The position numbers and the translations under genes were made by a program. Below the pieces are notes generated by a model. That model worked only from the letters and a program-made list of their open reading frames with translations, did not search any database and was not told the origin of the DNA. Below are positions 1 to 64,000 of a stretch of 64,000 nt of DNA, one piece after another. Each line of letters opens with the position of its first letter. The first letter of the stretch is position 1. The DNA lies in contig NZ_POUL01000010.1 of NCBI RefSeq assembly GCF_002890895.1, forward strand, positions 1 to 64,000. The letters run 5' to 3'. The stretch comes from Stutzerimonas stutzeri (lineage in GTDB: Bacteria > Pseudomonadota > Gammaproteobacteria > Pseudomonadales > Pseudomonadaceae).

Positions 1-108
1 TCCGGAAAACAAATCGTCTGTGCAGCGATGCGCAAGCTGCTGCACATCGCCTATGGGGTACTTAAATCGGGCCAGCGTTTCGACCCTCAACTGGCCCTTG
101 CTCGGTAA
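1..108 (+). pseudogene. IS110-family transposase, C-terminal end only (cut by window edge)
   Basis: Frame 1 is open from the first base to a TAA at 106-108 and encodes 35 residues containing AAMRKLLHIAYGVLK, the typical C-terminal motif of IS110/IS1111 transposases. The N-terminal DEDD catalytic part lies outside the window, so it is not known whether the gene is whole. No inverted repeat could be assigned to the IS end between 109 and 160. The recognition rests on a short motif. Confidence 0.7.
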
Positions 109-160
109 TGGGGAAGACGGTATCTACCGGGTGCCGTTCCTTACCAACGTTTGCTCTGAC

Positions 161-187
161 AAAAAAACCCGCTCTTGAGAGCGGGTT
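161..187 (-). terminator. Rho-independent terminator of the acyl-CoA dehydrogenase operon
   Basis: A nine-base-pair stem (ACCCGCTCT paired with AGAGCGGGT, two-base loop) is followed on the minus strand by a run of seven T. It lies about 25 bp beyond the stop codon at 210 of the minus-strand operon. Confidence 0.85.
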
Positions 188-209
188 CTGCTGTCACGCG
201 GTCAGCCGA

Positions 210-1352
210 TTACGCCACCTGCATCAGCTTGGCGTAAGCCTTCAGATGATGGTCATCGTCACCGAACTGGTGGGCGATCATCACCAGGCGCTTGGCGTGG
301 TGGGCGAGGTTGTATTCCCAGGTCATGCCGATGCCGCCGTGCAGCTGGATCGCCTCTTCGGCCACCTTGCGTGCGGCGCGGGCGCAGATGTATTTGGCGG
401 CGGCGATGATGCGGCGGCGGTCGTCGTTGTCTTCACCATCGGCAAAGGTCGCGGCGAGGATCGCCATGCTGGTGGCCTGTTCCAGCTCGGTCTGCATGTC
501 GACCATGCGGTGCTGCAGCACCTGGAACTTGCCGATCGGCACACCGAACTGCTTGCGCGTCTTCAGGTAGTCGAGGGTCAGCTTGCAGGCCTCGTCCATG
601 CTGCCCAGCGCGTCGGCACACTGCGCGGCGATGGCGCGGCCCTGCTGGTAGCGCAGCGCTGAAAGAGCGTTGCCGACTTCGCCGAGCAGCGCGTCGGCGC
701 CGACCTGCACGTTGTCGAGGAACAGCTCGCAGCCCTTGCGCCCGTCGATGGTCGGGTACACGCGACGGCTGACGCCCTGAGCAGTCGGATCAACCAGGAA
801 CAGGCTGATGCCGGCCTCGTCACGGCTATCGCCTGCCGTGCGCGCTGAGACGATGATCTTACCGGCGCTGTGGCCGCCGATGACCACGGCCTTGCGCCCG
901 GACAGGCGATAACCGCCGTCGGCCGACTCGGCCTTGGTCTGCACGTCGTTGAGGTTGTAGTGGCTCTGCGGCTCGTCGAGCGCCACCGCCAACTGCAGTG
1001 ATCCGGCCGCCACCTGCGGCAGCAGCTCCTCCTTCTGCGCGTCACTGCCCAAATGGGTGAGCAGTCCGCCACCGAAGATCACCGATTGCAGGTAGGGCTC
1101 CAAGGTCAGGCCGCGACCCAGTTCGGTCATCACCAGCATGGTTTCCACGCCGCCGCCGCCAAAGCCGCCGATCTCCTCGGCAAACGGCACGGCAGTCAGG
1201 CCCAGCTCGCCCAGCTGCGCCCAGAACTCGGCGGAGAAGCCCAGTTCCGACTCGCTGAATTTCTCGCGCTGCTCGAACGGATAAGCGTCGCGCACCAGGC
1301 GCGCCGCGGTGTCTTGCAGCATTTGCTGCTCTTCAGTCAGTTTGAAGTCCAT
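210..1352 (-). CDS. Acyl-CoA dehydrogenase family protein (PimD-like, 380 aa)
   Basis: FAD flavoprotein predicted to make the alpha,beta double bond in an acyl-CoA thioester in the cytoplasm. The N-terminal helical domain (MDFKLTEEQQMLQDTAARLV), middle beta domain and C-terminal helical domain are all present. The end carries LHGGIGMTWEYNLAHH (about residues 337-352), characteristic of the small-subunit type seen in pimeloyl-CoA dehydrogenase PimD. It is the last gene of a minus-strand operon with a second acyl-CoA dehydrogenase (12-bp gap) and a FadB-like protein, which suggests a two-subunit dehydrogenase for dicarboxyl-, branched- or aromatic-derived acyl-CoAs. Substrate is inferred, not shown. 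Confidence 0.9.
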   Translation of the reverse strand: MDFKLTEEQQMLQDTAARLVRDAYPFEQREKFSESELGFSAEFWAQLGELGLTAVPFAEEIGGFGGGGVETMLVMTELGRGLTLEPYLQSVIFGGGLLTHLGSDAQKEELLPQVAAGSLQLAVALDEPQSHYNLNDVQTKAESADGGYRLSGRKAVVIGGHSAGKIIVSARTAGDSRDEAGISLFLVDPTAQGVSRRVYPTIDGRKGCELFLDNVQVGADALLGEVGNALSALRYQQGRAIAAQCADALGSMDEACKLTLDYLKTRKQFGVPIGKFQVLQHRMVDMQTELEQATSMAILAATFADGEDNDDRRRIIAAAKYICARAARKVAEEAIQLHGGIGMTWEYNLAHHAKRLVMIAHQFGDDDHHLKAYAKLMQVA

Positions 1353-1364
1353 TGCGGTGCCCCC

Positions 1365-2561
1365 TTACAGCTCGAGAATCATCTTCGAGACGATGTTCTT
1401 CTGGATTTCGTTGGAGCCGCCAAAGATCGACAGCTTGCGCATGTTGAAGTAGTCGCCGGCCAGCGATGCGCTGTAGTCGGCGTGTAGCAGTTCGCCGTCG
1501 TAGTCCAGCTGCAGCTCTTCCTCGAGGAATGGCAGCGCGTAAGGCCCGATAACCTTGCGCAGCAGGCTGGTGATGGCCTGGCGGATCTCGGTGCCTTTGA
1601 CCTTGAGGATCGAAGATTCCGCGCCGGGCACGCCACCCTCCTTCGCTGCGGCGAGGATGCGCAGGGTGCTCATTTCGATGGCCATCAGCTGCATCTCCAC
1701 TTCCGCGACCTGGGCGCGAAATAGCGGATCATCGAGCATCGGCTTGCCGTCGCAGACTTCCTTCATGGCGATGCGTTTGAGGTGTGCCAGTGCTGCCTTT
1801 GAGGCGCCGATGCCGGCCAGGCCGGTGCGCTCGTGGGTCAGCAGGTACTTGGCGCAGGTCCAGCCCTGGTTTTCCTCGCCGACGAGGTTTTCCACCGGCA
1901 CGCGGACGTTGTCGAAGAAGACTTCGTTGACCTCGTGATCGCCGTCGAGGGTGATGATCGGCCGCACGCTGATGCCCGGCGTGCTCATGTCGATCAACAG
2001 GAAGCTGATGCCGCGCTGCTGCTGGGCTTCAGGATCGGTGCGCACCAGGCAGAAGATCATGTTGGCGTGCTGGCCGAGGGTGGTCCAGGTCTTCTGGCCA
2101 TTGACCACGTAATGGTCGCCGTCACGCACGGCACGGGTCTTCAAGCTCGCCAGGTCGGAGCCGGCGCCCGGTTCGGAGTAGCCCTGGCACCACCAGTCTT
2201 CACCGGACAGGATGCGTGGCAGGTAATGATCCTTCTGCTGCTGGCTGCCGAACTTGATGATCACCGGCGCGACCATGTTGACGCCGAAGGGCACGGTGCG
2301 CGGCGCGCCGAACTGAGCGCACTCCTCGTCGAAGATATGCTTCTCGACCGGGCCCCAGGTGGTGCCGCCCAGCTCAACGGGCCAGCCCGGCGCGTACCAG
2401 CCGCGCTTGACCAGAATCTGCTGCCAGCGCTCGTGGTCTTCTTTGGACATATGCTTGCCGAGCTTGACCTTGGCGGCGATGTCCGCCGGCAGCTCGTTTG
2501 TCAGGAAGGCGCGCACTTCATCGCGGAAGGCGAGCTCTTCGGCCGTGTAATTCACGTTCAT
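1365..2561 (-). CDS. Acyl-CoA dehydrogenase family protein (PimC-like, 398 aa)
   Basis: Second FAD-dependent acyl-CoA dehydrogenase, of the large-subunit type. The segment WWCQGYSEPGAGSDLASLKT is the flavin-binding motif of the middle domain, and the protein ends in FGGSNEIQKNIVSKMILEL, the usual C-terminus of this class. The ATG at 2561 is chosen because it is preceded by GAGGACC and gives MNVNYTAEELAFRDEVRAFL, the conserved N-terminus; an in-frame upstream extension lacks similarity. It sits between the PimD-like gene and the FadB-like gene in one operon, so the two dehydrogenases probably form a heteromer acting in the same beta-oxidation route. Confidence 0.9.
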   Translation of the reverse strand: MNVNYTAEELAFRDEVRAFLTNELPADIAAKVKLGKHMSKEDHERWQQILVKRGWYAPGWPVELGGTTWGPVEKHIFDEECAQFGAPRTVPFGVNMVAPVIIKFGSQQQKDHYLPRILSGEDWWCQGYSEPGAGSDLASLKTRAVRDGDHYVVNGQKTWTTLGQHANMIFCLVRTDPEAQQQRGISFLLIDMSTPGISVRPIITLDGDHEVNEVFFDNVRVPVENLVGEENQGWTCAKYLLTHERTGLAGIGASKAALAHLKRIAMKEVCDGKPMLDDPLFRAQVAEVEMQLMAIEMSTLRILAAAKEGGVPGAESSILKVKGTEIRQAITSLLRKVIGPYALPFLEEELQLDYDGELLHADYSASLAGDYFNMRKLSIFGGSNEIQKNIVSKMILEL

Positions 2562-2604
2562 GGGAAGGTCCTCATGGTGCGTTCGGATTGCAGGCGGGCG
2601 GCGT

Positions 2605-4710
2605 TCATTGCCCAGCCTGCCATTCGGTGAAGGTGCGGCCTTCGGCGGCCAGTTTTTCCAGCAGCGGCGCTGGCTTCCACCAGTCGCCACAACGTGCGTG
2701 CAGTTCCTTGACCCGTGCCAGCACCTTGTCCAGGCCGACGCTGTCGGCATAGAACATCGGGCCACCACGGAAGGCCGGGAAGCCGTAGCCGTTCAGGTAG
2801 ATAATGTCGATGTCGCTGGAGCGCTGCGCGATGCCTTCTTCGAGGATCTTCGCGCCCTCGTTGACCAGCGCATAAATGGTTCGCTCGATGATGTATTGCT
2901 CATCCAGCTCGCGGCGCTCGATGCCCTTTTCCCGCGAAGCTGCTTCGAGCATAGGCGCCAGCTTGGGATTCTCCAGCGGCGTGCGGTTGCCCGGCTCGTA
3001 GCGGTAATAGCCGGAACCGGTCTTCTGCCCGAGCATGCCGGCAGCGCAGAGCTTGTCGGAAACGGCGGGGAAATCCAAGTGCGCCGGCAGTGTCGCGCGC
3101 TGGCGCTTGCGAATCGCCTGGCCGATGTCGAGGCCGGACAGATCACGCATGGCGAACGGCCCCATGGCCATGCCGAAGTTACGCAGCGCGCCATCGACCT
3201 GCCCTGGCGTGGCGCCCTCTTCCAGCAGGAATTCCGCCTCGCGGCCGTACTGGAAGACCATGCGGTTGCCGACGAAACCGTCGCAGACACCGACCACCAC
3301 CGAGACCTTTTTCAGCTTCTTGCCGATGGCCATTGAAGTGGCGAGCACCTCATGGCTGGTCTTCTCGCCGCGCACCACTTCCAGCAGGCGCATGACGTTG
3401 GCCGGGCTGAAGAAGTGCAGGCCGACCACATCTTCCGGACGTTTGGTGAAGGCGGCGACGGCGTTCAGGTCCAGTGATGACGTGTTCGAAGCGAGAATCG
3501 CACCGGGCTTGCACACCGCATCCAGCTGTTCGAACACCTGCTGCTTGACGCCCATCTCCTCGAATACCGCCTCGACCACCACGTCGACGTCTGCCAAGGC
3601 CGCGTATTCGGTGACGCCTTCGACCAGCTTGAGGCGCTTTTCCATCGCTTCCTCGGTGAGGCTGCCGCGCTTGACGCTGGCCGCGTAAGTGTCACGGGCG
3701 CGCTGCAGACCGCGCTGCAGCGCGTCTTCGTTGATCTCCAGCAGCTTCACCGGCACCCCGGCGTTGGCGAAGCACAGGGCAATACCAACGCCCATGGTGC
3801 CGCCGCCGATCACCGCGGCGGTGTTGATCGCACGCGGTTTCACATCGGCTGGCAGATCGTTGATCTTGCCGGCCTGGCGCTCGGCAAAGAAGGAATGGAT
3901 GAGCGCACCACGCTGTGGCGAATTCAGGCATTCGACAAAGAGCTCCCGCTCGCGCTTGAGGCCTTCGGCCAGTGGCAGCTGGGTCGCTGCCTCGACAGCA
4001 GCGATGCAACGCAGCGGCGAGAACAGCCCGGGCATGCGCTTGGCGACCTCGGCGTGCTTGGCACGGATCAGCGCCTCGTTGTCGGCGCCTTCCAGACCGA
4101 AGGTTTGCTCGCCGCTGCGACGCGGCCCGCGGTCGGCATTGAGCAGACGGCGCGCAAAGCTGATACCCGCCTTGGTCATTTCGTCGTCGAACAGCTCATC
4201 AACGATGTTGTGCTCGACGGCCTCGGCTGCGCCGATGGGCGCGCCGCTGACGATCATGTCCAGCGCCTTCTCGACACCTGCCAGACGTGGCAGTCGCTGT
4301 GTTCCGCCTGCACCGGGCAAGAGGCCCAGCTTCACTTCCGGCAGACCGACCTTGGCGTCCTTGCGGGCGATGCGGTAATGACAGCCCAACGCGACTTCCA
4401 ACCCACCACCCAGCGCGGTGCCATGGATAACGGCGACGCTCGGCTTGCTGCAGCCTTCGATGACCTCGATCACTTCCGGCAGGCTCGGCGCCTGCGGCGG
4501 CTTGCCAAACTCCTTGATGTCGGCCCCGGCAATAAAGGTATTACCGTCGCAGACCAGCACCACGGCGCGCACTTGCGTGTCCGCCTCGGCGTTCTGAAAG
4601 GCCTGCAGCAAGCCTTCGCGCACGGCATGCCCGAGCGCATTGACCGGTGGGTTGTTGACCGTGATCAGAGCGATCTCGCCCTGAGTTTCGAGCCGTACGG
4701 CATCCGTCAT
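2605..4710 (-). CDS. Bifunctional enoyl-CoA hydratase / 3-hydroxyacyl-CoA dehydrogenase (FadB/PimF-like, 701 aa)
   Basis: Catalyses hydration of enoyl-CoA and NAD-dependent oxidation of the 3-hydroxyacyl-CoA product. The N-terminal crotonase domain (1-190) has GADIKEFG (62-69) and the oxyanion-hole region HGTALGGGLEVALG (96-109). The dehydrogenase domain begins with the Rossmann motif IGGGTMGVGIA near 301 and continues through two C-terminal 3HCDH domains with DGFVGNRM. At about 700 residues it matches the monomeric PimF/peroxisomal-type multifunctional enzyme. A GGAGG sits ahead of the ATG. It is first in the operon with the two acyl-CoA dehydrogenases, so the three genes give three beta-oxidation steps; no thiolase gene is present. 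Confidence 0.92.
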   Translation of the reverse strand: MTDAVRLETQGEIALITVNNPPVNALGHAVREGLLQAFQNAEADTQVRAVVLVCDGNTFIAGADIKEFGKPPQAPSLPEVIEVIEGCSKPSVAVIHGTALGGGLEVALGCHYRIARKDAKVGLPEVKLGLLPGAGGTQRLPRLAGVEKALDMIVSGAPIGAAEAVEHNIVDELFDDEMTKAGISFARRLLNADRGPRRSGEQTFGLEGADNEALIRAKHAEVAKRMPGLFSPLRCIAAVEAATQLPLAEGLKRERELFVECLNSPQRGALIHSFFAERQAGKINDLPADVKPRAINTAAVIGGGTMGVGIALCFANAGVPVKLLEINEDALQRGLQRARDTYAASVKRGSLTEEAMEKRLKLVEGVTEYAALADVDVVVEAVFEEMGVKQQVFEQLDAVCKPGAILASNTSSLDLNAVAAFTKRPEDVVGLHFFSPANVMRLLEVVRGEKTSHEVLATSMAIGKKLKKVSVVVGVCDGFVGNRMVFQYGREAEFLLEEGATPGQVDGALRNFGMAMGPFAMRDLSGLDIGQAIRKRQRATLPAHLDFPAVSDKLCAAGMLGQKTGSGYYRYEPGNRTPLENPKLAPMLEAASREKGIERRELDEQYIIERTIYALVNEGAKILEEGIAQRSSDIDIIYLNGYGFPAFRGGPMFYADSVGLDKVLARVKELHARCGDWWKPAPLLEKLAAEGRTFTEWQAGQ

Positions 4711-5149
4711 GGCTGGCCTCCGCTTGTGAAATGAATGATTGGAATTGTTATTTCACGGAATCATGTTTCGCACAGCAGAATAGTCGAGTCATTTCCGCAT
4801 GTCGAGAGACTGGCAATAATCGCTTCGACTGGCAACCGCCATAACCGCGACAGCGCTCGAAACATAAGTGAGATCTGGGGCGACGCCCATTGGAGAAAAT
4901 GCAACGAGATGGGATGGGAGGTGGGAGCGGCTCACCACTGGGGCGGCAGAGAACAGAGAGCGGTAAATGAGCGTCGCCGCGACGAGTCGCTTGCGCGATG
5001 CACTCGGTACTTCCTGACGACCGGCCGCTCCGGGCTGCTGGGCACTCGGTTCCGGCAGGGCATAAGAGGTAACGGCCCAGTAATCAGCCGCAGCAACCGC
5101 AAACCCCAGGGGGTGAATACCATCCCCCCCAGGCGGCTGAACTGAGGCC
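4711..5149. other. Gene-free spacer between the fadB-like operon and gabD
   Basis: No convincing coding frame was found here; the open frames lack start signals and conserved motifs. It must hold the promoter for the minus-strand FadB-like operon (an AT-richer stretch at 4725-4790) and the 3' end of the gabD transcript. A C-rich imperfect hairpin near 5105-5135 could act as the gabD terminator but lacks a T run. Confidence 0.5.
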
Positions 5150-6598
5150 TTACAGCCCCAGGCAGAGGTATTTGATTTCCAGATAGTCATCCATGCCGTA
5201 TTTCGACCCCTCACGGCCCAGACCGGACGACTTCACGCCGCCGAAGGGTGCCACTTCGGTCGAGATCATTCCGGTGTTGATGCCGATCATCCCTGACTCG
5301 ATGGCTTCGGCCACACGGAACACCCGACCCAGATCGCGGGCGTAGAAATAGGCCGCCAGCCCAAACTCGGTGTCGTTGGCCAGGGCGATACCCTCGGCCT
5401 CGTCTTCGAAACGGAACAACGGCGCCAGCGGCCCGAAGGTTTCCTCTTTCGCCACCTTGGCGTTGTGCGGCACGTTGACCATCAGCGTGGGCTCGAAATA
5501 GCTGCCGCCCATCTGGTGCGCCTTACCGCCGGTGAGTACCTGTGCACCATTGGCGACGGCGTCCTCGATGTGCTCTCTGACCTTGGCCGCGGCGCGGTCG
5601 TCGATCAGCGGGCCGATGTCGGTGCCTTCGTCGAGTCCGTTGCCAACCTTCAGTTTTTCGACCGCAGCCTGGAATTTCTTTGCGAACTCGTCGTACACGC
5701 CGTTCTGTACATAGATGCGGTTGACGCAGACGCAGGTCTGGCCGGCGTTGCGGTACTTGGACTGCATGGCGCCTTTGACGGCCTCGTCGAGGTCCGCGTC
5801 ATCGAATACCAGGAACGGCGCGTTGCCGCCCAGCTCCAGCGACACCTTCTTGATGCCTGCGGCGCACTGCTCCATCAGCTTCGCGCCAACTTCGGTCGAG
5901 CCGGTGAAGCTGAGCTTGCGCACCGTCGGGTTTGCGGTCAGCTCGTTGCCGATGTCACCCGCCGAACCGGTGACGACGCTGAACACACCTTTCGGGATAC
6001 CCGCACGCTCCGCCAGCTCAGCCAGCGCCAGCGCGGAAAAAGGCGTCTGGCTCGCCGGCTTGAGCACCATGGTGCAACCCGCAGCCAGCGCTGGGCCGGC
6101 CTTGCGGGTGATCATCGCCGCCGGGAAGTTCCACGGGGTAATGGCCGCCGTGACGCCAATCGGCTGCTTGATGACGATGATGCGCTTGTCTTTCTGATGG
6201 CCCGGGATGGTGTCGCCATAGACTCGCTTGGCTTCTTCGGCGAACCATTCGATAAAGGAAGCGGCATAGGCGATCTCGCCCTTGGACTCGGCCAGCGGCT
6301 TGCCCTGCTCCAGCGTCATCAGCCTACCCAGATCGTCCTGGTTCTCCATCATCAGCTCGAACCAGCGGCGTAGCTTTTGCGAGCGCTCCTTGGCGGTCAG
6401 ATCACGCCAGGCTGGCAGTGCACGCTCGGCGGCTTCGATGGCGCGACGGGTTTCCGCAGCGCCCATTTTCGGCACGCTGCCCAGGATCTCGTTGCTGGCC
6501 GGGTTGTTGACCTTGATGGTCTGGCCGCTGTCCGCGTCCTGCCAGGCGCCGTCGATATAAGCCTGCTGGCGGAACAGCTTGGTGTCTTTGAGTTGCAT
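5150..6598 (-). CDS. gabD: NAD(P)-dependent succinate-semialdehyde dehydrogenase (482 aa)
   Basis: Oxidises succinate semialdehyde to succinate, the last step of 4-aminobutyrate breakdown. The aldehyde dehydrogenase fold is complete: TPWNFP (154-159), FTGSTEVG (231-238), general-base Glu255 in LELGG and nucleophile Cys289 in GQTCVC. The adjacent second Cys291 matches the redox-switch pair of GabD. AGGAG precedes the ATG. Length and N-terminus (MQLKDTKLFRQQAYIDG) fit pseudomonad GabD closely. The usual partner gabT is not next to it; upstream lies a tRNA gene and downstream an unrelated operon, so this copy may be a stand-alone semialdehyde dehydrogenase. Confidence 0.93.
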   Translation of the reverse strand: MQLKDTKLFRQQAYIDGAWQDADSGQTIKVNNPASNEILGSVPKMGAAETRRAIEAAERALPAWRDLTAKERSQKLRRWFELMMENQDDLGRLMTLEQGKPLAESKGEIAYAASFIEWFAEEAKRVYGDTIPGHQKDKRIIVIKQPIGVTAAITPWNFPAAMITRKAGPALAAGCTMVLKPASQTPFSALALAELAERAGIPKGVFSVVTGSAGDIGNELTANPTVRKLSFTGSTEVGAKLMEQCAAGIKKVSLELGGNAPFLVFDDADLDEAVKGAMQSKYRNAGQTCVCVNRIYVQNGVYDEFAKKFQAAVEKLKVGNGLDEGTDIGPLIDDRAAAKVREHIEDAVANGAQVLTGGKAHQMGGSYFEPTLMVNVPHNAKVAKEETFGPLAPLFRFEDEAEGIALANDTEFGLAAYFYARDLGRVFRVAEAIESGMIGINTGMISTEVAPFGGVKSSGLGREGSKYGMDDYLEIKYLCLGL

Positions 6599-6886
6599 GG
6601 CAGTCTCCTGAGAGCCGGCAGGGTGCCGGGTATTGGACCGAGGCCATCTGGCCGATTGGAAAGGCGGTTGGCAGTGGAACTGCTCGAGTAAGTCAGAGCA
6701 AGGGACAGCCCCAGGGTTCCTGCCGTGAGCTGAAGCGTTTGAGATATCGAACGCATGCTAGGCCTGCTGGCCTGCCTCGGGCAACAGCCTGTTCGGAAAA
6801 ATTAACGCACCATAACCAGACCTGATGACGCCGCGATCGGCTATCAGAACAATAGCGCCGCGCGCTGAGCAGCTGCCGAAGCGCCA
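6599..6886. other. Spacer upstream of gabD and tRNA-Arg, no gene seen
   Basis: No supported gene. Minus-strand frames overlapping the tRNA give the familiar false translation containing [14 protein letters not shown] and are rejected. The segment should contain the gabD promoter on the minus strand. Confidence 0.5.
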
Positions 6887-6915
6887 TGGACGACCGCAGA
6901 CGAGATGCGTATGAT
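6887..6915 (+). promoter_or_regulatory. Sigma-70 promoter of tRNA-Arg
   Basis: A -35 element TGGACG (6887-6892) and a -10 element TATGAT (6910-6915) are separated by 17 bp. The -10 ends 14 bp before the first base of the mature tRNA, the expected distance for a tRNA gene. Confidence 0.7.
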
Positions 6916-6928
6916 TGCGCCCCGCAAC

Positions 6929-7005
6929 GCACCAGTAGCTCAGCTGGATAGAGTACTGCCCTCCGAAGGCAGGGGTCGTGGGTTCGAATCCCGCCTGGTG
7001 CGCCA
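6929..7005 (+). tRNA. tRNA-Arg, anticodon CCG
   Basis: A 77-nt cloverleaf: acceptor stem GCACCAG (6929-6935) pairs with CTGGTGC (6995-7001), the anticodon stem CTGCC/GGCAG encloses the loop CTCCGAA giving anticodon CCG for CGG codons, the T-arm loop TTCGAAT is present and CCA (7003-7005) is encoded. It serves as the attachment site for Island A, and its 3' half is repeated at 40453. Confidence 0.97.
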
Positions 7006-7008
7006 TAT
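6957..7008 (+). repeat. attL-type direct repeat (52 bp) in the 3' half of tRNA-Arg
   Basis: The 52 bases from the anticodon stem of tRNA-Arg to three bases past the encoded CCA occur again without mismatch at 40453-40504. The flanks diverge on both sides: before the repeat the second copy has no tRNA 5' half, and after it the two sequences differ at once. A duplicated tRNA 3' end is the hallmark of tyrosine-recombinase integration. Confidence 0.93.
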
Positions 7009-7014
7009 CAAACA

Positions 7015-7049
7015 AGGGCTTAGGTGCAAACCTAGGCCCTTCTGTTTTT
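7015..7049 (+). terminator. Terminator downstream of tRNA-Arg, inside Island A
   Basis: The stem AGGGCTTAGGT / ACCTAGGCCCT with a GCAA loop (one mismatched pair) is followed by TCTGTTTTT. It begins ten bases after the tRNA CCA and is island sequence, so the island provides the terminator for the tRNA it occupies. Confidence 0.8.
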
Positions 7050-7050
7050 C

Positions 7051-7070
7051 ATGTGTCCAACATGTGTCCA
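7051..7070 (+). repeat. Paired ATGTGTCCA repeats, putative integrase arm-binding sites
   Basis: ATGTGTCCA occurs at 7051-7059 and 7062-7070 with 11-bp phasing, 43 bp from the tRNA end. Short direct repeats at this position are typical arm-type sites of tRNA-targeting integrases. One further GTGTCCA occurs at 40168-40174 near the other end of the island. The sites differ from the GTATGC sites of Element B, which suggests a different integrase. Confidence 0.45.
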
Positions 7071-7645
7071 TCCAAATTGGCACTCGGAATGTAGCGACAC
7101 CATTTTGACCACTGCCCTTATCAGGAGGGCATCAATGGCTTTTATGAGCGGTAACGCGCAAGACGTTATTCAGCCTGTGCTAACGCCAGTGCTGAAAATT
7201 TTGTCGGCTCCGAGATTTGGAAGTGAGCATGGAAAAACCTCCGGACCCGACGCAGCCATCATACTGCCGAGAGACCTGGTCGCCTGGGAACAGCGTGGTT
7301 TCGGACAGCAAGTGAATGCATTGCTCATTTTCCACCACGAGCAACCGTGCACCGGGAATTGGGGTTTCGGCCAGGTTCTGAAGTCGTGATCCTGAGCTGA
7401 TTGAATGGCAGCAACTCAGAGCCTCAGCCCCAAGTCTGATTTGTCGCTAACCTTCCGATGTATCTTTTCGCCGACGTTCTGCTGCTAGCCCGAAAGAGAC
7501 AGCTCACAACCGGCAGCTATCGGCCCAAAATCCGTCGCTGGTGAACGTTTAGGGCGACCAGTTCGTTAATAGCCCGGCGTAAGCGCGAGCTCGGATATCT
7601 GACTCGCAACCGAGGTTCGAAATCTTCGCCAGAGGGCGCCGCAAA
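7071..7645. other. Gene-poor left margin of Island A
   Basis: A plus-strand frame of about 84 residues begins at 7135 but has no recognisable motif, atypical composition and no neighbours in the same direction. I do not call it a gene. The missing integrase would be expected here, and no tyrosine recombinase motif (R, HxxR, Y) can be read in any frame. This segment also holds the 3' end of the dehydratase transcript. Confidence 0.5.
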
Positions 7646-9382
7646 TCAATGTGAATGACGCGGCACTTTGGAGCCACGGCAACCGACCAGAAAATCGAAG
7701 TCGCAGCCTTCATCCGCCTGGAGAACATGCTCGACGAACAGCCGCCGGTAGCCACCATCCCACAGCAGACCCTGCGGGGCTTGCCAGGCCCCCAGGCGCT
7801 CCTGCAGCTCGGCGTCCGGGATGTCCAGATGCAGCCGCCCCGCATAACAGTCCAGCTCGATGAAATCCCCGTTACGCACTACCGCCAACGGTCCCCCCGC
7901 GGCGGCTTCCGGCGCAACATGCAGCACCACCGTGCCGTAAGCCGTGCCGCTCATACGGGCATCGGAGATCCGCACCATGTCGGTGATTCCCTTGGCCAGC
8001 ACCTTGGGCGGCAGGCCCATGTTGCCGACTTCCGCCATTCCCGGATAACCCTTGGGGCCACAGTTCTTCATGACCAGCACACAGGTTTCGTCGACGTCCA
8101 GATCAGGGTCGGCAATGCGTGCCTTGTAGTCATCGAAGTCTTCGAACACCACCGCGCGGCCACGATGCTTCATCAGCGCCGGCGTTGCTGCCGATGGTTT
8201 CAGCACCGCGCCGCTGGGTGCCAGGTTGCCACGCAATACGCAGATGCCACCGTCTTCGCGCAGTGGGTTGTCCAGCGCGCGGATGACCTCGTCCTCTCCG
8301 TAAATCGGTGCCTGGGCGCAGTTATCCCACAGCGACTTACCGTTGACTGTCAACGCATCGGGATTCGGCAGCAGTTGGTTCTCCCCCAGACGACGGATCA
8401 CCGCAGGCAATCCGCCCGCGTAGTAGAACTCCTCCATAAGGAAGCGCCCCGACGGCTGCAGGTCGACAATGGTCGGCATGCCCCGGCCAATACGCGTCCA
8501 GTCATCCAGTTCGAGTTCGACCCCAATCCGCCCGGCGATCGCCTTGAGGTGAATCACCGCATTGGTCGAGCCGCCAATCGCGGCATTGACCCGGATGGCG
8601 TTTTCGAATGCCTGCTTGGTCAGTACTTTGGACAACCGCAGGTCTTGCTCGACCATCTCGACGATGCGCATGCCGGACAGGTGCGCCAGTACGTAACGGC
8701 GCGAGTCCACCGCCGGGATCGCCGCGTTGTGCGGCAATGAAGTACCCAGCGCTTCGGCCATGCAGGCCATGGTCGAGGCGGTCCCCATGGTGTTGCAGGT
8801 ACCTGCCGAACGCGACATCCCAGCTTCGGCAGAGAGGAATTCATTGAGGTCGATCTGCCCGGCCTTGTACTGCTCGTGCATCTGCCAGACGATAGTGCCC
8901 GCGCCGATATCACGGCCTTTGTGTTTACCGTTGAGCATCGGCCCGCCCGTGACAACGATGGCCGGCACGTCACAGCTGGCCGCGCCCATCAGCAGTGCCG
9001 GGGTGGTTTTGTCGCAGCCGGTGAGCAGCACCACCGCATCAATAGGGTTGCCACGGATCGACTCTTCCACATCCATGCTGGCCAGGTTGCGCGTCAGCAT
9101 GGCGGTCGGGCGCAGGTTCGATTCACCATTGGAGAAGACCGGAAATTCGACCGGGTAACCGCCCGCCTCCAGCACACCTTTTTTTACGTGCTCGGCGATC
9201 TTGCGAAAATGCGCGTTGCAAGGCGTCAGCTCCGACCATGTGTTGCAGATGCCGATGATCGGCTTCCCCTGGAACTCGTGATCTGGGATGCCCTGGTTCT
9301 TCATCCAGCTGCGGTACATGAAACCGTTCTTGTCGGTGGTGCCGAACCATTGAGCGGAGCGCAGGGGGCGTTTGTCAGTCAT
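7646..9382 (-). CDS. IlvD/Edd-family sugar-acid dehydratase (L-arabinonate dehydratase type, 578 aa)
   Basis: Fe-S dehydratase that converts an aldonic acid to the 2-keto-3-deoxy acid. Three conserved cysteines that bind the cluster are visible: Cys46 (GICNTW), Cys123 (TGCDKTTP) and Cys196 (SAGTCNTMG). The N-terminus (SAQWFGTTDKNGFMYRSWMK) and length match L-arabinonate/D-xylonate dehydratases rather than IlvD proper. AGGTG precedes the ATG. It follows the TRAP transporter genes dctP-dctQ-dctM on the same strand with a 62-bp gap, so uptake and dehydration are probably co-transcribed. The exact substrate cannot be read from sequence; pentonates are the best guess. Confidence 0.88.
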   Translation of the reverse strand: MTDKRPLRSAQWFGTTDKNGFMYRSWMKNQGIPDHEFQGKPIIGICNTWSELTPCNAHFRKIAEHVKKGVLEAGGYPVEFPVFSNGESNLRPTAMLTRNLASMDVEESIRGNPIDAVVLLTGCDKTTPALLMGAASCDVPAIVVTGGPMLNGKHKGRDIGAGTIVWQMHEQYKAGQIDLNEFLSAEAGMSRSAGTCNTMGTASTMACMAEALGTSLPHNAAIPAVDSRRYVLAHLSGMRIVEMVEQDLRLSKVLTKQAFENAIRVNAAIGGSTNAVIHLKAIAGRIGVELELDDWTRIGRGMPTIVDLQPSGRFLMEEFYYAGGLPAVIRRLGENQLLPNPDALTVNGKSLWDNCAQAPIYGEDEVIRALDNPLREDGGICVLRGNLAPSGAVLKPSAATPALMKHRGRAVVFEDFDDYKARIADPDLDVDETCVLVMKNCGPKGYPGMAEVGNMGLPPKVLAKGITDMVRISDARMSGTAYGTVVLHVAPEAAAGGPLAVVRNGDFIELDCYAGRLHLDIPDAELQERLGAWQAPQGLLWDGGYRRLFVEHVLQADEGCDFDFLVGCRGSKVPRHSH

Positions 9383-9444
9383 TGAGATACACCTGTTTTC
9401 GTCGGCCAGCCCACCGGGCCCGCCAGGTTAACGTTCGGGTAGGG

Positions 9445-10746
9445 TTACAGCAGCCAGGTCGAAATGGCCGGGAAGTACAGCAACAGGCCGAGTACCGCGA
9501 TCTGGATGACGATGAAGGGCACCATCGAGCGGAAGATGTCGGTCAGCGTGATATCGGGTGGCGCCACACTCTTGAGGTAGAAGGCAGCAGGGCCGAACGG
9601 GGGTGAGATGTAGGACACCTGCATGCTCACCGCGAAAAGAATGCCGAACCACACCGGGTCGTAGCCAAGCTCGACGACGATGGGCACGAAAATCGGCAGG
9701 CAGAGCATGGCGATGCCGATCCAGTCGAGGAACATGCCCAGCAGCAGGAAGATCAGCATCATCACCAGCACGATGACGAAGGGCGCGACGTCCAGACCGG
9801 TAATCGCCGCCGAGACGAAACGGTTGCCGCCCATGAGGTTGTATACGCCAACCAGACAGGCAGCGCCGATCCCGATCCAGACAATCATCCCGCAGGTTTC
9901 CAGCGTCTGGGTCAGGCTTTCCTGAAGCAGCTTGACGCTGAACTCACCGCGCACCAGGACCGCCAGCAGCACGCCCAGCGCGCCCATGGCAGCCGCCTCG
10001 GTGACCGACGCGATACCACCGTAGATGCTGCCGAGTACCAGGCCGGCAATGGCGATCGGAAAGAACATGCCCTTGAACGCTTCGCCGAGCTTCAGTCGCG
10101 GCACGCTGGCGTCCTTCTCCTGATGTGCGCCGCCCATGTGCGGATAACGCATGCACATCACCACTACGTAGAGCATGTAGCTGCCCATCAGCAGCGCTGC
10201 GGGAACAATGGCTGCCTTGAACAGATCAGCGATGGAGACACTGGCGATCAGGCCGTAGATGATCAGCACGATCGAGGGCGGCACCATGGTGCCCAGCGAC
10301 CCACCGGCACAGACCACGCCGATGGCAATACGCTTGTCGTAGCCCAGGCGCAGCATCTGCGGCAACGCCAGCACACCAAGCAGGACGATTTCGCCACCGA
10401 TGATTCCGGAGATAGCGGCGAGAAAGAACGCCACGACTATGGTCTGTACCGCGACCCCGCCCGGCAGCCGTCCGGCGAAGAAGCGCATGGAGTTGAACAG
10501 GTCCCGCGCCAGTCCCGATCGGTCCAGCAGACCCGCCATGAAGACGAACATTGGCACCGCCACCAGCGAATATTCGGTGATGAAGCCGAACATGCGGCTG
10601 GCCACCAGGGGCACGGCCACCGGACCGAACCAGCCAAAGGTGAAACCAGCGGCGACCAGGCCAGTGACGAAGGCCAGCGGTAGGCCCAGCACCAGCAAAG
10701 CGAAGATCGCGAAAATCATCAGGTAGGTTGCGATCTCGATACTCAT
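9445..10746 (-). CDS. TRAP transporter large permease (DctM type, 433 aa)
   Basis: Inner-membrane subunit that couples sodium flow to uptake of a carboxylic acid. About twelve hydrophobic segments can be counted, starting with MSIEIATYLMIFAIFALLVL, and the DctM signatures GIIGGEIVLLGVLALPQML and GGSLGTMVPPSIVLIIYG are present. Its start overlaps the end of dctQ by 4 bp (ATGA-type coupling) and the dehydratase follows. Family assignment is secure; substrate specificity is set by the binding protein and is probably a sugar acid. Confidence 0.93.
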   Translation of the reverse strand: MSIEIATYLMIFAIFALLVLGLPLAFVTGLVAAGFTFGWFGPVAVPLVASRMFGFITEYSLVAVPMFVFMAGLLDRSGLARDLFNSMRFFAGRLPGGVAVQTIVVAFFLAAISGIIGGEIVLLGVLALPQMLRLGYDKRIAIGVVCAGGSLGTMVPPSIVLIIYGLIASVSIADLFKAAIVPAALLMGSYMLYVVVMCMRYPHMGGAHQEKDASVPRLKLGEAFKGMFFPIAIAGLVLGSIYGGIASVTEAAAMGALGVLLAVLVRGEFSVKLLQESLTQTLETCGMIVWIGIGAACLVGVYNLMGGNRFVSAAITGLDVAPFVIVLVMMLIFLLLGMFLDWIGIAMLCLPIFVPIVVELGYDPVWFGILFAVSMQVSYISPPFGPAAFYLKSVAPPDITLTDIFRSMVPFIVIQIAVLGLLLYFPAISTWLL

Positions 10747-11315
10747 TTCGTGGCATCCGTATCAAGACGCGCACGCCGGTGAGTCGCAATCCGCACCACC
10801 TGCTGCACGCACATCATCGCGATGGAGACCAATATAACGATCTTGGTGAATGCCGGAAGCGGCTGATTCCAGGACGACCCCGAGGTTTCCAGGCGCCAGC
10901 TGCCGTCGGGCGCGTGAGTCGCGTTGTAAGCCAGCACCCAGGCGGCATAGCCGATCGCCAGGCAGAACAGGACGCCCAGCACCAGGTTCAACAGCTCGAG
11001 CCAACTGCGCTTCCGCGGCGAGAGACGGTCGAGCAGGATGCGAATCTGAATGTGCCGGTTAGTGGCCAATGCGTAGGGGCCGCCCAGTGCAAAGATGGCG
11101 GCGACCAGGAAGGTCGTGGTTTCGTGCGCCCACTCGGTAGGTGCGTTAAAGCCGTAACGCATGATCACTTCGTACACACTGACCAGCATGGCAATGAAGG
11201 TCAGCCAGGCAATAACTTGGCCGCCGCGCTGAATGCCGCGGTCGAGCCAACCGTGGCCCGGTTCGGGAGCGCAGGCATCCAGATGATCGTCGGACGAAGA
11301 TTGATTTTTTTTCAC
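10743..11315 (-). CDS. TRAP transporter small permease (DctQ type, 190 aa)
   Basis: Small membrane subunit of the TRAP system, with four hydrophobic segments after a polar N-terminus. The motif VIMRYGFNAPTEWAHE in the second quarter is the family hallmark. It overlaps dctM by 4 bp and follows dctP by 78 bp. A hairpin (TTCCGGC/GCCGGAA, 11334-11351) lies in the dctP-dctQ gap and may limit expression of the permease genes relative to the binding protein. Confidence 0.9.
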   Translation of the reverse strand: MKKNQSSSDDHLDACAPEPGHGWLDRGIQRGGQVIAWLTFIAMLVSVYEVIMRYGFNAPTEWAHETTTFLVAAIFALGGPYALATNRHIQIRILLDRLSPRKRSWLELLNLVLGVLFCLAIGYAAWVLAYNATHAPDGSWRLETSGSSWNQPLPAFTKIVILVSIAMMCVQQVVRIATHRRARLDTDATK

Positions 11316-11393
11316 AGCGAGACTCCTCGCACCTTCCGGCCGCAGCCGGAAAGTCGGTGTTCATCGTTGATTAAGTGGCCGCCGTGGGGCAGC

Positions 11394-12413
11394 TCAGAGC
11401 ATGCCCTTGTCCTGCAAGTAGGCCTGGATCGAATCCACCGCCTCCTTGGCCTGAGGGCTGCGCTCACGCCAACGCGCCCACTCTTCGCGAGCGGACTGGC
11501 GGAACTTCTTCAGCTCCTCGTCGGAAAGCGACGTCAGAGTCACGTCGCCCTTCTGCTTGGCCAGCGCCACCTGCTCTTCATCTTTTTTCTGCAGATCGCT
11601 GACCAACTGCTCGGTGAAGGCATCGACGGAGTCTTCGAGAATTTTCTGCTGTTCGGGCGACAGGTCGTCCCATAGCGCCTTGTTTACCGAAATGTCCTTC
11701 ATTGGCATCGAATGAAAGCCGGGGTATACAGCGAACGGCGCGTACTTGTGATAGCCCTGCTGGTAGTTGGTGGAGAACACCGTGTAATCGGCCGCGTCGA
11801 TCACGCCTTTTTCCAGACCGGTATACACCTCGGAAGTCGGCAGATTCACGGGTGCCGCACCGACGAGCTTGAAGATGTTCGAAACCATGCCTTCCGGCGC
11901 GCGCACCTTCAGCCCTTTGAAGTCATCGAGGGTCTCGATCTTGCGCTTGCTGATCAGCGATTCGGCGCCGACAGCGCCGGCACGGATGAGATGGACGTTG
12001 TACGGCTCGACCAGACGGTTGTAGCCCGCCTCCCCGCCCGCGTTGCGCATGTAGTCGAGGAACGGCGCTGGGCCGTTCCAGGCGCCGACCATGTTCCCGT
12101 ACACCGCGAAGGCCGGGTTCTTTCCAGAGAAGTAACCAGGATCGGTAATGTGGCCCTGAATGATGCCTGCACCCACGGCATCCAATGTCTCGTTGTTGCC
12201 AACGATGGTGCCGGTCGGGAGCACCTCGACCGTGATTTCGCCGTTGGTCTTTTCACCGACGCTCTTGGCCCACTCCTGCGCGATGCGGTATTCGTCGTCG
12301 CCGGCATTGACGTTGATCTGGAATTTCCATTCCTGCTTGGCAAACGCGTTGCTCGAAGCAAGAACCAGGGCCGCCGCAAGGCTGAATCCGACACGCTGAC
12401 ACTTTGATTGCAT
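11394..12413 (-). CDS. TRAP transporter substrate-binding protein (DctP type, 339 aa)
   Basis: Periplasmic solute-binding component. The start at 12413 gives a clean signal peptide (MQSKCQRVGFSLAAALVLAS, cleavage after about residue 25) and is preceded by GGAGTGG; upstream in-frame ATGs lack a ribosome-binding site. The DctP core includes TLDDFKGLKVRAPEGM and EVYTGLEKGVIDAADY. It heads the minus-strand operon dctP-dctQ-dctM-dehydratase and is divergent from a LysR regulator that probably controls it. The ligand is likely the sugar acid attacked by the downstream dehydratase. Confidence 0.92.
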   Translation of the reverse strand: MQSKCQRVGFSLAAALVLASSNAFAKQEWKFQINVNAGDDEYRIAQEWAKSVGEKTNGEITVEVLPTGTIVGNNETLDAVGAGIIQGHITDPGYFSGKNPAFAVYGNMVGAWNGPAPFLDYMRNAGGEAGYNRLVEPYNVHLIRAGAVGAESLISKRKIETLDDFKGLKVRAPEGMVSNIFKLVGAAPVNLPTSEVYTGLEKGVIDAADYTVFSTNYQQGYHKYAPFAVYPGFHSMPMKDISVNKALWDDLSPEQQKILEDSVDAFTEQLVSDLQKKDEEQVALAKQKGDVTLTSLSDEELKKFRQSAREEWARWRERSPQAKEAVDSIQAYLQDKGML

Positions 12414-12566
12414 AGCTGCCACTCCATTATTTTTGTTAGGCATTATCAGTTCGCGGCTCAAGCGCTTCGCACACGGCCTGGCCCGCTGTTGAAAAGAATA
12501 AACAGCGCAGCCATCATCAACAAATACAAAATAAGTCCGCTCCGATAATAAAACGGATATACCTCA
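12414..12566. promoter_or_regulatory. Divergent promoter region, TRAP-1 operon / LysR-1
   Basis: This 153-bp gap separates the minus-strand dctP and the plus-strand LysR gene, the usual arrangement for a LysR regulator and its target. It is AT-rich at 12500-12560 and contains TCCG-N9-CGGA (12539-12555), a possible operator. Exact promoter boxes could not be fixed. Confidence 0.5.
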
Positions 12567-13550
12567 ATGAAGCCGATCAACAGCAACTGGTTCGTTCGCG
12601 CCCGCCTGAAAAATCGCCATATCCCGCTGCTGGTCGCGCTGGGCGACACTGGCAACCTCAACCGTGCGGCCGAAGGCCTGGGTATCTCCCAGCCCGCCAT
12701 TTCCAAACTGTTGAAAGAGCTGGAAGACGGCCTCGGTGTCGCGCTGTTCGACCGACACGCACGAGGCGTTGTCCCGACGATCTATGGCGAAACCATGATC
12801 CGACAGGCCAGACGCCTGCAAAGCACTCTGGACAATGCCTACAGTGAAGTGGATGCCCTCCGCCAAGGGCAGCAGGGCCACGTGCGCATCGGTACGATCC
12901 TCACGCCCTGTGCCGACTTGCTGCCCGAAGTGGTGAGCCGCGCCAAGCGACGCTTTCCGAATCTGGAAATGACCATCCGTACCGGGTCGAGCCGTGACCT
13001 GATGGCGATCCTCGACGATGGGGAACTGGATTTTCTCGTTGCGCGCTTTTTCGCCAACAGCCAGCAGCACGATCTGCACTTCGAACCCCTTGCAAAGGAG
13101 CCGCTGCGTATCTGCGGTCGTACAGGCCTCGTCAACGGCGCGTTGTCTCGTGCGCAGATGAACGCAGCGGACTGGGTGCTGCCGCCGACCGGGAGCGTCC
13201 TGCGGCAGGAGTTCGACGCGCTATTCCAGCGCGTCGGCATGCGACCGCCGACCAAAGTGGTCAACGCAGAAAACCTGCTGATGGTCACGACACTGGTGGA
13301 AAAGAACGACATGCTGACCGTACTGCCGCGCGATGTGCTGGCGCACTACGCGCGTTACGGCATGCTCGTCGAGATCGAAGTCGACAGCAGCATCGACATC
13401 GACCTGAATCAGGGTCTGATGGCATTTGGCATTATCACCAAGGATCAGCGGTTGCTCTCACCGGCCGCGCACAACGTGCTGGAGCTTTTACGCGACGTCG
13501 CGCGGCAGATCATCCCCGCTCCTGTCGCGTATCAGAACGCGCCCGGATAG
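12567..13550 (+). CDS. LysR-family regulator (GbpR-like, 327 aa), divergent to TRAP-1
   Basis: DNA-binding regulator. The helix-turn-helix occupies about residues 15-75 (LVALGDTGNLNRAAEGLGIS then QPAISKLLKELEDGLG), followed by a LysR substrate-binding domain to the C-terminus. The type resembles GbpR and other regulators of sugar-acid uptake. Its position opposite dctP suggests it controls the TRAP/dehydratase operon and its own gene, with a pathway intermediate as inducer. Its 3' end overlaps the convergent SDR gene by 19 bp. Confidence 0.9.
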   Translation: MKPINSNWFVRARLKNRHIPLLVALGDTGNLNRAAEGLGISQPAISKLLKELEDGLGVALFDRHARGVVPTIYGETMIRQARRLQSTLDNAYSEVDALRQGQQGHVRIGTILTPCADLLPEVVSRAKRRFPNLEMTIRTGSSRDLMAILDDGELDFLVARFFANSQQHDLHFEPLAKEPLRICGRTGLVNGALSRAQMNAADWVLPPTGSVLRQEFDALFQRVGMRPPTKVVNAENLLMVTTLVEKNDMLTVLPRDVLAHYARYGMLVEIEVDSSIDIDLNQGLMAFGIITKDQRLLSPAAHNVLELLRDVARQIIPAPVAYQNAPG

Positions 13551-14320
13551 GCACCACCATCGAGCAAAAGGTTCTGTCCAGTGAGGTAACCCGCGTGCGC
13601 GCTGCAAATGAACGCACAGAACGCACCGAATTCGTCTGCGCTGCCAAAGCGGCGCGCGGGAATTCCCTGCCGACGCGCGTCGGCGACGTCGTCCAGCGAC
13701 CTGCCACTGGCCTTCGCGCCGGCATCGAGTGTCTTCTGTAGGCGCTCGGTTGAGAATGCTCCGGGCAGCAAATTGTTGATGGTTACGTTATTGCCGGCCA
13801 GTTGTGGCTGCCGCGCCAGGCCGGCAACGAACCCCGTCAGCCCGCTACGCGCGCCGTTGGACAGTCCGAGGATATCGATCGGTGCCTTTACCGCGCCGGA
13901 GGTGATGTTGACGATGCGGCCGAAACCACGGGCGGCCATGTCGTCGACGCAGGCTTTGATCAGCTCAATCGGCGTGAGCATGTTGGCGTCGATGGCTGCG
14001 AGCCAGTCGTCCCGATTCCAGTTGCGGAAATCGCCAGGCGGCGGGCCGCCCGCGTTATTGATCAGAATGTCGACCTGTGGGCACGCCGCCAATGCCGCGT
14101 GCTGCACATCAGCACGCGTTATGTCGCCCGCCACGGTGCGCACCTCTACTGCAGGGTTCAATGCGCGCAATTCGCTGGCCGTAGATTCCAGTGCGTCGCG
14201 CCTGCGCGCATTAAGCACCACATTCACGCCCTCTCCAACCAACGCTGCGGCGCAACCACGGCCCAACCCCTTGCTGGCCGCGCACACCAGTGCCCAACGT
14301 CCTGAAATGCCAAGATCCAT
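13532..14320 (-). CDS. SDR-family protein lacking the canonical YxxxK pair (262 aa)
   Basis: Rossmann-fold short-chain dehydrogenase/reductase. A degenerate nucleotide motif AASKGLGRG (14-22), NNAGG (88-92) and Ser141 (NITSG) are present. Where the catalytic YxxxK should lie the sequence is LGLSN (151-155), so both Tyr and Lys are replaced. The C-terminus GQNLLLDGGAYPGAF is typical. The ATG at 14320 follows GAGGAG. It lies 69 bp after the Fe-ADH gene on the same strand. It may act on a sugar-acid intermediate with altered chemistry or be non-catalytic; family membership is certain, activity is not. Confidence 0.85.
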   Translation of the reverse strand: MDLGISGRWALVCAASKGLGRGCAAALVGEGVNVVLNARRRDALESTASELRALNPAVEVRTVAGDITRADVQHAALAACPQVDILINNAGGPPPGDFRNWNRDDWLAAIDANMLTPIELIKACVDDMAARGFGRIVNITSGAVKAPIDILGLSNGARSGLTGFVAGLARQPQLAGNNVTINNLLPGAFSTERLQKTLDAGAKASGRSLDDVADARRQGIPARRFGSADEFGAFCAFICSAHAGYLTGQNLLLDGGAYPGAF

Positions 14321-14389
14321 CGTTTTCTCCTCGATATATGCAGTTTGGCGGGCTGCTCCACGACCGCGTCGGCCCAAGCGCCACCCAGC

Positions 14390-15529
14390 TTACATCGAAC
14401 GCTCAAGCATCCAGAGGTAGTCGTTTTGGCTGGCCCCGCGCGGGTTGGTCTTGTGGCTATGGTCAGCCAGCGCACCCGTGACGATCCGCGGATAAAGGTC
14501 GGCGGTCACTTCCAACTGAGCCAGCCCGGTGGGCAAGCCAAGCCGCTCGGTCATGGCCTTCAATGCGGGAATGATCTGCGCTGGGCTGTTCAGTTGCATG
14601 GCCTGCGCAATTCGATTGAGCTTGTCGTCGGCGCGCATCGACTCGCTGCCGGCGTTGAACTCGATAACCGCCGGCATGAAGATCGCGTTGAGCGTGCCGT
14701 GATGCAGACGCGGATTCAGGCCGCCGAGGGAGTGACTGAGGCTATGCACGCAACCCAGCCCTTTTTGGAATGCCATGGCGCCCTGCATGGAAGCGCTCAT
14801 CATATTGATCCGCGCCTCCCGATCGCCAGGCTCTCGGGTAGCCCGTTCGATATGCAACCAACCCCGCCGCAAGCCGTCCAGCGCAATGCCATCGGCCGGC
14901 GGATTGAAGGCAGGTGACATGAAGGTTTCCAGGCAATGCGCAATCGCGTCCATCCCCGTCGCAGCCGTCATCAATGGCGGCAGACCAAGCGTCAATTCCG
15001 GGTCGCAAATAGCAGATTTCGGAATCAGGTGTGGCGACAACACGCCGACCTTGCGGCCGTCATCGAGGATCAGGATTGCACCGCGGCCTACTTCGCTGCC
15101 GGTTCCGGCCGTGGTGGGAATGGCAATGACCGGCGCGGTCGCGGCCGTGATGCGGGCGGCGCCGCCCTCGATCACTGCAAACTGCTTCAATGGCCCTTCA
15201 TGGGTGCCGCAAATCGCGACGCCCTTCGCCAGATCGATGGACGAACCACCACCTACCGCGATAATCCCATCGAAGCCACCGGCGCGATACAGCTCCGCCG
15301 CCTGGCGCACGGCCGCTTCGTTGGGGTTGGGTGGTGTCTGATCGTAAACCTCTAAGGCGGCGGGATCGGCCAGCTTGGCGATCACCCGATCCACGATGCC
15401 GGTGGCACGCACGCCGGCGTCCGTGACCACCAGCGGACGGCGTATGCCGATCCGCTCGCATTCCTGTTGCACCAGTTCTATCGCGCCGAAGGCGAACTGA
15501 ACCTGCGTGATGTAGTTGATGAGTGCCAT
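14390..15529 (-). CDS. Iron-containing alcohol dehydrogenase (maleylacetate reductase-like, 379 aa)
   Basis: NAD(P)-dependent group III alcohol dehydrogenase. GGGSSID (93-99) binds the dinucleotide; the predicted metal ligands are Asp194 and His198 (GMDAIAH), His262 or His266 (CVHSLSHSLGG) and His277 (RLHHGT). The start at 15529 gives MALINYITQVQFAFG, conserved in the family; an upstream extension is unsupported. It probably forms a two-gene operon with the SDR. A conserved 30-bp element shared with the AraD1/LysR intergenic region lies 128 bp upstream, linking its control to that regulator. A role in semialdehyde or hydroxyacid interconversion is inferred. Confidence 0.88.
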   Translation of the reverse strand: MALINYITQVQFAFGAIELVQQECERIGIRRPLVVTDAGVRATGIVDRVIAKLADPAALEVYDQTPPNPNEAAVRQAAELYRAGGFDGIIAVGGGSSIDLAKGVAICGTHEGPLKQFAVIEGGAARITAATAPVIAIPTTAGTGSEVGRGAILILDDGRKVGVLSPHLIPKSAICDPELTLGLPPLMTAATGMDAIAHCLETFMSPAFNPPADGIALDGLRRGWLHIERATREPGDREARINMMSASMQGAMAFQKGLGCVHSLSHSLGGLNPRLHHGTLNAIFMPAVIEFNAGSESMRADDKLNRIAQAMQLNSPAQIIPALKAMTERLGLPTGLAQLEVTADLYPRIVTGALADHSHKTNPRGASQNDYLWMLERSM

Positions 15530-15656
15530 GGCGGCGCACCTCTGTCGGGTCGGGTAATGGTTTTTGTGTGCTGGGCGAAGCCAGCTCGTTTTGTCCGTCC
15601 GTAGCTCCACGTTTGCAGTGGATGCGCTCGACCCTAAGTCAACGGAGCCCGGCTGA

Positions 15657-15686
15657 CTAATGAGAGCCCTTGATCCACTGATAACC
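15657..15686. promoter_or_regulatory. Conserved 30-bp element, copy 1 (putative LysR operator)
   Basis: Starts CTAATGAGAGC and ends TGATAACC. About 21 of 30 positions match the element at 18658-18687, with identical ends and spacing. It lies 128 bp upstream of the minus-strand Fe-ADH start. A shared operator for one regulator is the simplest reading. Confidence 0.5.
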
Positions 15687-15766
15687 GGCAGATATAACGC
15701 GCAGCCAATGTCCGGCGATGCGGTAGGCGGGGTCTCTAGCGTTGGCCGCGCCCGCCGGCACCAGGC

Positions 15767-15792
15767 AAAAAAAACCCGCCGAAAGGCGGGCT
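15767..15792 (-). terminator. Terminator of the AraD1-KGSADH operon
   Basis: Stem CCCGCC/GGCGGG with a GAAA loop on the plus strand; on the minus strand it is followed by eight T. It is 80 bp beyond the KGSADH stop codon. Confidence 0.85.
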
Positions 15793-15873
15793 AAAAGAGA
15801 CACCTGAACGGCATCCCTCGTGGTCGGCTGACGGGTGCCTGAGGGCGCACCACGTCAGCAATGAGGTCTCGTC

Positions 15874-17454
15874 TTACAGCGCAGCGTCTGTGGTCTGGCC
15901 GTCGACCAGACGGTCGATACCCAGCGGATTGGCGTTCTTCAGCGCCTCGGGCAACAGTGCATCGGGAAAGTTCTGGTAGCACACCGGCCGCAGGAAGCGG
16001 TCGATGGCCAAGGTACCAACCGACGTGCCGCGCGCATCCGACGTCGCTGGGTATGGGCCGCCGTGGACCATGGAGTCGCAGACCTCGACGCCTGTCGGAT
16101 AGCCGTTGAGCAGCAACCGACCAGCCTTCTGCTCCAGCACGGCAACCAGATCGCTGAACGCGGCGAAGTCGTCTTCATCGCCGATCAAGGTAGCCGTCAG
16201 CTGTCCGCGCAGACCATGCAGCGCACGAATCAGCTCAGCCTTGTCGGCTACTTCCACAACGACCGTGGTAGGACCGAACACCTCTTCCTGCAGGAGCTCA
16301 TCGCCTTCGATCAGAAGGCTAACGTCTGCCTTGAACAGTTGCGGCTGGGCCTGATTACCCTGCTGCGCCTGACCGGCAAGCTGGGTAATGCCGGGATGCG
16401 CCTGCAAATGCTCCAACCCCTTGCGGTAGCTTTTCAGCGTGCCGGCGTTGAGCATGGTTTGCGCAGGCTGCTCGGCCATGAAGCCGGAGAGGCGCTCGAG
16501 GAATGCGCTGAACTCGGGCGAACGGATGCCGATGACCATACCTGGGTTGGTGCAGAACTGGCCGCAACCCATGACTACCGAGGCCGTCAGCTCGTTGGCG
16601 ATGGTTTCACCACGACTTTTCAATGCCTCGGGCAAAACCAGCACTGGGTTGATGCTGGACATTTCGGCAAATACCGGGATCGGTTGCGGGCGCGCTGCGG
16701 CCATGTCGCAGAGCGCGCGACCGCCACGCAGCGAGCCGGTGAAGCCGACAGCCTGGATAGCCGGATGCTTGACCAGCGCTTCGCCGACGCCGGAGCCGTA
16801 GATCATGTTGAACACGCCTTTGGGCATGCCGGTCTTTTCGGCCGCGCGGATGATTGCATCGGCTACCTGTTCAGCCGTGGCCATATGTCCACTGTGCGCC
16901 TTGAAAACTACCGGGCAGCCGGCTGCCAGCGCCGCGGCGGTATCGCCACCGGCCGTGGAGAACGCCAGCGGGAAATTGCTCGCGCCGAATACGGCGACCG
17001 GGCCAAGACCCATGCGGCACTGGCGCAGATCGGGGCGCGGCAGCGGCTTGCGATCAGGCATGGCGCGATCGATGCGAGCTCCGTGGAAATCGCCGCGACG
17101 CAGCACTTTGGCGAAAAGGCGCATCTGTCCGCTGGTACGACCGCGCTCTCCCTGGATGCGGCCCGCCGGCAGAGCGGTTTCCTGACAGGTCAACGCGACG
17201 AAATCGTCACCCAGTCCGTCGAGTTCATCAGCGATTGCATCAAGGAACTCAGCGCGTTTGCTGGCCGGCAGGGCGCGGTACAGCGGATAAGCACAGGCCG
17301 CTGCTTCTGCTGCCGCATCTACTTCCTGTGCAGTGGCCTGGATGAACTTGAATGGCAGGGCTTCACCCGTCGTAGCATCGAAGCTCTGATGAGTGGTGGT
17401 GCCTGCCGCACTACGGCTGCCGGCAATGAAGTTGTGGCCAAGAATGGTGGGCAT
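15874..17454 (-). CDS. Alpha-ketoglutaric semialdehyde (2,5-dioxovalerate) dehydrogenase, NADP type (526 aa)
   Basis: Oxidises alpha-ketoglutaric semialdehyde to 2-oxoglutarate, the closing step of the non-phosphorylating pentose/hexarate routes. The 526-residue length, PTILGHNFIAGSRSAAG start, FGASNFPLAFSTAGGD (156-171), Glu264 (VFAEMSS) and nucleophile Cys301 (GCGQFCTNPG) identify the KGSADH subfamily rather than GabD-like enzymes. AGGAG precedes the ATG. It follows the AraD1 gene (131-bp gap) on the same strand and ends at a strong terminator. The context with an IlvD/Edd dehydratase and AraD1 supports this role. Confidence 0.92.
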   Translation of the reverse strand: MPTILGHNFIAGSRSAAGTTTHQSFDATTGEALPFKFIQATAQEVDAAAEAAACAYPLYRALPASKRAEFLDAIADELDGLGDDFVALTCQETALPAGRIQGERGRTSGQMRLFAKVLRRGDFHGARIDRAMPDRKPLPRPDLRQCRMGLGPVAVFGASNFPLAFSTAGGDTAAALAAGCPVVFKAHSGHMATAEQVADAIIRAAEKTGMPKGVFNMIYGSGVGEALVKHPAIQAVGFTGSLRGGRALCDMAAARPQPIPVFAEMSSINPVLVLPEALKSRGETIANELTASVVMGCGQFCTNPGMVIGIRSPEFSAFLERLSGFMAEQPAQTMLNAGTLKSYRKGLEHLQAHPGITQLAGQAQQGNQAQPQLFKADVSLLIEGDELLQEEVFGPTTVVVEVADKAELIRALHGLRGQLTATLIGDEDDFAAFSDLVAVLEQKAGRLLLNGYPTGVEVCDSMVHGGPYPATSDARGTSVGTLAIDRFLRPVCYQNFPDALLPEALKNANPLGIDRLVDGQTTDAAL

Positions 17455-17585
17455 TGAAACTCCTAGTTTGAGAGTTCAAACCTTCGCATGGCGCGAAGGA
17501 CGGGCCGCGGCCCGAAAAGACAAGGCCCGTCACGCCTGGAGCGCGGCGAGCCGACGATCGCGATATGAGTACAACCAAGCTCGAT

Positions 17586-18578
17586 TCAGAGCGCCTTCAC
17601 ATCACCGGGACGAATAGCGGGTTGCTTCACGCTGATTCCGTTGCGCAGCGGTTCGCCGAATTCGTCGAGGCTGACTTCGAACTGATCGCCCGGTTGGGCC
17701 TTGATACCGTCCGCAAAGGATAACGTTGCGGTGCCGAAGAAATGCACATGTACATCGCCGGGGCGCAGAAACTGTACGTATTTGAAATGGTGGTACTCGA
17801 GGTTCTCCAGGCTATGGCACATATTTTCCTCGCCCGACAGAAACTCTTTTTCCCAGAGGACCTCGCCCTTACGGCGAATACGGCTGATCCCGGCAAGGTG
17901 TCCTGGCAACTCACCCACGCGCAGCTCAGGCCCGAACGAGCAATACCGCAGCTTCGAGTGCGCCAGGTACAGGTAGTTCTTGCGCTCGGTCACATGGTCG
18001 GAAAACTCGTTGCCCAGCGCAAACCCGACCCGGTACGGCTTGCCGTCTTCGCCGATCACATAAAGCCCAGTGAGTTCGGGCTCCTCACCGAAATCCTCCG
18101 CGAAATCAGGGACAGGAAAGTCCTCGCCCGGCCGCACGACGATACTGCCGTCACCCTTGTAGAACCACTCGGGCTGGACCCCAGCCGCCCCCGACTCCGG
18201 ACGACCACCCTGCATGCCCCAGCGGAACATCTGCATGGTGTCGGTGACCTTTTCCTCCACTTCCGCCTGCTGGTGCATTTTGTCTCGAGTCGACGCGCTG
18301 CCAAGGTGGGTCAGCCCGGTGCCGCTGACCAGGCAATGGGTAGGGTCTTCGTGGTCCAGCGGAGCCAGCACGCGACCGGCATCGAGCAGTTCGCGGTAAG
18401 CCGGGCCGCTATCACGCGCATGCATGTCGATTTCAGCAGCCAGGGAGCATTGATTGCGAATTGCGGAAAGCGCTAGTTCTCGCGTGCTCCGTACGCCGCG
18501 CAAGACTTCGATCTGGCCACCATCGACCACGCCGACCTGACGCAGGCCCTGCTCGTTTTCAAATTGAATCAATCGCAT
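17586..18578 (-). CDS. AraD1/GguC-family protein, putative 2-keto-3-deoxy sugar-acid dehydratase (330 aa)
   Basis: Belongs to the FAH-fold AraD1 (GguC) family found in L-arabinose and related oxidative clusters; expected to dehydrate a 2-keto-3-deoxy-pentonate to alpha-ketoglutaric semialdehyde. Conserved blocks visible are CLVSGTGLTHLGSASTRD, QPEWFYKGDGSIVV, FSDHVTERKNYLYLAHSKLR and VHVHFFGTATLSF. It heads the operon with KGSADH, the next enzyme in that route. Its upstream region is shared divergently with LysR-2 and carries the 30-bp element. The family's biochemical role is less firmly established than that of KGSADH, so the reaction is inferred from family and context. Confidence 0.85.
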   Translation of the reverse strand: MRLIQFENEQGLRQVGVVDGGQIEVLRGVRSTRELALSAIRNQCSLAAEIDMHARDSGPAYRELLDAGRVLAPLDHEDPTHCLVSGTGLTHLGSASTRDKMHQQAEVEEKVTDTMQMFRWGMQGGRPESGAAGVQPEWFYKGDGSIVVRPGEDFPVPDFAEDFGEEPELTGLYVIGEDGKPYRVGFALGNEFSDHVTERKNYLYLAHSKLRYCSFGPELRVGELPGHLAGISRIRRKGEVLWEKEFLSGEENMCHSLENLEYHHFKYVQFLRPGDVHVHFFGTATLSFADGIKAQPGDQFEVSLDEFGEPLRNGISVKQPAIRPGDVKAL

Positions 18579-18657
18579 GACGCGCTCCTCTTCGACATTC
18601 CGCCTCGGTGGCGGGCATCTGGCTTGCGGTCACTTTAAAAATTGGAAAGGTTGATGC

Positions 18658-18687
18658 CTAATGAAAGCTTCTGATTGAGCAATAACC
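18658..18687. promoter_or_regulatory. Conserved 30-bp element, copy 2 (putative LysR operator)
   Basis: Starts CTAATGAAAGC and ends CAATAACC, matching copy 1 at 15657-15686 at about 21 of 30 positions. It sits between the divergent AraD1 gene (80 bp upstream of its start) and LysR-2 (14 bp upstream of its start), as expected for an autoregulating LysR protein. Confidence 0.55.
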
Positions 18688-18700
18688 TCGAGTCATCACC

Positions 18701-19642
18701 ATGATCGCCGCCCTCCCCTCAATCGTGTCTCGCCTGCGCCTCAAGCAACTGCGGCTGCTCATCGCCCTTGACGAGCAGGGATCCCTGCATCGCGCGGCGG
18801 AGCAAGTCGCGATCAGCCAACCCGGCGCGACAAAAGCATTGCGTGAGATCGAGGCGACGTTTGGCGCCGAGCTTTTCACCCGGACGAGCCAGGGCCTGAC
18901 ACCCAATGACCTGGGCCGTTGCGTTATTCGCTACTCACGGCTGATCCACAGCGATCTGGCCCATCTACGCGAAGAGATGCTCGGCATTATCCAGGGTCAG
19001 GGAGGGCGGCTCTCAATTGGCGTCATCATGGGAGCCGTGCCTTTACTGATGGGTGCCTTGGGCCGGCTGCGTCGTAAACAGCCCGAGCTTTCGGTGGAGA
19101 TCGTCGAGGACACCAGCGCCCGATTACTGGGCTTGGTCGATCAGGGCCGCCTTGACCTGGCGATCTGCCGCAGCAGCGTCAGTCACCGTCCGGACGCCTA
19201 TGACTGCCTGACGCTACATGACGAACCGCTCGCAGTGGTGGCACACCCGCAACATCCTCTGGGTAACGCCACCTCGTTATCGCTGGTCGAGCTGATCGGC
19301 TATCGCTGGGTCGTCTACCCCGCCAACATGCCGATGCGTCTGGTGCTGGAGCGCGAGTTCAGCCATGCCGGGTTGGGGTTTCCCCGCTACCCGGTTGAAA
19401 CAGCATCAACCTTCACTATGCTGAGCCTGATTCAAGAAGACCCCGAGCTGGTAGCCGTCATGCCGCTCGCCGTGGCGAAGTTCAGCGAAGGCTTCGGCAT
19501 GATCCGCCGCCTGCCGCTGGACTTGCATTCGCGCAGCGAGCCGTACGGGGTTGTCGCCCGTCACGGCAGCCGACTGTCATCCGCCGCGCGCCTGCTGCTC
19601 GACGAATTCCAGAGCAATAGCATGGTTGTCGCCGCAGACTAG
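18701..19642 (+). CDS. LysR-family regulator (GbpR-like, 313 aa), divergent to AraD1
   Basis: N-terminal helix-turn-helix at about 12-72 (LLIALDEQGSLHRAAEQVAIS then QPGATKALREIEATFG), then a substrate-binding domain. The unusual QPGATKAL in place of QPAVSKAL is typical of the GbpR-like group. It is divergent from AraD1-KGSADH and likely regulates that operon and, through copy 1 of the shared element, the Fe-ADH/SDR operon. Its stop codon overlaps the convergent FAH gene by 4 bp. Confidence 0.9.
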   Translation: MIAALPSIVSRLRLKQLRLLIALDEQGSLHRAAEQVAISQPGATKALREIEATFGAELFTRTSQGLTPNDLGRCVIRYSRLIHSDLAHLREEMLGIIQGQGGRLSIGVIMGAVPLLMGALGRLRRKQPELSVEIVEDTSARLLGLVDQGRLDLAICRSSVSHRPDAYDCLTLHDEPLAVVAHPQHPLGNATSLSLVELIGYRWVVYPANMPMRLVLEREFSHAGLGFPRYPVETASTFTMLSLIQEDPELVAVMPLAVAKFSEGFGMIRRLPLDLHSRSEPYGVVARHGSRLSSAARLLLDEFQSNSMVVAAD

Positions 19643-20820
19643 ACCAAGCCTCTCGCAGCGAGATTCTTGAACAGGGCGAGCAGACCGAACGCCCAGGGTG
19701 TCACCTCATCGCTATGGTTGACCTGGTTGTGCAGGCCGCCCAACTGCGCGCTGCGAATGGTCACGCGGTCGCCCAGCTTGTGAGTAAAGCCTGCGCCCGG
19801 TGCATCCCGATCCTCGGTTGGTGCGAACAGCGTGCCGAGAAACAGCAAAAATCCGTCGGGATACTGATGGTTGCGGTTAAGCGCCTGCCCGACCAGATCC
19901 AGCGGATCCCGGCTGATCTGGTTCATCGAACTGCTCCCCTGCAACACGTATCCATCCTCGCCTTCGACACGCAGATCGACCACGCAAGCGCGCACATCGT
20001 CGATCCCGAAACTGTTGTCGAACAGACGAATGAACGGGCCGATGGCGCACGACCCGTTGTTGTCCTTGGCCTTGCTCAACAGCAAGGCGCTACGCCCCTC
20101 GAAGTCGCGCAGGTTAACGTCGTTGCCGAGCGTCGCGCCGATCACCTCACCACGGCTGTTGACCGCCAGTACAACTTCCGGCTCCGGGTTATTCCATTCC
20201 GACTTTGGATGAATGCCGACCTGCATCCCGCTGCCCACAGCTGCCAGCACTGGCGCCTTGGTAAAAATCTCGGCATCGGGGCCAATGCCCACCTCAAGGT
20301 ATTGCGACCACAGGCCCTGCTCGATCAGCAGTTCCTTGAGTCGAAGCGCCGCATCAGAACCTGGCTTGATACGAGCGAAATCTTCGCCCAGCGTCTGCCG
20401 CACCTTGGCACGGATTGCGTCAGCCTTAGCCGGGTCTCCAGCCGCCTGCTCCTCGATAACCCGCTCGATCATGCTGGCGGCAAAGGTGACACCGGCCGCC
20501 TTGATGACCTGGAGGTCAGCCGGCGCCAGCAGGTAGGGCTTCGTCGGGTCGCGGTCGCTGCCACTGTTCGCCAAGAGCGCCTCGACACTCGAGATACGTG
20601 GCGCGTTCACCTGGCGCACCTGTCGCAGCAGATCAGGCATTTCGAAGAGGCCGCTCAGGGTTGAGGCCAACGGCGACAGGTCGTACACGCCATCCGCACG
20701 CAGCAGAATCGGCGCCGGGCCGGCGATGCTGCCTGGCAACCAGCAGCGACCAACAAGAGTGCCCTGCAGCCCGTCGGCGGGCAGGGTGTTGTCCATGGTG
20801 AGCAAAAGCGGGTTGTACAT
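19639..20820 (-). CDS. FAH-family enzyme, 2-keto-3-deoxy-D-arabinonate dehydratase-like (393 aa)
   Basis: Large single-chain FAH-fold protein with an N-terminal extension. The C-terminal catalytic domain has NNPEPEVVLAVNSRGEVIG and LGNDVNLRDFEGRSALLLSKAKD, where the Glu and Asp residues form the metal site. Length and motifs resemble the 2-keto-3-deoxy-D-arabinonate dehydratase (KdaD) group, which also yields alpha-ketoglutaric semialdehyde. With AraD1 this gives the island two FAH-fold candidates for the same type of reaction, perhaps on different stereoisomers. It is monocistronic and divergent from LysR-3. Reaction inferred from family. Confidence 0.8.
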   Translation of the reverse strand: MYNPLLLTMDNTLPADGLQGTLVGRCWLPGSIAGPAPILLRADGVYDLSPLASTLSGLFEMPDLLRQVRQVNAPRISSVEALLANSGSDRDPTKPYLLAPADLQVIKAAGVTFAASMIERVIEEQAAGDPAKADAIRAKVRQTLGEDFARIKPGSDAALRLKELLIEQGLWSQYLEVGIGPDAEIFTKAPVLAAVGSGMQVGIHPKSEWNNPEPEVVLAVNSRGEVIGATLGNDVNLRDFEGRSALLLSKAKDNNGSCAIGPFIRLFDNSFGIDDVRACVVDLRVEGEDGYVLQGSSSMNQISRDPLDLVGQALNRNHQYPDGFLLFLGTLFAPTEDRDAPGAGFTHKLGDRVTIRSAQLGGLHNQVNHSDEVTPWAFGLLALFKNLAARGLV

Positions 20821-21030
20821 GATTGTTGTTTTCCCTCTGCAGGATGATGCGATCGGCCGGGCTGCACGGCGACAAGCCTAAACCGGGAATTGGCCGGTTA
20901 CAGTAGTATCGCCACGCAAACCCGACGGCACTGGCAGCGCAACTTACGCAAGCCCGGCACCCGGCTTCTAATGACTTTTTCTCAGGGCTCGATACGAACC
21001 CGTTATCACCTGCACAACGAGTATCCGGCC

Positions 21031-21978
21031 ATGAGCAGCGACTACAGCAACCTGCCGTCCCTTAAAAACTGGCTGAAGTTCCGCCACCTGTCGCTCATCA
21101 CCACGTTGGCGCGTACGGGAAACATGCATGCCGCGGCCGAGCAGATGGGCCTTAGCCAGCCGGCTGTCAGCAAGATGCTGCGGGACATCGAGAACCTGTT
21201 CGGCTTTGCATTGTTCGAGCGCCAGACGCGCAAGCTGTCTCCCAGCGACCTCGGGCAGGTGGTGATTCAGTACGCCGAGCGCACGCTCAACGATGCGCAG
21301 CGCTTCGGCCATGAGCTGGACGTCATGCGTAAGGGTGGTCATGGCACCGTCAGGATTGGTGCAATCTTTGCCGCCACGGCTCAGACCCTGCCGACGGCAT
21401 TAGCCGAACTCAAACGCCGGCGGCCACTGCTGGCTGTCGAGCTGATCGAAGGTACCAGCGACCACCTCCTGCATATGCTCGAGGACAAGAAGCTGGACGT
21501 GGTCATAGCACGCTACACCGAGACCCGTCAGCGTGAGCGCTTGAATTTCCAGGCTCTAGCGCAGGAGCCCTTCTGGCTCGTTGCCAATCGCAACCACCCA
21601 CTGAGCGCGAGAAGCGAGATTCCGCCAGGAGAACTGACGCAATGGCCCTGGGTGCTCTACCCGCCGGACACACCCATGCGCCAGATGCTGGACAACGCGC
21701 TCAGCCAATTCGACATCGCCCAGCCAAGCAACACGGTTGAAACCACATCGGTACAGACCACGCTGCACCTGCTCAGCAACAGCCAAACCCTCGCGCTGCT
21801 GCCAGAGGCGATTGCCCAGCGACAGATTGAACAAGGCGCGTTGTCGGTGTTGTCGACGCCGCTCGAGATGCAACCGTTGTGCTACGGAATCCTCACCCAC
21901 CGGCAGGCGATATTGTCCGCCGCGGCTCAGGAGCTTGTCAGCATCTTGCTTGCCGGCAGTCTACTCCCTGCGCGGTAA
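21031..21978 (+). CDS. LysR-family regulator (315 aa), divergent to the KdaD-like gene
   Basis: Helix-turn-helix at about 15-75 (LITTLARTGNMHAAAEQMGLS then QPAVSKMLRDIENLFG) and a substrate-binding domain. The ATG at 21031 fits the family N-terminus; an open upstream extension to 20890 includes promoter sequence and is not used. The ribosome-binding site (ACGAG) is weak. It is divergent from the FAH gene across about 210 bp and also precedes the tct operon, so it could control either. Confidence 0.88.
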   Translation: MSSDYSNLPSLKNWLKFRHLSLITTLARTGNMHAAAEQMGLSQPAVSKMLRDIENLFGFALFERQTRKLSPSDLGQVVIQYAERTLNDAQRFGHELDVMRKGGHGTVRIGAIFAATAQTLPTALAELKRRRPLLAVELIEGTSDHLLHMLEDKKLDVVIARYTETRQRERLNFQALAQEPFWLVANRNHPLSARSEIPPGELTQWPWVLYPPDTPMRQMLDNALSQFDIAQPSNTVETTSVQTTLHLLSNSQTLALLPEAIAQRQIEQGALSVLSTPLEMQPLCYGILTHRQAILSAAAQELVSILLAGSLLPAR

Positions 21979-22051
21979 GGAAAGCCGCGCGAACTGCTGG
22001 ATCGACCTGATGGGGCTCGCCGCGCTTGCCCCCGCATCCGGCCGCGTCCAG

Positions 22052-22089
22052 CAACGACATAAGGCCAAGGTCCGATAACCTGTCGTTAT
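22052..22089. promoter_or_regulatory. Interrupted dyad upstream of tctC
   Basis: AACGACA (22052-22058) and TGTCGTT (22081-22087) are inverted, and ATAAC-N5-GTTAT lies at 22075-22089. It is about 170 bp ahead of tctC in an otherwise gene-free 277-bp gap following LysR-3. It resembles a LysR-type operator; no binding data are implied. Confidence 0.4.
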
Positions 22090-22255
22090 ATTGCGATGAG
22101 CAGGCGTCACTAGACAGAAACCAGCCCGGGTATTTAGCTTCGAGGCAGCTCTTGTGGCGTCCGTACCCACAAAACGCGCCAGAGCAGCCCGGTTCTGATC
22201 CACCACGGCATTCTCCGAACGCCGCATGTCCAACAATAATTCATAGGTAGAGCAC

Positions 22256-23251
22256 ATGACCGACATCAAGCACAGCGCGCAGCGTCCATTTCGCCCCCTC
22301 AAAACCCTCCTGCTCTCCGCCTTGCTGGCTACGCCACTGATGGCATTCGCTGAATACCCCGACAAGCCTATCCAGCTCATCGTGCCTTGGGCAGCCGGTG
22401 GCGGCAGCGATGCGGCTGCACGCGGCATCGCCGCTGCGCTGGAAGAAGAGCTCGGTACCACAATCAACGTCGTCAACCGTACCGGCGGTAGCGGAGTCGT
22501 CGGCCATACCGTGATGGCCACGGCTAAACCGGATGGCTACACCCTAGGCTTTATCACGGGTGAGCTGAACATGATGCACTGGCAGGGGCTGACCAAGATC
22601 AACCGAGAGGATTTCACCCCTATCGGCATGACCAACTACGACTACCCGGGCGTGCAGATCAGCGCGGACGCGCCGTACAACAGCGTTAACGAACTGCTCG
22701 CCGCCATCAAGGAGAAGCCCAAGGGTACGTTCAAGGCGTCTGGTACGGGCCTCGGAGGTATCTGGCATGTCGCTTTTGCCGGCTTGCTGATGGACCAGAA
22801 CATTGCGCCGGACCAAGTGACGTGGATCCCGAGCCAGGGCGCTGCGCCCGCGATGGTCGAACTGGCGGCAGGTGGTCTGGAAATCGTGCCGTCGTCGGTG
22901 CCTGAAGCGCGCGCCATGATCGAGGCAGGCAAAGCCAAGGGGCTGGCGGTCGTCTCTCCCGAACGCAATTCCAGCTTCCCGAACATTCCGACCCTCAAGG
23001 AAGCAACCGGCAGCGACTACACGCTGGGTGAGTGGCGCGGTATTGCCGGGCCGAAAGGCATGGATCCGGCCGTCGTCGCAAAACTGGAAAAAGCGCTGGA
23101 AGCCGCTTACAAGAGCGACCTCTACCAGGACTTCATGAAGAAGCAGGGCTTCGGCGTGGAGTGGCGCAACGCCGAGGATTTCAAGAAATTCCTCGCCGAG
23201 AACGATGAGTACATGGGCGGCATCATCGACGGGATCGGCTTGAAGAAATAA
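22256..23251 (+). CDS. tctC: Tripartite tricarboxylate transporter substrate-binding protein (TctC/BugT type, 331 aa)
   Basis: Periplasmic binding protein. It has a signal peptide (LKTLLLSALLATPLMAFAEY, cleavage near residue 32), the family start YPDKPIQLIVPWAAGGGSD and the motif TGGSGVVGHTVMATAKPDGYTLG. It is the first gene of tctCBA-ldh. A hairpin terminator after the gene probably lowers read-through into the permease genes. The ligand is a carboxylate; with this neighbourhood a sugar acid or hydroxyacid is likely rather than citrate. Confidence 0.92.
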   Translation: MTDIKHSAQRPFRPLKTLLLSALLATPLMAFAEYPDKPIQLIVPWAAGGGSDAAARGIAAALEEELGTTINVVNRTGGSGVVGHTVMATAKPDGYTLGFITGELNMMHWQGLTKINREDFTPIGMTNYDYPGVQISADAPYNSVNELLAAIKEKPKGTFKASGTGLGGIWHVAFAGLLMDQNIAPDQVTWIPSQGAAPAMVELAAGGLEIVPSSVPEARAMIEAGKAKGLAVVSPERNSSFPNIPTLKEATGSDYTLGEWRGIAGPKGMDPAVVAKLEKALEAAYKSDLYQDFMKKQGFGVEWRNAEDFKKFLAENDEYMGGIIDGIGLKK

Positions 23252-23271
23252 TCCGGCATCAGCGCATGCAA

Positions 23272-23295
23272 ACCGGCGCGCCAGCGCCGGTTTTT
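23272..23295 (+). terminator. Intra-operon terminator/attenuator between tctC and tctB
   Basis: A perfect eight-base stem ACCGGCGC/GCGCCGGT with a GCCA loop is followed by five T. It lies 20 bp after the tctC stop and 45 bp before tctB. It would allow excess binding protein over permease. Confidence 0.75.
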
Positions 23296-23340
23296 CCCGG
23301 TACGTCGCGTTTGCGCTCCTCATAGAGCGCGAAGGACAGA

Positions 23341-23808
23341 ATGATGAAAGATCTTTCTCTTGGCCTGATTTTCCTGGCGCTGGGCGTCGCTGTGATTGTT
23401 GCGTCCCAGGCGTTTCCAAACGTCGGCGGCCTTAACTACGGCGCGGGCCTGTTCCCCACCCTGATCGGATCCGGCATGGCCATCGGCGGCCTGTTGCTTT
23501 CGCTCGGTGCCACCCGCCAGATGCGCAGAGACGCCTCTGCAAACGGTGCGGCAAGTCTGCTTCCGCGATTGGGCTTCAGCTGGCTGTTGTCTTTCGTGCC
23601 GTGTGTCGCAGTCGTCGCCTATATCTATGTCAGCGACACGCTTGGCGCGCTGCTGAGCATGGCTTTGATCATGTTCGTCCTGTTCTGCCTGCGGGGCGTT
23701 CGCTTGTTGCCGGCGCTGATCATCTCTGCGGTATCGGCACTCGTCATCACGTACGCCTTCACCAATCTACTTTCGGTACCGCTGCCACAAGGGATGCTAG
23801 GCCTCTAG
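23341..23808 (+). CDS. tctB: Tripartite tricarboxylate transporter small permease (TctB type, 155 aa)
   Basis: Small membrane subunit with about four hydrophobic segments. The N-terminal part (LGLIFLALGVAVIVASQAFP and LNYGAGLFPTLIGSGMA) is the conserved TctB pattern. AAGGAC precedes the ATG. It lies between tctC and tctA with a 10-bp gap to tctA. Function in the complex is known only from the family. Confidence 0.87.
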   Translation: MMKDLSLGLIFLALGVAVIVASQAFPNVGGLNYGAGLFPTLIGSGMAIGGLLLSLGATRQMRRDASANGAASLLPRLGFSWLLSFVPCVAVVAYIYVSDTLGALLSMALIMFVLFCLRGVRLLPALIISAVSALVITYAFTNLLSVPLPQGMLGL

Positions 23809-23818
23809 GAGTACGGAC

Positions 23819-25354
23819 ATGCAAGAATTCGTCGACGGCCTGTTACTGGTCCTCAATTTCAAAACGATCATCGTCGTGCTGCTTGCCGCCCTGTTTGGTG
23901 TGTTCGTCGGCGCGATTCCCGGCCTCTCGGCCACCATGGCCGTCGCGCTGCTGGTTCCGATCACATTCTCCATGGACCCCATTGCCGCTATCGCCGCGAT
24001 TATCACGACGGCGGCCATGGCGATATTTGCCGGGGACATTCCGGGCGCCTACCTCAACATTCCAGGCACACCTTCGTCAGCAGCCTACGTCGGCGACTCC
24101 GCCGCGCTCGGTCGTAAAGGGCGCGCCCGCGAATGCCTGGGCGTCAATCTGGTGTGCTCGGTTACCGGTGGGCTTGCCGGCACTGTCGTGCTGGTGATGA
24201 TCGCGCCGAAACTCGCCGAATTCGCCCTCAACTTCAGTTCGTTCGAATATTTCTGGCTGGCTGTCCTTGGGCTGAGCAGCGCCGTGTTCGTTTCGCAAGG
24301 CTCGGTGGTCAAAGCCTTTCTCTCCCTGATGGTGGGCCTGCTGCTTTCTACCGTCGGGCTGGACATGATCAGCGGCACGCCACGCTTTACCTTCGATGTG
24401 CCGGACCTGTTTGCGGGCATCAACTTCATCCCGGTGATGATCGGTTTCTTCGCACTCAACGAAGTGATGAAGCTGTTCGCCAGCCCTCGCCAAGCAGCCG
24501 ATGAAACCCGGGAGCCAGCCGTCAAGCAGACCGGCACGGTATTCGGTCTGGTACCGCACTACCTCAAGCGCTACTGGCGCAATCTGATCAGGGGCAGTTC
24601 CGTCGGCGCTCTGATTGGTGCGCTGCCCGGTGCGGGTGCGGATATCGCCGCCTGGATCACTTACGCCATCAGCAAGAAGCGCTCGAAGGAGCCGGAAAAA
24701 TTCGGCACCGGCCACATGGAAGGGATCGTCGACGCCAGCAGTGCGAACAATGCGGCCGTTTGCGGAGCCTGGGTGCCCGCCTTGGTATTTGGCATCCCTG
24801 GCGACTCGATTACCGCCATCGTAATCGGCGTTCTGTATATGAAAGGCATGAATCCCGGCCCGACTATCTTCATGAACAACGGCGAGATGGTGTACGGCCT
24901 GTTCAGTGCCTTCTTCATGGCAAACCTGATCCTGATTCCCGTCGGTTACCTGGCGATTCGCAGCGCGCACATTTTTGCCATCACGCCGGCACGTTTGCTG
25001 ATGCCCATCATCCTCTGCTTCTGCATCGTCGGCGCCTTCGCCATCAATAACTCAGTCACCGACATCTGGATCATGCTGCTGTGCGGCATAGCGGTTTACT
25101 TCATCAGCAGCGCGGATTTCCCCGTCGCACCGGCAATTCTGGGGTTGGTGCTGGGCGGCGTACTGGAGAACAACTTCATGACCTCCATGCTCAAGTCCAA
25201 CGGCAGCGCACTTGCGTTCGTCGAGCGGCCTATCAGCGCCGTGCTTGGCGGGTTGGTCCTGATCATTGCCCTCTTCCCGGTGTTCTCCAGGCTGTGGGCC
25301 AGGCGTACCGGCCAGATGACAGCCCCTAACGCATCTCAAGGAGAAGTTCGATGA
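23819..25354 (+). CDS. tctA: Tripartite tricarboxylate transporter large permease (TctA type, 511 aa)
   Basis: Twelve-segment membrane subunit that moves the substrate. Family motifs are FVGAIPGLSATMAVALLVP near the start and IGALPGAGADIAAWITYAIS in the middle. AGGAG precedes the ATG. Its stop codon overlaps the start of the Ldh-family gene by 4 bp, so transport and oxidation of the substrate appear translationally coupled. Confidence 0.93.
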   Translation: MQEFVDGLLLVLNFKTIIVVLLAALFGVFVGAIPGLSATMAVALLVPITFSMDPIAAIAAIITTAAMAIFAGDIPGAYLNIPGTPSSAAYVGDSAALGRKGRARECLGVNLVCSVTGGLAGTVVLVMIAPKLAEFALNFSSFEYFWLAVLGLSSAVFVSQGSVVKAFLSLMVGLLLSTVGLDMISGTPRFTFDVPDLFAGINFIPVMIGFFALNEVMKLFASPRQAADETREPAVKQTGTVFGLVPHYLKRYWRNLIRGSSVGALIGALPGAGADIAAWITYAISKKRSKEPEKFGTGHMEGIVDASSANNAAVCGAWVPALVFGIPGDSITAIVIGVLYMKGMNPGPTIFMNNGEMVYGLFSAFFMANLILIPVGYLAIRSAHIFAITPARLLMPIILCFCIVGAFAINNSVTDIWIMLLCGIAVYFISSADFPVAPAILGLVLGGVLENNFMTSMLKSNGSALAFVERPISAVLGGLVLIIALFPVFSRLWARRTGQMTAPNASQGEVR

Positions 25355-26394
25355 AGGTCAATGCGAGCACGCTGGAACAGCTCATCAACCAGCTGTTTCG
25401 ACAGGAAGGCGCGTCGGAAGACGTAGCGTCCACCGTCGCAAAAGTGCTGATCGAAGGTGATCTGCTCGGGCACCACACCCATGGCGTGAAACTTGCGCAG
25501 GGCTACCTCAAGGACATCCGATCCGGCCATGCCAAAGTCGATGTGGCCCATTTTCAGGTCGTCCAACAGTCGCCGGCCGCGGTTCTCTACGATGCCAACT
25601 ACCTGCTGGGCCCCTACGCTGTCAGCCAGGCGCTGGACTTCACGATCAAGGCGGCCAGGACGCTTGGGGTCGGCGTCGCGAACATTCGACGTTCGCATCA
25701 CATCGCCTGCCTCGCGGCTTATCTCCAGGCCGCCACCGATCAGGGGCTGGTGCCGATCATCCTGACGTCCGACCCCGCGGTGGCTTCCGTTGCGCCCTAT
25801 GGCGGGCTCGATCCGGTGTACACGCCGAATCCGCTCGCCATCGGCATTCCCACCGGCGGCGACCCGATCCTGATCGACGTCAGTATGTCGACCATCACCA
25901 ACGGGCTGGTCAACAAGACGCGCCACGCCGGTGGCCAGCTCGACCATCCCGTCATCCAAGCCAATGACGGCAGCCTGACCCGCGATCCCTCCGCGTTCTT
26001 CACCGACCCGCCGGGCAGCATCCTGCCGCTGGGTGGTCTGGAGTTCGGTCACAAGGGCTTTGGCCTTGGCGTCATGATCGAAGCGTTAACGGCTGGCCTG
26101 GGTGGGTTCGGGCGTCGTGACGGCGTCAGCCAGTGGGGCGCGGCGGTGTGCGTGCTGACACTGGACCCGGCGTTTTTCGGCGGTCTGGACGCCTTCAGGG
26201 CAGAGATGGATCATTTCGTCCAGCGTTGCCTGGACAGCCGTCCGCGCGAGGCGGGCAAGCCGGTGCGCATGCCCGGGCATGCCGGGATTGCAAAGCGCAG
26301 GCAGTATCTCGAAGACGGTATACCGCTGCCGCAGGACGTCTTGGATTCGGTCCGCACGGCCGCTCGAGACGGCGGGCTGGAGTGCCCGATCTAA
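25351..26394 (+). CDS. Ldh-family NAD(P)-dependent oxidoreductase (347 aa)
   Basis: Member of the malate/L-lactate dehydrogenase superfamily that includes ureidoglycolate, sulfolactate and 2,3-diketo-L-gulonate dehydrogenases; it interconverts 2-oxo and 2-hydroxy acids. The active-site segment GHHTHGVKL (about 49-57, catalytic His) and RRSHHIACLAAYL match, as does PNPLAIGIPT. It is last in tctCBA-ldh. It probably acts on the imported acid or on a product of the FAH hydrolase. The substrate cannot be named. Confidence 0.87.
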   Translation: MKVNASTLEQLINQLFRQEGASEDVASTVAKVLIEGDLLGHHTHGVKLAQGYLKDIRSGHAKVDVAHFQVVQQSPAAVLYDANYLLGPYAVSQALDFTIKAARTLGVGVANIRRSHHIACLAAYLQAATDQGLVPIILTSDPAVASVAPYGGLDPVYTPNPLAIGIPTGGDPILIDVSMSTITNGLVNKTRHAGGQLDHPVIQANDGSLTRDPSAFFTDPPGSILPLGGLEFGHKGFGLGVMIEALTAGLGGFGRRDGVSQWGAAVCVLTLDPAFFGGLDAFRAEMDHFVQRCLDSRPREAGKPVRMPGHAGIAKRRQYLEDGIPLPQDVLDSVRTAARDGGLECPI

Positions 26395-26424
26395 TCACTG
26401 CCCGCAGCGAACGACACGCTGCGC

Positions 26425-27666
26425 CTAAGCGCGGCGCGTGATATCCGCTGCGGCCGTTTGTGCGCTAAGCACAGCCTGCGCTGCGGCTTGCCACTTAGGA
26501 TCATGAATTAGGTTCGGGCCCAGTTCGTCCAGGTTGCTGCAACCGAGCAAGCCTAGGGTTCGATCTACTTCGGTACGCAGGATTTCGATGGCATGCGTCG
26601 CTCCGGGACCTTTGCCGGCCCCGAGGCCATATAACCCTGCCCGGCCTAACAACACGCCATCGGCGCCCAACAGCAGCGCTTTCACGATGTCACTGCCGCG
26701 ACGAAAGCCTCCGTCGAGAAAGATGCTCAATTTGCCTTTGGCCAACTGCGCGACGTCCGGCAGCGTTTCCACAGCCGATACCGAGCCGTCGAGCTGCCGC
26801 CCGCCATGATTGGAGAGCACGACGCCATCAACGCCATATTGCAAGGCAAGCTTCGCATCCTCCGGGTGGATCATGCCTTTTACGATCAGCTTGCCTTTCC
26901 AGATATCACGCAGCCAGGCGATATCTCGCCAACTGAGCGTCGGATCGAGCTCCGCCGCTAGCGCGCTGGCGGCACCCTTCACAGTGTCCCGGCCGGGCGG
27001 CAGCAGATCACCAAGATTCTTGAAGCGCGGCACCCCATTTGGCACCAGCACATCCCAGATCCATTCCGGATGACACAGCACGTCGAGCTGATTGCGCAGG
27101 TCGAGCTTGAGCGGACGAACATAGTTACGCCTGTCCCATTCGCGGTTGCCGAAGATGGCGCTGTCGGTCGTCACCATGATGGCCTCAAGGCCCAGCGCCT
27201 CGACGCGCTTGACCAGCCTGGCGACGTGCTCACGGGTTCGATACAGATAGATCTGCATCCAGGCCCGAATGCCCTCGACCTTGGCGATGTCCTCGATGGA
27301 CGTGGTAGAGGCATTGCTCAGGACAAAAGGAATACCTGCCCTGGCGGCGGCCTCGGCGAGGCGTAGATCGCCCTGGTCGGTCAAAAGCCCGTTGAAGCCC
27401 GTGGGGCCTATCATGAATGGCAGCGCGGACGGCCGATCAAAAAAAGAACGCCGCAGATCGCGTGTGCCCACGTCCCGCAAGGTACGCGGCTGCAGCGTAA
27501 TGCTCTCGAAAATGCCGCGATTGCGGCGCAGCGTGAACTCGTCGTCGGCGCCGCCTTCAACGTACTCGAACGAGAAATTCGGTAGTCGCCGCCGTGCGAT
27601 TTCACGCAGTTCTTCGATGTTTTGCGCGCGCCGATAATCGCGACCCGCATGAAGTCGTCTTTTCAT
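26425..27666 (-). CDS. FMN-dependent alpha-hydroxyacid oxidase/dehydrogenase (LldD/mandelate dehydrogenase-like, 413 aa)
   Basis: Oxidises L-2-hydroxyacids (lactate, glycolate or mandelate type) to 2-oxoacids. The TIM-barrel family is evident from FEYVEGGADDE (33-43), IGPTGFNGLLTDQGD, QIYLYRTREH, LIVKGMIHPEDA and SNHGGRQLDGS with the substrate-binding His-Gly-Gly-Arg. The start at 27666 is preferred (AGGTC upstream). It is last in the minus-strand operon dctQMP-reductase-FAH-oxidase. After the FAH hydrolase it would be well placed to oxidise L-lactate or glycolate released there. That link is inference. Confidence 0.88.
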   Translation of the reverse strand: MKRRLHAGRDYRRAQNIEELREIARRRLPNFSFEYVEGGADDEFTLRRNRGIFESITLQPRTLRDVGTRDLRRSFFDRPSALPFMIGPTGFNGLLTDQGDLRLAEAAARAGIPFVLSNASTTSIEDIAKVEGIRAWMQIYLYRTREHVARLVKRVEALGLEAIMVTTDSAIFGNREWDRRNYVRPLKLDLRNQLDVLCHPEWIWDVLVPNGVPRFKNLGDLLPPGRDTVKGAASALAAELDPTLSWRDIAWLRDIWKGKLIVKGMIHPEDAKLALQYGVDGVVLSNHGGRQLDGSVSAVETLPDVAQLAKGKLSIFLDGGFRRGSDIVKALLLGADGVLLGRAGLYGLGAGKGPGATHAIEILRTEVDRTLGLLGCSNLDELGPNLIHDPKWQAAAQAVLSAQTAAADITRRA

Positions 27667-27774
27667 GGTGTGACCTGTCATCAAAGCGGCGAGCGCTGGA
27701 CCGCTCCCGCCGTAACGCTTGAATATCGGCTCAAGGCGGCCTGAGTCAGCAAGCCTTCAGCCGTCGTAGTCCCG

Positions 27775-28623
27775 TCAGGCTTGCCAGGCCCGAACGTCCT
27801 GCCGCTGTTCACCCAGCCCGGAAATGCTCAGGGTCATCCGGTCGCCGGGCTTGAGGAAAATCGGCGGGTTCATGCCTGCACCCACGCCGGGCGGCGTGCC
27901 CGTGCTGATCACATCCCCCGGATGGAGCGTCATGAACTGGCTGATGTAGCTGACGATTTCATCGACACCGAAGATCATCGTCCGGGTGTTGCCCTGCTGG
28001 CGCAGCTCGCCACTGACTTCCAGCCGCAGGTCCAGGTTGCGCAGATCGCCAACTTCATCCGCGGTCACCAGCCACGGGCCGATCGGCGCGAAGGTATCGC
28101 AGCCTTTGCCCTTGTCCCATTGACCGCCACGCTCAGTCTGGAAGGCGCGCTCGGACACGTCGTTGACGATGCAATAACCAGCCACATAGTCGAGGGCCTC
28201 ATCGCGCTCGACATACTGCGCCTTGCGGCCAATGACGATGCCCAGCTCGACTTCCCAATCGGTCTTTTCCGAACCGCGCGGGATGATCACCGTATCGTTG
28301 GGCCCGCTAATCGCGCTGGTGGCTTTCATGAACAGGACGGGTTCGCTGGGTACCGGCAAACCGGACTCCTTGGCGTGGTCCGCATAGTTCAGGCCGACAC
28401 AGACGATCTTGCCAATATTGGCGACCGGCGAGCCGATGCGCACCTCTGCCTCGACGCAGGGCAGCGCGCCTTCATCGAGCGCAGCCAGTTGCGCCAGACG
28501 CTCGGCAGACAATACCTCCCCGGTGATGTCGCTGACCACCGCGGACAGGTCGCGAATAACGCCATCGGCTCCAAGCAGCCCCGGTTTCTCCTGACCCACC
28601 GCCCCATATCGCAACAGTTTCAT
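27775..28623 (-). CDS. FAH-family hydrolase, 2,4-diketo-3-deoxy-sugar-acid hydrolase-like (282 aa)
   Basis: Typical 280-residue FAH-fold enzyme. KIVCVGLNYADHAKESG marks the start of the catalytic domain; DWEVELGIVIG supplies the two metal-binding Glu and NDVSERAFQ the Asp. This subgroup includes the hydrolase of the diketo-hydrolase pathway (LRA6), which splits 2,4-diketo-3-deoxy-L-rhamnonate or its fuconate and pentonate analogues to pyruvate plus a 2-hydroxyacid. Its start overlaps the reductase gene by 4 bp and the hydroxyacid oxidase follows, which fits that role. Fumarylpyruvate-type activity is an alternative. Confidence 0.82.
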   Translation of the reverse strand: MKLLRYGAVGQEKPGLLGADGVIRDLSAVVSDITGEVLSAERLAQLAALDEGALPCVEAEVRIGSPVANIGKIVCVGLNYADHAKESGLPVPSEPVLFMKATSAISGPNDTVIIPRGSEKTDWEVELGIVIGRKAQYVERDEALDYVAGYCIVNDVSERAFQTERGGQWDKGKGCDTFAPIGPWLVTADEVGDLRNLDLRLEVSGELRQQGNTRTMIFGVDEIVSYISQFMTLHPGDVISTGTPPGVGAGMNPPIFLKPGDRMTLSISGLGEQRQDVRAWQA

Positions 28624-29537
28624 GCCTTGCCCTCCTGTTCGGCGCGTACGCTGACGCCGTTGATCTCGCCCAGAACATCAAACAGATGCGGCACGTATTT
28701 GTCGCCGTGGCCCAGGCTCTTGGCGAGCTGAAATGTCTGGTAGACCGATTCTGCGACGATGCCGGTCGACGGCGTCGACTTGGCCAGATCGGTGTAGTAG
28801 CGCATGTCTTTTACGCAATTGCTCAGTGCAAACCGCTGCCCCGAGTCGTCTCCATTCAGCACAAACGGAATGATCCGTTCGAAGGTCCGACTGTGCCCGC
28901 CACTGAGGCTGCATATATCCGCGAAGGCGGCCAGATCCAGCCCGTTCTTCGCCGCCGTACAGAAGGCTTCGGCGAGAACCGTCGCGTTACCCTGGGCGAT
29001 GAAGTTATGGATGACCTTGGCCTTGTGGCCAGAACCCACCGCACCCAGGTGATGAATCGTTTCCGAGAAGCACTGCAGGATCGGCCGGGTCTTTTCCAGC
29101 ACGCCCGCATCGCCACCGGCCAGTACGTTGAGGCGGCCTTCAGCGGCTTCTTTGGGTGTCCGGTTGACCGGAGTGTCCAGGTAATGCGCACCTCGCTCCT
29201 CGACCAGCCGCGCTATCTCGGCGGTGCGCGCCGGATCGCCGGTGCTGCAATCGACCACGATCTGGCCGGCTCGCAGTCCCGCTAGCAGGCCCTGCTCACC
29301 GGTCAGCGTCTGACTTACTTCATTCGAGCCGGGAAGGCACAGCAGCACCACATCTACGCGTTGCGCCAGCGCAGCGGCGTTGGACACTTCCGCGGCGCCG
29401 CGGCCTACCAGATCATCGACCGGCTCACGACGTCGATGCGCCATGACGGTCAGGCCGAAGCCCTTGTTCAGGATGTTCGAGGCCATCGCATGGCCCATCA
29501 AACCGAGCCCGATGAAACCTACGTTCAAATCATTCAT
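28620..29537 (-). CDS. NAD(P)-dependent beta-hydroxyacid dehydrogenase (GarR/3-HIBDH family, 305 aa)
   Basis: Reduces tartronate semialdehyde or a related 3-oxoacid, or works in the reverse sense. GFIGLGLMG (7-15) is the dinucleotide motif; DTPVNRTPKEAAEG is a variant of the DAPVSGG block, and GSGHKAKVIHN contains catalytic Lys174 and Asn178. It overlaps the FAH gene by 4 bp and follows dctP-2. The replaced DAPVSGG motif suggests a substrate other than that of classic GarR. Specificity unknown. Confidence 0.85.
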   Translation of the reverse strand: MNDLNVGFIGLGLMGHAMASNILNKGFGLTVMAHRRREPVDDLVGRGAAEVSNAAALAQRVDVVLLCLPGSNEVSQTLTGEQGLLAGLRAGQIVVDCSTGDPARTAEIARLVEERGAHYLDTPVNRTPKEAAEGRLNVLAGGDAGVLEKTRPILQCFSETIHHLGAVGSGHKAKVIHNFIAQGNATVLAEAFCTAAKNGLDLAAFADICSLSGGHSRTFERIIPFVLNGDDSGQRFALSNCVKDMRYYTDLAKSTPSTGIVAESVYQTFQLAKSLGHGDKYVPHLFDVLGEINGVSVRAEQEGKA

Positions 29538-29617
29538 GCGGAACAGTCCTCCAGATGCAGCAGCCCATGTACCCAGGACCAGCGCCTTGGATTGGCGCCG
29601 GCCGTCGATACCAGGGC

Positions 29618-30637
29618 TTATTGGACGTTGCGTACCTTGTTGATTTCTTCCATGAACTGGCCCACCAGCTCGGCACCGTATTCCTCGGTGAACTTGTCGG
29701 TGACCGGCTGCAGGTGCTCGCGCATACGCTGAATCTCCTCCGGCGCCACGTCGTTGATCTGCATGCCCGCCTTTTCCAACGCCGCGCGGGAGGTTACGTC
29801 CATCTCGCGGGAAACCTTGCGCTCGTACGCCTGGGCTTCCGTTGCGGCCTCCTTGATGATCTTGCGTTCTGTTTCGGTGAGCTCATCCCAGGTTTTCTTG
29901 CTGAAGATCGCGACCAGCGGATCGTAGAAATGGCCGGTCAAGGACAGGTACTTCTGCACTTCATAGAACTTGGACGTCTCGATCGCCGCGAGCGGATTTT
30001 CCTGGCCGTCCACGGTGCCGGTTTCCATCGCCGTGTAGAGTTCGGTGAACGACAATGGAACGGGGTTGGCGCCCAGCCGATTGAAGGTTTCGATGGCGGT
30101 TGGAATCTGCTGCACTCGCAGTTTCAGACCCTGGAAGTCTTCCAGCTTGTTGATGGGATGCTTGTTGTTCGTGGCATGGCGGAATCCATGGTCCCAGTAC
30201 CCCAGACCGATGATGCCGTGCGGCGGCAGGCGCTCCAGAAGCTGCTGGCCAACCGGACCGTCCAGCACGGCGTCTACTTCCTTCGCATCCTGGAAAAGGA
30301 AGGGCATGCCGTAGGCGCCAAAGCCTTTCTCGATGCCGGTCAGCAGGCCCGGCGTGACCAGGGTCATGTCGACGGTGCCGCCCTGAAGCGATGAAATCAC
30401 TTGGGTATCGCCGCCAAGGGTGCCGCTGGCGAACACCATTACCTTCATCTTACCGTCGCTTTTCTCCTTGACCAGGTCGGCAAACTTCACGGCACCCAAG
30501 CCATGAGGGTGATTCTTGGCCTGTACAAACGCGATTTTGAACGTGTGCCGGTTGATTTCATCGGCGTGGCTCGCCGTAGCGGAAAGCAGCAGGCTTGAGC
30601 ACAGCAGAGCTGTCAGGGCTTTTGGAATTATTTTCAT
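29618..30637 (-). CDS. TRAP transporter substrate-binding protein 2 (DctP type, 339 aa)
   Basis: Periplasmic binding protein with signal peptide ALTALLCSSLLLSATASHA (cleavage near residue 25). Core motifs are EKSDGKMKVMVFASGTLGGD and LRVQQIPTAIETFNRLGANP, with the carboxylate-binding Arg in the first of these. It is encoded after dctM-2, unlike module 1 where dctP is first. An 18-bp perfect palindrome lies in the gap upstream of it. The likely ligand is a sugar acid used by module 2. Confidence 0.92.
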   Translation of the reverse strand: MKIIPKALTALLCSSLLLSATASHADEINRHTFKIAFVQAKNHPHGLGAVKFADLVKEKSDGKMKVMVFASGTLGGDTQVISSLQGGTVDMTLVTPGLLTGIEKGFGAYGMPFLFQDAKEVDAVLDGPVGQQLLERLPPHGIIGLGYWDHGFRHATNNKHPINKLEDFQGLKLRVQQIPTAIETFNRLGANPVPLSFTELYTAMETGTVDGQENPLAAIETSKFYEVQKYLSLTGHFYDPLVAIFSKKTWDELTETERKIIKEAATEAQAYERKVSREMDVTSRAALEKAGMQINDVAPEEIQRMREHLQPVTDKFTEEYGAELVGQFMEEINKVRNVQ

Positions 30638-30670
30638 GACGTTTCCTTCTGTTTATAGGTGCAGCTTCAC

Positions 30671-30688
30671 CGGCATGACGTCATGCCG
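30671..30688. promoter_or_regulatory. 18-bp perfect palindrome upstream of dctP-2
   Basis: CGGCATGACGTCATGCCG is fully self-complementary and lies 34 bp upstream of the dctP-2 start in the 96-bp dctM-dctP gap. Without a loop it is more like a protein-binding operator than a terminator. The GntR regulator at 34442 is a possible ligand. Confidence 0.5.
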
Positions 30689-30733
30689 CATTAATCCATC
30701 CGGCGCAGCCTGAGCTCCGCACGGTATGGGAAT

Positions 30734-32017
30734 TCAGGAGGCCAGCCACGCAGCCGGAACGGTCAAGATCTGCGGGAAGATCAGCAGCAGCGCTACGACC
30801 AGCAGTTCGGCAAACAGAAAAGGCAGCGTGCCTCGAACGGTGGCAACGAAATCGACCTTAGAGACGCCCGCCACTACGTTGAGCACCAGCCCCACCGGCG
30901 GGGTGATCAAGCCGATGGCGCAGGTCATGACAAAGATCACGCCGAAGTACACCGGATCGATTCCCGCGGCGACCGCTACAGGCAGCATCACCGGGGCGAG
31001 AATCAAAATAATCGGCGACATGTCCATGGCCATTCCGATGACCACGACGATCACCACAATGAGCAGCATCAGCAGCCGAGGGCTGTCCATCAGCGGCTCG
31101 AGCAAGGCGATGATTTCGCTAGGCAAATCCGCCACGGTGATGACCCAAGCCGCAACCATTGCAGCAGCAACGAGAAACATGACCATCGCAGTAGTGGAAA
31201 CGGCCGATACCAACACCCTGTACAGATCGCGGATCTTCAGTTCGCGATAGACGAACAGCGAGATGCACAGCGCGTATACCGCCGCGACAACGCCTGCTTC
31301 GGTTGGCGTGAACACGCCGAATTTCAAACCGATAAGGATGATCAGCGGCAGCAGCAGCGCCCAGATGCCTTCATAAAGCGTTTTCAGCACGTGGCGGCCA
31401 GACGCTTGATGGGTGGTTTTGATGGTTTCGCGCCGGGAAACCAGGTACCAGGCGACGCAAAGGAACCCGCCCATCAGCAGGCCCGGAACGATGCCGGCGA
31501 GAAACAGCTTGGTGATGGAAACGTTGCCCGCGACACCGAACAGGATCAGCCCGATAGACGGCGGAATGACCGGTGCAATGATCCCGGCGGACGCCACCAG
31601 ACCAACCGATGTGCCTTTATCGTGCCCGGCCTTGACCATCATCGGCACCAGCAATGCGGCCAGCGCGGCGGCATCCGCAGCGGCCGAGCCAGAGAGACTC
31701 GCCAACAGGCAGGCGGCGAGGATCGTTACATAGCCGAGGCCGCCCTTGATGTGCCCGACCAGCGCTACCGCCATGTTGACGATTCGTTTCGACAGGCCGC
31801 CGGCGTTCATCAGTTCGCCCGCGAGCATAAAGAACGGCACCGCCATGAGCGGGAAGCTGTCGGCCCCGTTGATCAGGTTCTGCGCGATGATCTGGGCATC
31901 GAACAGATCCAGGTAATACATCATCGAGATGCCGCAGATGATCAGCGAGTAGGCGATGGGCACGCCGATAGCCATGGCGCCCAGCAGCGAGCATACGAAG
32001 ATGGCGATGATGGCCAT
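30734..32017 (-). CDS. TRAP transporter large permease 2 (DctM type, 427 aa)
   Basis: Second DctM subunit, about twelve membrane segments. GVPIAYSLIICGISMMYYLD, GSAAADAAALAALLVPMMVK and SAGIIAPVIPPSIGLILFG are family motifs. The ATG at 32017 has GGAG upstream and starts with the first membrane segment; an upstream extension has no support. The order dctQ-dctM-dctP and sequence differences show it is not a recent copy of the module 1 transporter. Confidence 0.92.
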   Translation of the reverse strand: MAIIAIFVCSLLGAMAIGVPIAYSLIICGISMMYYLDLFDAQIIAQNLINGADSFPLMAVPFFMLAGELMNAGGLSKRIVNMAVALVGHIKGGLGYVTILAACLLASLSGSAAADAAALAALLVPMMVKAGHDKGTSVGLVASAGIIAPVIPPSIGLILFGVAGNVSITKLFLAGIVPGLLMGGFLCVAWYLVSRRETIKTTHQASGRHVLKTLYEGIWALLLPLIILIGLKFGVFTPTEAGVVAAVYALCISLFVYRELKIRDLYRVLVSAVSTTAMVMFLVAAAMVAAWVITVADLPSEIIALLEPLMDSPRLLMLLIVVIVVVIGMAMDMSPIILILAPVMLPVAVAAGIDPVYFGVIFVMTCAIGLITPPVGLVLNVVAGVSKVDFVATVRGTLPFLFAELLVVALLLIFPQILTVPAAWLAS

Positions 32018-32100
32018 TGAAACACTCCGTTCTTGTTGTTTTGAGGGATCAACCGCCACCGAATCCGGGCGGGCAACGGACTGAGACAGAGGAAGACGCG

Positions 32101-32607
32101 CTAGAGATGGGCTTCCAATTTGCTCGCGTCAGAAAGGTGGATTGCCTTGCCCCGAGCCAGCCGAATGATCTCGTAGAGGTGAATGACGGCAGCGGACAGA
32201 CCGAACAGGACGCCCACTCCGTAGAACCAGCCCATGGACAAGCCCGTGACCGGCGACGGGAAACTCAGGTTGATCTGCATCTGCTGCCAGCTGCCCCAGA
32301 AGAACAGCAGCGAGCAGGCCAGCATCAGGAGTTGCGAGATGATCAAGCTGATCCGCTCGCCTGTCTCCGGAAGCTTCTTGAGCAGGATGTCGACGCCCAT
32401 ATGCCCGCGCTCGCGCAGCAGCACGATGGCGCCAAGAAAGGTCATCCAGACGAATGCCCAACGCGATAGCTCTTCAGAGACGGTGATCCCGCCGTTGAAG
32501 CCGTAGCGCAGCACCACATTGCCGAATACCAGTACCACCATCACCACCAGACAGATCACAGCCAGCAGCTTCAGCAGCGCGAAATACCCCTCGACTAACT
32601 TACTCAT
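32101..32607 (-). CDS. TRAP transporter small permease 2 (DctQ type, 168 aa)
   Basis: Four-segment membrane protein with the DctQ motif VVLRYGFNGGITVSEELSRW near residue 45. The ATG at 32607 starts the conserved region (MSKLVEGYFALLKLL). It is first in the minus-strand operon dctQ-dctM-dctP-reductase-FAH-oxidase and divergent from the UxaA-type gene across a 297-bp regulatory gap. Confidence 0.88.
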   Translation of the reverse strand: MSKLVEGYFALLKLLAVICLVVMVVLVFGNVVLRYGFNGGITVSEELSRWAFVWMTFLGAIVLLRERGHMGVDILLKKLPETGERISLIISQLLMLACSLLFFWGSWQQMQINLSFPSPVTGLSMGWFYGVGVLFGLSAAVIHLYEIIRLARGKAIHLSDASKLEAHL

Positions 32608-32645
32608 CGCAACCCCCGAACAGCTTCGCGACGGTGGGCTCTGGC

Positions 32646-32677
32646 GCGCATACCGCATGCGTCATGAAGCGTGCGGT
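32646..32677. promoter_or_regulatory. Inverted repeat upstream of TRAP-2 operon
   Basis: TACCGCATGC and GCGTGCGGTA are inverted with one mismatch across an 8-bp spacer, 40 to 70 bp upstream of dctQ-2. It is a candidate operator for the divergent dctQMP and uxaA-like promoters. Confidence 0.4.
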
Positions 32678-32834
32678 ACAACTCGCAACCAGAACCAGAC
32701 GAGGCGAACGAAGGGCTGGGGAACGATGCGGGAATCTGCAGAGCAATGCGGGCTGAAAGCACATTGGGTCACCTCGATTTCTTGTTCTAGCCGGCTGTCG
32801 GGCAGCGCGATTTCGATCGACCTTAGCACTGGCA

Positions 32835-32852
32835 AACATTGCGCGCAATGTT
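32835..32852. promoter_or_regulatory. 18-bp perfect palindrome upstream of the UxaA-type gene
   Basis: AACATTGCGCGCAATGTT is fully self-complementary and ends 52 bp before the UxaA-type start codon, about where the promoter should be. It has a different sequence from the palindrome at 30671, so a different regulator may bind it. Confidence 0.5.
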
Positions 32853-32904
32853 CGTTTTTGTCAGTATCGATGACGCCTCTTCACTACAAGAACGAGATTC
32901 CGCC

Positions 32905-34440
32905 ATGCAGCTCATTACCAGCAGCCAGTCCGTGATCGTCCTCGGCGAACAGGATTCGGTGGCGGTCGCGCGTAAGCCGATCGCTCAGAACACCGCCGTT
33001 GCGGAGCTTGGCTTAACCGCCCGCGACGCCATTCCCAGCGGCCACAAGATTGCCCGGCGTGATATCGCCGAAGGTGAAAGCGTCCTGAAATACGGTCAGG
33101 TCATTGGTGTCGCCAGCCAGCCCATCGCCGCCGGCTCGCACGTGCACACCCACAATGTGGTGATGCCCACCAGCCATGCGAACGGCGAGCTGCCGCCTGC
33201 CATCGAGCGCACCCCGGTGCTGCCGCCTGAACAACGCCGCCGATTCATGGGGTACCGGCGCCCGGATGGCCGGGTTGGAACGCGCAACTACATCGGCATC
33301 CTTTCGACCGTGAACTGTTCAGCAACCGTTTCGCGTGCGGTGGCCGCGCATTTCAACGGCTCGGATCGGCTCAGGGCACTGAACATCGACGGCGTCGTTG
33401 CGCTGACCCATGGCAGCGGCTGCGCCATCAATACCGAATCCGAAGGTTTCAAATTTCTCGAGCGAACCCTCTGGGGCTACGCCAGTAACCCGAACCTGGC
33501 GGGCGTGCTGATCATTGGGCTGGGCTGCGAAACCAACCAGATTTCATCGCTGATGAAGCGTTACAACCTGGTGGAGACCGATAATTTCCGCGTGTTCAAC
33601 ATCCAGAACGCCGGCGGCACGCGGCGCAGCGTGGAAAAGGCGATCGAACAGGTCGATGCGATGATCACGGCCCTGGGCCGGCTGGAGCGGACCGAAGAAA
33701 GCGTCGAGCACCTGATGCTGGGCCTGCAGTGCGGCGGCTCCGACGGCTACTCGGGCATCACCGCCAACCCGGCGCTCGGCTATGCCGCCGATCTGCTGGT
33801 GCAAAACGGCGGCACGGCAATCCTCAGTGAAACGCCTGAAATCTACGGCGCAGAACATCTGTTGATCCGCCGCGCAATCAGCCATGACGTGGCCCGGCAG
33901 CTTCTTGGCCGGTTGCAGTGGTGGGAAAACTACACGCGCATCAACAACGCCGAGCTGAACAACAATCCGTCGCCGGGTAACAAGGCCGGCGGGCTGACGA
34001 CCATTCTGGAGAAGTCGCTGGGTGCCGCCGCCAAGGGCGGCTCGACGTCGCTAAACGCCGTTTACGAGTATGCCGAGCCGATTACCGAGAAGGGGTTCGT
34101 GCTGATGGACAGCCCCGGCTACGACCCCGTCTCGGTAACCGGGCAGATCGCCTCGGGCGCCAACATGATCTGCTTCACCACCGGTCGGGGCTCGGTATCG
34201 GGCTTCAAGCCGGCGCCATGCATCAAATTGGCTACCAACACCGAGATGTACCAGCGGATGGAAGAGGACATGGACATTAATTGCGGCGGGATCGTCGAAG
34301 GCGAGCTGAGCGTCGCCGAGGCCGGTGAAAAGATCTTCGAAGTCCTGATCGATATTGCCTCGGGCTCGCTGTCGAAAAGCGAGACCTACAACTACGGGGA
34401 CAACGAGTTTGTGCCCTGGCCGGTCGGTGCAGTGACGTGA
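32905..34440 (+). CDS. UxaA/GarD-family sugar-acid dehydratase (altronate/galactarate type, 511 aa)
   Basis: Iron-dependent hydro-lyase. The N-terminal SAF domain (about 1-95) contains PIAAGSHVHTHNVVMP, and the large C-terminal domain has HGSGCAINTESEGFKFLERT, GLQCGGSDGYSGITANPA and FTTGRGSVSGFKPAPCIKLA. The fused 511-residue form is that of altronate or galactarate dehydratase, not the split SuyAB sulfo-lyase. The ATG at 32905 begins the SAF domain. It stands opposite dctQMP and ends 1 bp before the convergent GntR gene. No uxaB, uxaC or garL is present, so the substrate is uncertain; it would give a 2-keto-3-deoxy acid. Confidence 0.87.
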   Translation: MQLITSSQSVIVLGEQDSVAVARKPIAQNTAVAELGLTARDAIPSGHKIARRDIAEGESVLKYGQVIGVASQPIAAGSHVHTHNVVMPTSHANGELPPAIERTPVLPPEQRRRFMGYRRPDGRVGTRNYIGILSTVNCSATVSRAVAAHFNGSDRLRALNIDGVVALTHGSGCAINTESEGFKFLERTLWGYASNPNLAGVLIIGLGCETNQISSLMKRYNLVETDNFRVFNIQNAGGTRRSVEKAIEQVDAMITALGRLERTEESVEHLMLGLQCGGSDGYSGITANPALGYAADLLVQNGGTAILSETPEIYGAEHLLIRRAISHDVARQLLGRLQWWENYTRINNAELNNNPSPGNKAGGLTTILEKSLGAAAKGGSTSLNAVYEYAEPITEKGFVLMDSPGYDPVSVTGQIASGANMICFTTGRGSVSGFKPAPCIKLATNTEMYQRMEEDMDINCGGIVEGELSVAEAGEKIFEVLIDIASGSLSKSETYNYGDNEFVPWPVGAVT

Positions 34441-34441
34441 T

Positions 34442-35416
34442 TCAGCTCTGCCGGTCCAGATAAGGCAGATCAGCCACGCTGCTATGGCTTTTGAAGTAGG
34501 CCAGACGTTGGCCTACTTTGCGTTCGGCGATCAGCAGATGGTCTTCCATGCTTTGCGCCGCCGACTTCGCATCCTTGCGATCAATGTGGCCGAATATCTC
34601 CAGATGCTCCTGAAAGAACGGTTCCTCCTCCGGAAACCAGCTCTTGTCCAACAGAATGTGCTTGCCGGACAGCAGCAGCGAGTGGGTTCGCCGGAGCATT
34701 TGCAACATCTCGCGGTTTGGGCAGTATCCCAGCGTACGGATGTGCAAATCGCTCTCCAGGTCGTCGAACTGTCGGCTTTCCATATCCGGATATTGCACAA
34801 CAGCCTGCTGCAACCGCTCGATGAACAGCCGGACCTTCTCTGCCGGAATGTGCTCAGCCGCGCGCAGGAGGACGTAGGGTTCCAGACGGCGACGCACCTC
34901 GTAGAGCTCTTCCAGGCGCCGCTCATCCCATTCGAGCAATTGCCAGCGAGAACGCTCGTCCTTTTCCACCAAACCAAGCAAATGCAGCCTAGTCAGGACC
35001 TGATTGGAAACCGTACGGCTGATCTTGTAATAGCGCGACAGCTCAAGTTCGTTGATGCGGTGCGAACCAAACAGTGAATGATGGAGTAGCTCGCGCTCAA
35101 TATCGTTGTATACGCTTCGCCAAGATTCAGTCTTTTTCGGCCGGCTCGTTTTCGATACTGTTCCAAATAGGCTCGCATCGAACTTGTGTCGGATAATCTC
35201 GCCTGGTGCCGAGCCCACCAGATAGCCTCGCCCATGGAATGTGCAAATTAACTGCTCATCACATAGACGTGCGAGGGCTTGACGTACTGGAGAGCGGCTG
35301 ACATGAAACAGCTCCGCCAAATGACCCTCTAGCAATAAGGTTCCTTCCGGCAAGCGTCGATCGCGGATGCCAACTGCGATGATTTCGTAGAGCTGATCAT
35401 TTAAATGTTTTTTCAT
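34442..35416 (-). CDS. GntR/FCD-type regulator with two winged-helix segments (324 aa)
   Basis: Residues 1-70 form a GntR winged helix (HLAELFHVSRSPVRQALARL). A second helix-turn-helix-like stretch lies at about 105-165 (LELSRYYKISRTVSNQVLTR). The C-terminal two-thirds is an FCD-type helical ligand domain with YEVRRRLEPYVLLRAAE. Standard FadR-type regulators have one DNA-binding domain and about 230-250 residues. It probably controls the divergent uxaA-like/TRAP-2 promoters. By eye the gene is less GC-rich than its neighbours. Confidence 0.85.
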   Translation of the reverse strand: MKKHLNDQLYEIIAVGIRDRRLPEGTLLLEGHLAELFHVSRSPVRQALARLCDEQLICTFHGRGYLVGSAPGEIIRHKFDASLFGTVSKTSRPKKTESWRSVYNDIERELLHHSLFGSHRINELELSRYYKISRTVSNQVLTRLHLLGLVEKDERSRWQLLEWDERRLEELYEVRRRLEPYVLLRAAEHIPAEKVRLFIERLQQAVVQYPDMESRQFDDLESDLHIRTLGYCPNREMLQMLRRTHSLLLSGKHILLDKSWFPEEEPFFQEHLEIFGHIDRKDAKSAAQSMEDHLLIAERKVGQRLAYFKSHSSVADLPYLDRQS

Positions 35417-35525
35417 CGATTCCGGAGCCTATCAACCCCCCGAAGTTTAACGGTTGCGATGACGTTTTCGGACAGGTCATACCGATCTTCAGACATTGCC
35501 AACGCCAGCCAGGTGATTTCTAACG

Positions 35526-36470
35526 TCAATCCTGAACAGCCGGAGTGCTTGCGGACACTCCGGAAAAATCTAGAACTGCATTGACCACGATCCGAGCCAT
35601 AGCCCGGCGGGTTTGAATCGTTGCACTCCCCACATGTGGCTGTACGACGACGTTGTCCAAGTCCAGCAATGCCGCTGGGATCTTAGGTTCCTCCTCGAAG
35701 ACGTCCAGTCCTGCGCCAGCCAACCTACCTTCAATCAGCATATTTGTCAGGACTGCTTGATCAACCACACTACCGCGCGCGACGTTGACGACTACGCCGG
35801 TTTCACCGAGTGCCTGGAGCACCTGGCGCCCGACAAGGTGCCGCGACTGAGCTCCCCCAGCGGCAGCGATGATCAAAATATCGCTTTGTAATGCAAGTTG
35901 TTCTAGCGAATCGCAATACGGAATATCACATCCTTCGATAGGCTGGCGGTTGTGATAGGCCAGATGTGTGCCAAATGGAATCAAGCGTTGGGCAATTGCC
36001 GAACCAATCCTTCCCAGGCCCAATATGCCGACGCGTTGACCGCGCATACTTGTTCCTAAATACTGGAAAGGTCGTCGCTCCCATTCACCAGAACGAACGA
36101 AGCGGTCTCCAACGACGATTTGCCTCAATACCGCAAGGGTCAATCCAACTGCAAGATCTGCGACAGCATCGGTGAGCACATCCGGCGTGGTGACTACCTG
36201 AATTTCTCGGCGCCGAGTTTCTTCCAGATCAATCTGATCCAGGCCGACACCATTTACGGCAATAAGTCTCAACTCCGGCAAACGGGCCAGTACTTGAAGA
36301 TCAACCCCGTGGCCACCATTGGTAACAACCACCTTAAATCGTTCTGGGCGATCGTCCAAGAGAGCCAACTGCTCATCGACCGTGTATGCCCGCGACAAGT
36401 TACAGGTTGATGCCAAGATAGCTTCGAATTCGTCTAATAACGGGGCCAACATCAATATATCGGGTCGCAT
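35526..36470 (-). CDS. D-2-hydroxyacid dehydrogenase (glyoxylate/hydroxypyruvate reductase-like, 314 aa)
   Basis: NAD(P)-dependent reductase of 2-oxoacids. Motifs are NGVGLDQID, the Rossmann motif GILGLGRIGSAIAQRL, VNVARGSVVD with catalytic Arg, DVFEEEP with Glu and QPHVGSAT with His. The ATG at 36470 has GAGG five bases upstream and gives the family N-terminus; the longer upstream frame is not used. It is transcribed alone in the minus direction. In this island it could remove glyoxylate or hydroxypyruvate made from the cleavage products. Confidence 0.87.
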   Translation of the reverse strand: MRPDILMLAPLLDEFEAILASTCNLSRAYTVDEQLALLDDRPERFKVVVTNGGHGVDLQVLARLPELRLIAVNGVGLDQIDLEETRRREIQVVTTPDVLTDAVADLAVGLTLAVLRQIVVGDRFVRSGEWERRPFQYLGTSMRGQRVGILGLGRIGSAIAQRLIPFGTHLAYHNRQPIEGCDIPYCDSLEQLALQSDILIIAAAGGAQSRHLVGRQVLQALGETGVVVNVARGSVVDQAVLTNMLIEGRLAGAGLDVFEEEPKIPAALLDLDNVVVQPHVGSATIQTRRAMARIVVNAVLDFSGVSASTPAVQD

Positions 36471-37010
36471 GTCATCCTCATTATTCATTGGGTTATGAGC
36501 AGATTCGACGCGCTTCAGCAAAACTGAATCTACAGAGTCGGCCTGTACGCTGAATGGTGACAGCCGCATCGCGCTAACCGAGTTAACAACGGGAGCGCTA
36601 ACCTTCGCCTTCAAGAGAGGGCCTAGTTTTAGCAGAGTGCTGCCCCGCTACCAATGGCATCGTCAAGATTGGTGATACATCGCTACAGGTTTCGATAATG
36701 ATGTCACCCAGCCTACTCCGCGACCAGCTGCCACGCCAGTAGCGGACAGCTGAGTTCTGCCGCAACTTCAACACTTCCTTCGGTTCCTGAGCGTAGAAAC
36801 GAGGATTATGAGTACGAGCTTGACAGTTACAGAGCCAGATGTGATTCGTTGCGGTGACGCTGGCGTTCTCCTGGCAATCCGCCAAGCCCTCCAGCTGAAC
36901 GCGTGCTGTTTTCTCATCGATGAGCTCGGCGCGCTGCTGCCTGCCAGCTTAGGTGACATTTGGCTTCGCGCCAAAAGCGGCAGCGCTCGGGTTGCTCTCG
37001 CTTGTCCTGG
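36471..37010. other. Gene-free spacer between hydroxyacid dehydrogenase and SDR-2
   Basis: Open frames exist on both strands (for example plus from 36808) but they have no motif, poor start signals and partly lie antisense to the SDR gene. The promoter of the hydroxyacid dehydrogenase must lie at its lower end. Nothing else was recognised. Confidence 0.5.
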
Positions 37011-37781
37011 TCAGCCTCGCCCCACGAACGGCATTTTCGTAGCCATGAGGGTCTGGAACAACACATTTGCTTCGAGTGGAAGGTTCGCCATCTGCAACAC
37101 CGCCCGTCCAACGAGTTCCACGTCGATTAGCGGCTCGGGAGTGATCTCACCGTTCGCCTGTAGGGTTCCGTTTGCCATGGGTTCGGCCAGTTCGCTCATC
37201 GCGTTTCCGATATCGATTTGGCCTACAGCAATATCGTGTTGACGACCTTCCAAACAGGCCGCTTTGGTCAACCCAGTAACGGCGTGCTTCGTCGCCGTGT
37301 AGGCGACCGAGTTGGGACGCGGAGAGTACGCCGAGAGCGATCCGTTATTGATGATGCGTCCTCCTCGCGGGGATTGCCTGCTCATCAACCTGAACGCGTG
37401 CTGGAGGCAGAAAAACATACCGTTGAGGTTGGTCCCGACTACCTCATTCCACTGTTGTGCCGACCATTCTAGAAACGAACCGGGCGGATTGCCGCGCCCT
37501 GCATTGTTGAACAACAAATCCAGGCGACCATATTGCTGCCCAATCAGGTCAAAAAGCTGGGCGACATCGTCGGGATTACTTACATCTGCTGCTACAGGAT
37601 AAGACTGAGAATCAGAGCCGAAACGCGTCTGAATCTCAGCCTGAACATTCTGCAACCGATCAAGACGTCGACCAGCCAGAATAACCGTGTAGCGACCGCC
37701 AGCAAGAGCGATGGCGGCAGCCTTGCCGATACCGCTGCCGGCACCGGTCACAAGCGCAATCTTAGGTCCGGCATGCTTCAT
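37011..37781 (-). CDS. SDR-family oxidoreductase with complete active site (256 aa)
   Basis: Classical short-chain dehydrogenase. TGAGSGIG near residue 12, NNAG, Ser in [10 protein letters not shown] and YTATK (catalytic Tyr and Lys) are all present, unlike the SDR at 13532. GGGGAG precedes the ATG at 37781. In a diketo-hydrolase pathway the 2-keto-3-deoxy-acid 4-dehydrogenase is an SDR, so this gene is the best local candidate. It is transcribed alone, and that role is inference. Confidence 0.87.
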
Positions 37782-38420
37782 TATTTGCTCCCCCTGATAT
37801 TCGTGTTCGCCGCTATATTGCGCTTGCCGTCCCCCCATAGGAGGTCTAAACCCTCCACTGACGGGAAACGGGCATAAAGGTTCGAATCAATCTCCCGTCA
37901 TCTGCCCAAAGCCCCAGACGGGCGATCCACCGTATGGTAGCCAACGTCTACCATCCGACTATCAATAATTAGCGAGTGGGCGATTCGATTCCCATAGTTG
38001 CTAAAGCATGAGCGCCCTCTAGAAGTCTGAGCATCAAATGGGGGCTCCGTAAGGGGCCACGGATTTCCCCTATGCGAAGTGTCCGTGGCAGTCGCATTGA
38101 CGTTCGGAAAAGTCCTGCGCGGGCGGCGTATCGAATTAGGATCTCCCAAGAGCAATCGGCTTATGAGGCGGACGTGCCGCCCCAACTACGTCAGCATGAT
38201 GAAACGGCGTACAACCAGCCAACGATTGCTACCTTGATCAACTAGCCATCCCCTAAAGCTGCGCGGAGCAATTCAAGCAGGCCATGTCGAGATCGCACCA
38301 TTCCTGGACGGAGAAAGCTCATACCTGGGCGCCATGCTGACGTGGGCTCTGAACTCGAACCTCTGGTTTACCAGCATGGCAGTCCGTTCAGGCCATTCTT
38401 TGGGTGATCAATAGCCGCGA
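37782..38420. other. Gene-free region before the curlin gene
   Basis: About 640 bp with no supported gene. A plus-strand open stretch of roughly 55 codons without an ATG ends at a TAG near 38413 and might be the remnant of a decayed gene, but nothing could be matched. The SDR promoter lies at the low end. Confidence 0.45.
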
Positions 38421-38446
38421 AAAAAGCCTGCGAAAGCGGGCTTTTT
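38421..38446 (-). terminator. Terminator of the curlin-like gene
   Basis: Stem AGCCTGC/GCGGGCT (one G-T pair) with a GAAA loop, followed on the minus strand by six T. It lies 13 bp after the curlin stop codon; it is T-rich on both sides and may work in both directions. Confidence 0.8.
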
Positions 38447-38458
38447 ATATTTCTGGTC

Positions 38459-39571
38459 TTAGCGCTGCGTAACCGTTGCGCTGTTGCCTAGGCCATTTTG
38501 AGAAATACTAGCGGTGTTGCCACCAAATCCCTCTCCATAAGTGCCCTGGGTCAGCGTTGCAACGTTGGCGGTACCGGTCTGAGCAATACTGGCGCTATCA
38601 CCATATATAGCGCTGCCATTTTGAGTCGCCGATATCACGTTTTCCGAACCATTTTGGGCGATATCCAATGTACTGCCGTCACCGTCCTGCATGATGTTGA
38701 CTTGATTGAATTCACCGTTTGAATAGCCTTTTATGTTATTAGCGCGACCTGACTGGTAGGAGGTCAACTCGTTACCCTCGCCGGTTTGACTGAATTCAAT
38801 GTTCGCCCAACCACCGATAGCCTCAACGTCGGCCATGTTGCCAGTTCCATCCTGGCTGAGGATCACGCTGCCGCCTGGATAACGGCCGCCATCTTCCTGG
38901 TAGACCTTGGCTTCGTTGGATTCACCCGACTGGTCAACTGCTGTGTAAGCCCCGTTCATCAGAGCCGACTGATTCAGATCGATTGTATTTGCGTAACCGG
39001 ACTGGCTGGTGACGCCAGTTCCTCCGCCGGACTGGTTTACGAGCGCGGTGTTTTCAGATCCAGTTTGACTGGCACTTAGGCTGTTAAACCGTGCGGTCTG
39101 CTCGACGTCGAGCTTGTTGAGATTGCCCGTCTGGAGGACTTGGGCGCCGTTGTACTCACCTTCGATTTGTACAACGTACGCATCATTGTCGTTACCAACC
39201 TGAGTGACTTCAGTGAACATGCCTCCTTCAACGGATTGCTGCAGCACGTTCTGGCGGTTGCCAACGCCGTCCTGCGACATCGTCGCCGTAGATCCGAATC
39301 CCTCCTGACTGGCGAAGGACACGTTAGAGCTGCCTACCTGGGTGCCCTGAAGCATGTGCTCCGAGCCTTCTTGGTAGGCCACGGCGAAGTTGCTATCCCC
39401 GTCCTGCTTAATGGATGCAGCCTTTAAATCTCCGCCTGCCGCTTGAGTGACTGTCGCCTCGTTGTTGTTGCCAAGCTGTTCGACATCAGCCGTGCTATTA
39501 GCCGCTTGCGCGCTGGAAAGCATGACAAGGGAGATGGCGGCGGCAAGAAGAGATCGTGCAAACATGGGCAT
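38459..39571 (-). CDS. Large curlin-repeat protein, putative functional amyloid subunit (370 aa)
   Basis: A signal peptide (SLLAAAISLVMLSSAQA, cleavage near residue 23) is followed by a body made almost wholly of about 29 curlin half-repeats of roughly 11 residues with the pattern xQxGxxNxAxV (for example SQTGSENTALV, AQTGTANVATL, SQNGLGNSATV). CsgA and CsgB have about five full repeats in 150 residues; this protein has about fourteen. It is expected to be secreted and to form a beta-solenoid amyloid at the cell surface. No csgC, csgE, csgF or csgG gene is in the window, so secretion would need partners elsewhere. Several repeats have lost Gln or Asn, as expected for gatekeeper units. Confidence 0.85.
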   Translation of the reverse strand: MPMFARSLLAAAISLVMLSSAQAANSTADVEQLGNNNEATVTQAAGGDLKAASIKQDGDSNFAVAYQEGSEHMLQGTQVGSSNVSFASQEGFGSTATMSQDGVGNRQNVLQQSVEGGMFTEVTQVGNDNDAYVVQIEGEYNGAQVLQTGNLNKLDVEQTARFNSLSASQTGSENTALVNQSGGGTGVTSQSGYANTIDLNQSALMNGAYTAVDQSGESNEAKVYQEDGGRYPGGSVILSQDGTGNMADVEAIGGWANIEFSQTGEGNELTSYQSGRANNIKGYSNGEFNQVNIMQDGDGSTLDIAQNGSENVISATQNGSAIYGDSASIAQTGTANVATLTQGTYGEGFGGNTASISQNGLGNSATVTQR

Positions 39572-40452
39572 CTGAAACCTTAGTGGGTGAGGCCTCGGAT
39601 TCTTTGACATCTGGGCAGGTATTAGCATGGGCTGAACGATTGGTTTTTAACTACTAAGCCCCTCGTTGAGCACCAAAACCCGTCGGAGCTGCGCGCATTG
39701 TGGGATCGACGTCATGCGGCCTGCCCTTACGCTTTATCTTCACCCCACCGACGGAACGAATCGATTATGCAACCGAATCTGAAAGAAGGCTTCAAGGCAC
39801 ATATGGCGTAGCGCCGGCGTCTACTGCCGGCATGGCCATTGGCTTCATCACGCAGATCAGCGCTAAATGAGACCCGTGGTGGAGGACTGCAACAGGCCTA
39901 GCCTGCCGATCCTTGTCATTAGAGTCGTTTGGCAAGATCTGCCGAGATAAACGCCAAGGACGAGTGAACTAGCTGCCACACTAATCTCAACGCATCTTGG
40001 ACGGCCTTGCCCTGTGAGGATAGAGTCTTCCTCCAGAAAAACATCGCTAATTTTGGGCCTGCGCACTCCTGGGTTATCTATATGTAACAGCAACAGCCGA
40101 GGGCAACAAAACGGGTTTGTGTGGACGCAAGGGACGCCCAAAGCGGCAGACCTTACTGATCGTACTAGTGTCCACTGCGACCTGTGACCGTGCTGGCTAA
40201 GTCGCTGCCCGTAGGCCGCCAGCCGCTAGTCGAATTCAGGTTCGGTGAGAAGGCGGCAGGACGAGCTAGGGGCTGGCTAGGTGTGTCAAAAAAGCGCTGG
40301 GCCCCATTTCGTTTTTTGTGCCATAAATAACCACTCTTAGATACCGCTAAGAGCTATAAACTGCAGGCAGCGAGATAAGGTTAAAGCCTGTCAGGACGCC
40401 ACTTAGAAGCATTTTCGAGCGTCTGCTGCCAATCAAGATTTCTGTACCGCAT
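39572..40452. other. Gene-free right margin of Island A
   Basis: About 880 bp upstream of the curlin gene without a convincing coding frame. It contains the curlin promoter on the minus strand and one GTGTCCA (40168-40174), the motif repeated at the left end of the island. A CTCTTAG...CTAAGAG dyad lies near 40335-40353. Frames that run antisense to the tRNA fragment are artefacts. Confidence 0.5.
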
Positions 40453-40504
40453 TGCCCTCCGAAGGCAGGGGTCGTGGGTTCGAATCCCGCCTGGTGCGCC
40501 ATAT
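40453..40504 (+). repeat. Second copy of the tRNA-Arg 3' half (attR of Island A / attL of Element B)
   Basis: Perfect 52-bp copy of 6957-7008 beginning in the anticodon stem. The tRNA 5' half is absent, so this is not a functional tRNA. It marks the right end of Island A and the left end of Element B, whose integrase starts 164 bp further on. Confidence 0.93.
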
Positions 40505-40547
40505 AGCTGTTTCGACCTGTCTTTAACAGTCTACGAAACACCCCAAG

Positions 40548-40575
40548 AAGCCCGCCCCGTGCGGGCTTTCTTGTA
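40548..40575 (+). terminator. Terminator after the second tRNA fragment
   Basis: Stem AAGCCCGC/GCGGGCTT with a five-base loop then TTCTTG, 47 bp past the tRNA-derived CCA. It would have ended tRNA-Arg transcription before Island A arrived. Confidence 0.75.
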
Positions 40576-40617
40576 TCTGGCTGCATATCCCCGTTTACCC
40601 CTATACCTTCCCTTCGT

Positions 40618-40664
40618 GTATGCCTGCTTGTATGCTGGCGAAAAATTCGAACCAGCGGCATACA
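40618..40664. repeat. GTATGC integrase arm-type sites, left end of Element B
   Basis: GTATGC occurs at 40618 and 40630 (12-bp phasing) and inverted at about 40659, just before the integrase start. The same motif with the same 12-bp phasing occurs at 60607 and 60619 at the other end of the element. This is the arrangement of arm-binding sites in P4-like attachment regions. Confidence 0.6.
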
Positions 40665-40667
40665 AGC

Positions 40668-41894
40668 ATGAAGCGCAGCGAGATCAAGCGCCGCCCGATG
40701 GCGGATACGACCCTAGCAGGCCTGGAGCCAGATGCAGCGGCTTACAGGGAGCACGATGGCCAAGGGCTGTACTTCCGGGTCAAGCCCAACGGTGGCAAGT
40801 CCTGGGAGCTGCGCTACAAGAAGCCGGACGGGAAATGGTCGTGGCTTGGACTTGGCAGCTATCCAGAGGTAAGTGGTGCTGGCGCCAGGCTGAAAGCTGC
40901 CGAGCTGCGTGCCGATGCGGCCGATGGGGTCAATCCACTAACCGCAAAACATGCTCGAAAAGCGTCCGCCCTCGAAGCTGCCAACAGCACGTTCGAGGCC
41001 TTAGCGCGCGAGTGGATCGAGATCCGCCGCCCGGGCTGGGCAGGCAGCACAGCGACCCGGAACATTGGCGCGCTGGAGCTCCACGTCTTCCCGGTATTCG
41101 GCCAGCGCTTGTATGCCAGCATCCTGCCGATCGAATGGATGGAGTTTCTCCAAGGTATGGAACGGCTGGGCATCATTGAACAGATGAGCCGGGTGCGCCG
41201 ATCCTGCAAAGAGATTTACGACCTCGCCCGCGTCACTGGTCGCGCCGTGCATAACCCGCTGGAAGGGCTGAGCCGCTTTCTTCAATCCAAGCCGGCAGAG
41301 AACTATGCGCACGTCACGGCTAATGAGCTGCCCACCCTCTTGCGGGCCATCAACGCCTACCCTCATGCCCATGATCTGCGCCTCGGCCTGCGCCTGCTAA
41401 TGCTGACCGGCGTGCGTCCAAGTGAGCTCCGCGAAGCTCGGTGGGAAGAGTTCGACCGTAAGGCCGGCTTATGGATGATTCCAGCTGATCGAATGAAGAA
41501 GCGTCGCCCGCATACCGTTCCGCTCTCTAGCCAGGCGCTCGAGGCGCTGAATCAGCTGCACCAGCTCACTGGTGCTTATCCGCTGCTATTCCCTGGACGC
41601 AATGACCGCACCAAGCCGCGAAGCAATATGGCGTTCAACATGGCCCTACGGCGCATGGGCTATGCCGGTCAGCAGACCGGCCACGGCTTCCGCCACATTG
41701 CATCCACGACGCTCCGTGAAAACGGTTTCCCGAAAGAACACGTAGAGGCCCAGCTATCGCACGTAGAAGACGGCGTCGCTGGGGTTTACAACAAAGCGAT
41801 ATATGTCGAGCAGCGCCGCACGATGATGCAGTGGTATGCCGATCATCTAGATTCCCTAGCAATCAATAGTGCGGTGGCAAGGTTGGAAGACTGA
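40668..41894 (+). CDS. int: P4-type tyrosine integrase (408 aa)
   Basis: Site-specific recombinase that integrates the element into tRNA-Arg. The N-terminal arm-binding domain (DUF4102 type) contains GQGLYFRVKPNGGKSWELRY and GSYPEVS; the catalytic residues are Arg250 (GVRPSELR), His339 and Arg342 (HGFRH), His365 (LSHVE) and Tyr374 (GVYNKA). The ATG at 40668 gives the conserved start MKRSEIKRRPMADTTL although its ribosome-binding site is weak. It reads away from the tRNA fragment, the usual orientation. All catalytic residues are kept, so it may be active. Confidence 0.95.
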   Translation: MKRSEIKRRPMADTTLAGLEPDAAAYREHDGQGLYFRVKPNGGKSWELRYKKPDGKWSWLGLGSYPEVSGAGARLKAAELRADAADGVNPLTAKHARKASALEAANSTFEALAREWIEIRRPGWAGSTATRNIGALELHVFPVFGQRLYASILPIEWMEFLQGMERLGIIEQMSRVRRSCKEIYDLARVTGRAVHNPLEGLSRFLQSKPAENYAHVTANELPTLLRAINAYPHAHDLRLGLRLLMLTGVRPSELREARWEEFDRKAGLWMIPADRMKKRRPHTVPLSSQALEALNQLHQLTGAYPLLFPGRNDRTKPRSNMAFNMALRRMGYAGQQTGHGFRHIASTTLRENGFPKEHVEAQLSHVEDGVAGVYNKAIYVEQRRTMMQWYADHLDSLAINSAVARLED

Positions 41895-42019
41895 TCGAGA
41901 CAGAGATAGACTGACTACTGGTTAAATAGTCAGTAGCCAGTTTGCCAGCATAGTCCGACGGGACGAAAATCGGGTTACCCACCCGCCGGCTGGCAACCTT
42001 TTGGGTGGCCCGGGGTGGC

Positions 42020-42994
42020 ATGGAAAAACATACGCAGTACACATCTCTAGAGTGGGCCTGCAGAGCCCTCAAAGCGGAAAACCCGGCTCTGCTCTCGCAG
42101 CTAGCCAAGCAGATGGTTTCCATTATTGACCCTGACTGCGTCTTCAATCCGGAAACTATTAGGGTTATTGATCCAAGTAGGCCGGAAGCCGACTTGCCAA
42201 TCACCTATGGGGATCTTTCCAGCTATCTAGATGCTGCTACCGGCAGATATGTACCGGTTCTGTTCGAGACGTCGCGGTTCACTATGGAGTCCCAGCATGT
42301 TCGAGTGAACGTCGAATGGCTTGGCCGGCAAGCCAGCAGAGCGCGGGAATCATTGGGCCTGATAGAGCTAGTTCAGGCCCCGGTCGTTAACGAAGTTGTA
42401 TCGCTCGCATATCGGCAGAACGCTTCAGTTCCAGAGCCGATCGAACAACCGCCTCAGATGACAGCTGACGGGCTGGATCATCTCCACTCCCTTCTCGCTT
42501 TCAAAAACGATCAGCGAAGGGCGCAAGAGGCCGCCGGTAAGGAAGCGATTGCGCGTCAGGCAACCGAAGCAAAGGTGCTCGAATTACAAGCCCTGCTCGT
42601 TTCCAAAGAAGCGGAGAACCGAATTTTGAGGCAGCAGCTCGAGGAAGCCAGCGATGTCAAAAGCGATCTACGTCGCGGGCTGGCAGATCTTCAGCAGGAC
42701 GTTGAGTATCTAAACGCTCAGATTGATAACGTCGCTGGCCTAGTGGCGTTTATGAACCCTACAAATCCGCTATCCCCGCCGGTAGGGCGGGAAGCAGTCA
42801 TGTTCTGGTGCGAGGCGACTAGTAACGGCCAGATAGACCCTACCAAAGCGACTGGCCGCGGGGTCGGCCCACAAACAGAAGATTGGTGGAAAAAACGACA
42901 CGGCACCCCGCCCAGCCTCAACGTGAAGCAAGCTTTAAAAACGGTTTGCACCCCCGCCTGCCGAAAAAAAGGGGGGCTTGTCTCAAAGACTTAA
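42020..42994 (+). CDS. Hypothetical coiled-coil protein of Element B (324 aa)
   Basis: Not recognised. The first 150 residues are globular and acidic; residues about 165-250 are a heptad-rich coiled coil (ATEAKVLELQALLVSKEAEN); the C-terminus has DWWKKRHGTPPSL and ends with lysine-rich sequence. GGGGTGG precedes the ATG; an alternative GTG start lies at 42005. It lies between the integrase and a GC-rich inverted repeat. It could be DNA-binding, but there is no direct evidence. Confidence 0.7.
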   Translation: MEKHTQYTSLEWACRALKAENPALLSQLAKQMVSIIDPDCVFNPETIRVIDPSRPEADLPITYGDLSSYLDAATGRYVPVLFETSRFTMESQHVRVNVEWLGRQASRARESLGLIELVQAPVVNEVVSLAYRQNASVPEPIEQPPQMTADGLDHLHSLLAFKNDQRRAQEAAGKEAIARQATEAKVLELQALLVSKEAENRILRQQLEEASDVKSDLRRGLADLQQDVEYLNAQIDNVAGLVAFMNPTNPLSPPVGREAVMFWCEATSNGQIDPTKATGRGVGPQTEDWWKKRHGTPPSLNVKQALKTVCTPACRKKGGLVSKT

Positions 42995-42996
42995 GA

Positions 42997-43106
42997 TGAA
43001 CAGGGCCCCCCGTTTGGGTACTTGAGCTGCTTGGCTTTACGGGCTTGAGTTCACGTTAACGCTTCAAACCCCACCCCCCGTTTTCTGTAAGGGGGGGTCC
43101 TGTTCA
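42997..43106. repeat. 110-bp inverted repeat with C/G runs (possible origin or regulatory hairpin)
   Basis: TGAACAGGGCCCCCCGTTT (42997-43015) is nearly the reverse complement of AAGGGGGGGTCCTGTTCA (43089-43106). Inside are a second dyad (TTTGGG...CAAACCC) and further C and G runs. It separates the coiled-coil gene from the AlpA operon. The symmetry is much larger than a terminator needs. Confidence 0.65.
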
Positions 43107-43161
43107 GTGGATAACCCCAACGCCAATCTTTTCCCGTCTTCACCAATAACGGGATACAGAT

Positions 43162-43434
43162 ATGGACAACATCCAACCGATCAAGGCCGCCAGCAACGCT
43201 GCCAGCCTTCTACAGTTCGACCCCTCCGCCACCATCATTCGCATGCCGGAGCTGGCGGCCATTACCGGCCTTGCGCGACCAACCATCTACAAGCGCTTGA
43301 AAGATGACCCAGCATTTCCAAAGCCCGTACCGCTGAGCAACAGCAAGGCACGTGGCGCCCCTGTCGGCTGGGTGCTGGCTGAGGTGCAAGCATGGGTGAG
43401 ACAGCGGATCGCACTTCGGGGAGAAGCAGCATGA
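43162..43434 (+). CDS. AlpA-family phage regulatory protein (90 aa)
   Basis: Small MerR/excisionase-like DNA-binding protein of satellite and prophage islands. IIRMPELAAITGLARPTIYKRL is the helix-turn-helix core, followed by FPKPVPLS and WVLAEVQAWVRQRI, the standard AlpA pattern. In P4-like elements such proteins control excision or the lytic switch. It is the first gene of a run of tightly packed plus-strand genes; the next gene overlaps by 4 bp. Confidence 0.88.
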   Translation: MDNIQPIKAASNAASLLQFDPSATIIRMPELAAITGLARPTIYKRLKDDPAFPKPVPLSNSKARGAPVGWVLAEVQAWVRQRIALRGEAA

Positions 43435-43715
43435 AAAAGGCCGCCCCGGCGAAGGATAGCGGCCTGCAAAACATGCCAGCCGATTATAGCCAGCCCCAGT
43501 TTCAAGACCATGAACAATTCATCCTCGATCAGTTGCTACCTCTGATCGTCGGCTACGCGCGCACCAGCGGAGCGCAGAGCGAAGTGGTGGCGCTGTGTTC
43601 GTTCATGAGCTTATCGACGGTGCTGCAAGCGAAAGGGATGGACCGCGCCACATTGGTGGCCGCGATTGATGCCTCACGCCTGCAGATGCATGACGCGCCG
43701 GAGGGACTGCAATGA
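43431..43715 (+). CDS. Hypothetical protein (94 aa)
   Basis: Starts at an ATGA overlap with the AlpA stop codon and ends at another 4-bp overlap with the next frame, so translation is coupled on both sides. The sequence (FILDQLLPLIVGYARTSGAQ) is mostly helical. Its function is unknown and it was not assigned to a family. Confidence 0.65.
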   Translation: MKKAAPAKDSGLQNMPADYSQPQFQDHEQFILDQLLPLIVGYARTSGAQSEVVALCSFMSLSTVLQAKGMDRATLVAAIDASRLQMHDAPEGLQ

Positions 43716-44164
43716 AGACGCTTGCCACCCCTCGCCGCTGGATGTATCGTTCGACGGTCGCTGCAAATTCAGCGACCGGGCGTAGGAACCCGAGAATTAG
43801 TAGGCGCAACAGCGCCCAGATCACCACTGCCGGCGTTTTTTTTCGTCCGCAGTTCTGTGTTATGGCGGCTGTGTGTGGGCAGGCTTCGGCCTGGTCGGGT
43901 GCCTACTATCCCGATATTCCTACCCCGCACACAGCTGCCACCCAATCCCGTAGGAAGGACGGTGGCGGCTCCGATCGCAAAGTAGGAGCTCCACCCATGC
44001 GCACCACCCTCAGCATCAATCCGTCCAAATCTCACGCTGCAGCTTGGAAGGCCCGCGCCTTCGCCGCCCTGCGCGCTAATTCGTCTCTGTCCGTTCGCCT
44101 TCGTCGATACAACGCAGCGATGGCTCGTGCTCGCCAACTGGCGGCTATGGAGGTGGCGCAATGA
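43712..44164 (+). CDS. Ash/Icd-like ORF, possibly overlapping a structured RNA (150 aa)
   Basis: The N-terminal part contains ANSATGRRNPRI, the hallmark of the Ash (P4) and Icd-like families of satellite phages, and continues with the family's cysteine/tryptophan-poor low-complexity sequence to KVGAPPMR. An internal ATG at 43997, with AGGAG eight bases upstream, could start a separate 55-residue basic protein (MRTTLSINPSKSHAAAWKAR). The T run at 43838-43845 after a GC stem might end a short transcript. In P4 this region encodes the CI immunity RNA, so part of it may act as RNA. Confidence 0.5.
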   Translation: MKTLATPRRWMYRSTVAANSATGRRNPRISRRNSAQITTAGVFFRPQFCVMAAVCGQASAWSGAYYPDIPTPHTAATQSRRKDGGGSDRKVGAPPMRTTLSINPSKSHAAAWKARAFAALRANSSLSVRLRRYNAAMARARQLAAMEVAQ

Positions 44165-44385
44165 TGGCGTTAAACAGCCTTGCTACCGAGCTCGGCAACC
44201 GGCTGCAAAGCGCAGCTTATGGACTGGAAACCCTCGGCAATTTGCTTGGCGCTGATGGCTCCGAGCACTTGCTTAGCGATGCCGACATGAGCGGACTGGC
44301 CCATGCGGTATGCGCCTTGGCCGGCTACGTTCAGGCCGCTGGCTTAGAGCTATTTGAAGCTGCCGAAATGGAGAGCGAACAATGA
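44161..44385 (+). CDS. Hypothetical protein (74 aa)
   Basis: Overlaps its neighbours by 4 bp at both ends, part of the same translationally coupled run. It is acidic and helical (LATELGNRLQSAAYGLETLG), with no known motif. Similar small acidic proteins are common in pseudomonad prophage early regions. Confidence 0.65.
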   Translation: MMALNSLATELGNRLQSAAYGLETLGNLLGADGSEHLLSDADMSGLAHAVCALAGYVQAAGLELFEAAEMESEQ

Positions 44386-44684
44386 GCAATCAGGCTATCA
44401 AGACCGCCGAAGGCTTTCAGTTCCACAGCTCCGGGTGGGTCGAGAAAAGGCAGTCTCTTTTCACTGTGACGCCCGGCGTGGACATTGCCGACGCCCTGCA
44501 AAGCGCGTCCGATCTGCTGAGCACAATCGAAGACAGCATCTATGCCGCCGCGATGGGCGAGCGGCCGCTAGAAGGCAACGCCGCATGGCTGGTAAAGCAC
44601 TCCCTCGAGTCTGCCAAGGCCGTGGTTGATTCGCTGATGGACGCCATGCAACCCCAAGCCGGCGAACAGCCCGCCAAGGAGTAA
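44382..44684 (+). CDS. DUF3077-family protein, copy 1 (100 aa)
   Basis: Matches the DUF3077 pattern of pseudomonads: TVTPGVDIADALQSASDLLS, then EGNAAWLVKHSLESAKAVVD. A paralogue lies at 47972. Function unknown. It starts at an ATGA overlap. Confidence 0.75.
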   Translation: MSNQAIKTAEGFQFHSSGWVEKRQSLFTVTPGVDIADALQSASDLLSTIEDSIYAAAMGERPLEGNAAWLVKHSLESAKAVVDSLMDAMQPQAGEQPAKE

Positions 44685-44690
44685 CCCAAC

Positions 44691-44939
44691 ATGAAAATTC
44701 AAAACGGCGCCTGTGCGCTGACGGGATCGGCTTGCCTGGAAAAAGGCATAACCCTGACATTCACCGGCTCGCAACTAGAACTGCTTCACGCCGCTGGCGA
44801 AGCTTATCGGCGCCTCTTCGAGATCAGGGGTACCGCCCCGGAATGGCCCAAAGCTCACACCGATTGGCAGCACCTGGCTGAAATGGTGGCTGTCGCAGCT
44901 ATCCACATGCTGGAAGTTATGGAGGCGCGCCATGACTGA
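44691..44939 (+). CDS. Hypothetical protein (82 aa)
   Basis: Small protein following DUF3077-1 by 6 bp, preceded by AAGGAG. Contains LELLHAAGEAYRRLFEIRGT and WQHLAEMVAVAAIHMLEVME, both helical. Overlaps the next gene by 8 bp. Not assigned to a family. Confidence 0.65.
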   Translation: MKIQNGACALTGSACLEKGITLTFTGSQLELLHAAGEAYRRLFEIRGTAPEWPKAHTDWQHLAEMVAVAAIHMLEVMEARHD

Positions 44940-45156
44940 TCGCATCGTTCCGCTTACTCGTCCCAAGCGCCAAGGCACAGAGCAAGCTCATATTGACCAG
45001 GCAAGCTATGTCCTGCTGGTCGAAACCCTGATCGGCTTTCTCGAGCTCTGCATTAAAGAAGGAGACCACTGCCGGCACTTCTCCGAGCTTGAACGCTTAA
45101 CCAACCAACTCCAGCGCCTCGCCGATCGGCACACGCCGCCGAAGGGGGTCGCATGA
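44932..45156 (+). CDS. Hypothetical protein (74 aa)
   Basis: Starts within the previous gene and ends at a 4-bp overlap with the Toprim gene. Mostly helical (YVLLVETLIGFLELCIKEGD) with a Cys/His cluster (CIKEGDHCRHF) that could bind metal but is too short to interpret. Function unknown. Confidence 0.6.
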   Translation: MTDRIVPLTRPKRQGTEQAHIDQASYVLLVETLIGFLELCIKEGDHCRHFSELERLTNQLQRLADRHTPPKGVA

Positions 45157-46037
45157 ACGCAGCCCCTGAGACTCAATTTCGGGACGCCCTGCAGGCCACG
45201 TTCGGCCCGCTCGACTGGCTACCTGAACCAGATGGATCAATCCACCGATTCAAAGTGCCAGGCGATAAGCCGGGGGCGCTGAACGGCTGGTACGTGTTGT
45301 TTCTTGATGGCATCGCATCCGGTGCGTTCGGTAGCTGGAAGGACACCGGCACCTGGCACAACTGGAGTAGCCGCAAGCCGGCTGATTACCTTGAGGCGGA
45401 TCTGATTCGCCAGCGTATCGAGCACGCCAAGAGCCAGCGGGAAGCTGATCAGGCGCGCCGCCAAGCGGCCGCAGCTAACTATGCGTCCCGGCTTTGGAGT
45501 GATGCGCGGCCGGCATGTGAAGACCATCCCTACCTTGCGGCCAAGCACGTAGGTGCTTACCGCCTGCGCCAATTGGGTGATGTCCTGCTTGTTCCTCTCT
45601 ATGTCGATGGCGCGCTGTGCAATCTGCAGCGGATCAGCGCGGACGGGACCAAGCGGTTCCTTTCTGGCGGTCGCGTCAGGGGCGCCTACTCGCCTATCGG
45701 TGCGCTTGGGCCGGGGCTGCCCCTGTACGTGTGCGAGGGCTGGGCTACAGGCGCCACCATCCACGGGCAAACAGGCGCTGCGGTCGCCTGTGCAATGAAC
45801 GCGGGCAACCTAAAGCCAGTCGCTCAAGCACTTCGCGCCAGGCACGGCTCCGCCCTCCAGATCGTGATTGCGGGTGACGACGACCGGCAGACCGAAGGCA
45901 ACCCCGGCCGGACGGCAGCAACCGCTGCGGCCATCGCTATCGGCGCCGACGTTGCTTTCCCAGAGTGGCCAGAAGGCGCACCGATCGAACTCACGGATTT
46001 CAATGATCTGCAGAGATGGAGCGCCGCCCATGAATGA
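45153..46037 (+). CDS. Toprim-domain protein, primase-like (294 aa)
   Basis: Replication-type protein. The N-terminal part has WHNWSSRKPADYLEADLIRQ; the C-terminal Toprim domain has the acidic pattern PLYVCEGWATGATIH (metal-binding Glu) and QIVIAGDDDR (DxD). This is the layout of phage and island primase/helicase partners. It overlaps the DUF3631 gene by 8 bp, so the two probably act together to replicate the element. No zinc-binding domain is visible at the N-terminus. Confidence 0.82.
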   Translation: MNAAPETQFRDALQATFGPLDWLPEPDGSIHRFKVPGDKPGALNGWYVLFLDGIASGAFGSWKDTGTWHNWSSRKPADYLEADLIRQRIEHAKSQREADQARRQAAAANYASRLWSDARPACEDHPYLAAKHVGAYRLRQLGDVLLVPLYVDGALCNLQRISADGTKRFLSGGRVRGAYSPIGALGPGLPLYVCEGWATGATIHGQTGAAVACAMNAGNLKPVAQALRARHGSALQIVIAGDDDRQTEGNPGRTAATAAAIAIGADVAFPEWPEGAPIELTDFNDLQRWSAAHE

Positions 46038-47553
46038 CGGAAATGTCGTTGCCTTAAATACTAAGAAGCCCATCGATGAGGCAATCAAGCGGCTGACTAA
46101 AGATGCCGGCGCGCTTTACGAACCTACCGTGCTCGCTGAGCTGAAGCGCGTCCGCGCAAAGGATCCATCAGCGTGGGCACGCCTGCGCAATCAGGTAAAG
46201 GAAACCAAGGCCCTATCCATGGTGGACTTCGACCGGCTCACGGCTCAGGACGACGAGGACAAGGCCTCGGTTGGCGGAGGGATCTTCCCAGAGGTTACCC
46301 CTTGGTCATCGCCAGTCGATGGTGCCGAGCTGCTCGACGAGATCAGCCACGCGATCAAGCGGCACGTGATCGCCGACCCCGCAACGATCCAAGCCGCAGC
46401 TCTGTGGGCCACGTTCACATGGTTGATCGACTCGGTACAGGTCGCACCGATCGCCAACATCACCGCCCCGGAAAAGCGGTGCGGTAAATCGATCATGCTC
46501 ACCACACTGGGCAACCTCGTGAACCGGAAGCTGCAGGTATCGAACATCGCATCGGCCGCGCTCTTCCGCTCTATTGAGCTTTGGTCACCGACGCTGCTTA
46601 TCGATGAAGTGGATGCGTTCCTGCGGGACAACGAAGAGGCGCGAGGCATCCTAAACGCCGGCTTCACACGTGACAGCGCCGTGGTCATTCGCTGCGTTGG
46701 CGATGACCACATGCCCACGCCGTTTCGTGTTTGGGGTGCCAAAGCCCTATGCGGAATCGGCAAGATCGCCGACACGCTGGCCGACCGCAGCATCCCATTG
46801 CGGCTACGCCGACGCCTCCCAGGTGAGCAGGTAGAAGTCTTGCGTCATTCGGACCCTGGCCTGTGGGCCAACCTTCGAGCCCGGATGATGCGGTTCGCTC
46901 AGGACAACGCCGAACAGATCGGAAGGTCACGACCGGAGACCATCAAGGGACTCAACGACCGCGCCAATGACTGCTGGGAACCCTTGCTCGCCATCGCTGA
47001 GGCGGCCGCCGGGGAATGGCCAACCATCGCTCGGCAGGCAGCGAGAAACCTGCACGACGTCGAGGACGATTCACCAAGCGTCGGCGTCGAGCTGCTCACC
47101 GACATCAAGACCGTGTTCGATGCCAAGCATGCAGCGAAGGTTTTCAGCGCTGCCCTGCTGGAGGCCCTCGTGGAAGACGAGGAAGCGCCATGGGTGACCT
47201 GGAACCGCGGCAAGCCGATGAGCCCCCGTCAGCTTTCGACAAAGCTTGGCGAGTTCGGGATCAAGTCGAAGGACATTCGGATCGGGGCAATCAATAAAAA
47301 AGGCTACGAGCGAAGCGACTTCCTAGAGGCCTGGGACCGTTACCTCTCCGCCATACCCTCCCTTGCATCCGCGACAACGCGACACCCCAGCAATGACGCG
47401 GGTTGTAGCGATATTACATCCGCGACACGGGGCGGCTCTGTCGCGGATAAAAAAACGCTGAAAGCCACGGATGACGCGGGTTGTCGCGCTGTCGCGGATA
47501 GAGAGGCGGTACCGCTGGAAGGTACTGCCGGTGACGACGAGGAGCTTTTCTGA
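46030..47553 (+). CDS. DUF3631 helicase-like ATPase (507 aa)
   Basis: The N-terminal ATPase region has a Walker A-like APEKRCGKS (146-154) and Walker B LLIDEVD (189-195), followed by a DUF3631 domain (PRQLSTKLGEFGIKSKDIRI). This family is common in bacterial islands and is thought to unwind DNA for replication. The C-terminal 60 residues are polar and contain two near repeats of TxDAGCxDI/TDDAGCRAV. Paired with the upstream Toprim protein it makes a satellite-type replication module. Confidence 0.85.
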   Translation: MNDGNVVALNTKKPIDEAIKRLTKDAGALYEPTVLAELKRVRAKDPSAWARLRNQVKETKALSMVDFDRLTAQDDEDKASVGGGIFPEVTPWSSPVDGAELLDEISHAIKRHVIADPATIQAAALWATFTWLIDSVQVAPIANITAPEKRCGKSIMLTTLGNLVNRKLQVSNIASAALFRSIELWSPTLLIDEVDAFLRDNEEARGILNAGFTRDSAVVIRCVGDDHMPTPFRVWGAKALCGIGKIADTLADRSIPLRLRRRLPGEQVEVLRHSDPGLWANLRARMMRFAQDNAEQIGRSRPETIKGLNDRANDCWEPLLAIAEAAAGEWPTIARQAARNLHDVEDDSPSVGVELLTDIKTVFDAKHAAKVFSAALLEALVEDEEAPWVTWNRGKPMSPRQLSTKLGEFGIKSKDIRIGAINKKGYERSDFLEAWDRYLSAIPSLASATTRHPSNDAGCSDITSATRGGSVADKKTLKATDDAGCRAVADREAVPLEGTAGDDEELF

Positions 47554-47852
47554 TGGCTGCCATCGACTATCTCAAAGACCACGGATTCGACGCCAAGGTA
47601 AGAGGCAACAGGCTAGTGGTCTCGCCGTCCAGCAAGCTGACCAAGGAGCAGCGTCACTACATCAAGCTGCACCGCCTCGAGCTCATGGCTGAGATCGCAG
47701 CGAATGACGGCGAGGCACGCCGCACCTGTTGGACTGCAGTTATTACCGGCCATGGCCCCCGCCAAATGATTTTTGATCGTCCGGTTACCCGTGCCGAAGC
47801 CCTGGTTGATGCCAGTGGCCGGGGATGCTGGCCTGACGTGGAGGTGCGCTAG
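47553..47852 (+). CDS. Hypothetical protein with TubC-like N-terminus (99 aa)
   Basis: Begins at an overlap with the DUF3631 stop codon. The segment DYLKDHGFDAKVRGNRLVVS followed by LTKEQRHYIKLHRLELMAEI resembles the TubC N-terminal docking fold often found in prophage proteins next to replication genes. The remainder has no match. Function unknown. Confidence 0.65.
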   Translation: MAAIDYLKDHGFDAKVRGNRLVVSPSSKLTKEQRHYIKLHRLELMAEIAANDGEARRTCWTAVITGHGPRQMIFDRPVTRAEALVDASGRGCWPDVEVR

Positions 47853-47971
47853 CCGACGAAGCGCCTCAAGACAACCGACACCAATACGACAACCCATGCA
47901 CATCTTGCGGACATCCGGTCGCCCTAGGGAGGGAGACGGCCCGATCGGTCCGCAGCTCAAGGAGTAACACC

Positions 47972-48268
47972 ATGAACGCAGTAGCAAAACAGATCGACTC
48001 GCGCACCACTGTAGTTACCTTTCTGGCCTATGAAGGCCGAGGAGATGGAGTCGGGCCGAAAGACCTTCTCGCCGTCCGCCCTGGCGTGCCACTTGCGATG
48101 GCGCTCGAGCAGGCATCCAACCTGCTGTCGATGATTATCGAGCCGATACTAGAGGCCGGCGATGGTCACCCGCTGGAAGGGAGCCGGGCTTACCTGATCC
48201 ACCATGCTCTAGAGTCGGCCAAGGCCATCGTCGATGCCGTGAGAGACGGCGCGGAGGCGGCGCAATGA
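47972..48268 (+). CDS. DUF3077-family protein, copy 2 (98 aa)
   Basis: Same pattern as the protein at 44382: VRPGVPLAMALEQASNLLSM and EGSRAYLIHHALESAKAIVD. AAGGAG precedes the ATG. It follows a 119-bp gap without a gene. Two divergent copies within 3.6 kb suggest old duplication or separate acquisition. Confidence 0.75.
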   Translation: MNAVAKQIDSRTTVVTFLAYEGRGDGVGPKDLLAVRPGVPLAMALEQASNLLSMIIEPILEAGDGHPLEGSRAYLIHHALESAKAIVDAVRDGAEAAQ

Positions 48269-48549
48269 ACAGCATATCTACGTGGGAAAAGGTTCACGGG
48301 TTCTTCCGGTACTACACGCTGGACAACGATAAGGTACAGATCATGCCGTTCGGGAAAATGGGCCCATTCCCTACGGCTGAGCAGATGGAGGACGCGGCCG
48401 ACAAGATCGCTGCAGCATTCCCCGGCGCCGCGATTGTTGCGCATACCTGCTGCCTGGATTCCGATTTGACCTCCGAGGCAGAGCTCGCGTCTGCTCACGC
48501 CCAGAGCCTCGATCGGCTCCGATTGATGATAGGGCAGACAGCCCGCTGA
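48265..48549 (+). CDS. Hypothetical protein (94 aa)
   Basis: Overlaps DUF3077-2 by 4 bp and is the last gene before a terminator. Contains FFRYYTLDNDKVQIMPFGKM and a cysteine-containing strand (AAIVAHTCCLDSD). No family recognised. Confidence 0.65.
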   Translation: MNSISTWEKVHGFFRYYTLDNDKVQIMPFGKMGPFPTAEQMEDAADKIAAAFPGAAIVAHTCCLDSDLTSEAELASAHAQSLDRLRLMIGQTAR

Positions 48550-48566
48550 TCGCAGCCACTTACCAG

Positions 48567-48592
48567 ACCCCGCCTCCGTGCGGGGTTTTTCT
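48567..48592 (+). terminator. Terminator closing the early gene run of Element B
   Basis: Stem ACCCCGC/GCGGGGT with a six-base loop followed by TTTTC. It ends the plus-strand run that starts at AlpA. Confidence 0.85.
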
Positions 48593-48793
48593 TTATTGGT
48601 GAAGCACTCCGCCATAGAGATCCTAGATCTCCGCGACACCCTTCGGCCATATCGCCGCCCCTCACCTGCTTCCCTTCGCGAAGACCGGCGCGCCTGCCAT
48701 CGGCAGATCCTGTCGTGACCCTCAACCAGTTCAGCTAAGCGAACGGTGCAACTCGCGCCAGCCAAACTACTGGATGCCCATACAGCAAAAGGC

Positions 48794-48821
48794 TTGCATA
48801 AAGCCAGATTAGGTCTAATAT
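48794..48821 (+). promoter_or_regulatory. Sigma-70 promoter of the tail-gene unit
   Basis: -35 TTGCAT (48794-48799) and -10 TAATAT (48816-48821), 16-bp spacing, 45 bp ahead of the ATG at 48866. It sits between the terminator at 48567 and the tail module. The rest of 48593-48865 holds no gene. Confidence 0.7.
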
Positions 48822-48865
48822 GCCCTTATTAGCTACATGTAATCTTTATTTACGTGAGGTGCCAG

Positions 48866-49042
48866 ATGAGCACTGTAGAGAGAGCGAGAGGCCGTCAGCA
48901 ACGCCCGAACCAAACCGAGTTGGTGGCCGCTTGGTCGCGTATTCGCGATGCGGCAGACAAGGGCAGCATCCCAGCTAGCGCCCTCCTCATCGCACTGGCT
49001 GAAAACAAGCCGTTCGTAAGTTGCCGGGAATTCTTTGCATGA
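48866..49042 (+). CDS. Hypothetical protein (58 aa)
   Basis: First gene after the promoter at 48794; GAGGTG lies six bases ahead of the ATG. Basic N-terminus (MSTVERARGRQQRPNQTE) then helical. Ends with a 4-bp overlap. Function unknown. Confidence 0.6.
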   Translation: MSTVERARGRQQRPNQTELVAAWSRIRDAADKGSIPASALLIALAENKPFVSCREFFA

Positions 49043-49224
49043 CAACGCACAAGCAGCAGCTGGCGAAGCATCGTGCCGATATGCAGCGGCTGATCGACGC
49101 CAAGGGTCTCCGGATCGAAACGCTTCCTTCCGGGCGAATTCGAGTCTCCGGGCCTGGCGCAGATATGCACGTCGTCGATCTGGCTTACCTAAATAGCTTC
49201 GATCTGCTGCCGGCCAAGCAATGA
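49039..49224 (+). CDS. Hypothetical protein (61 aa)
   Basis: ATGA overlap at both ends. Contains LIDAKGLRIETLPSGRIRVS, a short beta-rich motif like those in small phage proteins. No family recognised. Confidence 0.6.
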   Translation: MTTHKQQLAKHRADMQRLIDAKGLRIETLPSGRIRVSGPGADMHVVDLAYLNSFDLLPAKQ

Positions 49225-49430
49225 CGAAGCTCAACACTGTGGATCGAGCCCAGCGGCCGTATCGCTGCCACCGAGGCCTCCCTCCTAAATTTCACGCTCG
49301 CCTCAAGCACGAAGGCCGGACTTTGGCAGTGCTCCAGGGCGACACCCCGGAAGAAGCCATGGGCCGCGCCGAGCAGCTCGTCGAAGCGTTTTCCCTCAAT
49401 CGCAGCGCCGTCTCGATCGAAGACGCCTGA
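49221..49430 (+). CDS. Hypothetical protein (69 aa)
   Basis: Overlaps the previous gene by 4 bp. Contains LAVLQGDTPEEAMGRAEQLV. AAGGAGA after it serves the next gene. Function unknown. Confidence 0.6.
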   Translation: MTKLNTVDRAQRPYRCHRGLPPKFHARLKHEGRTLAVLQGDTPEEAMGRAEQLVEAFSLNRSAVSIEDA

Positions 49431-49445
49431 CCAAGGAGACACACC

Positions 49446-50303
49446 ATGTTCGGACTGAAACTACTCAGCGAGCCCCAAGAGCGAACCTTTGAGGATCAGC
49501 TTGCCGAAGCGCACGCGCTCGCTGACTCCCTGCGAAGCGATATCGAAGCCGCAACGAACGACAGCACCGCCGCCAGTAAGCGACCTATCAGCGGGATGCA
49601 CGATGAGCTCCGCGCCACCGAAGGCGAAATCGAGCGACTCGGGCGAGCGATTGCACAGCGCGACAACCTGCTGAACTGGAAGGCTGCGCGAGATAGTGCT
49701 GACACAGACATTAAGGCAGCCAAGAAAGAGATGGACGCTGCAGGCAAAGCCCTGGCTGTGCTCGATGCCGACTATGAAAAGGCGAGCGCCAAGCTGACCA
49801 AGTTGCGATCCGCGACCGAGGCAGAGCTAGCCACAGCTCAGCAAAGCGAGAACCAAGCCGCAGAGGCCTACGCAACAGCAATGGCACGAGGCAGCGAGAC
49901 TGAAGAGGCCGCCGCCCTGGAGACGCTGAATCGTCTTTCCGAAGCGCTTGAGCAGATCCAGCGCAAAACCGCCCGCCAGAGCGTCGTGCTCCAAGCGCTG
50001 CAAAACCAGGTCGACGCCATCGACCAGAAGCGTGCCGTTGAGCGGCAGCGCTTTGAGAGCGCTCGCGAGCGCCGACTGCTAGCCGTACGCCACAAGCTCG
50101 GCACACGGTGGGATGCAATGGCAAGCGAGATGGCGGAGCTGGCCGCTCAGATCGTCGCCGTGGACTGGGCTGTAAGCCGCAGCTCCCGGGCGATGGATGA
50201 TCTGCACATTCCCGTTACTGCTAAAGACGGCGGTGCGCCCATTACTGGCCGAAAAGTTCGAGATTCCAGCAGCGCAATTGATGTCGATGCGCTGCGCCCC
50301 TGA
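49446..50303 (+). CDS. Coiled-coil phage protein (285 aa)
   Basis: Long heptad-rich alpha-helical protein (about residues 15-215), for example ALAVLDADYEKASAKLTKLR. AAGGAG precedes the ATG. It lies directly before the tail chaperone, where tail genes are expected, but resembles no major tail protein. It could be a scaffold-like or structural factor; unassigned. Confidence 0.65.
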   Translation: MFGLKLLSEPQERTFEDQLAEAHALADSLRSDIEAATNDSTAASKRPISGMHDELRATEGEIERLGRAIAQRDNLLNWKAARDSADTDIKAAKKEMDAAGKALAVLDADYEKASAKLTKLRSATEAELATAQQSENQAAEAYATAMARGSETEEAAALETLNRLSEALEQIQRKTARQSVVLQALQNQVDAIDQKRAVERQRFESARERRLLAVRHKLGTRWDAMASEMAELAAQIVAVDWAVSRSSRAMDDLHIPVTAKDGGAPITGRKVRDSSSAIDVDALRP

Positions 50304-50482
50304 GTAGTACCTGCAAGGCGCCCAGTCGGCCAGTGGCGTAGTAACCCCGACAACCGGCACGCCTTTTTCCATTTGGAGTTTCCGAGGCGGTGGCCGGCAC
50401 TAGGCGCAAACGGGCCGATACCCGCAGTGCCTTTTCATTCCCCTTCGCTGCGAAGCGCTCGCAGCCCATCGGAGTATTTGAA

Positions 50483-50806
50483 ATGACCCATACCACTAAT
50501 TCCAAAGAGCTCATGATCGGCGACCTCTCCGTCATCGTCCGTGAGCTAACCGTGCTCCAGGTTCGAACTTGGCTCGCAGATATGCAGAAGCCTGACCCAG
50601 CACCGCGCGATCTGGTTGATGAGGGCTTTTTTGAAGAGTGCTCGGTGGCAGACATTTGCCGCATGAGCTCGATAACGACCGACCAGATCAACGCGCTGCG
50701 GCCTTCCCAAGTGCGCCAGGTGATCGCGCTCTGCAAGGAGCTGAACCCTGATTTTTTCGGGTTCCGGGGGCGTCTGGGCTGGGCTCCTCTGGAAGCACAA
50801 GGCTGA
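50483..50806 (+). CDS. Phage tail assembly chaperone, short form (G-like, 107 aa)
   Basis: GGAG precedes the ATG at 50483. The protein contains LQVRTWLADMQKPD and IDQ-like helical segments typical of tail chaperones, and sits immediately upstream of the tape measure gene as in siphophages. A slippery heptamer near its 3' end leads to a longer form. It would coat the tape measure and recruit tail tube subunits during assembly. No major tail protein gene precedes it. Confidence 0.75.
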   Translation: MTHTTNSKELMIGDLSVIVRELTVLQVRTWLADMQKPDPAPRDLVDEGFFEECSVADICRMSSITTDQINALRPSQVRQVIALCKELNPDFFGFRGRLGWAPLEAQG

Positions 50807-50928
50807 AAGAACTGGATCGCTGTATCGCCGCCATGGTGCAACTGGGGCACACCCTGACCCCTTATTACCCTTGGTCATTTTTCCTTTCGGCAATGGCTAG
50901 TACTGGAGCCTTGAATGGCAAACGTTGA
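50483..50928 (+). CDS. Tail assembly chaperone, -1 frameshift product (GT-like, about 148 aa)
   Basis: The zero frame reads GAT TTT TTC, giving the heptamer T_TTT_TTC at 50752-50758. A -1 shift there opens a frame that runs through LKELDRCIAAMVQLGHTLTP and PWSFFLSAM to a TGA at 50926-50928. The extension has the usual GT ending and overlaps the tape measure start (50915) by 14 bp, as in lambda-type phages. The frame is open throughout; that slippage happens is inferred. Confidence 0.7.
50752..50758 (+). promoter_or_regulatory. Programmed -1 ribosomal slippery site (T_TTT_TTC)
   Basis: Canonical X_XXY_YYZ heptamer in phase with the chaperone frame. It is followed by a GC-rich stretch (CGGGTTCCGGGGGCG) able to pause the ribosome. 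It links the G and GT forms of the tail chaperone. Confidence 0.7.
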
Positions 50929-53900
50929 GCTCAAGTTTTCGACCGACCTGAACGCGGCAAAGAAAGAGGTTGCCGGGTTCCGGAAGGAATATGCAGAGAT
51001 GGTCAAAGCGGTCGAAAAGCCGCTCCGGCAGGTCGATGCGCTCAAGAAAACCCAGGAAAATGCCAAAGCCGCATCGGCTGAGTTCTACGCTGCGAAGCGC
51101 AGCGTTGAGCAGTTGGCGAAGGCGATGGAGGCCGCCTCCGGCGCGCCGGTAAAGGGTTTGGCTGCCGAGATGAACAAGGCAGAGCGCGCCCTTGCCCGGG
51201 CATCCACTGAGTTCGAAAGGCAGAAGGCAAAAGTCCGGGAACAACGGGCGGAGCTACGTGCTGCCGGCGTGGATACCCGCAATCTCGCAGCCGAGCAGAA
51301 GCGCCTCGAAGCAGAGATGGCCAAAGGCATGACGGCTGGCCGGAATGATGTCGCAGTGAGGGGCATTCGTGAGCGAGCCAATGCGCTTTCTGAGGTCACT
51401 CGTCAGCAGAGGCTGGCGAACATCGAGCAGGCGAAAAGCTCGCTCGGCGTCACTCAGTACCGCGCGGCCGGCGCACAGATCGATCGCCTCCGCGGGCAGT
51501 ACGAGCTTCTGCGCAAGTCGGGGAGCCTGACCGCCAAGGAACTGGAGGTCGCACAGCGCAACCTCACTCAGCGGATCAATGAGTCTCGCGTAGCCCTGCG
51601 TGGAATGGCCGGCGAGCAGCAGAAGATAGGTGGCGGCCGGATCGGCGCTGGATCTGTTGCAGCCGGTGTCGGTGCGGCTTATAGCTCCGCCCAAGCATTG
51701 CGCGGGTATGCGCAGATCACCGATACCGCAAAGCAGATGGATGCTCAGTTGAGGCTGGCGACCAACAGTCAGGAGGAGTTCAACCGAGCTCAACAAGAGC
51801 TATTCACGATCGCTCAGAACACGGCGGCCCCCGTCGATGATGTCGTTAGAGTCTATGCACGGCTAGCCCCCGCGCTGGATGAAATCGGACGAAAAGGCGA
51901 CGCCACGAAGGTGGTAGATGCGCTCAGCAAGGCACTGAAAATCAATGGCGCCACGACCGCCGAATCATCCTCTGTGCTTCAACAGTTTTCTCAGGCAATG
52001 GGTTCTGGAGTTCTGCGCGGCGAAGAGTTTAATGCGATCGCCGAGGCTGCCCCTCCGCTAATGCGAGCCTTGGCGCAGGGTCTAGGCGTACCCACCGGGG
52101 CGCTGCGAGCTATGGCGTCCGAAGGTCAACTCACCGCTGAAGTGATCACCGACCTGACCGTCCAGGCGCTGCCAGACCTGACCAAGGCAGCCGAGAAATT
52201 GCCGGACACGGTAGGTAACGCAATGGCTAGGCTTCGGAATGACCTGGTCAAAGCCTTTGGCGAGGGCGACAGTTCCGGCCTTGTCACAGCTATTACGAAG
52301 CTGCGCGAGCTGCTGACCGATCCGGCAACCGTCCAAGCGTTGAATGATCTCGCAGCCGGGATGGCCACCCTAGCCGGTTACACTATCACCGCCGCGCGCG
52401 AGTTCACCGCCTTTGCCAAGGAACTTTCGTTCGCAGCAGCAGGCGCAGCGGGACACATTGATGAACTGGAAAAGCTGAAGAAGACACTCGCGGGCGTCAA
52501 AGCGGCCCGGGATGGCGGCGACTTTATCGGCCGTCCGACAGCCACGTTCTTCATGGACACCAAGCAGCTCGACGATTGGGTAAAGGAGCTCGAGGGGAAG
52601 ATCGAGGCGATGAACGCCAAGATTGCGGGCATGACCCTTGAGGCATATCGGCAAATGCAGAAAGGCGCCCAGCAGGCAGCCGACCAGCAGAAGGCCGCTG
52701 CCGAGGAACAGATAGCAGCCGACGAATACCGATTCCGCCACTTCACCAAGTATGTCGGCGACCTGAAGAGCAAGCAGGGCGAGGCGTTGAAAAATGCTGA
52801 GGCGTACCTGAACAAACAGGTCGCACTTGAGCGCAAAGCGACTCAGGATCTAGAGAAAGCCAAGCAGGCCCAGCTCGAAACCCAGCAGCGCTATACCGAG
52901 GCGCTTGCCGGTTTGAGCGGCGGCGGTACCGCGTCGTATGGGGCCGCCCAGGATCTGAAGGTAAAGGCCAGCCAGGCGCTGACCAGTGGTGACGTTGAGG
53001 GGGCGAAGCAGTACGCGCAGGCCGCGCTGAAAATGCTTCAGGACTTGGCAGATGCCGGGGAAAACACGTTCGGCTTCGAGGGCTTCATCCGCTCACTCCA
53101 GGGCATCGAAGACGCCGCTGACAAGATCAATGTGGACAAGGCCAAGCAGGCACTCGACGACGTCAAAAAGAAAGGCGTCGATCTCAAGGCCCTGCTCGAC
53201 AGCCTCTCCAAGACGACCATCACCGTGAAGATGGACGACGCTGCGCTTGAGGCGGTGCGTCAGCAGATCATCGACCTGAGCAACCTAGCCGGCAAGCCAA
53301 TCTCGATCATCACGACCGCAGCCAAACCGGGCAGCGAAGGCGGTACCGGCCCCGCTCCATTAGCCCCGGCGATCACGCCGCAGGTGGATCCCGCCGCGGT
53401 ATCGGCGGCGCAGCAGCAAATTAGCTCGCTTGCTCAAGCGCTTCAGCAGCAGTTAGTCATTCCAGTTACTCCGGTGGCCACTGGGTCGCCAACGATCTAC
53501 CAAAACGGCAACAGCTACTCGCAATTCCCATCGCAAGAAGGATTCGCGGCTGGTGGCTGGACTGGCCCGGGCGGGAAGTACAAGCCGGCCGGCATCGTTC
53601 ACGCTGGCGAGCACGTCCAGCCGCAGGAGGTTGTCCGCGAGCCAGGCGCATTGCCTTTCCTCGAGATGATCCGCCGAAACGGTTTCCGGGCAACGCTCGC
53701 CAAGATGCAATCGGGAATGCGGGGCTACGCGGAAGGCGGCCTTGTCAGTAGTAGCGCCCTCACACCGCGGTTTCCCGGCATAGGCGACCAGCTTGAGCGC
53801 GCCGCCACAGCCGGCCCAAACATGCCCGATCTAGGCCGTGTGGAGTTCGATATGGGCGGCGGAAACAGCTTTTCCATGTATGCCGAGCGCAATCAGATTA

Positions 53901-53947
53901 GCGAGATCAGAACGGCTGCGAAGAAGTTCGGCCGCACTCATCGCTAA
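50915..53947 (+). CDS. Phage tail tape measure protein (1010 aa)
   Basis: Sets tail length in long-tailed phages. The N-terminal 240 residues are coiled coil; residues about 255-450 form the tape measure domain (QITDTAKQMDAQLRLATNSQ, GSGVLRGEEFNAIAEAAPPL and PDTVGNAMARL); a helical centre follows, and the C-terminus has the typical GGWTGPGGKYKPAGIVHAGE. GGAG precedes the ATG. The frame is intact over 3 kb, so it is under selection or recently acquired. At about 1.5 angstrom per residue it would specify a tail near 150 nm. No other main tail gene is present. Confidence 0.92.
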   Translation: MANVELKFSTDLNAAKKEVAGFRKEYAEMVKAVEKPLRQVDALKKTQENAKAASAEFYAAKRSVEQLAKAMEAASGAPVKGLAAEMNKAERALARASTEFERQKAKVREQRAELRAAGVDTRNLAAEQKRLEAEMAKGMTAGRNDVAVRGIRERANALSEVTRQQRLANIEQAKSSLGVTQYRAAGAQIDRLRGQYELLRKSGSLTAKELEVAQRNLTQRINESRVALRGMAGEQQKIGGGRIGAGSVAAGVGAAYSSAQALRGYAQITDTAKQMDAQLRLATNSQEEFNRAQQELFTIAQNTAAPVDDVVRVYARLAPALDEIGRKGDATKVVDALSKALKINGATTAESSSVLQQFSQAMGSGVLRGEEFNAIAEAAPPLMRALAQGLGVPTGALRAMASEGQLTAEVITDLTVQALPDLTKAAEKLPDTVGNAMARLRNDLVKAFGEGDSSGLVTAITKLRELLTDPATVQALNDLAAGMATLAGYTITAAREFTAFAKELSFAAAGAAGHIDELEKLKKTLAGVKAARDGGDFIGRPTATFFMDTKQLDDWVKELEGKIEAMNAKIAGMTLEAYRQMQKGAQQAADQQKAAAEEQIAADEYRFRHFTKYVGDLKSKQGEALKNAEAYLNKQVALERKATQDLEKAKQAQLETQQRYTEALAGLSGGGTASYGAAQDLKVKASQALTSGDVEGAKQYAQAALKMLQDLADAGENTFGFEGFIRSLQGIEDAADKINVDKAKQALDDVKKKGVDLKALLDSLSKTTITVKMDDAALEAVRQQIIDLSNLAGKPISIITTAAKPGSEGGTGPAPLAPAITPQVDPAAVSAAQQQISSLAQALQQQLVIPVTPVATGSPTIYQNGNSYSQFPSQEGFAAGGWTGPGGKYKPAGIVHAGEHVQPQEVVREPGALPFLEMIRRNGFRATLAKMQSGMRGYAEGGLVSSSALTPRFPGIGDQLERAATAGPNMPDLGRVEFDMGGGNSFSMYAERNQISEIRTAAKKFGRTHR

Positions 53948-53982
53948 TTGCTAAATAAATCAGCTAACCAGCAGGAATATTC

Positions 53983-54435
53983 ATGAACAATGAATCAAGC
54001 GGAATTGAATCCTACAAACCAGAAGCCGACAGCGATTGGTTGCTTCAGCACGTTGTCGATCTAACCAACACCGGTATTTCCGTTCCAGTCACGCTGACCA
54101 CTGCGGCCGGTCTCGTCACGGGCGTCACCATCCACGGCGCTGAATACCTTGATCTGTTCAAGCTGGAACTGACCAAGAATTGGCCGAGCGATATGCAGGG
54201 CACCTATTCCGAGGTGGTGGAGCAATGGAAGGCAGACGTTTATCCACGGCCGTCATCGATCGAGCACGATGGTCCTGAACGCTTCGCATCGTTCATCCAT
54301 CTGAAAGATGCCCGCCTGGTCAACGCCGGCACCGTTGTTCCAGGCAATCGCGGGATGCTTTGGCGCGGACGGTTGACCTCGGTTATTGGCTTCACCATCG
54401 GCGTGCTGAGCCATAGCGGCGCTAACGAGGAGTAG
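53983..54435 (+). CDS. Hypothetical protein (150 aa), weakly GvpU-like
   Basis: Follows the tape measure gene by 35 bp. The segment DWLLQHVVDLTNTGISVPVT and LVTGVTIHGAEYLDLF loosely resembles GvpU accessory proteins, but the similarity was judged by eye and may be misleading. The last third is globular (FASFIHLKDARLVNAGTVVP). In this position a tail-tip or tail-associated role is also possible. Confidence 0.55.
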   Translation: MNNESSGIESYKPEADSDWLLQHVVDLTNTGISVPVTLTTAAGLVTGVTIHGAEYLDLFKLELTKNWPSDMQGTYSEVVEQWKADVYPRPSSIEHDGPERFASFIHLKDARLVNAGTVVPGNRGMLWRGRLTSVIGFTIGVLSHSGANEE

Positions 54436-54441
54436 CAGTCT

Positions 54442-55146
54442 ATGATCAAGGTCAGCGCCAAAGGCCTCTCTAAGCAGCTTCAGGAGCTGAAGGACATCGA
54501 GCAGAAGGCGATGCCATACGCTGCCGCCGCGGCGTTGACCAAGACAGCGGTAGGCCTGAGACAGGCTCTCTCCGCCGAGATGAACAACATCTTCGACAGG
54601 CCCACCCCATACACGCTGAGGGCGTTCGAGTACCACGCGGCGACCAAGGAGAAACTCGAGGCACGGGTATGGCTCCGAGAGACCGCAGGAGGGCCCGGCA
54701 GCAGGCGAACAAGCACGCAGCCCCCTTCTGTTTGGTTACAGCCTCAGATCTTCGGCGGGCCTCGGCGTGACAAGGGTAGCGAGCGCCAGTTGCGAAAGGA
54801 TGGGCTGCTGCCTATCGGGAATTACGTTGTGCCAGGCAAAGGGGCACAGCTCGACCAGTACGGCAACATCAAGCGAGGCGACGTTACCAAGGCGCTAGCT
54901 GGAGTTAGAAAGAAGTCGAAGCGGTACTTCGTGATGTACCGAGACAAGAAGCCCATCGGTATTGGTCAGCGCACCTCGCCTGGTAAAGGCGGAATGTCTG
55001 TACTCCTCGCGTTCGTTGATAAGCCAACCTACTCGAGGCGGCTGCCCTTCCATCAGGTTGCCGAACGATATGTCGAGCAGCACCTGCCTGCTGAGTTCGA
55101 TAAGGCGCTTGAGGCAATGGTGAAACGATTTGCCCAGACACGTTGA
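54442..55146 (+). CDS. Putative phage structural (tail-completion-like) protein (234 aa)
   Basis: Begins MIKVSAKGLSKQLQELKDIE and continues AMPYAAAAALTKTAVGLRQA, a pattern seen in small phage virion proteins near the tail genes. The central part is basic (GGPRRDKGSERQLRKDGLL) and the end LPFHQVAERYVEQHLPAEF is helical. It is 6 bp after the previous gene and ends the tail unit. Assignment to a specific virion role is tentative. Confidence 0.5.
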   Translation: MIKVSAKGLSKQLQELKDIEQKAMPYAAAAALTKTAVGLRQALSAEMNNIFDRPTPYTLRAFEYHAATKEKLEARVWLRETAGGPGSRRTSTQPPSVWLQPQIFGGPRRDKGSERQLRKDGLLPIGNYVVPGKGAQLDQYGNIKRGDVTKALAGVRKKSKRYFVMYRDKKPIGIGQRTSPGKGGMSVLLAFVDKPTYSRRLPFHQVAERYVEQHLPAEFDKALEAMVKRFAQTR

Positions 55147-55185
55147 TGGGATGCCGCGGGTCCTTCTGGCCACCCCCTACCCCTC

Positions 55186-55397
55186 GCGGGGTAATTGAGG
55201 CCCGACCTTTCGCTATTCATGAGCCTTTCTGAAAGGTTGGTTGTTGTTTAGTTCTGCGGGGCCAAGCCCGATGCGTTTCCGCGCCATACGGGCCGTATAC
55301 GCAGCTAGGGCGCGGTCTAACACACCAACCGGAACCGGAAACGGCCTCTCTGGGAAAAGTTCGTATGAAGCGAAGGGCCGGGCCCCAATTACCCCGC
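55186..55397. repeat. 18-bp inverted repeat flanking a 176-bp spacer
   Basis: GCGGGGTAATTGAGGCCC (55186-55203) and GGGCCCCAATTACCCCGC (55380-55397) are inverted with one mismatch. An 11-bp direct repeat GGCCACCCCCT lies just outside on each side (near 55169 and 55430). The spacer has no gene. The layout suggests a packaging site, replication site or recombination footprint. Confidence 0.6.
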
Positions 55398-55492
55398 ACC
55401 ACCCCACCCCCTCAGGAGGACCCAAGGCCACCCCCTGGGTATGGCTGAGCCCGAGCGGAGCAAGTCCGAAAAATCACTAACGGAGAGAACTG

Positions 55493-55690
55493 ATGTCGAT
55501 CACCTACGGGCGCCCAGAGCAAGAAACTGTCCCGTTTCCGAGAGAGCTCGCTGTATTGATCGTGAAGAAGGCGTGTCGAATGGCAGAGAAGTTCGAGAAC
55601 GAATGCATCGACACTATGAAACGTGACGCCCGGCGCGCACTGCAGCGTGGTACCGACCCCGCCGCCATCGTTCGCCAGCTTGGCCTCTGA
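55493..55690 (+). CDS. Hypothetical protein (65 aa)
   Basis: GGAG lies ahead of the ATG. Helical, basic (AVLIVKKACRMAEKFENECI, DARRALQRGTDPAAIVRQLG). It stands alone between two inverted repeats. No family recognised. Confidence 0.55.
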   Translation: MSITYGRPEQETVPFPRELAVLIVKKACRMAEKFENECIDTMKRDARRALQRGTDPAAIVRQLGL

Positions 55691-55713
55691 AGGCAATCAA
55701 CAGGTATCAGGCC

Positions 55714-55776
55714 CAACTCGTCAATAGCGTTGGGGCAGGTAGGCATATCGTCATTTACTAACTAATTGACGAGTTG
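55714..55776. promoter_or_regulatory. 12-bp inverted repeat upstream of the excisionase gene
   Basis: CAACTCGTCAAT (55714-55725) and ATTGACGAGTTG (55765-55776) are perfect inverted repeats separated by 39 bp. A further GTCAATT follows at about 55786. The site lies about 130 bp before the excisionase and could be an operator or Xis-binding region. Confidence 0.45.
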
Positions 55777-55907
55777 CCCCATCCCGTCAATTCCGGACAT
55801 CATGCCCAACACGTCTATTGCTCGTGATCGGGGCTGAGCGACGCCCTCTTAGTAGATCCGACCGCCTTTCCGCTAGCGAAATACAGCCTCAACGGGAGCG
55901 CTATCTC

Positions 55908-56162
55908 ATGGTCAAGTACAAGACCATCAAGCAGTTTGCTGCTGAGAGCGGCTACACCGAGCACGCAATCAGAACTAAGTGTTCCAACGGAACCTGGCTC
56001 GAAGGTCAGGTTTGGATCCGCGCTCCGGATAACAAACCGCTGATCAGCGTCGAGGGGTATCACGCCTGGGTTGAATCAGGCCCAGCACCACGGCCAGAGC
56101 TACAGGTTGTGACTAAGCCGCAATCAAAAGGCAAGGTAATGAGCCCGCCCCCGCTGACATAA
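55908..56162 (+). CDS. xis: Phage excisionase family protein (84 aa)
   Basis: Starts YKTIKQFAAESGYTEHAIRT and continues with NGTWLEGQVWIRAPDNKPLI and SVEGYHAWVES, the standard pattern of the pseudomonad excisionase. GGGAG precedes the ATG at 55908. In intact prophages this gene and DUF4224 adjoin their own integrase; here none follows. Confidence 0.82.
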   Translation: MVKYKTIKQFAAESGYTEHAIRTKCSNGTWLEGQVWIRAPDNKPLISVEGYHAWVESGPAPRPELQVVTKPQSKGKVMSPPPLT

Positions 56163-56175
56163 CCGAGCAACTAGC

Positions 56176-56406
56176 TTGTTCCTATCCAGCAAAGAAATCG
56201 AGCAGCTGACCGGCTATCAAAAGCCATATGTTCAAGCCCGGTGGTTTGAACAGGCGGGTCTGCCATTTCTAAATGGTGGCGACGGGAAAGTGAAAGTTCG
56301 ACGCCTAGCAGTCGAGCAGCGGCTGGGGTTGGGGTTGGGCACTAGTCAGCCGCCTAGGCGAGAGCCCCAGCTGCGCTTGGTGGACAAGCAGCGAGGCAAG
56401 AACTAA
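56176..56406 (+). CDS. DUF4224 domain protein (76 aa), TTG start
   Basis: FLSSKEIEQLTGYQKPYVQA and WFEQAGLPFLNGGDGKVKV match DUF4224, which normally lies between excisionase and integrase genes. The start at 56176 is a TTG. The C-terminus is basic. It follows the excisionase by 13 bp. Confidence 0.75.
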   Translation: MFLSSKEIEQLTGYQKPYVQARWFEQAGLPFLNGGDGKVKVRRLAVEQRLGLGLGTSQPPRREPQLRLVDKQRGKN

Positions 56407-56758
56407 CGATGCGGAGAATCCGACTTAACAAGCGCAGAGCACCAACGGTGATCTTCGATGCCGCCCTTCAACCACATCGTTACACTCGTGCGCAGCTGGT
56501 TGCTACAAGTGAGCCAGGATCACATGTAAGCGCTTCAGTCAGCGCAGCAAGATATTGCTTCGTTTCGTCCTGCTTTAGTCAATCCACTGGACGCACGCCA
56601 AAGCTCCGGCCAGTTCTCTCATCGGAGAAGCTCGGAGATTCGATCGATTCCTTTTCAAAACGAGTCGAGCCGCTTACGGCCATACCTGAATAGCGCACCA
56701 AACCTGAATGACGTCGCGCGTCTGCGGTCAACTGCCCAAAGCAGATCGCGGAGTAGTT
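56407..56758. other. Region where an integrase would be expected, degraded
   Basis: A short open frame (56409-56693) begins MRRIRLNKRRAPTVIFDAAL but loses sense quickly and has no tyrosine recombinase motif. It may be a decayed integrase start. No other feature was found. Confidence 0.4.
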
Positions 56759-56902
56759 ATGTGCGGACGCATCACGCAGTACAGGCATGCAGTTGAATAC
56801 CTCGACGCGCTGCAGGTCGACTTGCCGCTGCATAGCGGGATCGACCCAGAGCCGATCGGCCGCTACAACGTGCCGCATAATCGCCTCAGGGAACGCCGCT
56901 GA
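56759..56902 (+). pseudogene. SRAP/YedK-type peptidase, N-terminal remnant (48 codons)
   Basis: GGAG precedes an ATG that begins MCGRITQYRHAVEYLDAL and continues PIGRYNVP, the hallmark of SRAP proteins with catalytic Cys2 and the conserved Arg-Tyr-Asn. The frame ends at a TGA 48 codons in, where a full protein has about 220 residues. No continuation in another frame could be followed. A full copy is often carried by prophages. Confidence 0.65.
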
Positions 56903-57134
56903 AGGGTAGGGGCCGAGCGGCTCTACATAATCAATCGGGTACCGGTACTGGGCGATGAGTCCGTCATATGATCGCCCCAATACGGGCGATGTTCGAAAGC
57001 TGGAATAATATTCACTGCGGCAAGACTACTGGAGACATCTAGCGCGTGGCCTAGGCTGAACACCATAAGCAAATAGGCGTTGTGCATTGATCCAACGGCA
57101 TTGGCCGAGAAACGACACTCAGGAAGGAATTGTT
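56903..57134. other. Spacer after the SRAP remnant
   Basis: No gene seen. It supplies the promoter of the small secreted protein at 57135; no clear -35/-10 pair was fixed. Confidence 0.4.
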
Positions 57135-57398
57135 ATGAAAAAGCATTGTCTCGTGATTTGTCTGTCAATTCTTTCAAGCACCGCGGCTGCGCTGGTACCA
57201 GCAGAGCTTATAGAAGAAAAAGATTCAATCAGAGAAGAGATGGCGTCCATGAGTTGCAGTGAATTCAAGGCCGGGCTTTCTGAGCTGGCAGATAACGTAG
57301 ACGTGTTACGACATTTGGAAAAGGGCAGTCTTGAATTCGAAATTGCGCTCTACGGGATTCGCAGCGCATTCGTAAAAGCAAAGTCATGTATCGAGTAG
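57135..57398 (+). CDS. Small secreted hypothetical protein (87 aa)
   Basis: AAGGAA precedes the ATG. A signal peptide (MKKHCLVICLSILSSTAAAL) is followed by an acidic, helical domain with two cysteines (SMSCSEFKAG and KAKSCIE) that could form a disulphide in the periplasm. It stands alone and is probably cargo. Function unknown. Confidence 0.7.
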   Translation: MKKHCLVICLSILSSTAAALVPAELIEEKDSIREEMASMSCSEFKAGLSELADNVDVLRHLEKGSLEFEIALYGIRSAFVKAKSCIE

Positions 57399-57541
57399 GC
57401 TCTCGACTGGCAAACTCGCGGCGAGCTCAGTCATGTATGGCTTATAGGCTTGGGCCAGGGGCCTATGCGGACTCTTGACCCCTTTCGCACCCCTATGCCC
57501 CCGCTTTGTTACTTCTGGTAGGTCGGTATCCGCCAGGTGAG

Positions 57542-58504
57542 TCAACTAGCGGGGCTCTGCTCATTTAGCGGCGCAGAATGTACTGATCCCGTAGCCGTAT
57601 CACTCGGAACCGCATGCAATGAGGAGGTATGCGGTCCGTTCTTCGGCGAGCTTCCGGTGAGCATTCTATGCAGCTCATCGCGGTCCGGGTATGGTGTTCC
57701 GAGCTGAGCGCTGGCTGGATTGCCGCGGTATTTCTCTACTGTGGACTCACCATTCCATTCTTTAGTTAGCCGCACCACCCCTTCAAAGAGTTTGGGGTCC
57801 AACTTTTGAGCTTCGATAATCATATGGAAGTGTCTGCGCTCTAGGCCCCCTAGAATAACGCTGAAACACTCACGCAGAAGGCATGCGTCAAGGTCTCGGA
57901 ATTTGATGCCCTGCGCCAGAAATTCGAAATAGTTCAGGACATAGACCGAGCCGTCTAACGCATCAACGATGTCTTTAGGAATATCCGCGTTGCGATACTC
58001 GTCTTTATCAGGGTTCACACGCCACTCTGCCAGTTCCTGCGGCACGGAGCGAGTCCTATAGAATTTCCTCGAATTGCTCAGCTGCCCTTGGTACTCGGTA
58101 CTAGTCCTTGACGACATGATGATGTTGAGCGTGTGGGTTCTTCGGGCATTAGCTGCCGTGGTAATGGACTGTATCCACCACCCCATCCCGACGAAGACCC
58201 CCGTCACTAATATGGACAGCGAGGTCTGGTAGGACTCTTGATAGCGAAGCACCAGATAGCTGGAGACAATGACAATCCAAACTATCCAGCTAAATAGGGG
58301 GAGCATCTCGGCAGTGTCTGGATATTTGCGCACGATAAAGCTAAAGGCGGCAAGCACCGCCAGCGAAGCGCCTGCTAACGCGATGAATCCGTCGAGAAAT
58401 TGAATGTCGAAAGGCAGAGAAGCCTCAGAGCCTGTGAATAAGCTCCGGATCAAGATCCCGATAACCAGGGCAGTGAATGCTGCACCGATCTTAAAGTTGT
58501 TCAT
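57542..58504 (-). CDS. Membrane protein with DUF4760-like domain (320 aa)
   Basis: About four hydrophobic segments in the first 120 residues (IGAAFTALVIGILIRSLFTG, FIALAGASLAVLAAFSFIV, IVWIVIVSSYLVLRY and SILVTGVFVGMGWWI) are followed by a cytoplasmic region with YVLNYFEFLAQGIKFRDLDA, the DUF4760 signature. The tail is low complexity. It is on the minus strand, opposite to the tail genes, as expected for accessory cargo. Defence or superinfection roles are possible but not shown. Confidence 0.7.
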   Translation of the reverse strand: MNNFKIGAAFTALVIGILIRSLFTGSEASLPFDIQFLDGFIALAGASLAVLAAFSFIVRKYPDTAEMLPLFSWIVWIVIVSSYLVLRYQESYQTSLSILVTGVFVGMGWWIQSITTAANARRTHTLNIIMSSRTSTEYQGQLSNSRKFYRTRSVPQELAEWRVNPDKDEYRNADIPKDIVDALDGSVYVLNYFEFLAQGIKFRDLDACLLRECFSVILGGLERRHFHMIIEAQKLDPKLFEGVVRLTKEWNGESTVEKYRGNPASAQLGTPYPDRDELHRMLTGSSPKNGPHTSSLHAVPSDTATGSVHSAPLNEQSPAS

Positions 58505-58527
58505 AAACTTCCCCTGTCAAAGCCATT

Positions 58528-58555
58528 AAAAAAGGCCCTAAAAAGGGCCTTTTTG
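58528..58555. terminator. Bidirectional terminator upstream of the DUF4760 gene
   Basis: AAAAGGCCCT/AGGGCCTTTT with a short A-rich loop, flanked by A and T runs, so it could work on both strands. It insulates the DUF4760 gene from minus-strand transcription coming from 59.0-60.5 kb. Confidence 0.7.
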
Positions 58556-58999
58556 TGAGGCTTAGCCTTCACCAAATCCGACGTTCATCATTTTTGATCC
58601 ACTCCCTATCTAAAGTTTAGACAACCACTCCCCACGCCTGGGGTTTGGCCCACCCTAGGTGAGGGGTGGGATCTCAAAAAATCTGACACTCGGCTAGCTA
58701 GTCTGTTCCTTCACCTTACGGGAGCTTCTGTGCATACAAATATGCTTCCAAACGCCCGCCGTCAACAAGAACATAAAACCACTCGGGCCTACTTGTCCTG
58801 TAAGGACGCGCACTATGCCACACGCTTCACGCGCTGCGAAGACCTACATCATCGGAAAGACAAACGGCTTCGATCTCTGCCGCAGCGTTCACATTTGTTG
58901 CTGCTGGAAGGTGGCGCCGCTGCGAAAATCCGAGTCCCACACTCGCGTGGCTTCTCTGTTCTGAGCGGTCGAGCGATCTCGCTCAACACGAGCCGGGAG
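58556..58999. other. Mostly gene-free cargo spacer
   Basis: A hairpin CCCACCC/GGGTGGG lies at 58649-58670. One short plus-strand frame (58815-58964, 49 codons, TAAGGA ahead of its ATG, starting MPHASRAAKTYIIGKTNGFD and containing three adjacent Cys) might be a gene, but support is weak. A longer frame from 58730 has poor composition and is not called. Confidence 0.35.
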
Positions 59000-59218
59000 T
59001 TACATCCCGCTCACGAAGTCATCGCTACCAAGGCGATGCGAGCCGTACGCCACTGAATAGGCGGGGCCGCGACTTTGAGCCTCTGCTTGGGCTACTTCCT
59101 CAGTCGCGTAGATATCCACGAAGTGCCATGTATCTCGTCTAACAACACCCCAACCGAGGACCCAGCCAGCGTTATCAGGGTCAGCTGGGAGATTTTTTGC
59201 GAGGCTTCGGATTGTCAT
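59000..59218 (-). CDS. Hypothetical protein (72 aa)
   Basis: GGAG lies seven bases ahead of the ATG at 59218. The sequence (AGWVLGWGVVRRDTWHFVDI then YATEEVAQAEAQSRG) looks like a compact beta-alpha protein. Minus-strand cargo; unknown function. Confidence 0.55.
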   Translation of the reverse strand: MTIRSLAKNLPADPDNAGWVLGWGVVRRDTWHFVDIYATEEVAQAEAQSRGPAYSVAYGSHRLGSDDFVSGM

Positions 59219-59280
59219 AGGTATCTCCGTAAGGGGTATAGCTTGGCAGCCAGGGGCAAACAGGAGGATTACCCTGGATA

Positions 59281-59757
59281 TCAGTTGTTGGCTAACAAAT
59301 GCTGTATTTCTTCGTCGCTCAAGACGCGACCTGAGTACGACGGAAACTGGTCGTTGAGCGTCTGCAGCTCGTTGAGATGCTGGTCTGTCGAAACGCGGTT
59401 GATGATGTATTGATGCTCAACGATTAAAAACTTGTCGTGCGGTTCGGCTCGCGTATCTAAAACACGAGTCACCATGCTCATATCCGCCAACTGGACGCTC
59501 GAGCCACGATCAGCATTTATCTGCTCGAGCCTCTCGAGATGCACCGCGGTGGCCTTGGTGCTCATGATGAATTCACCGCCTTCTGCAAGGCCACAAACCG
59601 AGTAACCACCAAGGGTACCGGTGGGCGTGATCATCAAAATGTGTCCCTCCTCGTGCAGTCGCCCCCTGATCAGTCCGCCAGCACGGCCGTCAATGATCCA
59701 GCCACTGTTGAATAGTCTCAGAAACAAATCGAGGTCAATTAGTGGCTGGTCGTCCAT
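59281..59757 (-). CDS. Hypothetical protein (158 aa)
   Basis: GAGGAG lies five bases before the ATG at 59757. The N-terminal part (PLIDLDLFLRLFNSGWIIDG) and centre (GHILMITPTGTLGGYSVCGL) are beta-rich; the end SDEEIQHLLANN is a short helix. No family recognised. Possibly in one transcript with its minus-strand neighbours. Confidence 0.65.
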   Translation of the reverse strand: MDDQPLIDLDLFLRLFNSGWIIDGRAGGLIRGRLHEEGHILMITPTGTLGGYSVCGLAEGGEFIMSTKATAVHLERLEQINADRGSSVQLADMSMVTRVLDTRAEPHDKFLIVEHQYIINRVSTDQHLNELQTLNDQFPSYSGRVLSDEEIQHLLANN

Positions 59758-59789
59758 CGTCACTCCTCGCAGACTGCAAATTTGCTTGT

Positions 59790-60239
59790 CTAGCAAAGCC
59801 TCCGCCCATGGGGCTTGATCTTCTTTCGGTGCTTAAGAAGGTCATCGACCTTGTTTGACGTTCTGAGCCAGGCAAGCTCGAATGCAATCATTGGTAAGCC
59901 GGTGGCGACACCCCAGAACATAACGCCACCATCCGTTCGCCGCATCGCCTCTGGGATGAGCACCAGCCCTAGCCCATAGGTAACAGCGCAGGAAACGAAT
60001 AGCACGAGGTAGGCGTAGCTACGTACGACGACACGGTTGATCTCCACGCTGTCAAAGCGCCGGCTCTTGATAGCCAAAAGCTGCTTTAGGCGCCAAGCTC
60101 GAAGCCTACGCCGTAACGCACCCTTCGCATGGTCCATCCATCTTGGAAGGCGCCGCCAGATCTCGTCCGAAAGCTTAGGCAACACAATTGATAGGATAAG
60201 GAGGACCCACCAGGGCGGATTCGCTAGGAGCTCAAGCAT
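59790..60239 (-). CDS. Hypothetical membrane protein (149 aa)
   Basis: Three hydrophobic segments (PPWWVLLILSIVLPKL, YAYLVLFVSCAVTYGLGLVL and GVMFWGVATGLPMIAFELAW) separated by a strongly basic cytoplasmic loop (RRRLRAWRLKQLLAIKSRR). AGGTG precedes the ATG at 60239. It lies next to the CsrA-type gene on the same strand. Unknown function. Confidence 0.65.
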   Translation of the reverse strand: MLELLANPPWWVLLILSIVLPKLSDEIWRRLPRWMDHAKGALRRRLRAWRLKQLLAIKSRRFDSVEINRVVVRSYAYLVLFVSCAVTYGLGLVLIPEAMRRTDGGVMFWGVATGLPMIAFELAWLRTSNKVDDLLKHRKKIKPHGRRLC

Positions 60240-60296
60240 GAGGGCACCTAGGCGGGGGCGGCGCGGCAAATTGTTCGCGGCCCCTACGGATGGCCA

Positions 60297-60500
60297 TCAT
60301 CGTTCTTCCAACTCGCTCCGCAATATCTGCAGATCAAGCGGCGCCTCAATGCCGATACGGACTCGAGCGCCCGTCTCGATTACATTGATGGTGATGCCAT
60401 CCAGCAGCAACTGCTCAAGAAGCTCTTCAGCGTTTGTGCCTGGCTGAACGCGCAGCGTGATCTTTTCGCCTTCCTTGCGAGTGAGGACTAGGTAGCCCAT
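60297..60500 (-). CDS. RsmN/RsmF-type CsrA-family RNA-binding protein (67 aa)
   Basis: Post-transcriptional regulator that binds GGA motifs in mRNA. The N-terminus MGYLVLTRKEGEKITL is the CsrA beta-1 strand; RVRIGIEAP near the C-terminus contains the RNA-contacting Arg48. Between them is an extra segment with an inserted helix (NAEELLEQLLLDGITINV), as in Pseudomonas RsmN/RsmF (which has AEELIRQL) and not in ordinary CsrA. GGAAGCAA precedes the ATG. It is the rightmost gene of Element B. Confidence 0.88.
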   Translation of the reverse strand: MGYLVLTRKEGEKITLRVQPGTNAEELLEQLLLDGITINVIETGARVRIGIEAPLDLQILRSELEER

Positions 60501-60606
60501 GGTTGCTTCCTTGCTACGGGTAATGAGGCGGCCGATGCTATCAGTCGGACTCAGTCTCGGACAGGCGTCACCTGATGGCTAATGCATGGACAGCAAGCGG
60601 TACGAT

Positions 60607-60625
60607 GTATGCCTACGTGTATGCC
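60607..60625. repeat. GTATGCC arm-type sites, right end of Element B
   Basis: GTATGCC at 60607-60613 and 60619-60625, 12-bp phasing, matching the pair at 40618/40630. They lie about 80 bp inside the proposed right attachment site. Confidence 0.6.
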
Positions 60626-60687
60626 AGACAAATACCGCTATTTAAAACCTGTTGATATTCAAAGATTTATGTGTCGAGTTATAAGCT

Positions 60688-60703
60688 CGCCTGGGCGCCA
60701 TCT
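60688..60703. repeat. Imperfect tRNA-end match, proposed right attachment site of Element B
   Basis: CGCCTGGGCGCCATCT resembles the tRNA-Arg end CGCCTGGTGCGCCATAT, with one base missing and one changed. The match is short, but its place beside the arm-type sites and a host-like terminator makes it the best candidate for the element boundary. Confidence 0.45.
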
Positions 60704-60710
60704 TTAAAGC

Positions 60711-60745
60711 AAAAAAGCCCCGGATGTTCCATCCGGGGCTTTTTT
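60711..60745. terminator. Strong bidirectional terminator at the right junction
   Basis: Perfect nine-base stem GCCCCGGAT/ATCCGGGGC, five-base loop, six A before and six T after. It may be the original terminator of tRNA-Arg before any element integrated. Confidence 0.88.
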
Positions 60746-60917
60746 GTTTCAGGGCTGTCTCTAAGACCGCTATCTGCGCTACGCCGCGACCTGATCAGCA
60801 TGAGCCAACGGACCCCATGTGGACTCCGTATGACCTGTAGCGCAAGAAACTCAACGATGATTGCTTTTCTGACTAGCCGGTCTACCGCTGAGCACTCGAG
60901 CGCTGGCCGCGTCGTGA

Positions 60918-60942
60918 ACCACCAAGAAACGCTTGGTGGTTA
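60918..60942 (-). terminator. Hairpin downstream of the DUF4198 gene
   Basis: Perfect ten-base stem AACCACCAAG/CTTGGTGGTT with a five-base loop, 40 bp beyond the stop codon at 60982. The T run is weak, so it may stabilise the transcript end instead of terminating. Confidence 0.5.
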
Positions 60943-60981
60943 CGTTTCGATCAAGCTTGTTTTGCTGTGGTATCGATTCAA

Positions 60982-61707
60982 TCAGTGCTCGTGCTTCTCG
61001 CTGACGAAACTCAGCGAGGAGAACATGCCACGTACGCGCGCATCCGGATCATCGCTCGGAACGGTGGTAGACGCTGCAATGACGTTGAGGCCGCGGTTGC
61101 GCACGGTGATCTTTGCCTTGCCCTCGGCGTCGGTTTTCGTCGCGACCTCGTCGGGGGCGTTCACGAAGTCGGCGACGAGTTCAACGTTGGACGCCGGTTT
61201 GCCATCAACCAGGACCTGGACTTCCAATTCCTCGCCGGCTTCAACCGTCAACGGGTCCTGTTGGGGCACGATGACCAACTTCAGCTCATCCAGCGGAGGC
61301 AGCTTTGCGCCCTCCTCCAGCACTGCCAGGGTGTACTTGTAGTAGCGGCCGGAATCCAGTGCGTCGGGCACCTGGGTTTCACCGACATTGACCCACTGCT
61401 TGTCAGGGGCCTGGGTCCAGTAGCCGTTGTCCAGGGCGACACTGAGCACGGCGGGCGACTTCTGCGGCTTGAGGCGCGCATGGTCTTCGAGCTTTTCGAT
61501 CGTGACCGAAACATTTTTACCTTGCTGGTCGCTTGCCCAGGCACCGGAGATTTTCTTGGGGTCATAGGCGTTGTCTTCAGCACCATCACCGTAGATCACT
61601 TCAATGTTCCCGCGCCGCTCCGCGGTCCAGATGCCGTGAGCCGATACTTGTCCGGCCAGCATAGCGGCCAATAGTGCAGCGGCGATTTTGGCGTGTTGCT
61701 TGTTCAT
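60982..61707 (-). CDS. DUF4198-domain periplasmic protein (241 aa)
   Basis: Signal peptide KIAAALLAAMLAGQVSAHG, then DUF4198 with its typical start AHGIWTAERRGNIEVIYGDG; Ig-like C-terminal part (EELEVQVLVDGKPASNVELV) and a His-containing end (SEKHEH). DUF4198 proteins accompany nickel, cobalt or zinc uptake systems. It is the second gene after the TonB-dependent receptor (59-bp gap), probably under the same Zur-like operator. A periplasmic metal-handling role is inferred. Confidence 0.87.
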   Translation of the reverse strand: MNKQHAKIAAALLAAMLAGQVSAHGIWTAERRGNIEVIYGDGAEDNAYDPKKISGAWASDQQGKNVSVTIEKLEDHARLKPQKSPAVLSVALDNGYWTQAPDKQWVNVGETQVPDALDSGRYYKYTLAVLEEGAKLPPLDELKLVIVPQQDPLTVEAGEELEVQVLVDGKPASNVELVADFVNAPDEVATKTDAEGKAKITVRNRGLNVIAASTTVPSDDPDARVRGMFSSLSFVSEKHEH

Positions 61708-61766
61708 TGTTTTTCCTTAAGGGTGGGCCTTGTGACGCCGACTCGGGGGAGCGAGCCGGGTCGTGA

Positions 61767-63887
61767 TTAAAGATTTAGCGACAGGCTCAGGCTGAGGTTG
61801 CGCGGTTCACCCGGCATGACCCAAACATTGCTGTAGGAGCGCTCGTAGTAGGTGCGATCGAACGCATTATTCAGGTTCACGCCAAGGGTAAGGTCTTGGG
61901 TGGCCTTGTAGCGTGCCAGCAGGTCAACTGAAGTGTAACCCGGCAATTCGAAGCCGCTGTCCGCTACGTTGCCGGAGCGCTCGCCCACGTAATTGACCCC
62001 GCCGCCCAGTTCCAAACCGCGTAGCTCGCCGTCGAGGAACTCATACACACCGAGCAGACTGCCGCTGTGCTCGGGCACGTTGAGCAAGCGACTGCCGCGC
62101 GTCAGGGTGTTGTCTTCCGTGACCTCAGCATCGACATAGGCGTAGGCGCCGATCACACGAATTTCGTCGGTCAACTGTCCCGTCAGCTGCAGGTCGACTC
62201 CGCGGCTGCGCACTTCGCCAGCGGCGATCTGGTACGCGGAGTCGACCGGGTCGGCGGTGAGGACGTTTTCCTTGGTGAGGTGAAAGGCAGCGATGGTCAT
62301 GCCCAGACGGCTGTCGAGCAGGTCGAATTTGAAGCCCGCTTCGTAGCCAACGCCTTCTTCCGGGTCGAATGCCGTGCCTGACGCATCAGCGCCACTATTG
62401 GGCTTGAACGACTGCGAGGCATTGGCGAACACGCCGACTTCCGGTGTCAGCTGATACAGCGCCCCAAGGCGCGGCGTGACCTTTTCATGAGTTTGCTCGG
62501 CACGGGTGCCGGCGACTTCGTTATCCAGCCGTTGCTCGTAATGGTCGTAGCGCGCGCCGATGACGCCGAAGAGTTTTTCGCTGAAACGCATCTGATCCTG
62601 CAGATTCAGCGATCTGGAATGGATCAACTCGTGGCGATCGGTGCTGCGCCCGCCTGGGCCAATGCTGAATGGCGGCCGCGGCTGCCCATACACAGGCTGG
62701 TAGATGTCGATCTGCGAAATAGGTCGGGTGCGCAGCACTTCTTCAGTCTTGGCAAAGCGCTCGTATTCTGTACCGATCAGCAGGTTGTGCTCGATGTCGC
62801 CGGTATAGACCAGGCCGCGCAGCTCCAGCTGGGTAATGCTGTCCTGCCACTTGTAATCGCGGTAGCGGTACTCACGGTTAAGGGTGCGCGCGTCGTCTTC
62901 GAAAAAACTCGCCTCGGTGGCACCACCACTCAGGCGGCCCTGTTTGTAGTGACTGGCCAGGCGGACGGTCCAGCTGGCGTTCAGATCATGCTCGATCTCG
63001 GCCTGCAGGCTTTCGTTGTTGTTGTCGATGTCGCCATCATCTGGCTCACCGAAAAAGTCGGAGCGGGAGACGCTCCCCAGATGATCGTTAGGTGCGACCA
63101 CGCCGCGGTCGAATACCTGGCTGCTACGGATGACCTCCGCCTGCACCAGCAGGCGCGTCTGCGGCGTCAGCTCCCAGCTGAAGGCGGGCGCGAAGAACTG
63201 CCGCTCGCTGGAGCGATAATCACGAAAGCTCTTGTTGTCCTCCACCGCGAGATTCATGCGATAGAGCATCGTGCCCTCTTCATCCAGCGGCGTGTTGACG
63301 TCCAGGCTGCTGCGATAGCGATCCCAGCGGCCCGCGCTCAGGTCCAGCCGGGCGAAGCTGTCGTTCTGCGGGCGCTTGCTGACTATGTTGATGGTGCCGC
63401 CCGGGTCACCACGACCATACAGACTGGACGCCGGCCCCTTGAGCACGTCGATGCGCTCGACGTTGGAGGGGTCCTGCGGGTTCATGTAGCCACGGTTGAC
63501 GCTGAAGCCGTCCTTGTAGAACTCCGAGGTGGTCAGACCGCGAATGCTGTATTCGTACATGGTCAGGCCGCCGAAGTCATTCTGCCGCGCCACGCCGCCC
63601 GCATAGTCCAGCGCCTTTTCGATTCGCGGACTGTCCAGATCTTCGAGCACCGTGGCGGGGATGACGCTGACCGCCTGCGGAACCTCCTCCAGCGGCGTAT
63701 CCGTCTTGGTGGCGCTCGCTGACCGCCGAGTCCGGTAGCCCTCTGCTTCGACCTGTTCACGATCGGCCGTGACGACCACTTCTTCGAGAACCGCGCTGTC
63801 CGTCTCCTGTGCCAAGGCTGACATGCTTCCTAAACCTGCCGCGGCGGCCAGTCCCAAAATTCTTGCTGCAACGCTACTGCTGTTCAT
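61767..63887 (-). CDS. TonB-dependent outer membrane receptor, siderophore/metallophore type (706 aa)
   Basis: Signal peptide (ILGLAAAAGLGSMSALAQ), TonB box region LEEVVVTADRE, plug domain (about 55-165) with VPQAVSVIPATVLEDL, YSIRGLTTSEFYKDG and VERIDVLKGPASSLYGRGDP, and a 22-strand barrel ending in NLSLSLSLNL. The closest type is the FhuE/FoxA-like ferric siderophore family. A 33-bp palindrome resembling a Zur box abuts its ribosome-binding site (GGAAG), so it may carry zinc or a metallophore instead. The gene is intact. Confidence 0.93.
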   Translation of the reverse strand: MNSSSVAARILGLAAAAGLGSMSALAQETDSAVLEEVVVTADREQVEAEGYRTRRSASATKTDTPLEEVPQAVSVIPATVLEDLDSPRIEKALDYAGGVARQNDFGGLTMYEYSIRGLTTSEFYKDGFSVNRGYMNPQDPSNVERIDVLKGPASSLYGRGDPGGTINIVSKRPQNDSFARLDLSAGRWDRYRSSLDVNTPLDEEGTMLYRMNLAVEDNKSFRDYRSSERQFFAPAFSWELTPQTRLLVQAEVIRSSQVFDRGVVAPNDHLGSVSRSDFFGEPDDGDIDNNNESLQAEIEHDLNASWTVRLASHYKQGRLSGGATEASFFEDDARTLNREYRYRDYKWQDSITQLELRGLVYTGDIEHNLLIGTEYERFAKTEEVLRTRPISQIDIYQPVYGQPRPPFSIGPGGRSTDRHELIHSRSLNLQDQMRFSEKLFGVIGARYDHYEQRLDNEVAGTRAEQTHEKVTPRLGALYQLTPEVGVFANASQSFKPNSGADASGTAFDPEEGVGYEAGFKFDLLDSRLGMTIAAFHLTKENVLTADPVDSAYQIAAGEVRSRGVDLQLTGQLTDEIRVIGAYAYVDAEVTEDNTLTRGSRLLNVPEHSGSLLGVYEFLDGELRGLELGGGVNYVGERSGNVADSGFELPGYTSVDLLARYKATQDLTLGVNLNNAFDRTYYERSYSNVWVMPGEPRNLSLSLSLNL

Positions 63888-63895
63888 GCCCGCTT

Positions 63896-63928
63896 CCGAT
63901 CAAATGTTATACCGTAACATTTGATCGG
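63896..63928. promoter_or_regulatory. Perfect 14+5+14 palindrome, putative Zur operator
   Basis: CCGATCAAATGTTA and TAACATTTGATCGG are perfectly inverted around TACCG. The core TGTTATACCGTAACA fits the Zur box pattern of proteobacteria (GTTATA-type half sites). It ends nine bases before the receptor start codon, so a bound repressor would block transcription or initiation. Fur boxes (GATAATGATAATCATTATC type) do not fit as well. Confidence 0.7.
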
Positions 63929-64000
63929 AAGCTGTCTGCAACTGTCAAGGCCGCAGGCGCTCTGGCAAGCCGCGTTCAGCTAGTGCAGCATGCAGCGACA

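Follow-up and report, generated by a model that had tools for sequence, protein, structure and literature searches.

A probable cos-packaged satellite of Stutzerimonas that carries its own tape measure and tail chaperone

How is an element to be read that joins the replication genes of a satellite to an intact tape measure gene and tail chaperone, with no genes for a head? A preliminary description of this Stutzerimonas locus left open whether it is a fragment of a prophage or a satellite that remodels the tail of a helper. Here we analysed it within its window (the whole stretch of DNA, 64,000 nucleotides long) and conclude that it is probably a complete helper-dependent satellite, packaged through cos sites and equipped with a swappable ruler and chaperone of its own for the tail of a helper siphophage.

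The element had been placed at 49.4-55.1 kb, which proved too narrow. It spans 40.5-60.7 kb of the window, about 20 kb, and is the second of two tandem insertions at a tRNA-Arg(CCG) gene, being preceded by island A (7006-40504). Its borders are as follows.

6929-7005, + strand: tRNA-Arg(CCG) (ARAGORN), the target of integration; its 3' end serves as attL for the tandem insertion as a whole
40453-40504, + strand: att copy forming the left end of the satellite, between island A and the satellite; identical at 52/52 bp to 6957-7008
60676-60701, + strand: right end of the satellite, a degenerate attR (CTCGCCTGGGCGCCA), placed by the empty site in G053

In the relative G053 the site is empty, with the tRNA-Arg end joined directly to sequence matching the window from 60688 onward; the element thus has the integrase, the defined att sites and the empty site in a relative that are expected of a satellite. 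Excision of the window copy may be impaired, since its right-hand att is degenerate and an SRAP remnant and inverted csrA block also lie in the right part. No nucleotide matches were found in plasmids and phages.

The genes outside the tail region concern integration, regulation and replication, together with several of less certain role.

40620-41894, + strand: P4-type tyrosine integrase (PF00589, E 2e-24; Arm-DNA-bind_3)
43162-43434, + strand: AlpA-type regulator (PF05930, E 4e-12)
43712-44164, + strand: Ash-like protein (PF10554, E 0.003, under the curated cut-off; phrog_6928, transcriptional repressor, E 6e-7)
45153-46037, + strand: Toprim primase-like protein (PF13362, E 3e-10; phrog_2249, DNA primase, E 4e-63)
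46039-47553, + strand: DUF3631 replication/helicase-like protein (PF12307, E 5e-55; 59-79% to DUF3631 satellites)
49446-50303, + strand: 285-aa coiled-coil protein, characteristic of this group of satellites (72-92% in seven relatives)
55493-55690, + strand: 65-aa protein, 94-95% conserved in tape measure satellites
55818-56162, + strand: excisionase-like protein (phrog_9668, E 5e-16)
56176-56406, + strand: second excisionase-like protein, DUF4224 (PF13986, E 2e-10; phrog_4764)
57542-58504, - strand: DUF4760 protein (PF15956, E 7e-14; 61% to a gene of the tape measure satellite G056)
60297-60500, - strand: CsrA homologue (PF02599, E 7e-12; 53-76% to copies in tape measure satellites)

Family-profile matches bear out the integrase, AlpA, Toprim and DUF3631 genes named in the preliminary description; the Ash-like reading keeps its match but falls short of the curated threshold. 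The integrase is 87% identical to that of G093 (L224), which adjoins the same tRNA-Arg(CCG), and would have inserted the satellite next to this gene; the Toprim and DUF3631 proteins would replicate it. The 285-aa protein has distant homologues in Pseudomonas P4-integrase satellites and none among phage records. Its predicted structure is a long helical hairpin (mean pLDDT 81), for which a fold search returned generic coiled-coil matches only, none below E 0.001; a scaffold-like role is a guess. PADLOC matches of this protein to JetC and LmuB were rejected as apparent coiled-coil noise, and its weak matches in many other genomes were left out of the member count.

Between the coiled-coil gene and the right-end genes lies the tail cassette.

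50483-50806, + strand: tail assembly chaperone of lambda G/GT type, zero-frame (G-like) product (phrog_7608, E 1e-29)
50752-50758, + strand: -1 slippery heptamer T TTT TTC (UUUUUUC), with the -1 frame open to 50925 (GT-like product)
50915-53947, + strand: tape measure protein (TMP), 1010 aa, one open frame (PF20155, Pfam TMP_3, E 8e-58)
53983-54435, + strand: 150-aa protein in the ruler cassette (phrog_14356, E 1e-4; 58-87% in relatives)
54442-55146, + strand: homologue of the F10 gp63 'minor tail protein' (phrog_1924, E 5e-72; phrog_27, E 7e-5)

Both the intact chaperone with its frameshift signal and the unbroken 1010-residue tape measure, as previously described, were recovered. The chaperone is about 41% identical to F10 gp12, which lies just upstream of the F10 TMP. 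With a -1 shift at the heptamer the product is 148 aa long and terminates within the beginning of the TMP gene. This chaperone occurs in five elements, and in each of them the heptamer is unchanged and the 56 residues of the -1 frame are almost the same. The TMP also matches the PHROG tail tape measure family (E 4e-63), and its N-terminal half is 38% identical to the F10 TMP. Purifying selection on the TMP is strong (dN/dS 0.055-0.075); values are 0.07-0.08 among close pairs for the gp63-like gene and mostly 0.03-0.13 for the chaperone, for which one value stands apart, 0.42 at a very low dS. The gp63-like gene is a further virion gene, so the cassette is not confined to tail length as had been supposed, and in phages it occupies an equivalent place adjoining cos. 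Its product may have a role in tail completion or at the neck; the structure model was too weak (pLDDT 75, pTM 0.49) and gave no fold match, which leaves the weak phrog_27 similarity as the basis for this assignment. The promoter attributed to the cassette was not recovered: the stretch from 47.5 to 56.5 kb contains no sigma-70-like site, where chance alone would give 2.3.

Comparison with the proteins of phages F10 and pAN, along with family scans, found no terminase, portal, capsid, major-tail or lysis genes in the element, in agreement with the preliminary description, and the element accordingly does not encode an autonomous virion. A helper prophage elsewhere in the same genome, which had been suggested as a thing to look for, did not materialise: searches with positive controls found neither lambda-type TerL nor a portal of lambda or HK97 type in the host genome, so that a helper of this terminase and portal type would have to come from outside.

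How such a helper might package the satellite is indicated by two sites behind the tail genes that the preliminary description had overlooked.

55184-55255, + strand: cos site of type I, F10-like, with R-site GGTTGGTTGTTGTTT (phage-only profile, E 6.6e-11)
55325-55420, - strand: cos site of type II, inverted, with R-site TTCCGGTTCCGG (phage-only profile, E 1.6e-15)

The two sites, about 70 bp apart, differ in helper type and point in opposite directions. The profiles were built from phages only, and in the whole window they match at these two places alone, with 40 and 55 bits against a best score of 10.7 bits in 30 shuffled windows; the element thus carries helper-type packaging signals. Among 149 loci (2.66 Mb), opposite cos pairs are confined to satellites, the roughly 70 phage loci having one site each, and the pair is also present in most relatives and in DUF3631 satellites that have no TMP. 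Phages of both cos types have a lambda-type TerL, and the TerS proteins of the two groups differ in their N-terminal regions and are common in the rest. To judge from these sequences, the two sites probably let two classes of helper terminase package the satellite. The satellite cosN cores are a few bases off the phage consensus, and cutting is therefore not assured.

The gene set recurs in other elements. A TMP without head genes was found in eight relatives, comprising five IMG/VR contigs of 17.6-20.5 kb and three complete Stutzerimonas elements (G052, 18,836 bp; G028, 18,830 bp; G016, about 21 kb), all three flanked at tRNA-Arg(CCT) by perfect att repeats of 45-48 bp. Matches to the TMP occur in 13 other genomes of the genus, most of them in ordinary prophages. 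Within one conserved chassis there are three very different TMP types: among the window, G016, G060 and G028 the coiled-coil gene is 84-86% and the 65-aa gene 94-95% identical, with the TMP at just 30-35%, so that the ruler cassette has been swapped. No homologue of the window chaperone was recognisable in elements with other TMP types, and one relative (G057) is without the coiled-coil gene. DUF3631 and a TMP are combined in the window element only. Its front half resembles DUF3631 satellites and its back half the tRNA-Arg(CCT) TMP satellites, and the window copy is therefore probably a recombinant. DUF3631 satellites with the cos pair and no TMP occur in the same genus, one of them in the same genome, and the sister DUF3631 elements L075, L091 and L092 have a capsid gene.

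According to the model that we favour, the terminase of an infecting siphophage of F10/lambda type would cut and package the satellite from its own cos sites. The swappable cassette, comprising the chaperone with its programmed -1 frameshift, the tape measure and the gp63-like tail protein, would most likely replace the helper's own ruler and chaperone, which would give a chimeric tail with the helper's tube and tip around the ruler of the satellite. Tail length usually scales at about 0.15 nm per TMP residue; on this scaling a tail of about 150 nm would be expected from the 1010-aa TMP, longer than with the 827-aa TMP of F10. With no head genes, its own tail-length protein and two packaging signals, the element probably hijacks and re-tails the particles of other phages, from which it would draw its advantage.

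It is very improbable that the element arose by deletion from an ordinary F10-like prophage and kept part of that prophage's tail genes. The TMP, the chaperone, the gp63-like gene and the type I cos all belong to F10-like phages, as such a derivative would have it. However, the eight relatives, three of them complete and with intact att repeats, are without the same head genes; a search for relatives with all the structural genes at this position found none; and the low dN/dS gives no sign of relaxed selection. The order of genes, with the gp63-like gene next to the TMP, is unlike that of phages, TMP types are exchanged in one chassis, there are two cos sites, and the coiled-coil protein is matched by no phage record. 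A tailocin or other tail-like killing particle would also have tail genes without head genes; it would have no need of an integrase, a primase and cos sites, and since no tube, sheath, baseplate, fibre or lysis genes were found we regard this reading as scarcely credible.

Two further explanations accept a genuine satellite and differ on what the cassette does. It might be an inert passenger that came in with the cos and gp63 segment, only the cos sites being of consequence, and the DUF3631 satellites that have the cos pair and no TMP indicate that the TMP is dispensable for some satellites. Such inertness is improbable: the 3-kb frame is open in all relatives, with dN/dS of about 0.06, the slippery site is conserved, and the same place is occupied by a TMP of one of three different types, all of which argues for selection on the cassette. 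Somewhat less improbable, though still unlikely, is a defensive role, in which the TMP and chaperone would bind or titrate tail parts of the helper and block its tails, and would form no part of satellite particles. Interference with tail assembly is known from satellites and prophages (PMC11364771, PMC10884400), Rta of PLE11 acts on the TMP (PMC12987554), and exchange of cassette types between elements is as expected of an arms-race factor. Against a decoy, a constrained full-length TMP, a conserved GT frameshift and a gp63-like gene beside cos have the look of working assembly parts. The anti-helper and tail-assembly functions could also coexist.

Beyond this copy, we give about an even chance to the wider proposal of a modular satellite family in Stutzerimonas and Pseudomonas, whose helper range would be set by two devices, both exchangeable. 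One is the cos pair, whose sites would correspond to two DNA-binding classes of TerS, with phages of either class able to package the satellite, in opposite directions; the other is the ruler cassette, which would build a chimeric siphophage tail on the tube of the helper. If true, a non-contractile system with exchangeable rulers would show tail remodelling to be more widespread. Why a satellite needs its own ruler becomes a question that can be asked in an easily cultured genus in which the length and type of the TMP can be varied, and with paired, different, inverted cos sites the widening of a satellite's helper range could be tested directly.

Several known elements share parts of this anatomy. 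Pseudomonas phage F10 and its relatives have a homologous chaperone, TMP N-terminal half, gp63 and type I cos; F10, however, is a full phage with a single cos next to terS, whereas the satellite has two cos sites, no terS and no head genes. Of the features of P4-like satellites, the window element has the P4-type integrase and AlpA; in place of the single large alpha primase-helicase it has a split Toprim and DUF3631 pair, and its scanned genes gave no matches to psu, delta or sid. Compared by description, AH14b, a 16.8-kb satellite of Pseudomonas sp. ANT_H14 that is packaged in its helper's capsids, also has a P4-type integrase, AlpA, a short Toprim primase (293 aa) and a helicase; no protein of the head-neck-tail module is reported for it, just a homologue of tail assembly protein I, and no TMP (PMC4936722). 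The cf-PICIs likewise carry part of the virion genes, some with a predicted tmp (PMC12987554, Extended Data Fig. 10), but they bring capsid-forming genes, whereas no capsid, protease, portal or terminase gene is present here. The E. coli PICI EcCICFT073, packaged by lambda-type cos phages, also has two cos sites and no TerS of its own (PMC6092414, PMC6739421). Its two cosN both resemble those of lambda/phi80, and a protein of the satellite, Rpp, acts at its cosB; the window satellite, in contrast, has one cos site of each of two helper types, opposite in orientation and both with an R-site like that of phages. Why some PICIs have two cos sites is a question that was left open (PMC6739421).

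The closest functional analogues are the PLE satellites of Vibrio cholerae, which encode a TMP, a chaperone and a hub and build chimeric tails with the helper's tube and tail tip, the TMP falling into distinct types there too (PMC12987554). The first demonstration that satellites rebuild tails dates from 2026 and concerned a single contractile lytic phage (PMC12987554), the PLE helper ICP1, whereas the likely helper here is a siphophage of lambda/F10 type. PLE11 adds a baseplate hub protein and the window satellite has a gp63-like protein next to cos. The anatomy and the PLE precedent thus uphold the idea of a satellite with its own ruler and chaperone, the incorporation of these into a helper tail being what we infer. 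Tail-remodelling satellites are therefore already known; no dual cos pair has been reported for PLE (PMC12987554), and what is new here is the presence of two different, opposite cos sites behind the tail genes.

The satellite is the right-hand member of a tandem pair at tRNA-Arg(CCG), an island of 33.5 kb (island A, 7006-40504) being followed by the 20.2-kb satellite (40505-60701), because 6957-7008 (the last 52 bp of the tRNA gene plus flank) recurs exactly at 40453-40504 and because in the empty site of a relative (G053) the same tRNA gene leads directly into sequence matching the window from 60688 onward. The right att copy of the satellite is degenerate (CTCGCCTGGGCGCCA). Island A, bounded by the tRNA gene on one side and the perfect 52-bp repeat of that gene's 3' end on the other, carries metabolic and transport genes (TRAP transporters, dehydratases, dehydrogenases, a curlin-like protein); no integrase was seen among its larger ORFs, and it may have been mobilised by the integrase of the neighbouring satellite.

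The strain, with a genome of 4.45 Mb, harbours in the satellite a front half of integrase, AlpA, Toprim and DUF3631 genes, as the preliminary description had recognised. The back half and right end contain the following features.

49446-50303, coiled-coil protein of 285 residues
50752-50758, slippery sequence T TTT TTC
50915-53947, tape measure protein (TMP) of 1010 residues
54442-55146, tail gene, homologue of phage F10 gp63
55184-55255, plus strand, cos type I (E 6.6e-11, 40 bits)
55325-55420, minus strand, cos type II (E 1.6e-15, 55 bits)
55493-55690, 65-residue protein
56758-56902, truncated SRAP (SOS response peptidase) gene
57542-60500, minus strand, DUF4760 gene and csrA, behind the excisionase

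The tape measure frame is intact, as had been claimed, and matches TMP_3 (E 8e-58) and tail tape measure PHROGs (best E 4e-63). The small ORF immediately 5' of it belongs to phrog_7608 and resembles gp12 of phage F10, the gene preceding the TMP in that phage. The frameshift signal noted earlier lies inside this ORF, correctly phased for a -1 shift, and the -1 frame, 56 residues that stop within the TMP start, is near-identical in five elements; the lambda-style G/GT chaperone arrangement is therefore genuine. Searches with F10 and pAN structural proteins and with PHROGs/Pfam found no head, terminase, portal, major-tail or lysis genes in the element, in agreement with the first reading, which had also given the back half its own promoter; no sigma-70-like promoter was found there. 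Full-length, intact SRAP copies occur in related TMP satellites. These also carry DUF4760/csrA homologues, upstream of the TMP and on its strand, which suggests that the segment in the window is an inverted or imported block.

In F10, gp63 closes the gene order at the genome end, with cos and terS next in line, and a gp63 homologue followed by terL has the same arrangement in 74 IMG/VR phage contigs. The DNA that follows the satellite homologue can be aligned with the cos region of such phages. Two profiles drawn solely from phage sequences (12 for type I, with R-site GGTTGGTTGTTGTTT, and 8 for type II, with R-site TTCCGGTTCCG) matched the window at exactly the two listed places, each also weakly matching the other's site, against a top score of 10.7 bits in shuffled windows. 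The same opposite pair is present in G057, G058, G016, G060 and G052, in weaker form in G093 (integrase 87% identical to that of the window, beside the same tRNA), and in DUF3631 satellites without a TMP (G006, G044, G029 and contig C18 of this genome); G028 has type I only. In the IMG/VR element G060 (L090 17202-17439) the two arms have traded places, with type II on the tail-gene side and type I distal; they remain opposite, as after an inversion of the pair. Across 149 loci (2.66 Mb), opposite pairs were confined to satellites, about 70 phage loci had a single site and no same-strand pairs were seen. The C18 satellite (L074, G000:C18:168000-187999, at 10575-18061) is a second, smaller one at tRNA-Phe, with integrase, Toprim and DUF3631.

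Phages of both cos types encode a lambda GpA-type TerL. Their TerS proteins are up to ~70% identical over ~110 residues, with wholly different N-terminal parts, and in lambda gpNu1 DNA binding resides in the N-terminal part; the satellite therefore carries a site for either TerS class. One prophage of Stutzerimonas, in G054, contains a cos of type I (E 6e-22), so helpers of this kind exist in the genus.

Recurrence without head genes and a low dN/dS, which the preliminary description expected of a functional class, were both observed. TMPs 90-93% identical to that of the window occur on four IMG/VR contigs, a fifth having the same chassis with a different TMP. Within the genus, G052, G016 and G028 share the small ORFs, the coiled-coil protein and a TMP, in most with the 65-residue protein and excisionase, and lack head genes of F10 or pAN type. 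The G052 (18,836 bp) and G028 (18,830 bp) elements are complete and flanked by identical tRNA-Arg(CCT) repeats; that of G016 spans contig ends (~21 kb from coordinates). TMP dN/dS is 0.055-0.075 (ten pairs). The coiled-coil gene is 84-86% identical among the window, G016, G060 and G028 (72% in G052), and the 65-residue gene 94-95% across the same chassis (dN/dS 0.03-0.05). Within this shared chassis TMP identity is 30-35%; the tail ruler is an exchangeable cassette of three types.

1010 residues, window and G056-G059
~700 residues, G016, G060 and G052; nearest phage pAN, 40%
656 residues, G028; phrog_2854

The 65-residue protein belongs to no family, is 77% identical in capsid-carrying DUF3631 satellites, and its gene begins ~70 bp behind the cos pair.

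A single kind of head-type gene was seen in the relatives: several have, beside the TMP or coiled-coil gene, an S49 peptidase related to head maturation proteases, which could redirect helper capsid size.

L090, 15542-16465, S49 homologue
L066, 11474-12433, S49 homologue
L224, 8669-9775, S49 homologue

The coiled-coil protein, the product of a hallmark gene, has distant relatives in Pseudomonadaceae elements with P4-type integrase and AlpA, among them Pseudomonas satellites (loci L221-L228) and the G093 element mentioned above; their neighbours are often nuclease- and ATPase-like genes, and such neighbourhoods look like defence hot spots. Three sister DUF3631 elements of 9-11 kb, L075, L091 (IMG/VR 2630968629_000004) and L092 (IMG/VR 3300014640_000005), follow their replication genes with a major capsid gene of HK97 type (PF05065, E 5e-38 in L092), where other elements have cos or TMP genes. 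Neither cos type was found in these possibly capsid-carrying sisters.

Most likely, the satellite lies dormant until an F10/lambda-type siphophage infects, whereupon it would excise, replicate by its own Toprim/DUF3631 proteins and be packaged from either cos site into helper heads by the helper terminase. Its TMP and GT chaperone would compete with those of the helper for the helper tail tube, yielding a chimeric tail. The main rival is that the cassette serves defence by poisoning helper tails; the two roles may coexist.

TMP-bearing satellites are already published (PLE, and putative tmp genes in some cf-PICIs), as are two-cos satellites (EcCICFT073, SaPIbov4). In the open-access literature, of which coverage was incomplete, we found no report of a different, opposite cos pair. 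What is new is a capsid-less, siphophage-type satellite with an exchangeable ruler cassette and a pair of different cos sites in opposite orientation. PLE satellites make chimeric tails with their own TMP, chaperone and hub (PMC12987554); the satellite described here shares with them its own TMP and chaperone, whereas the hub is a PLE feature.
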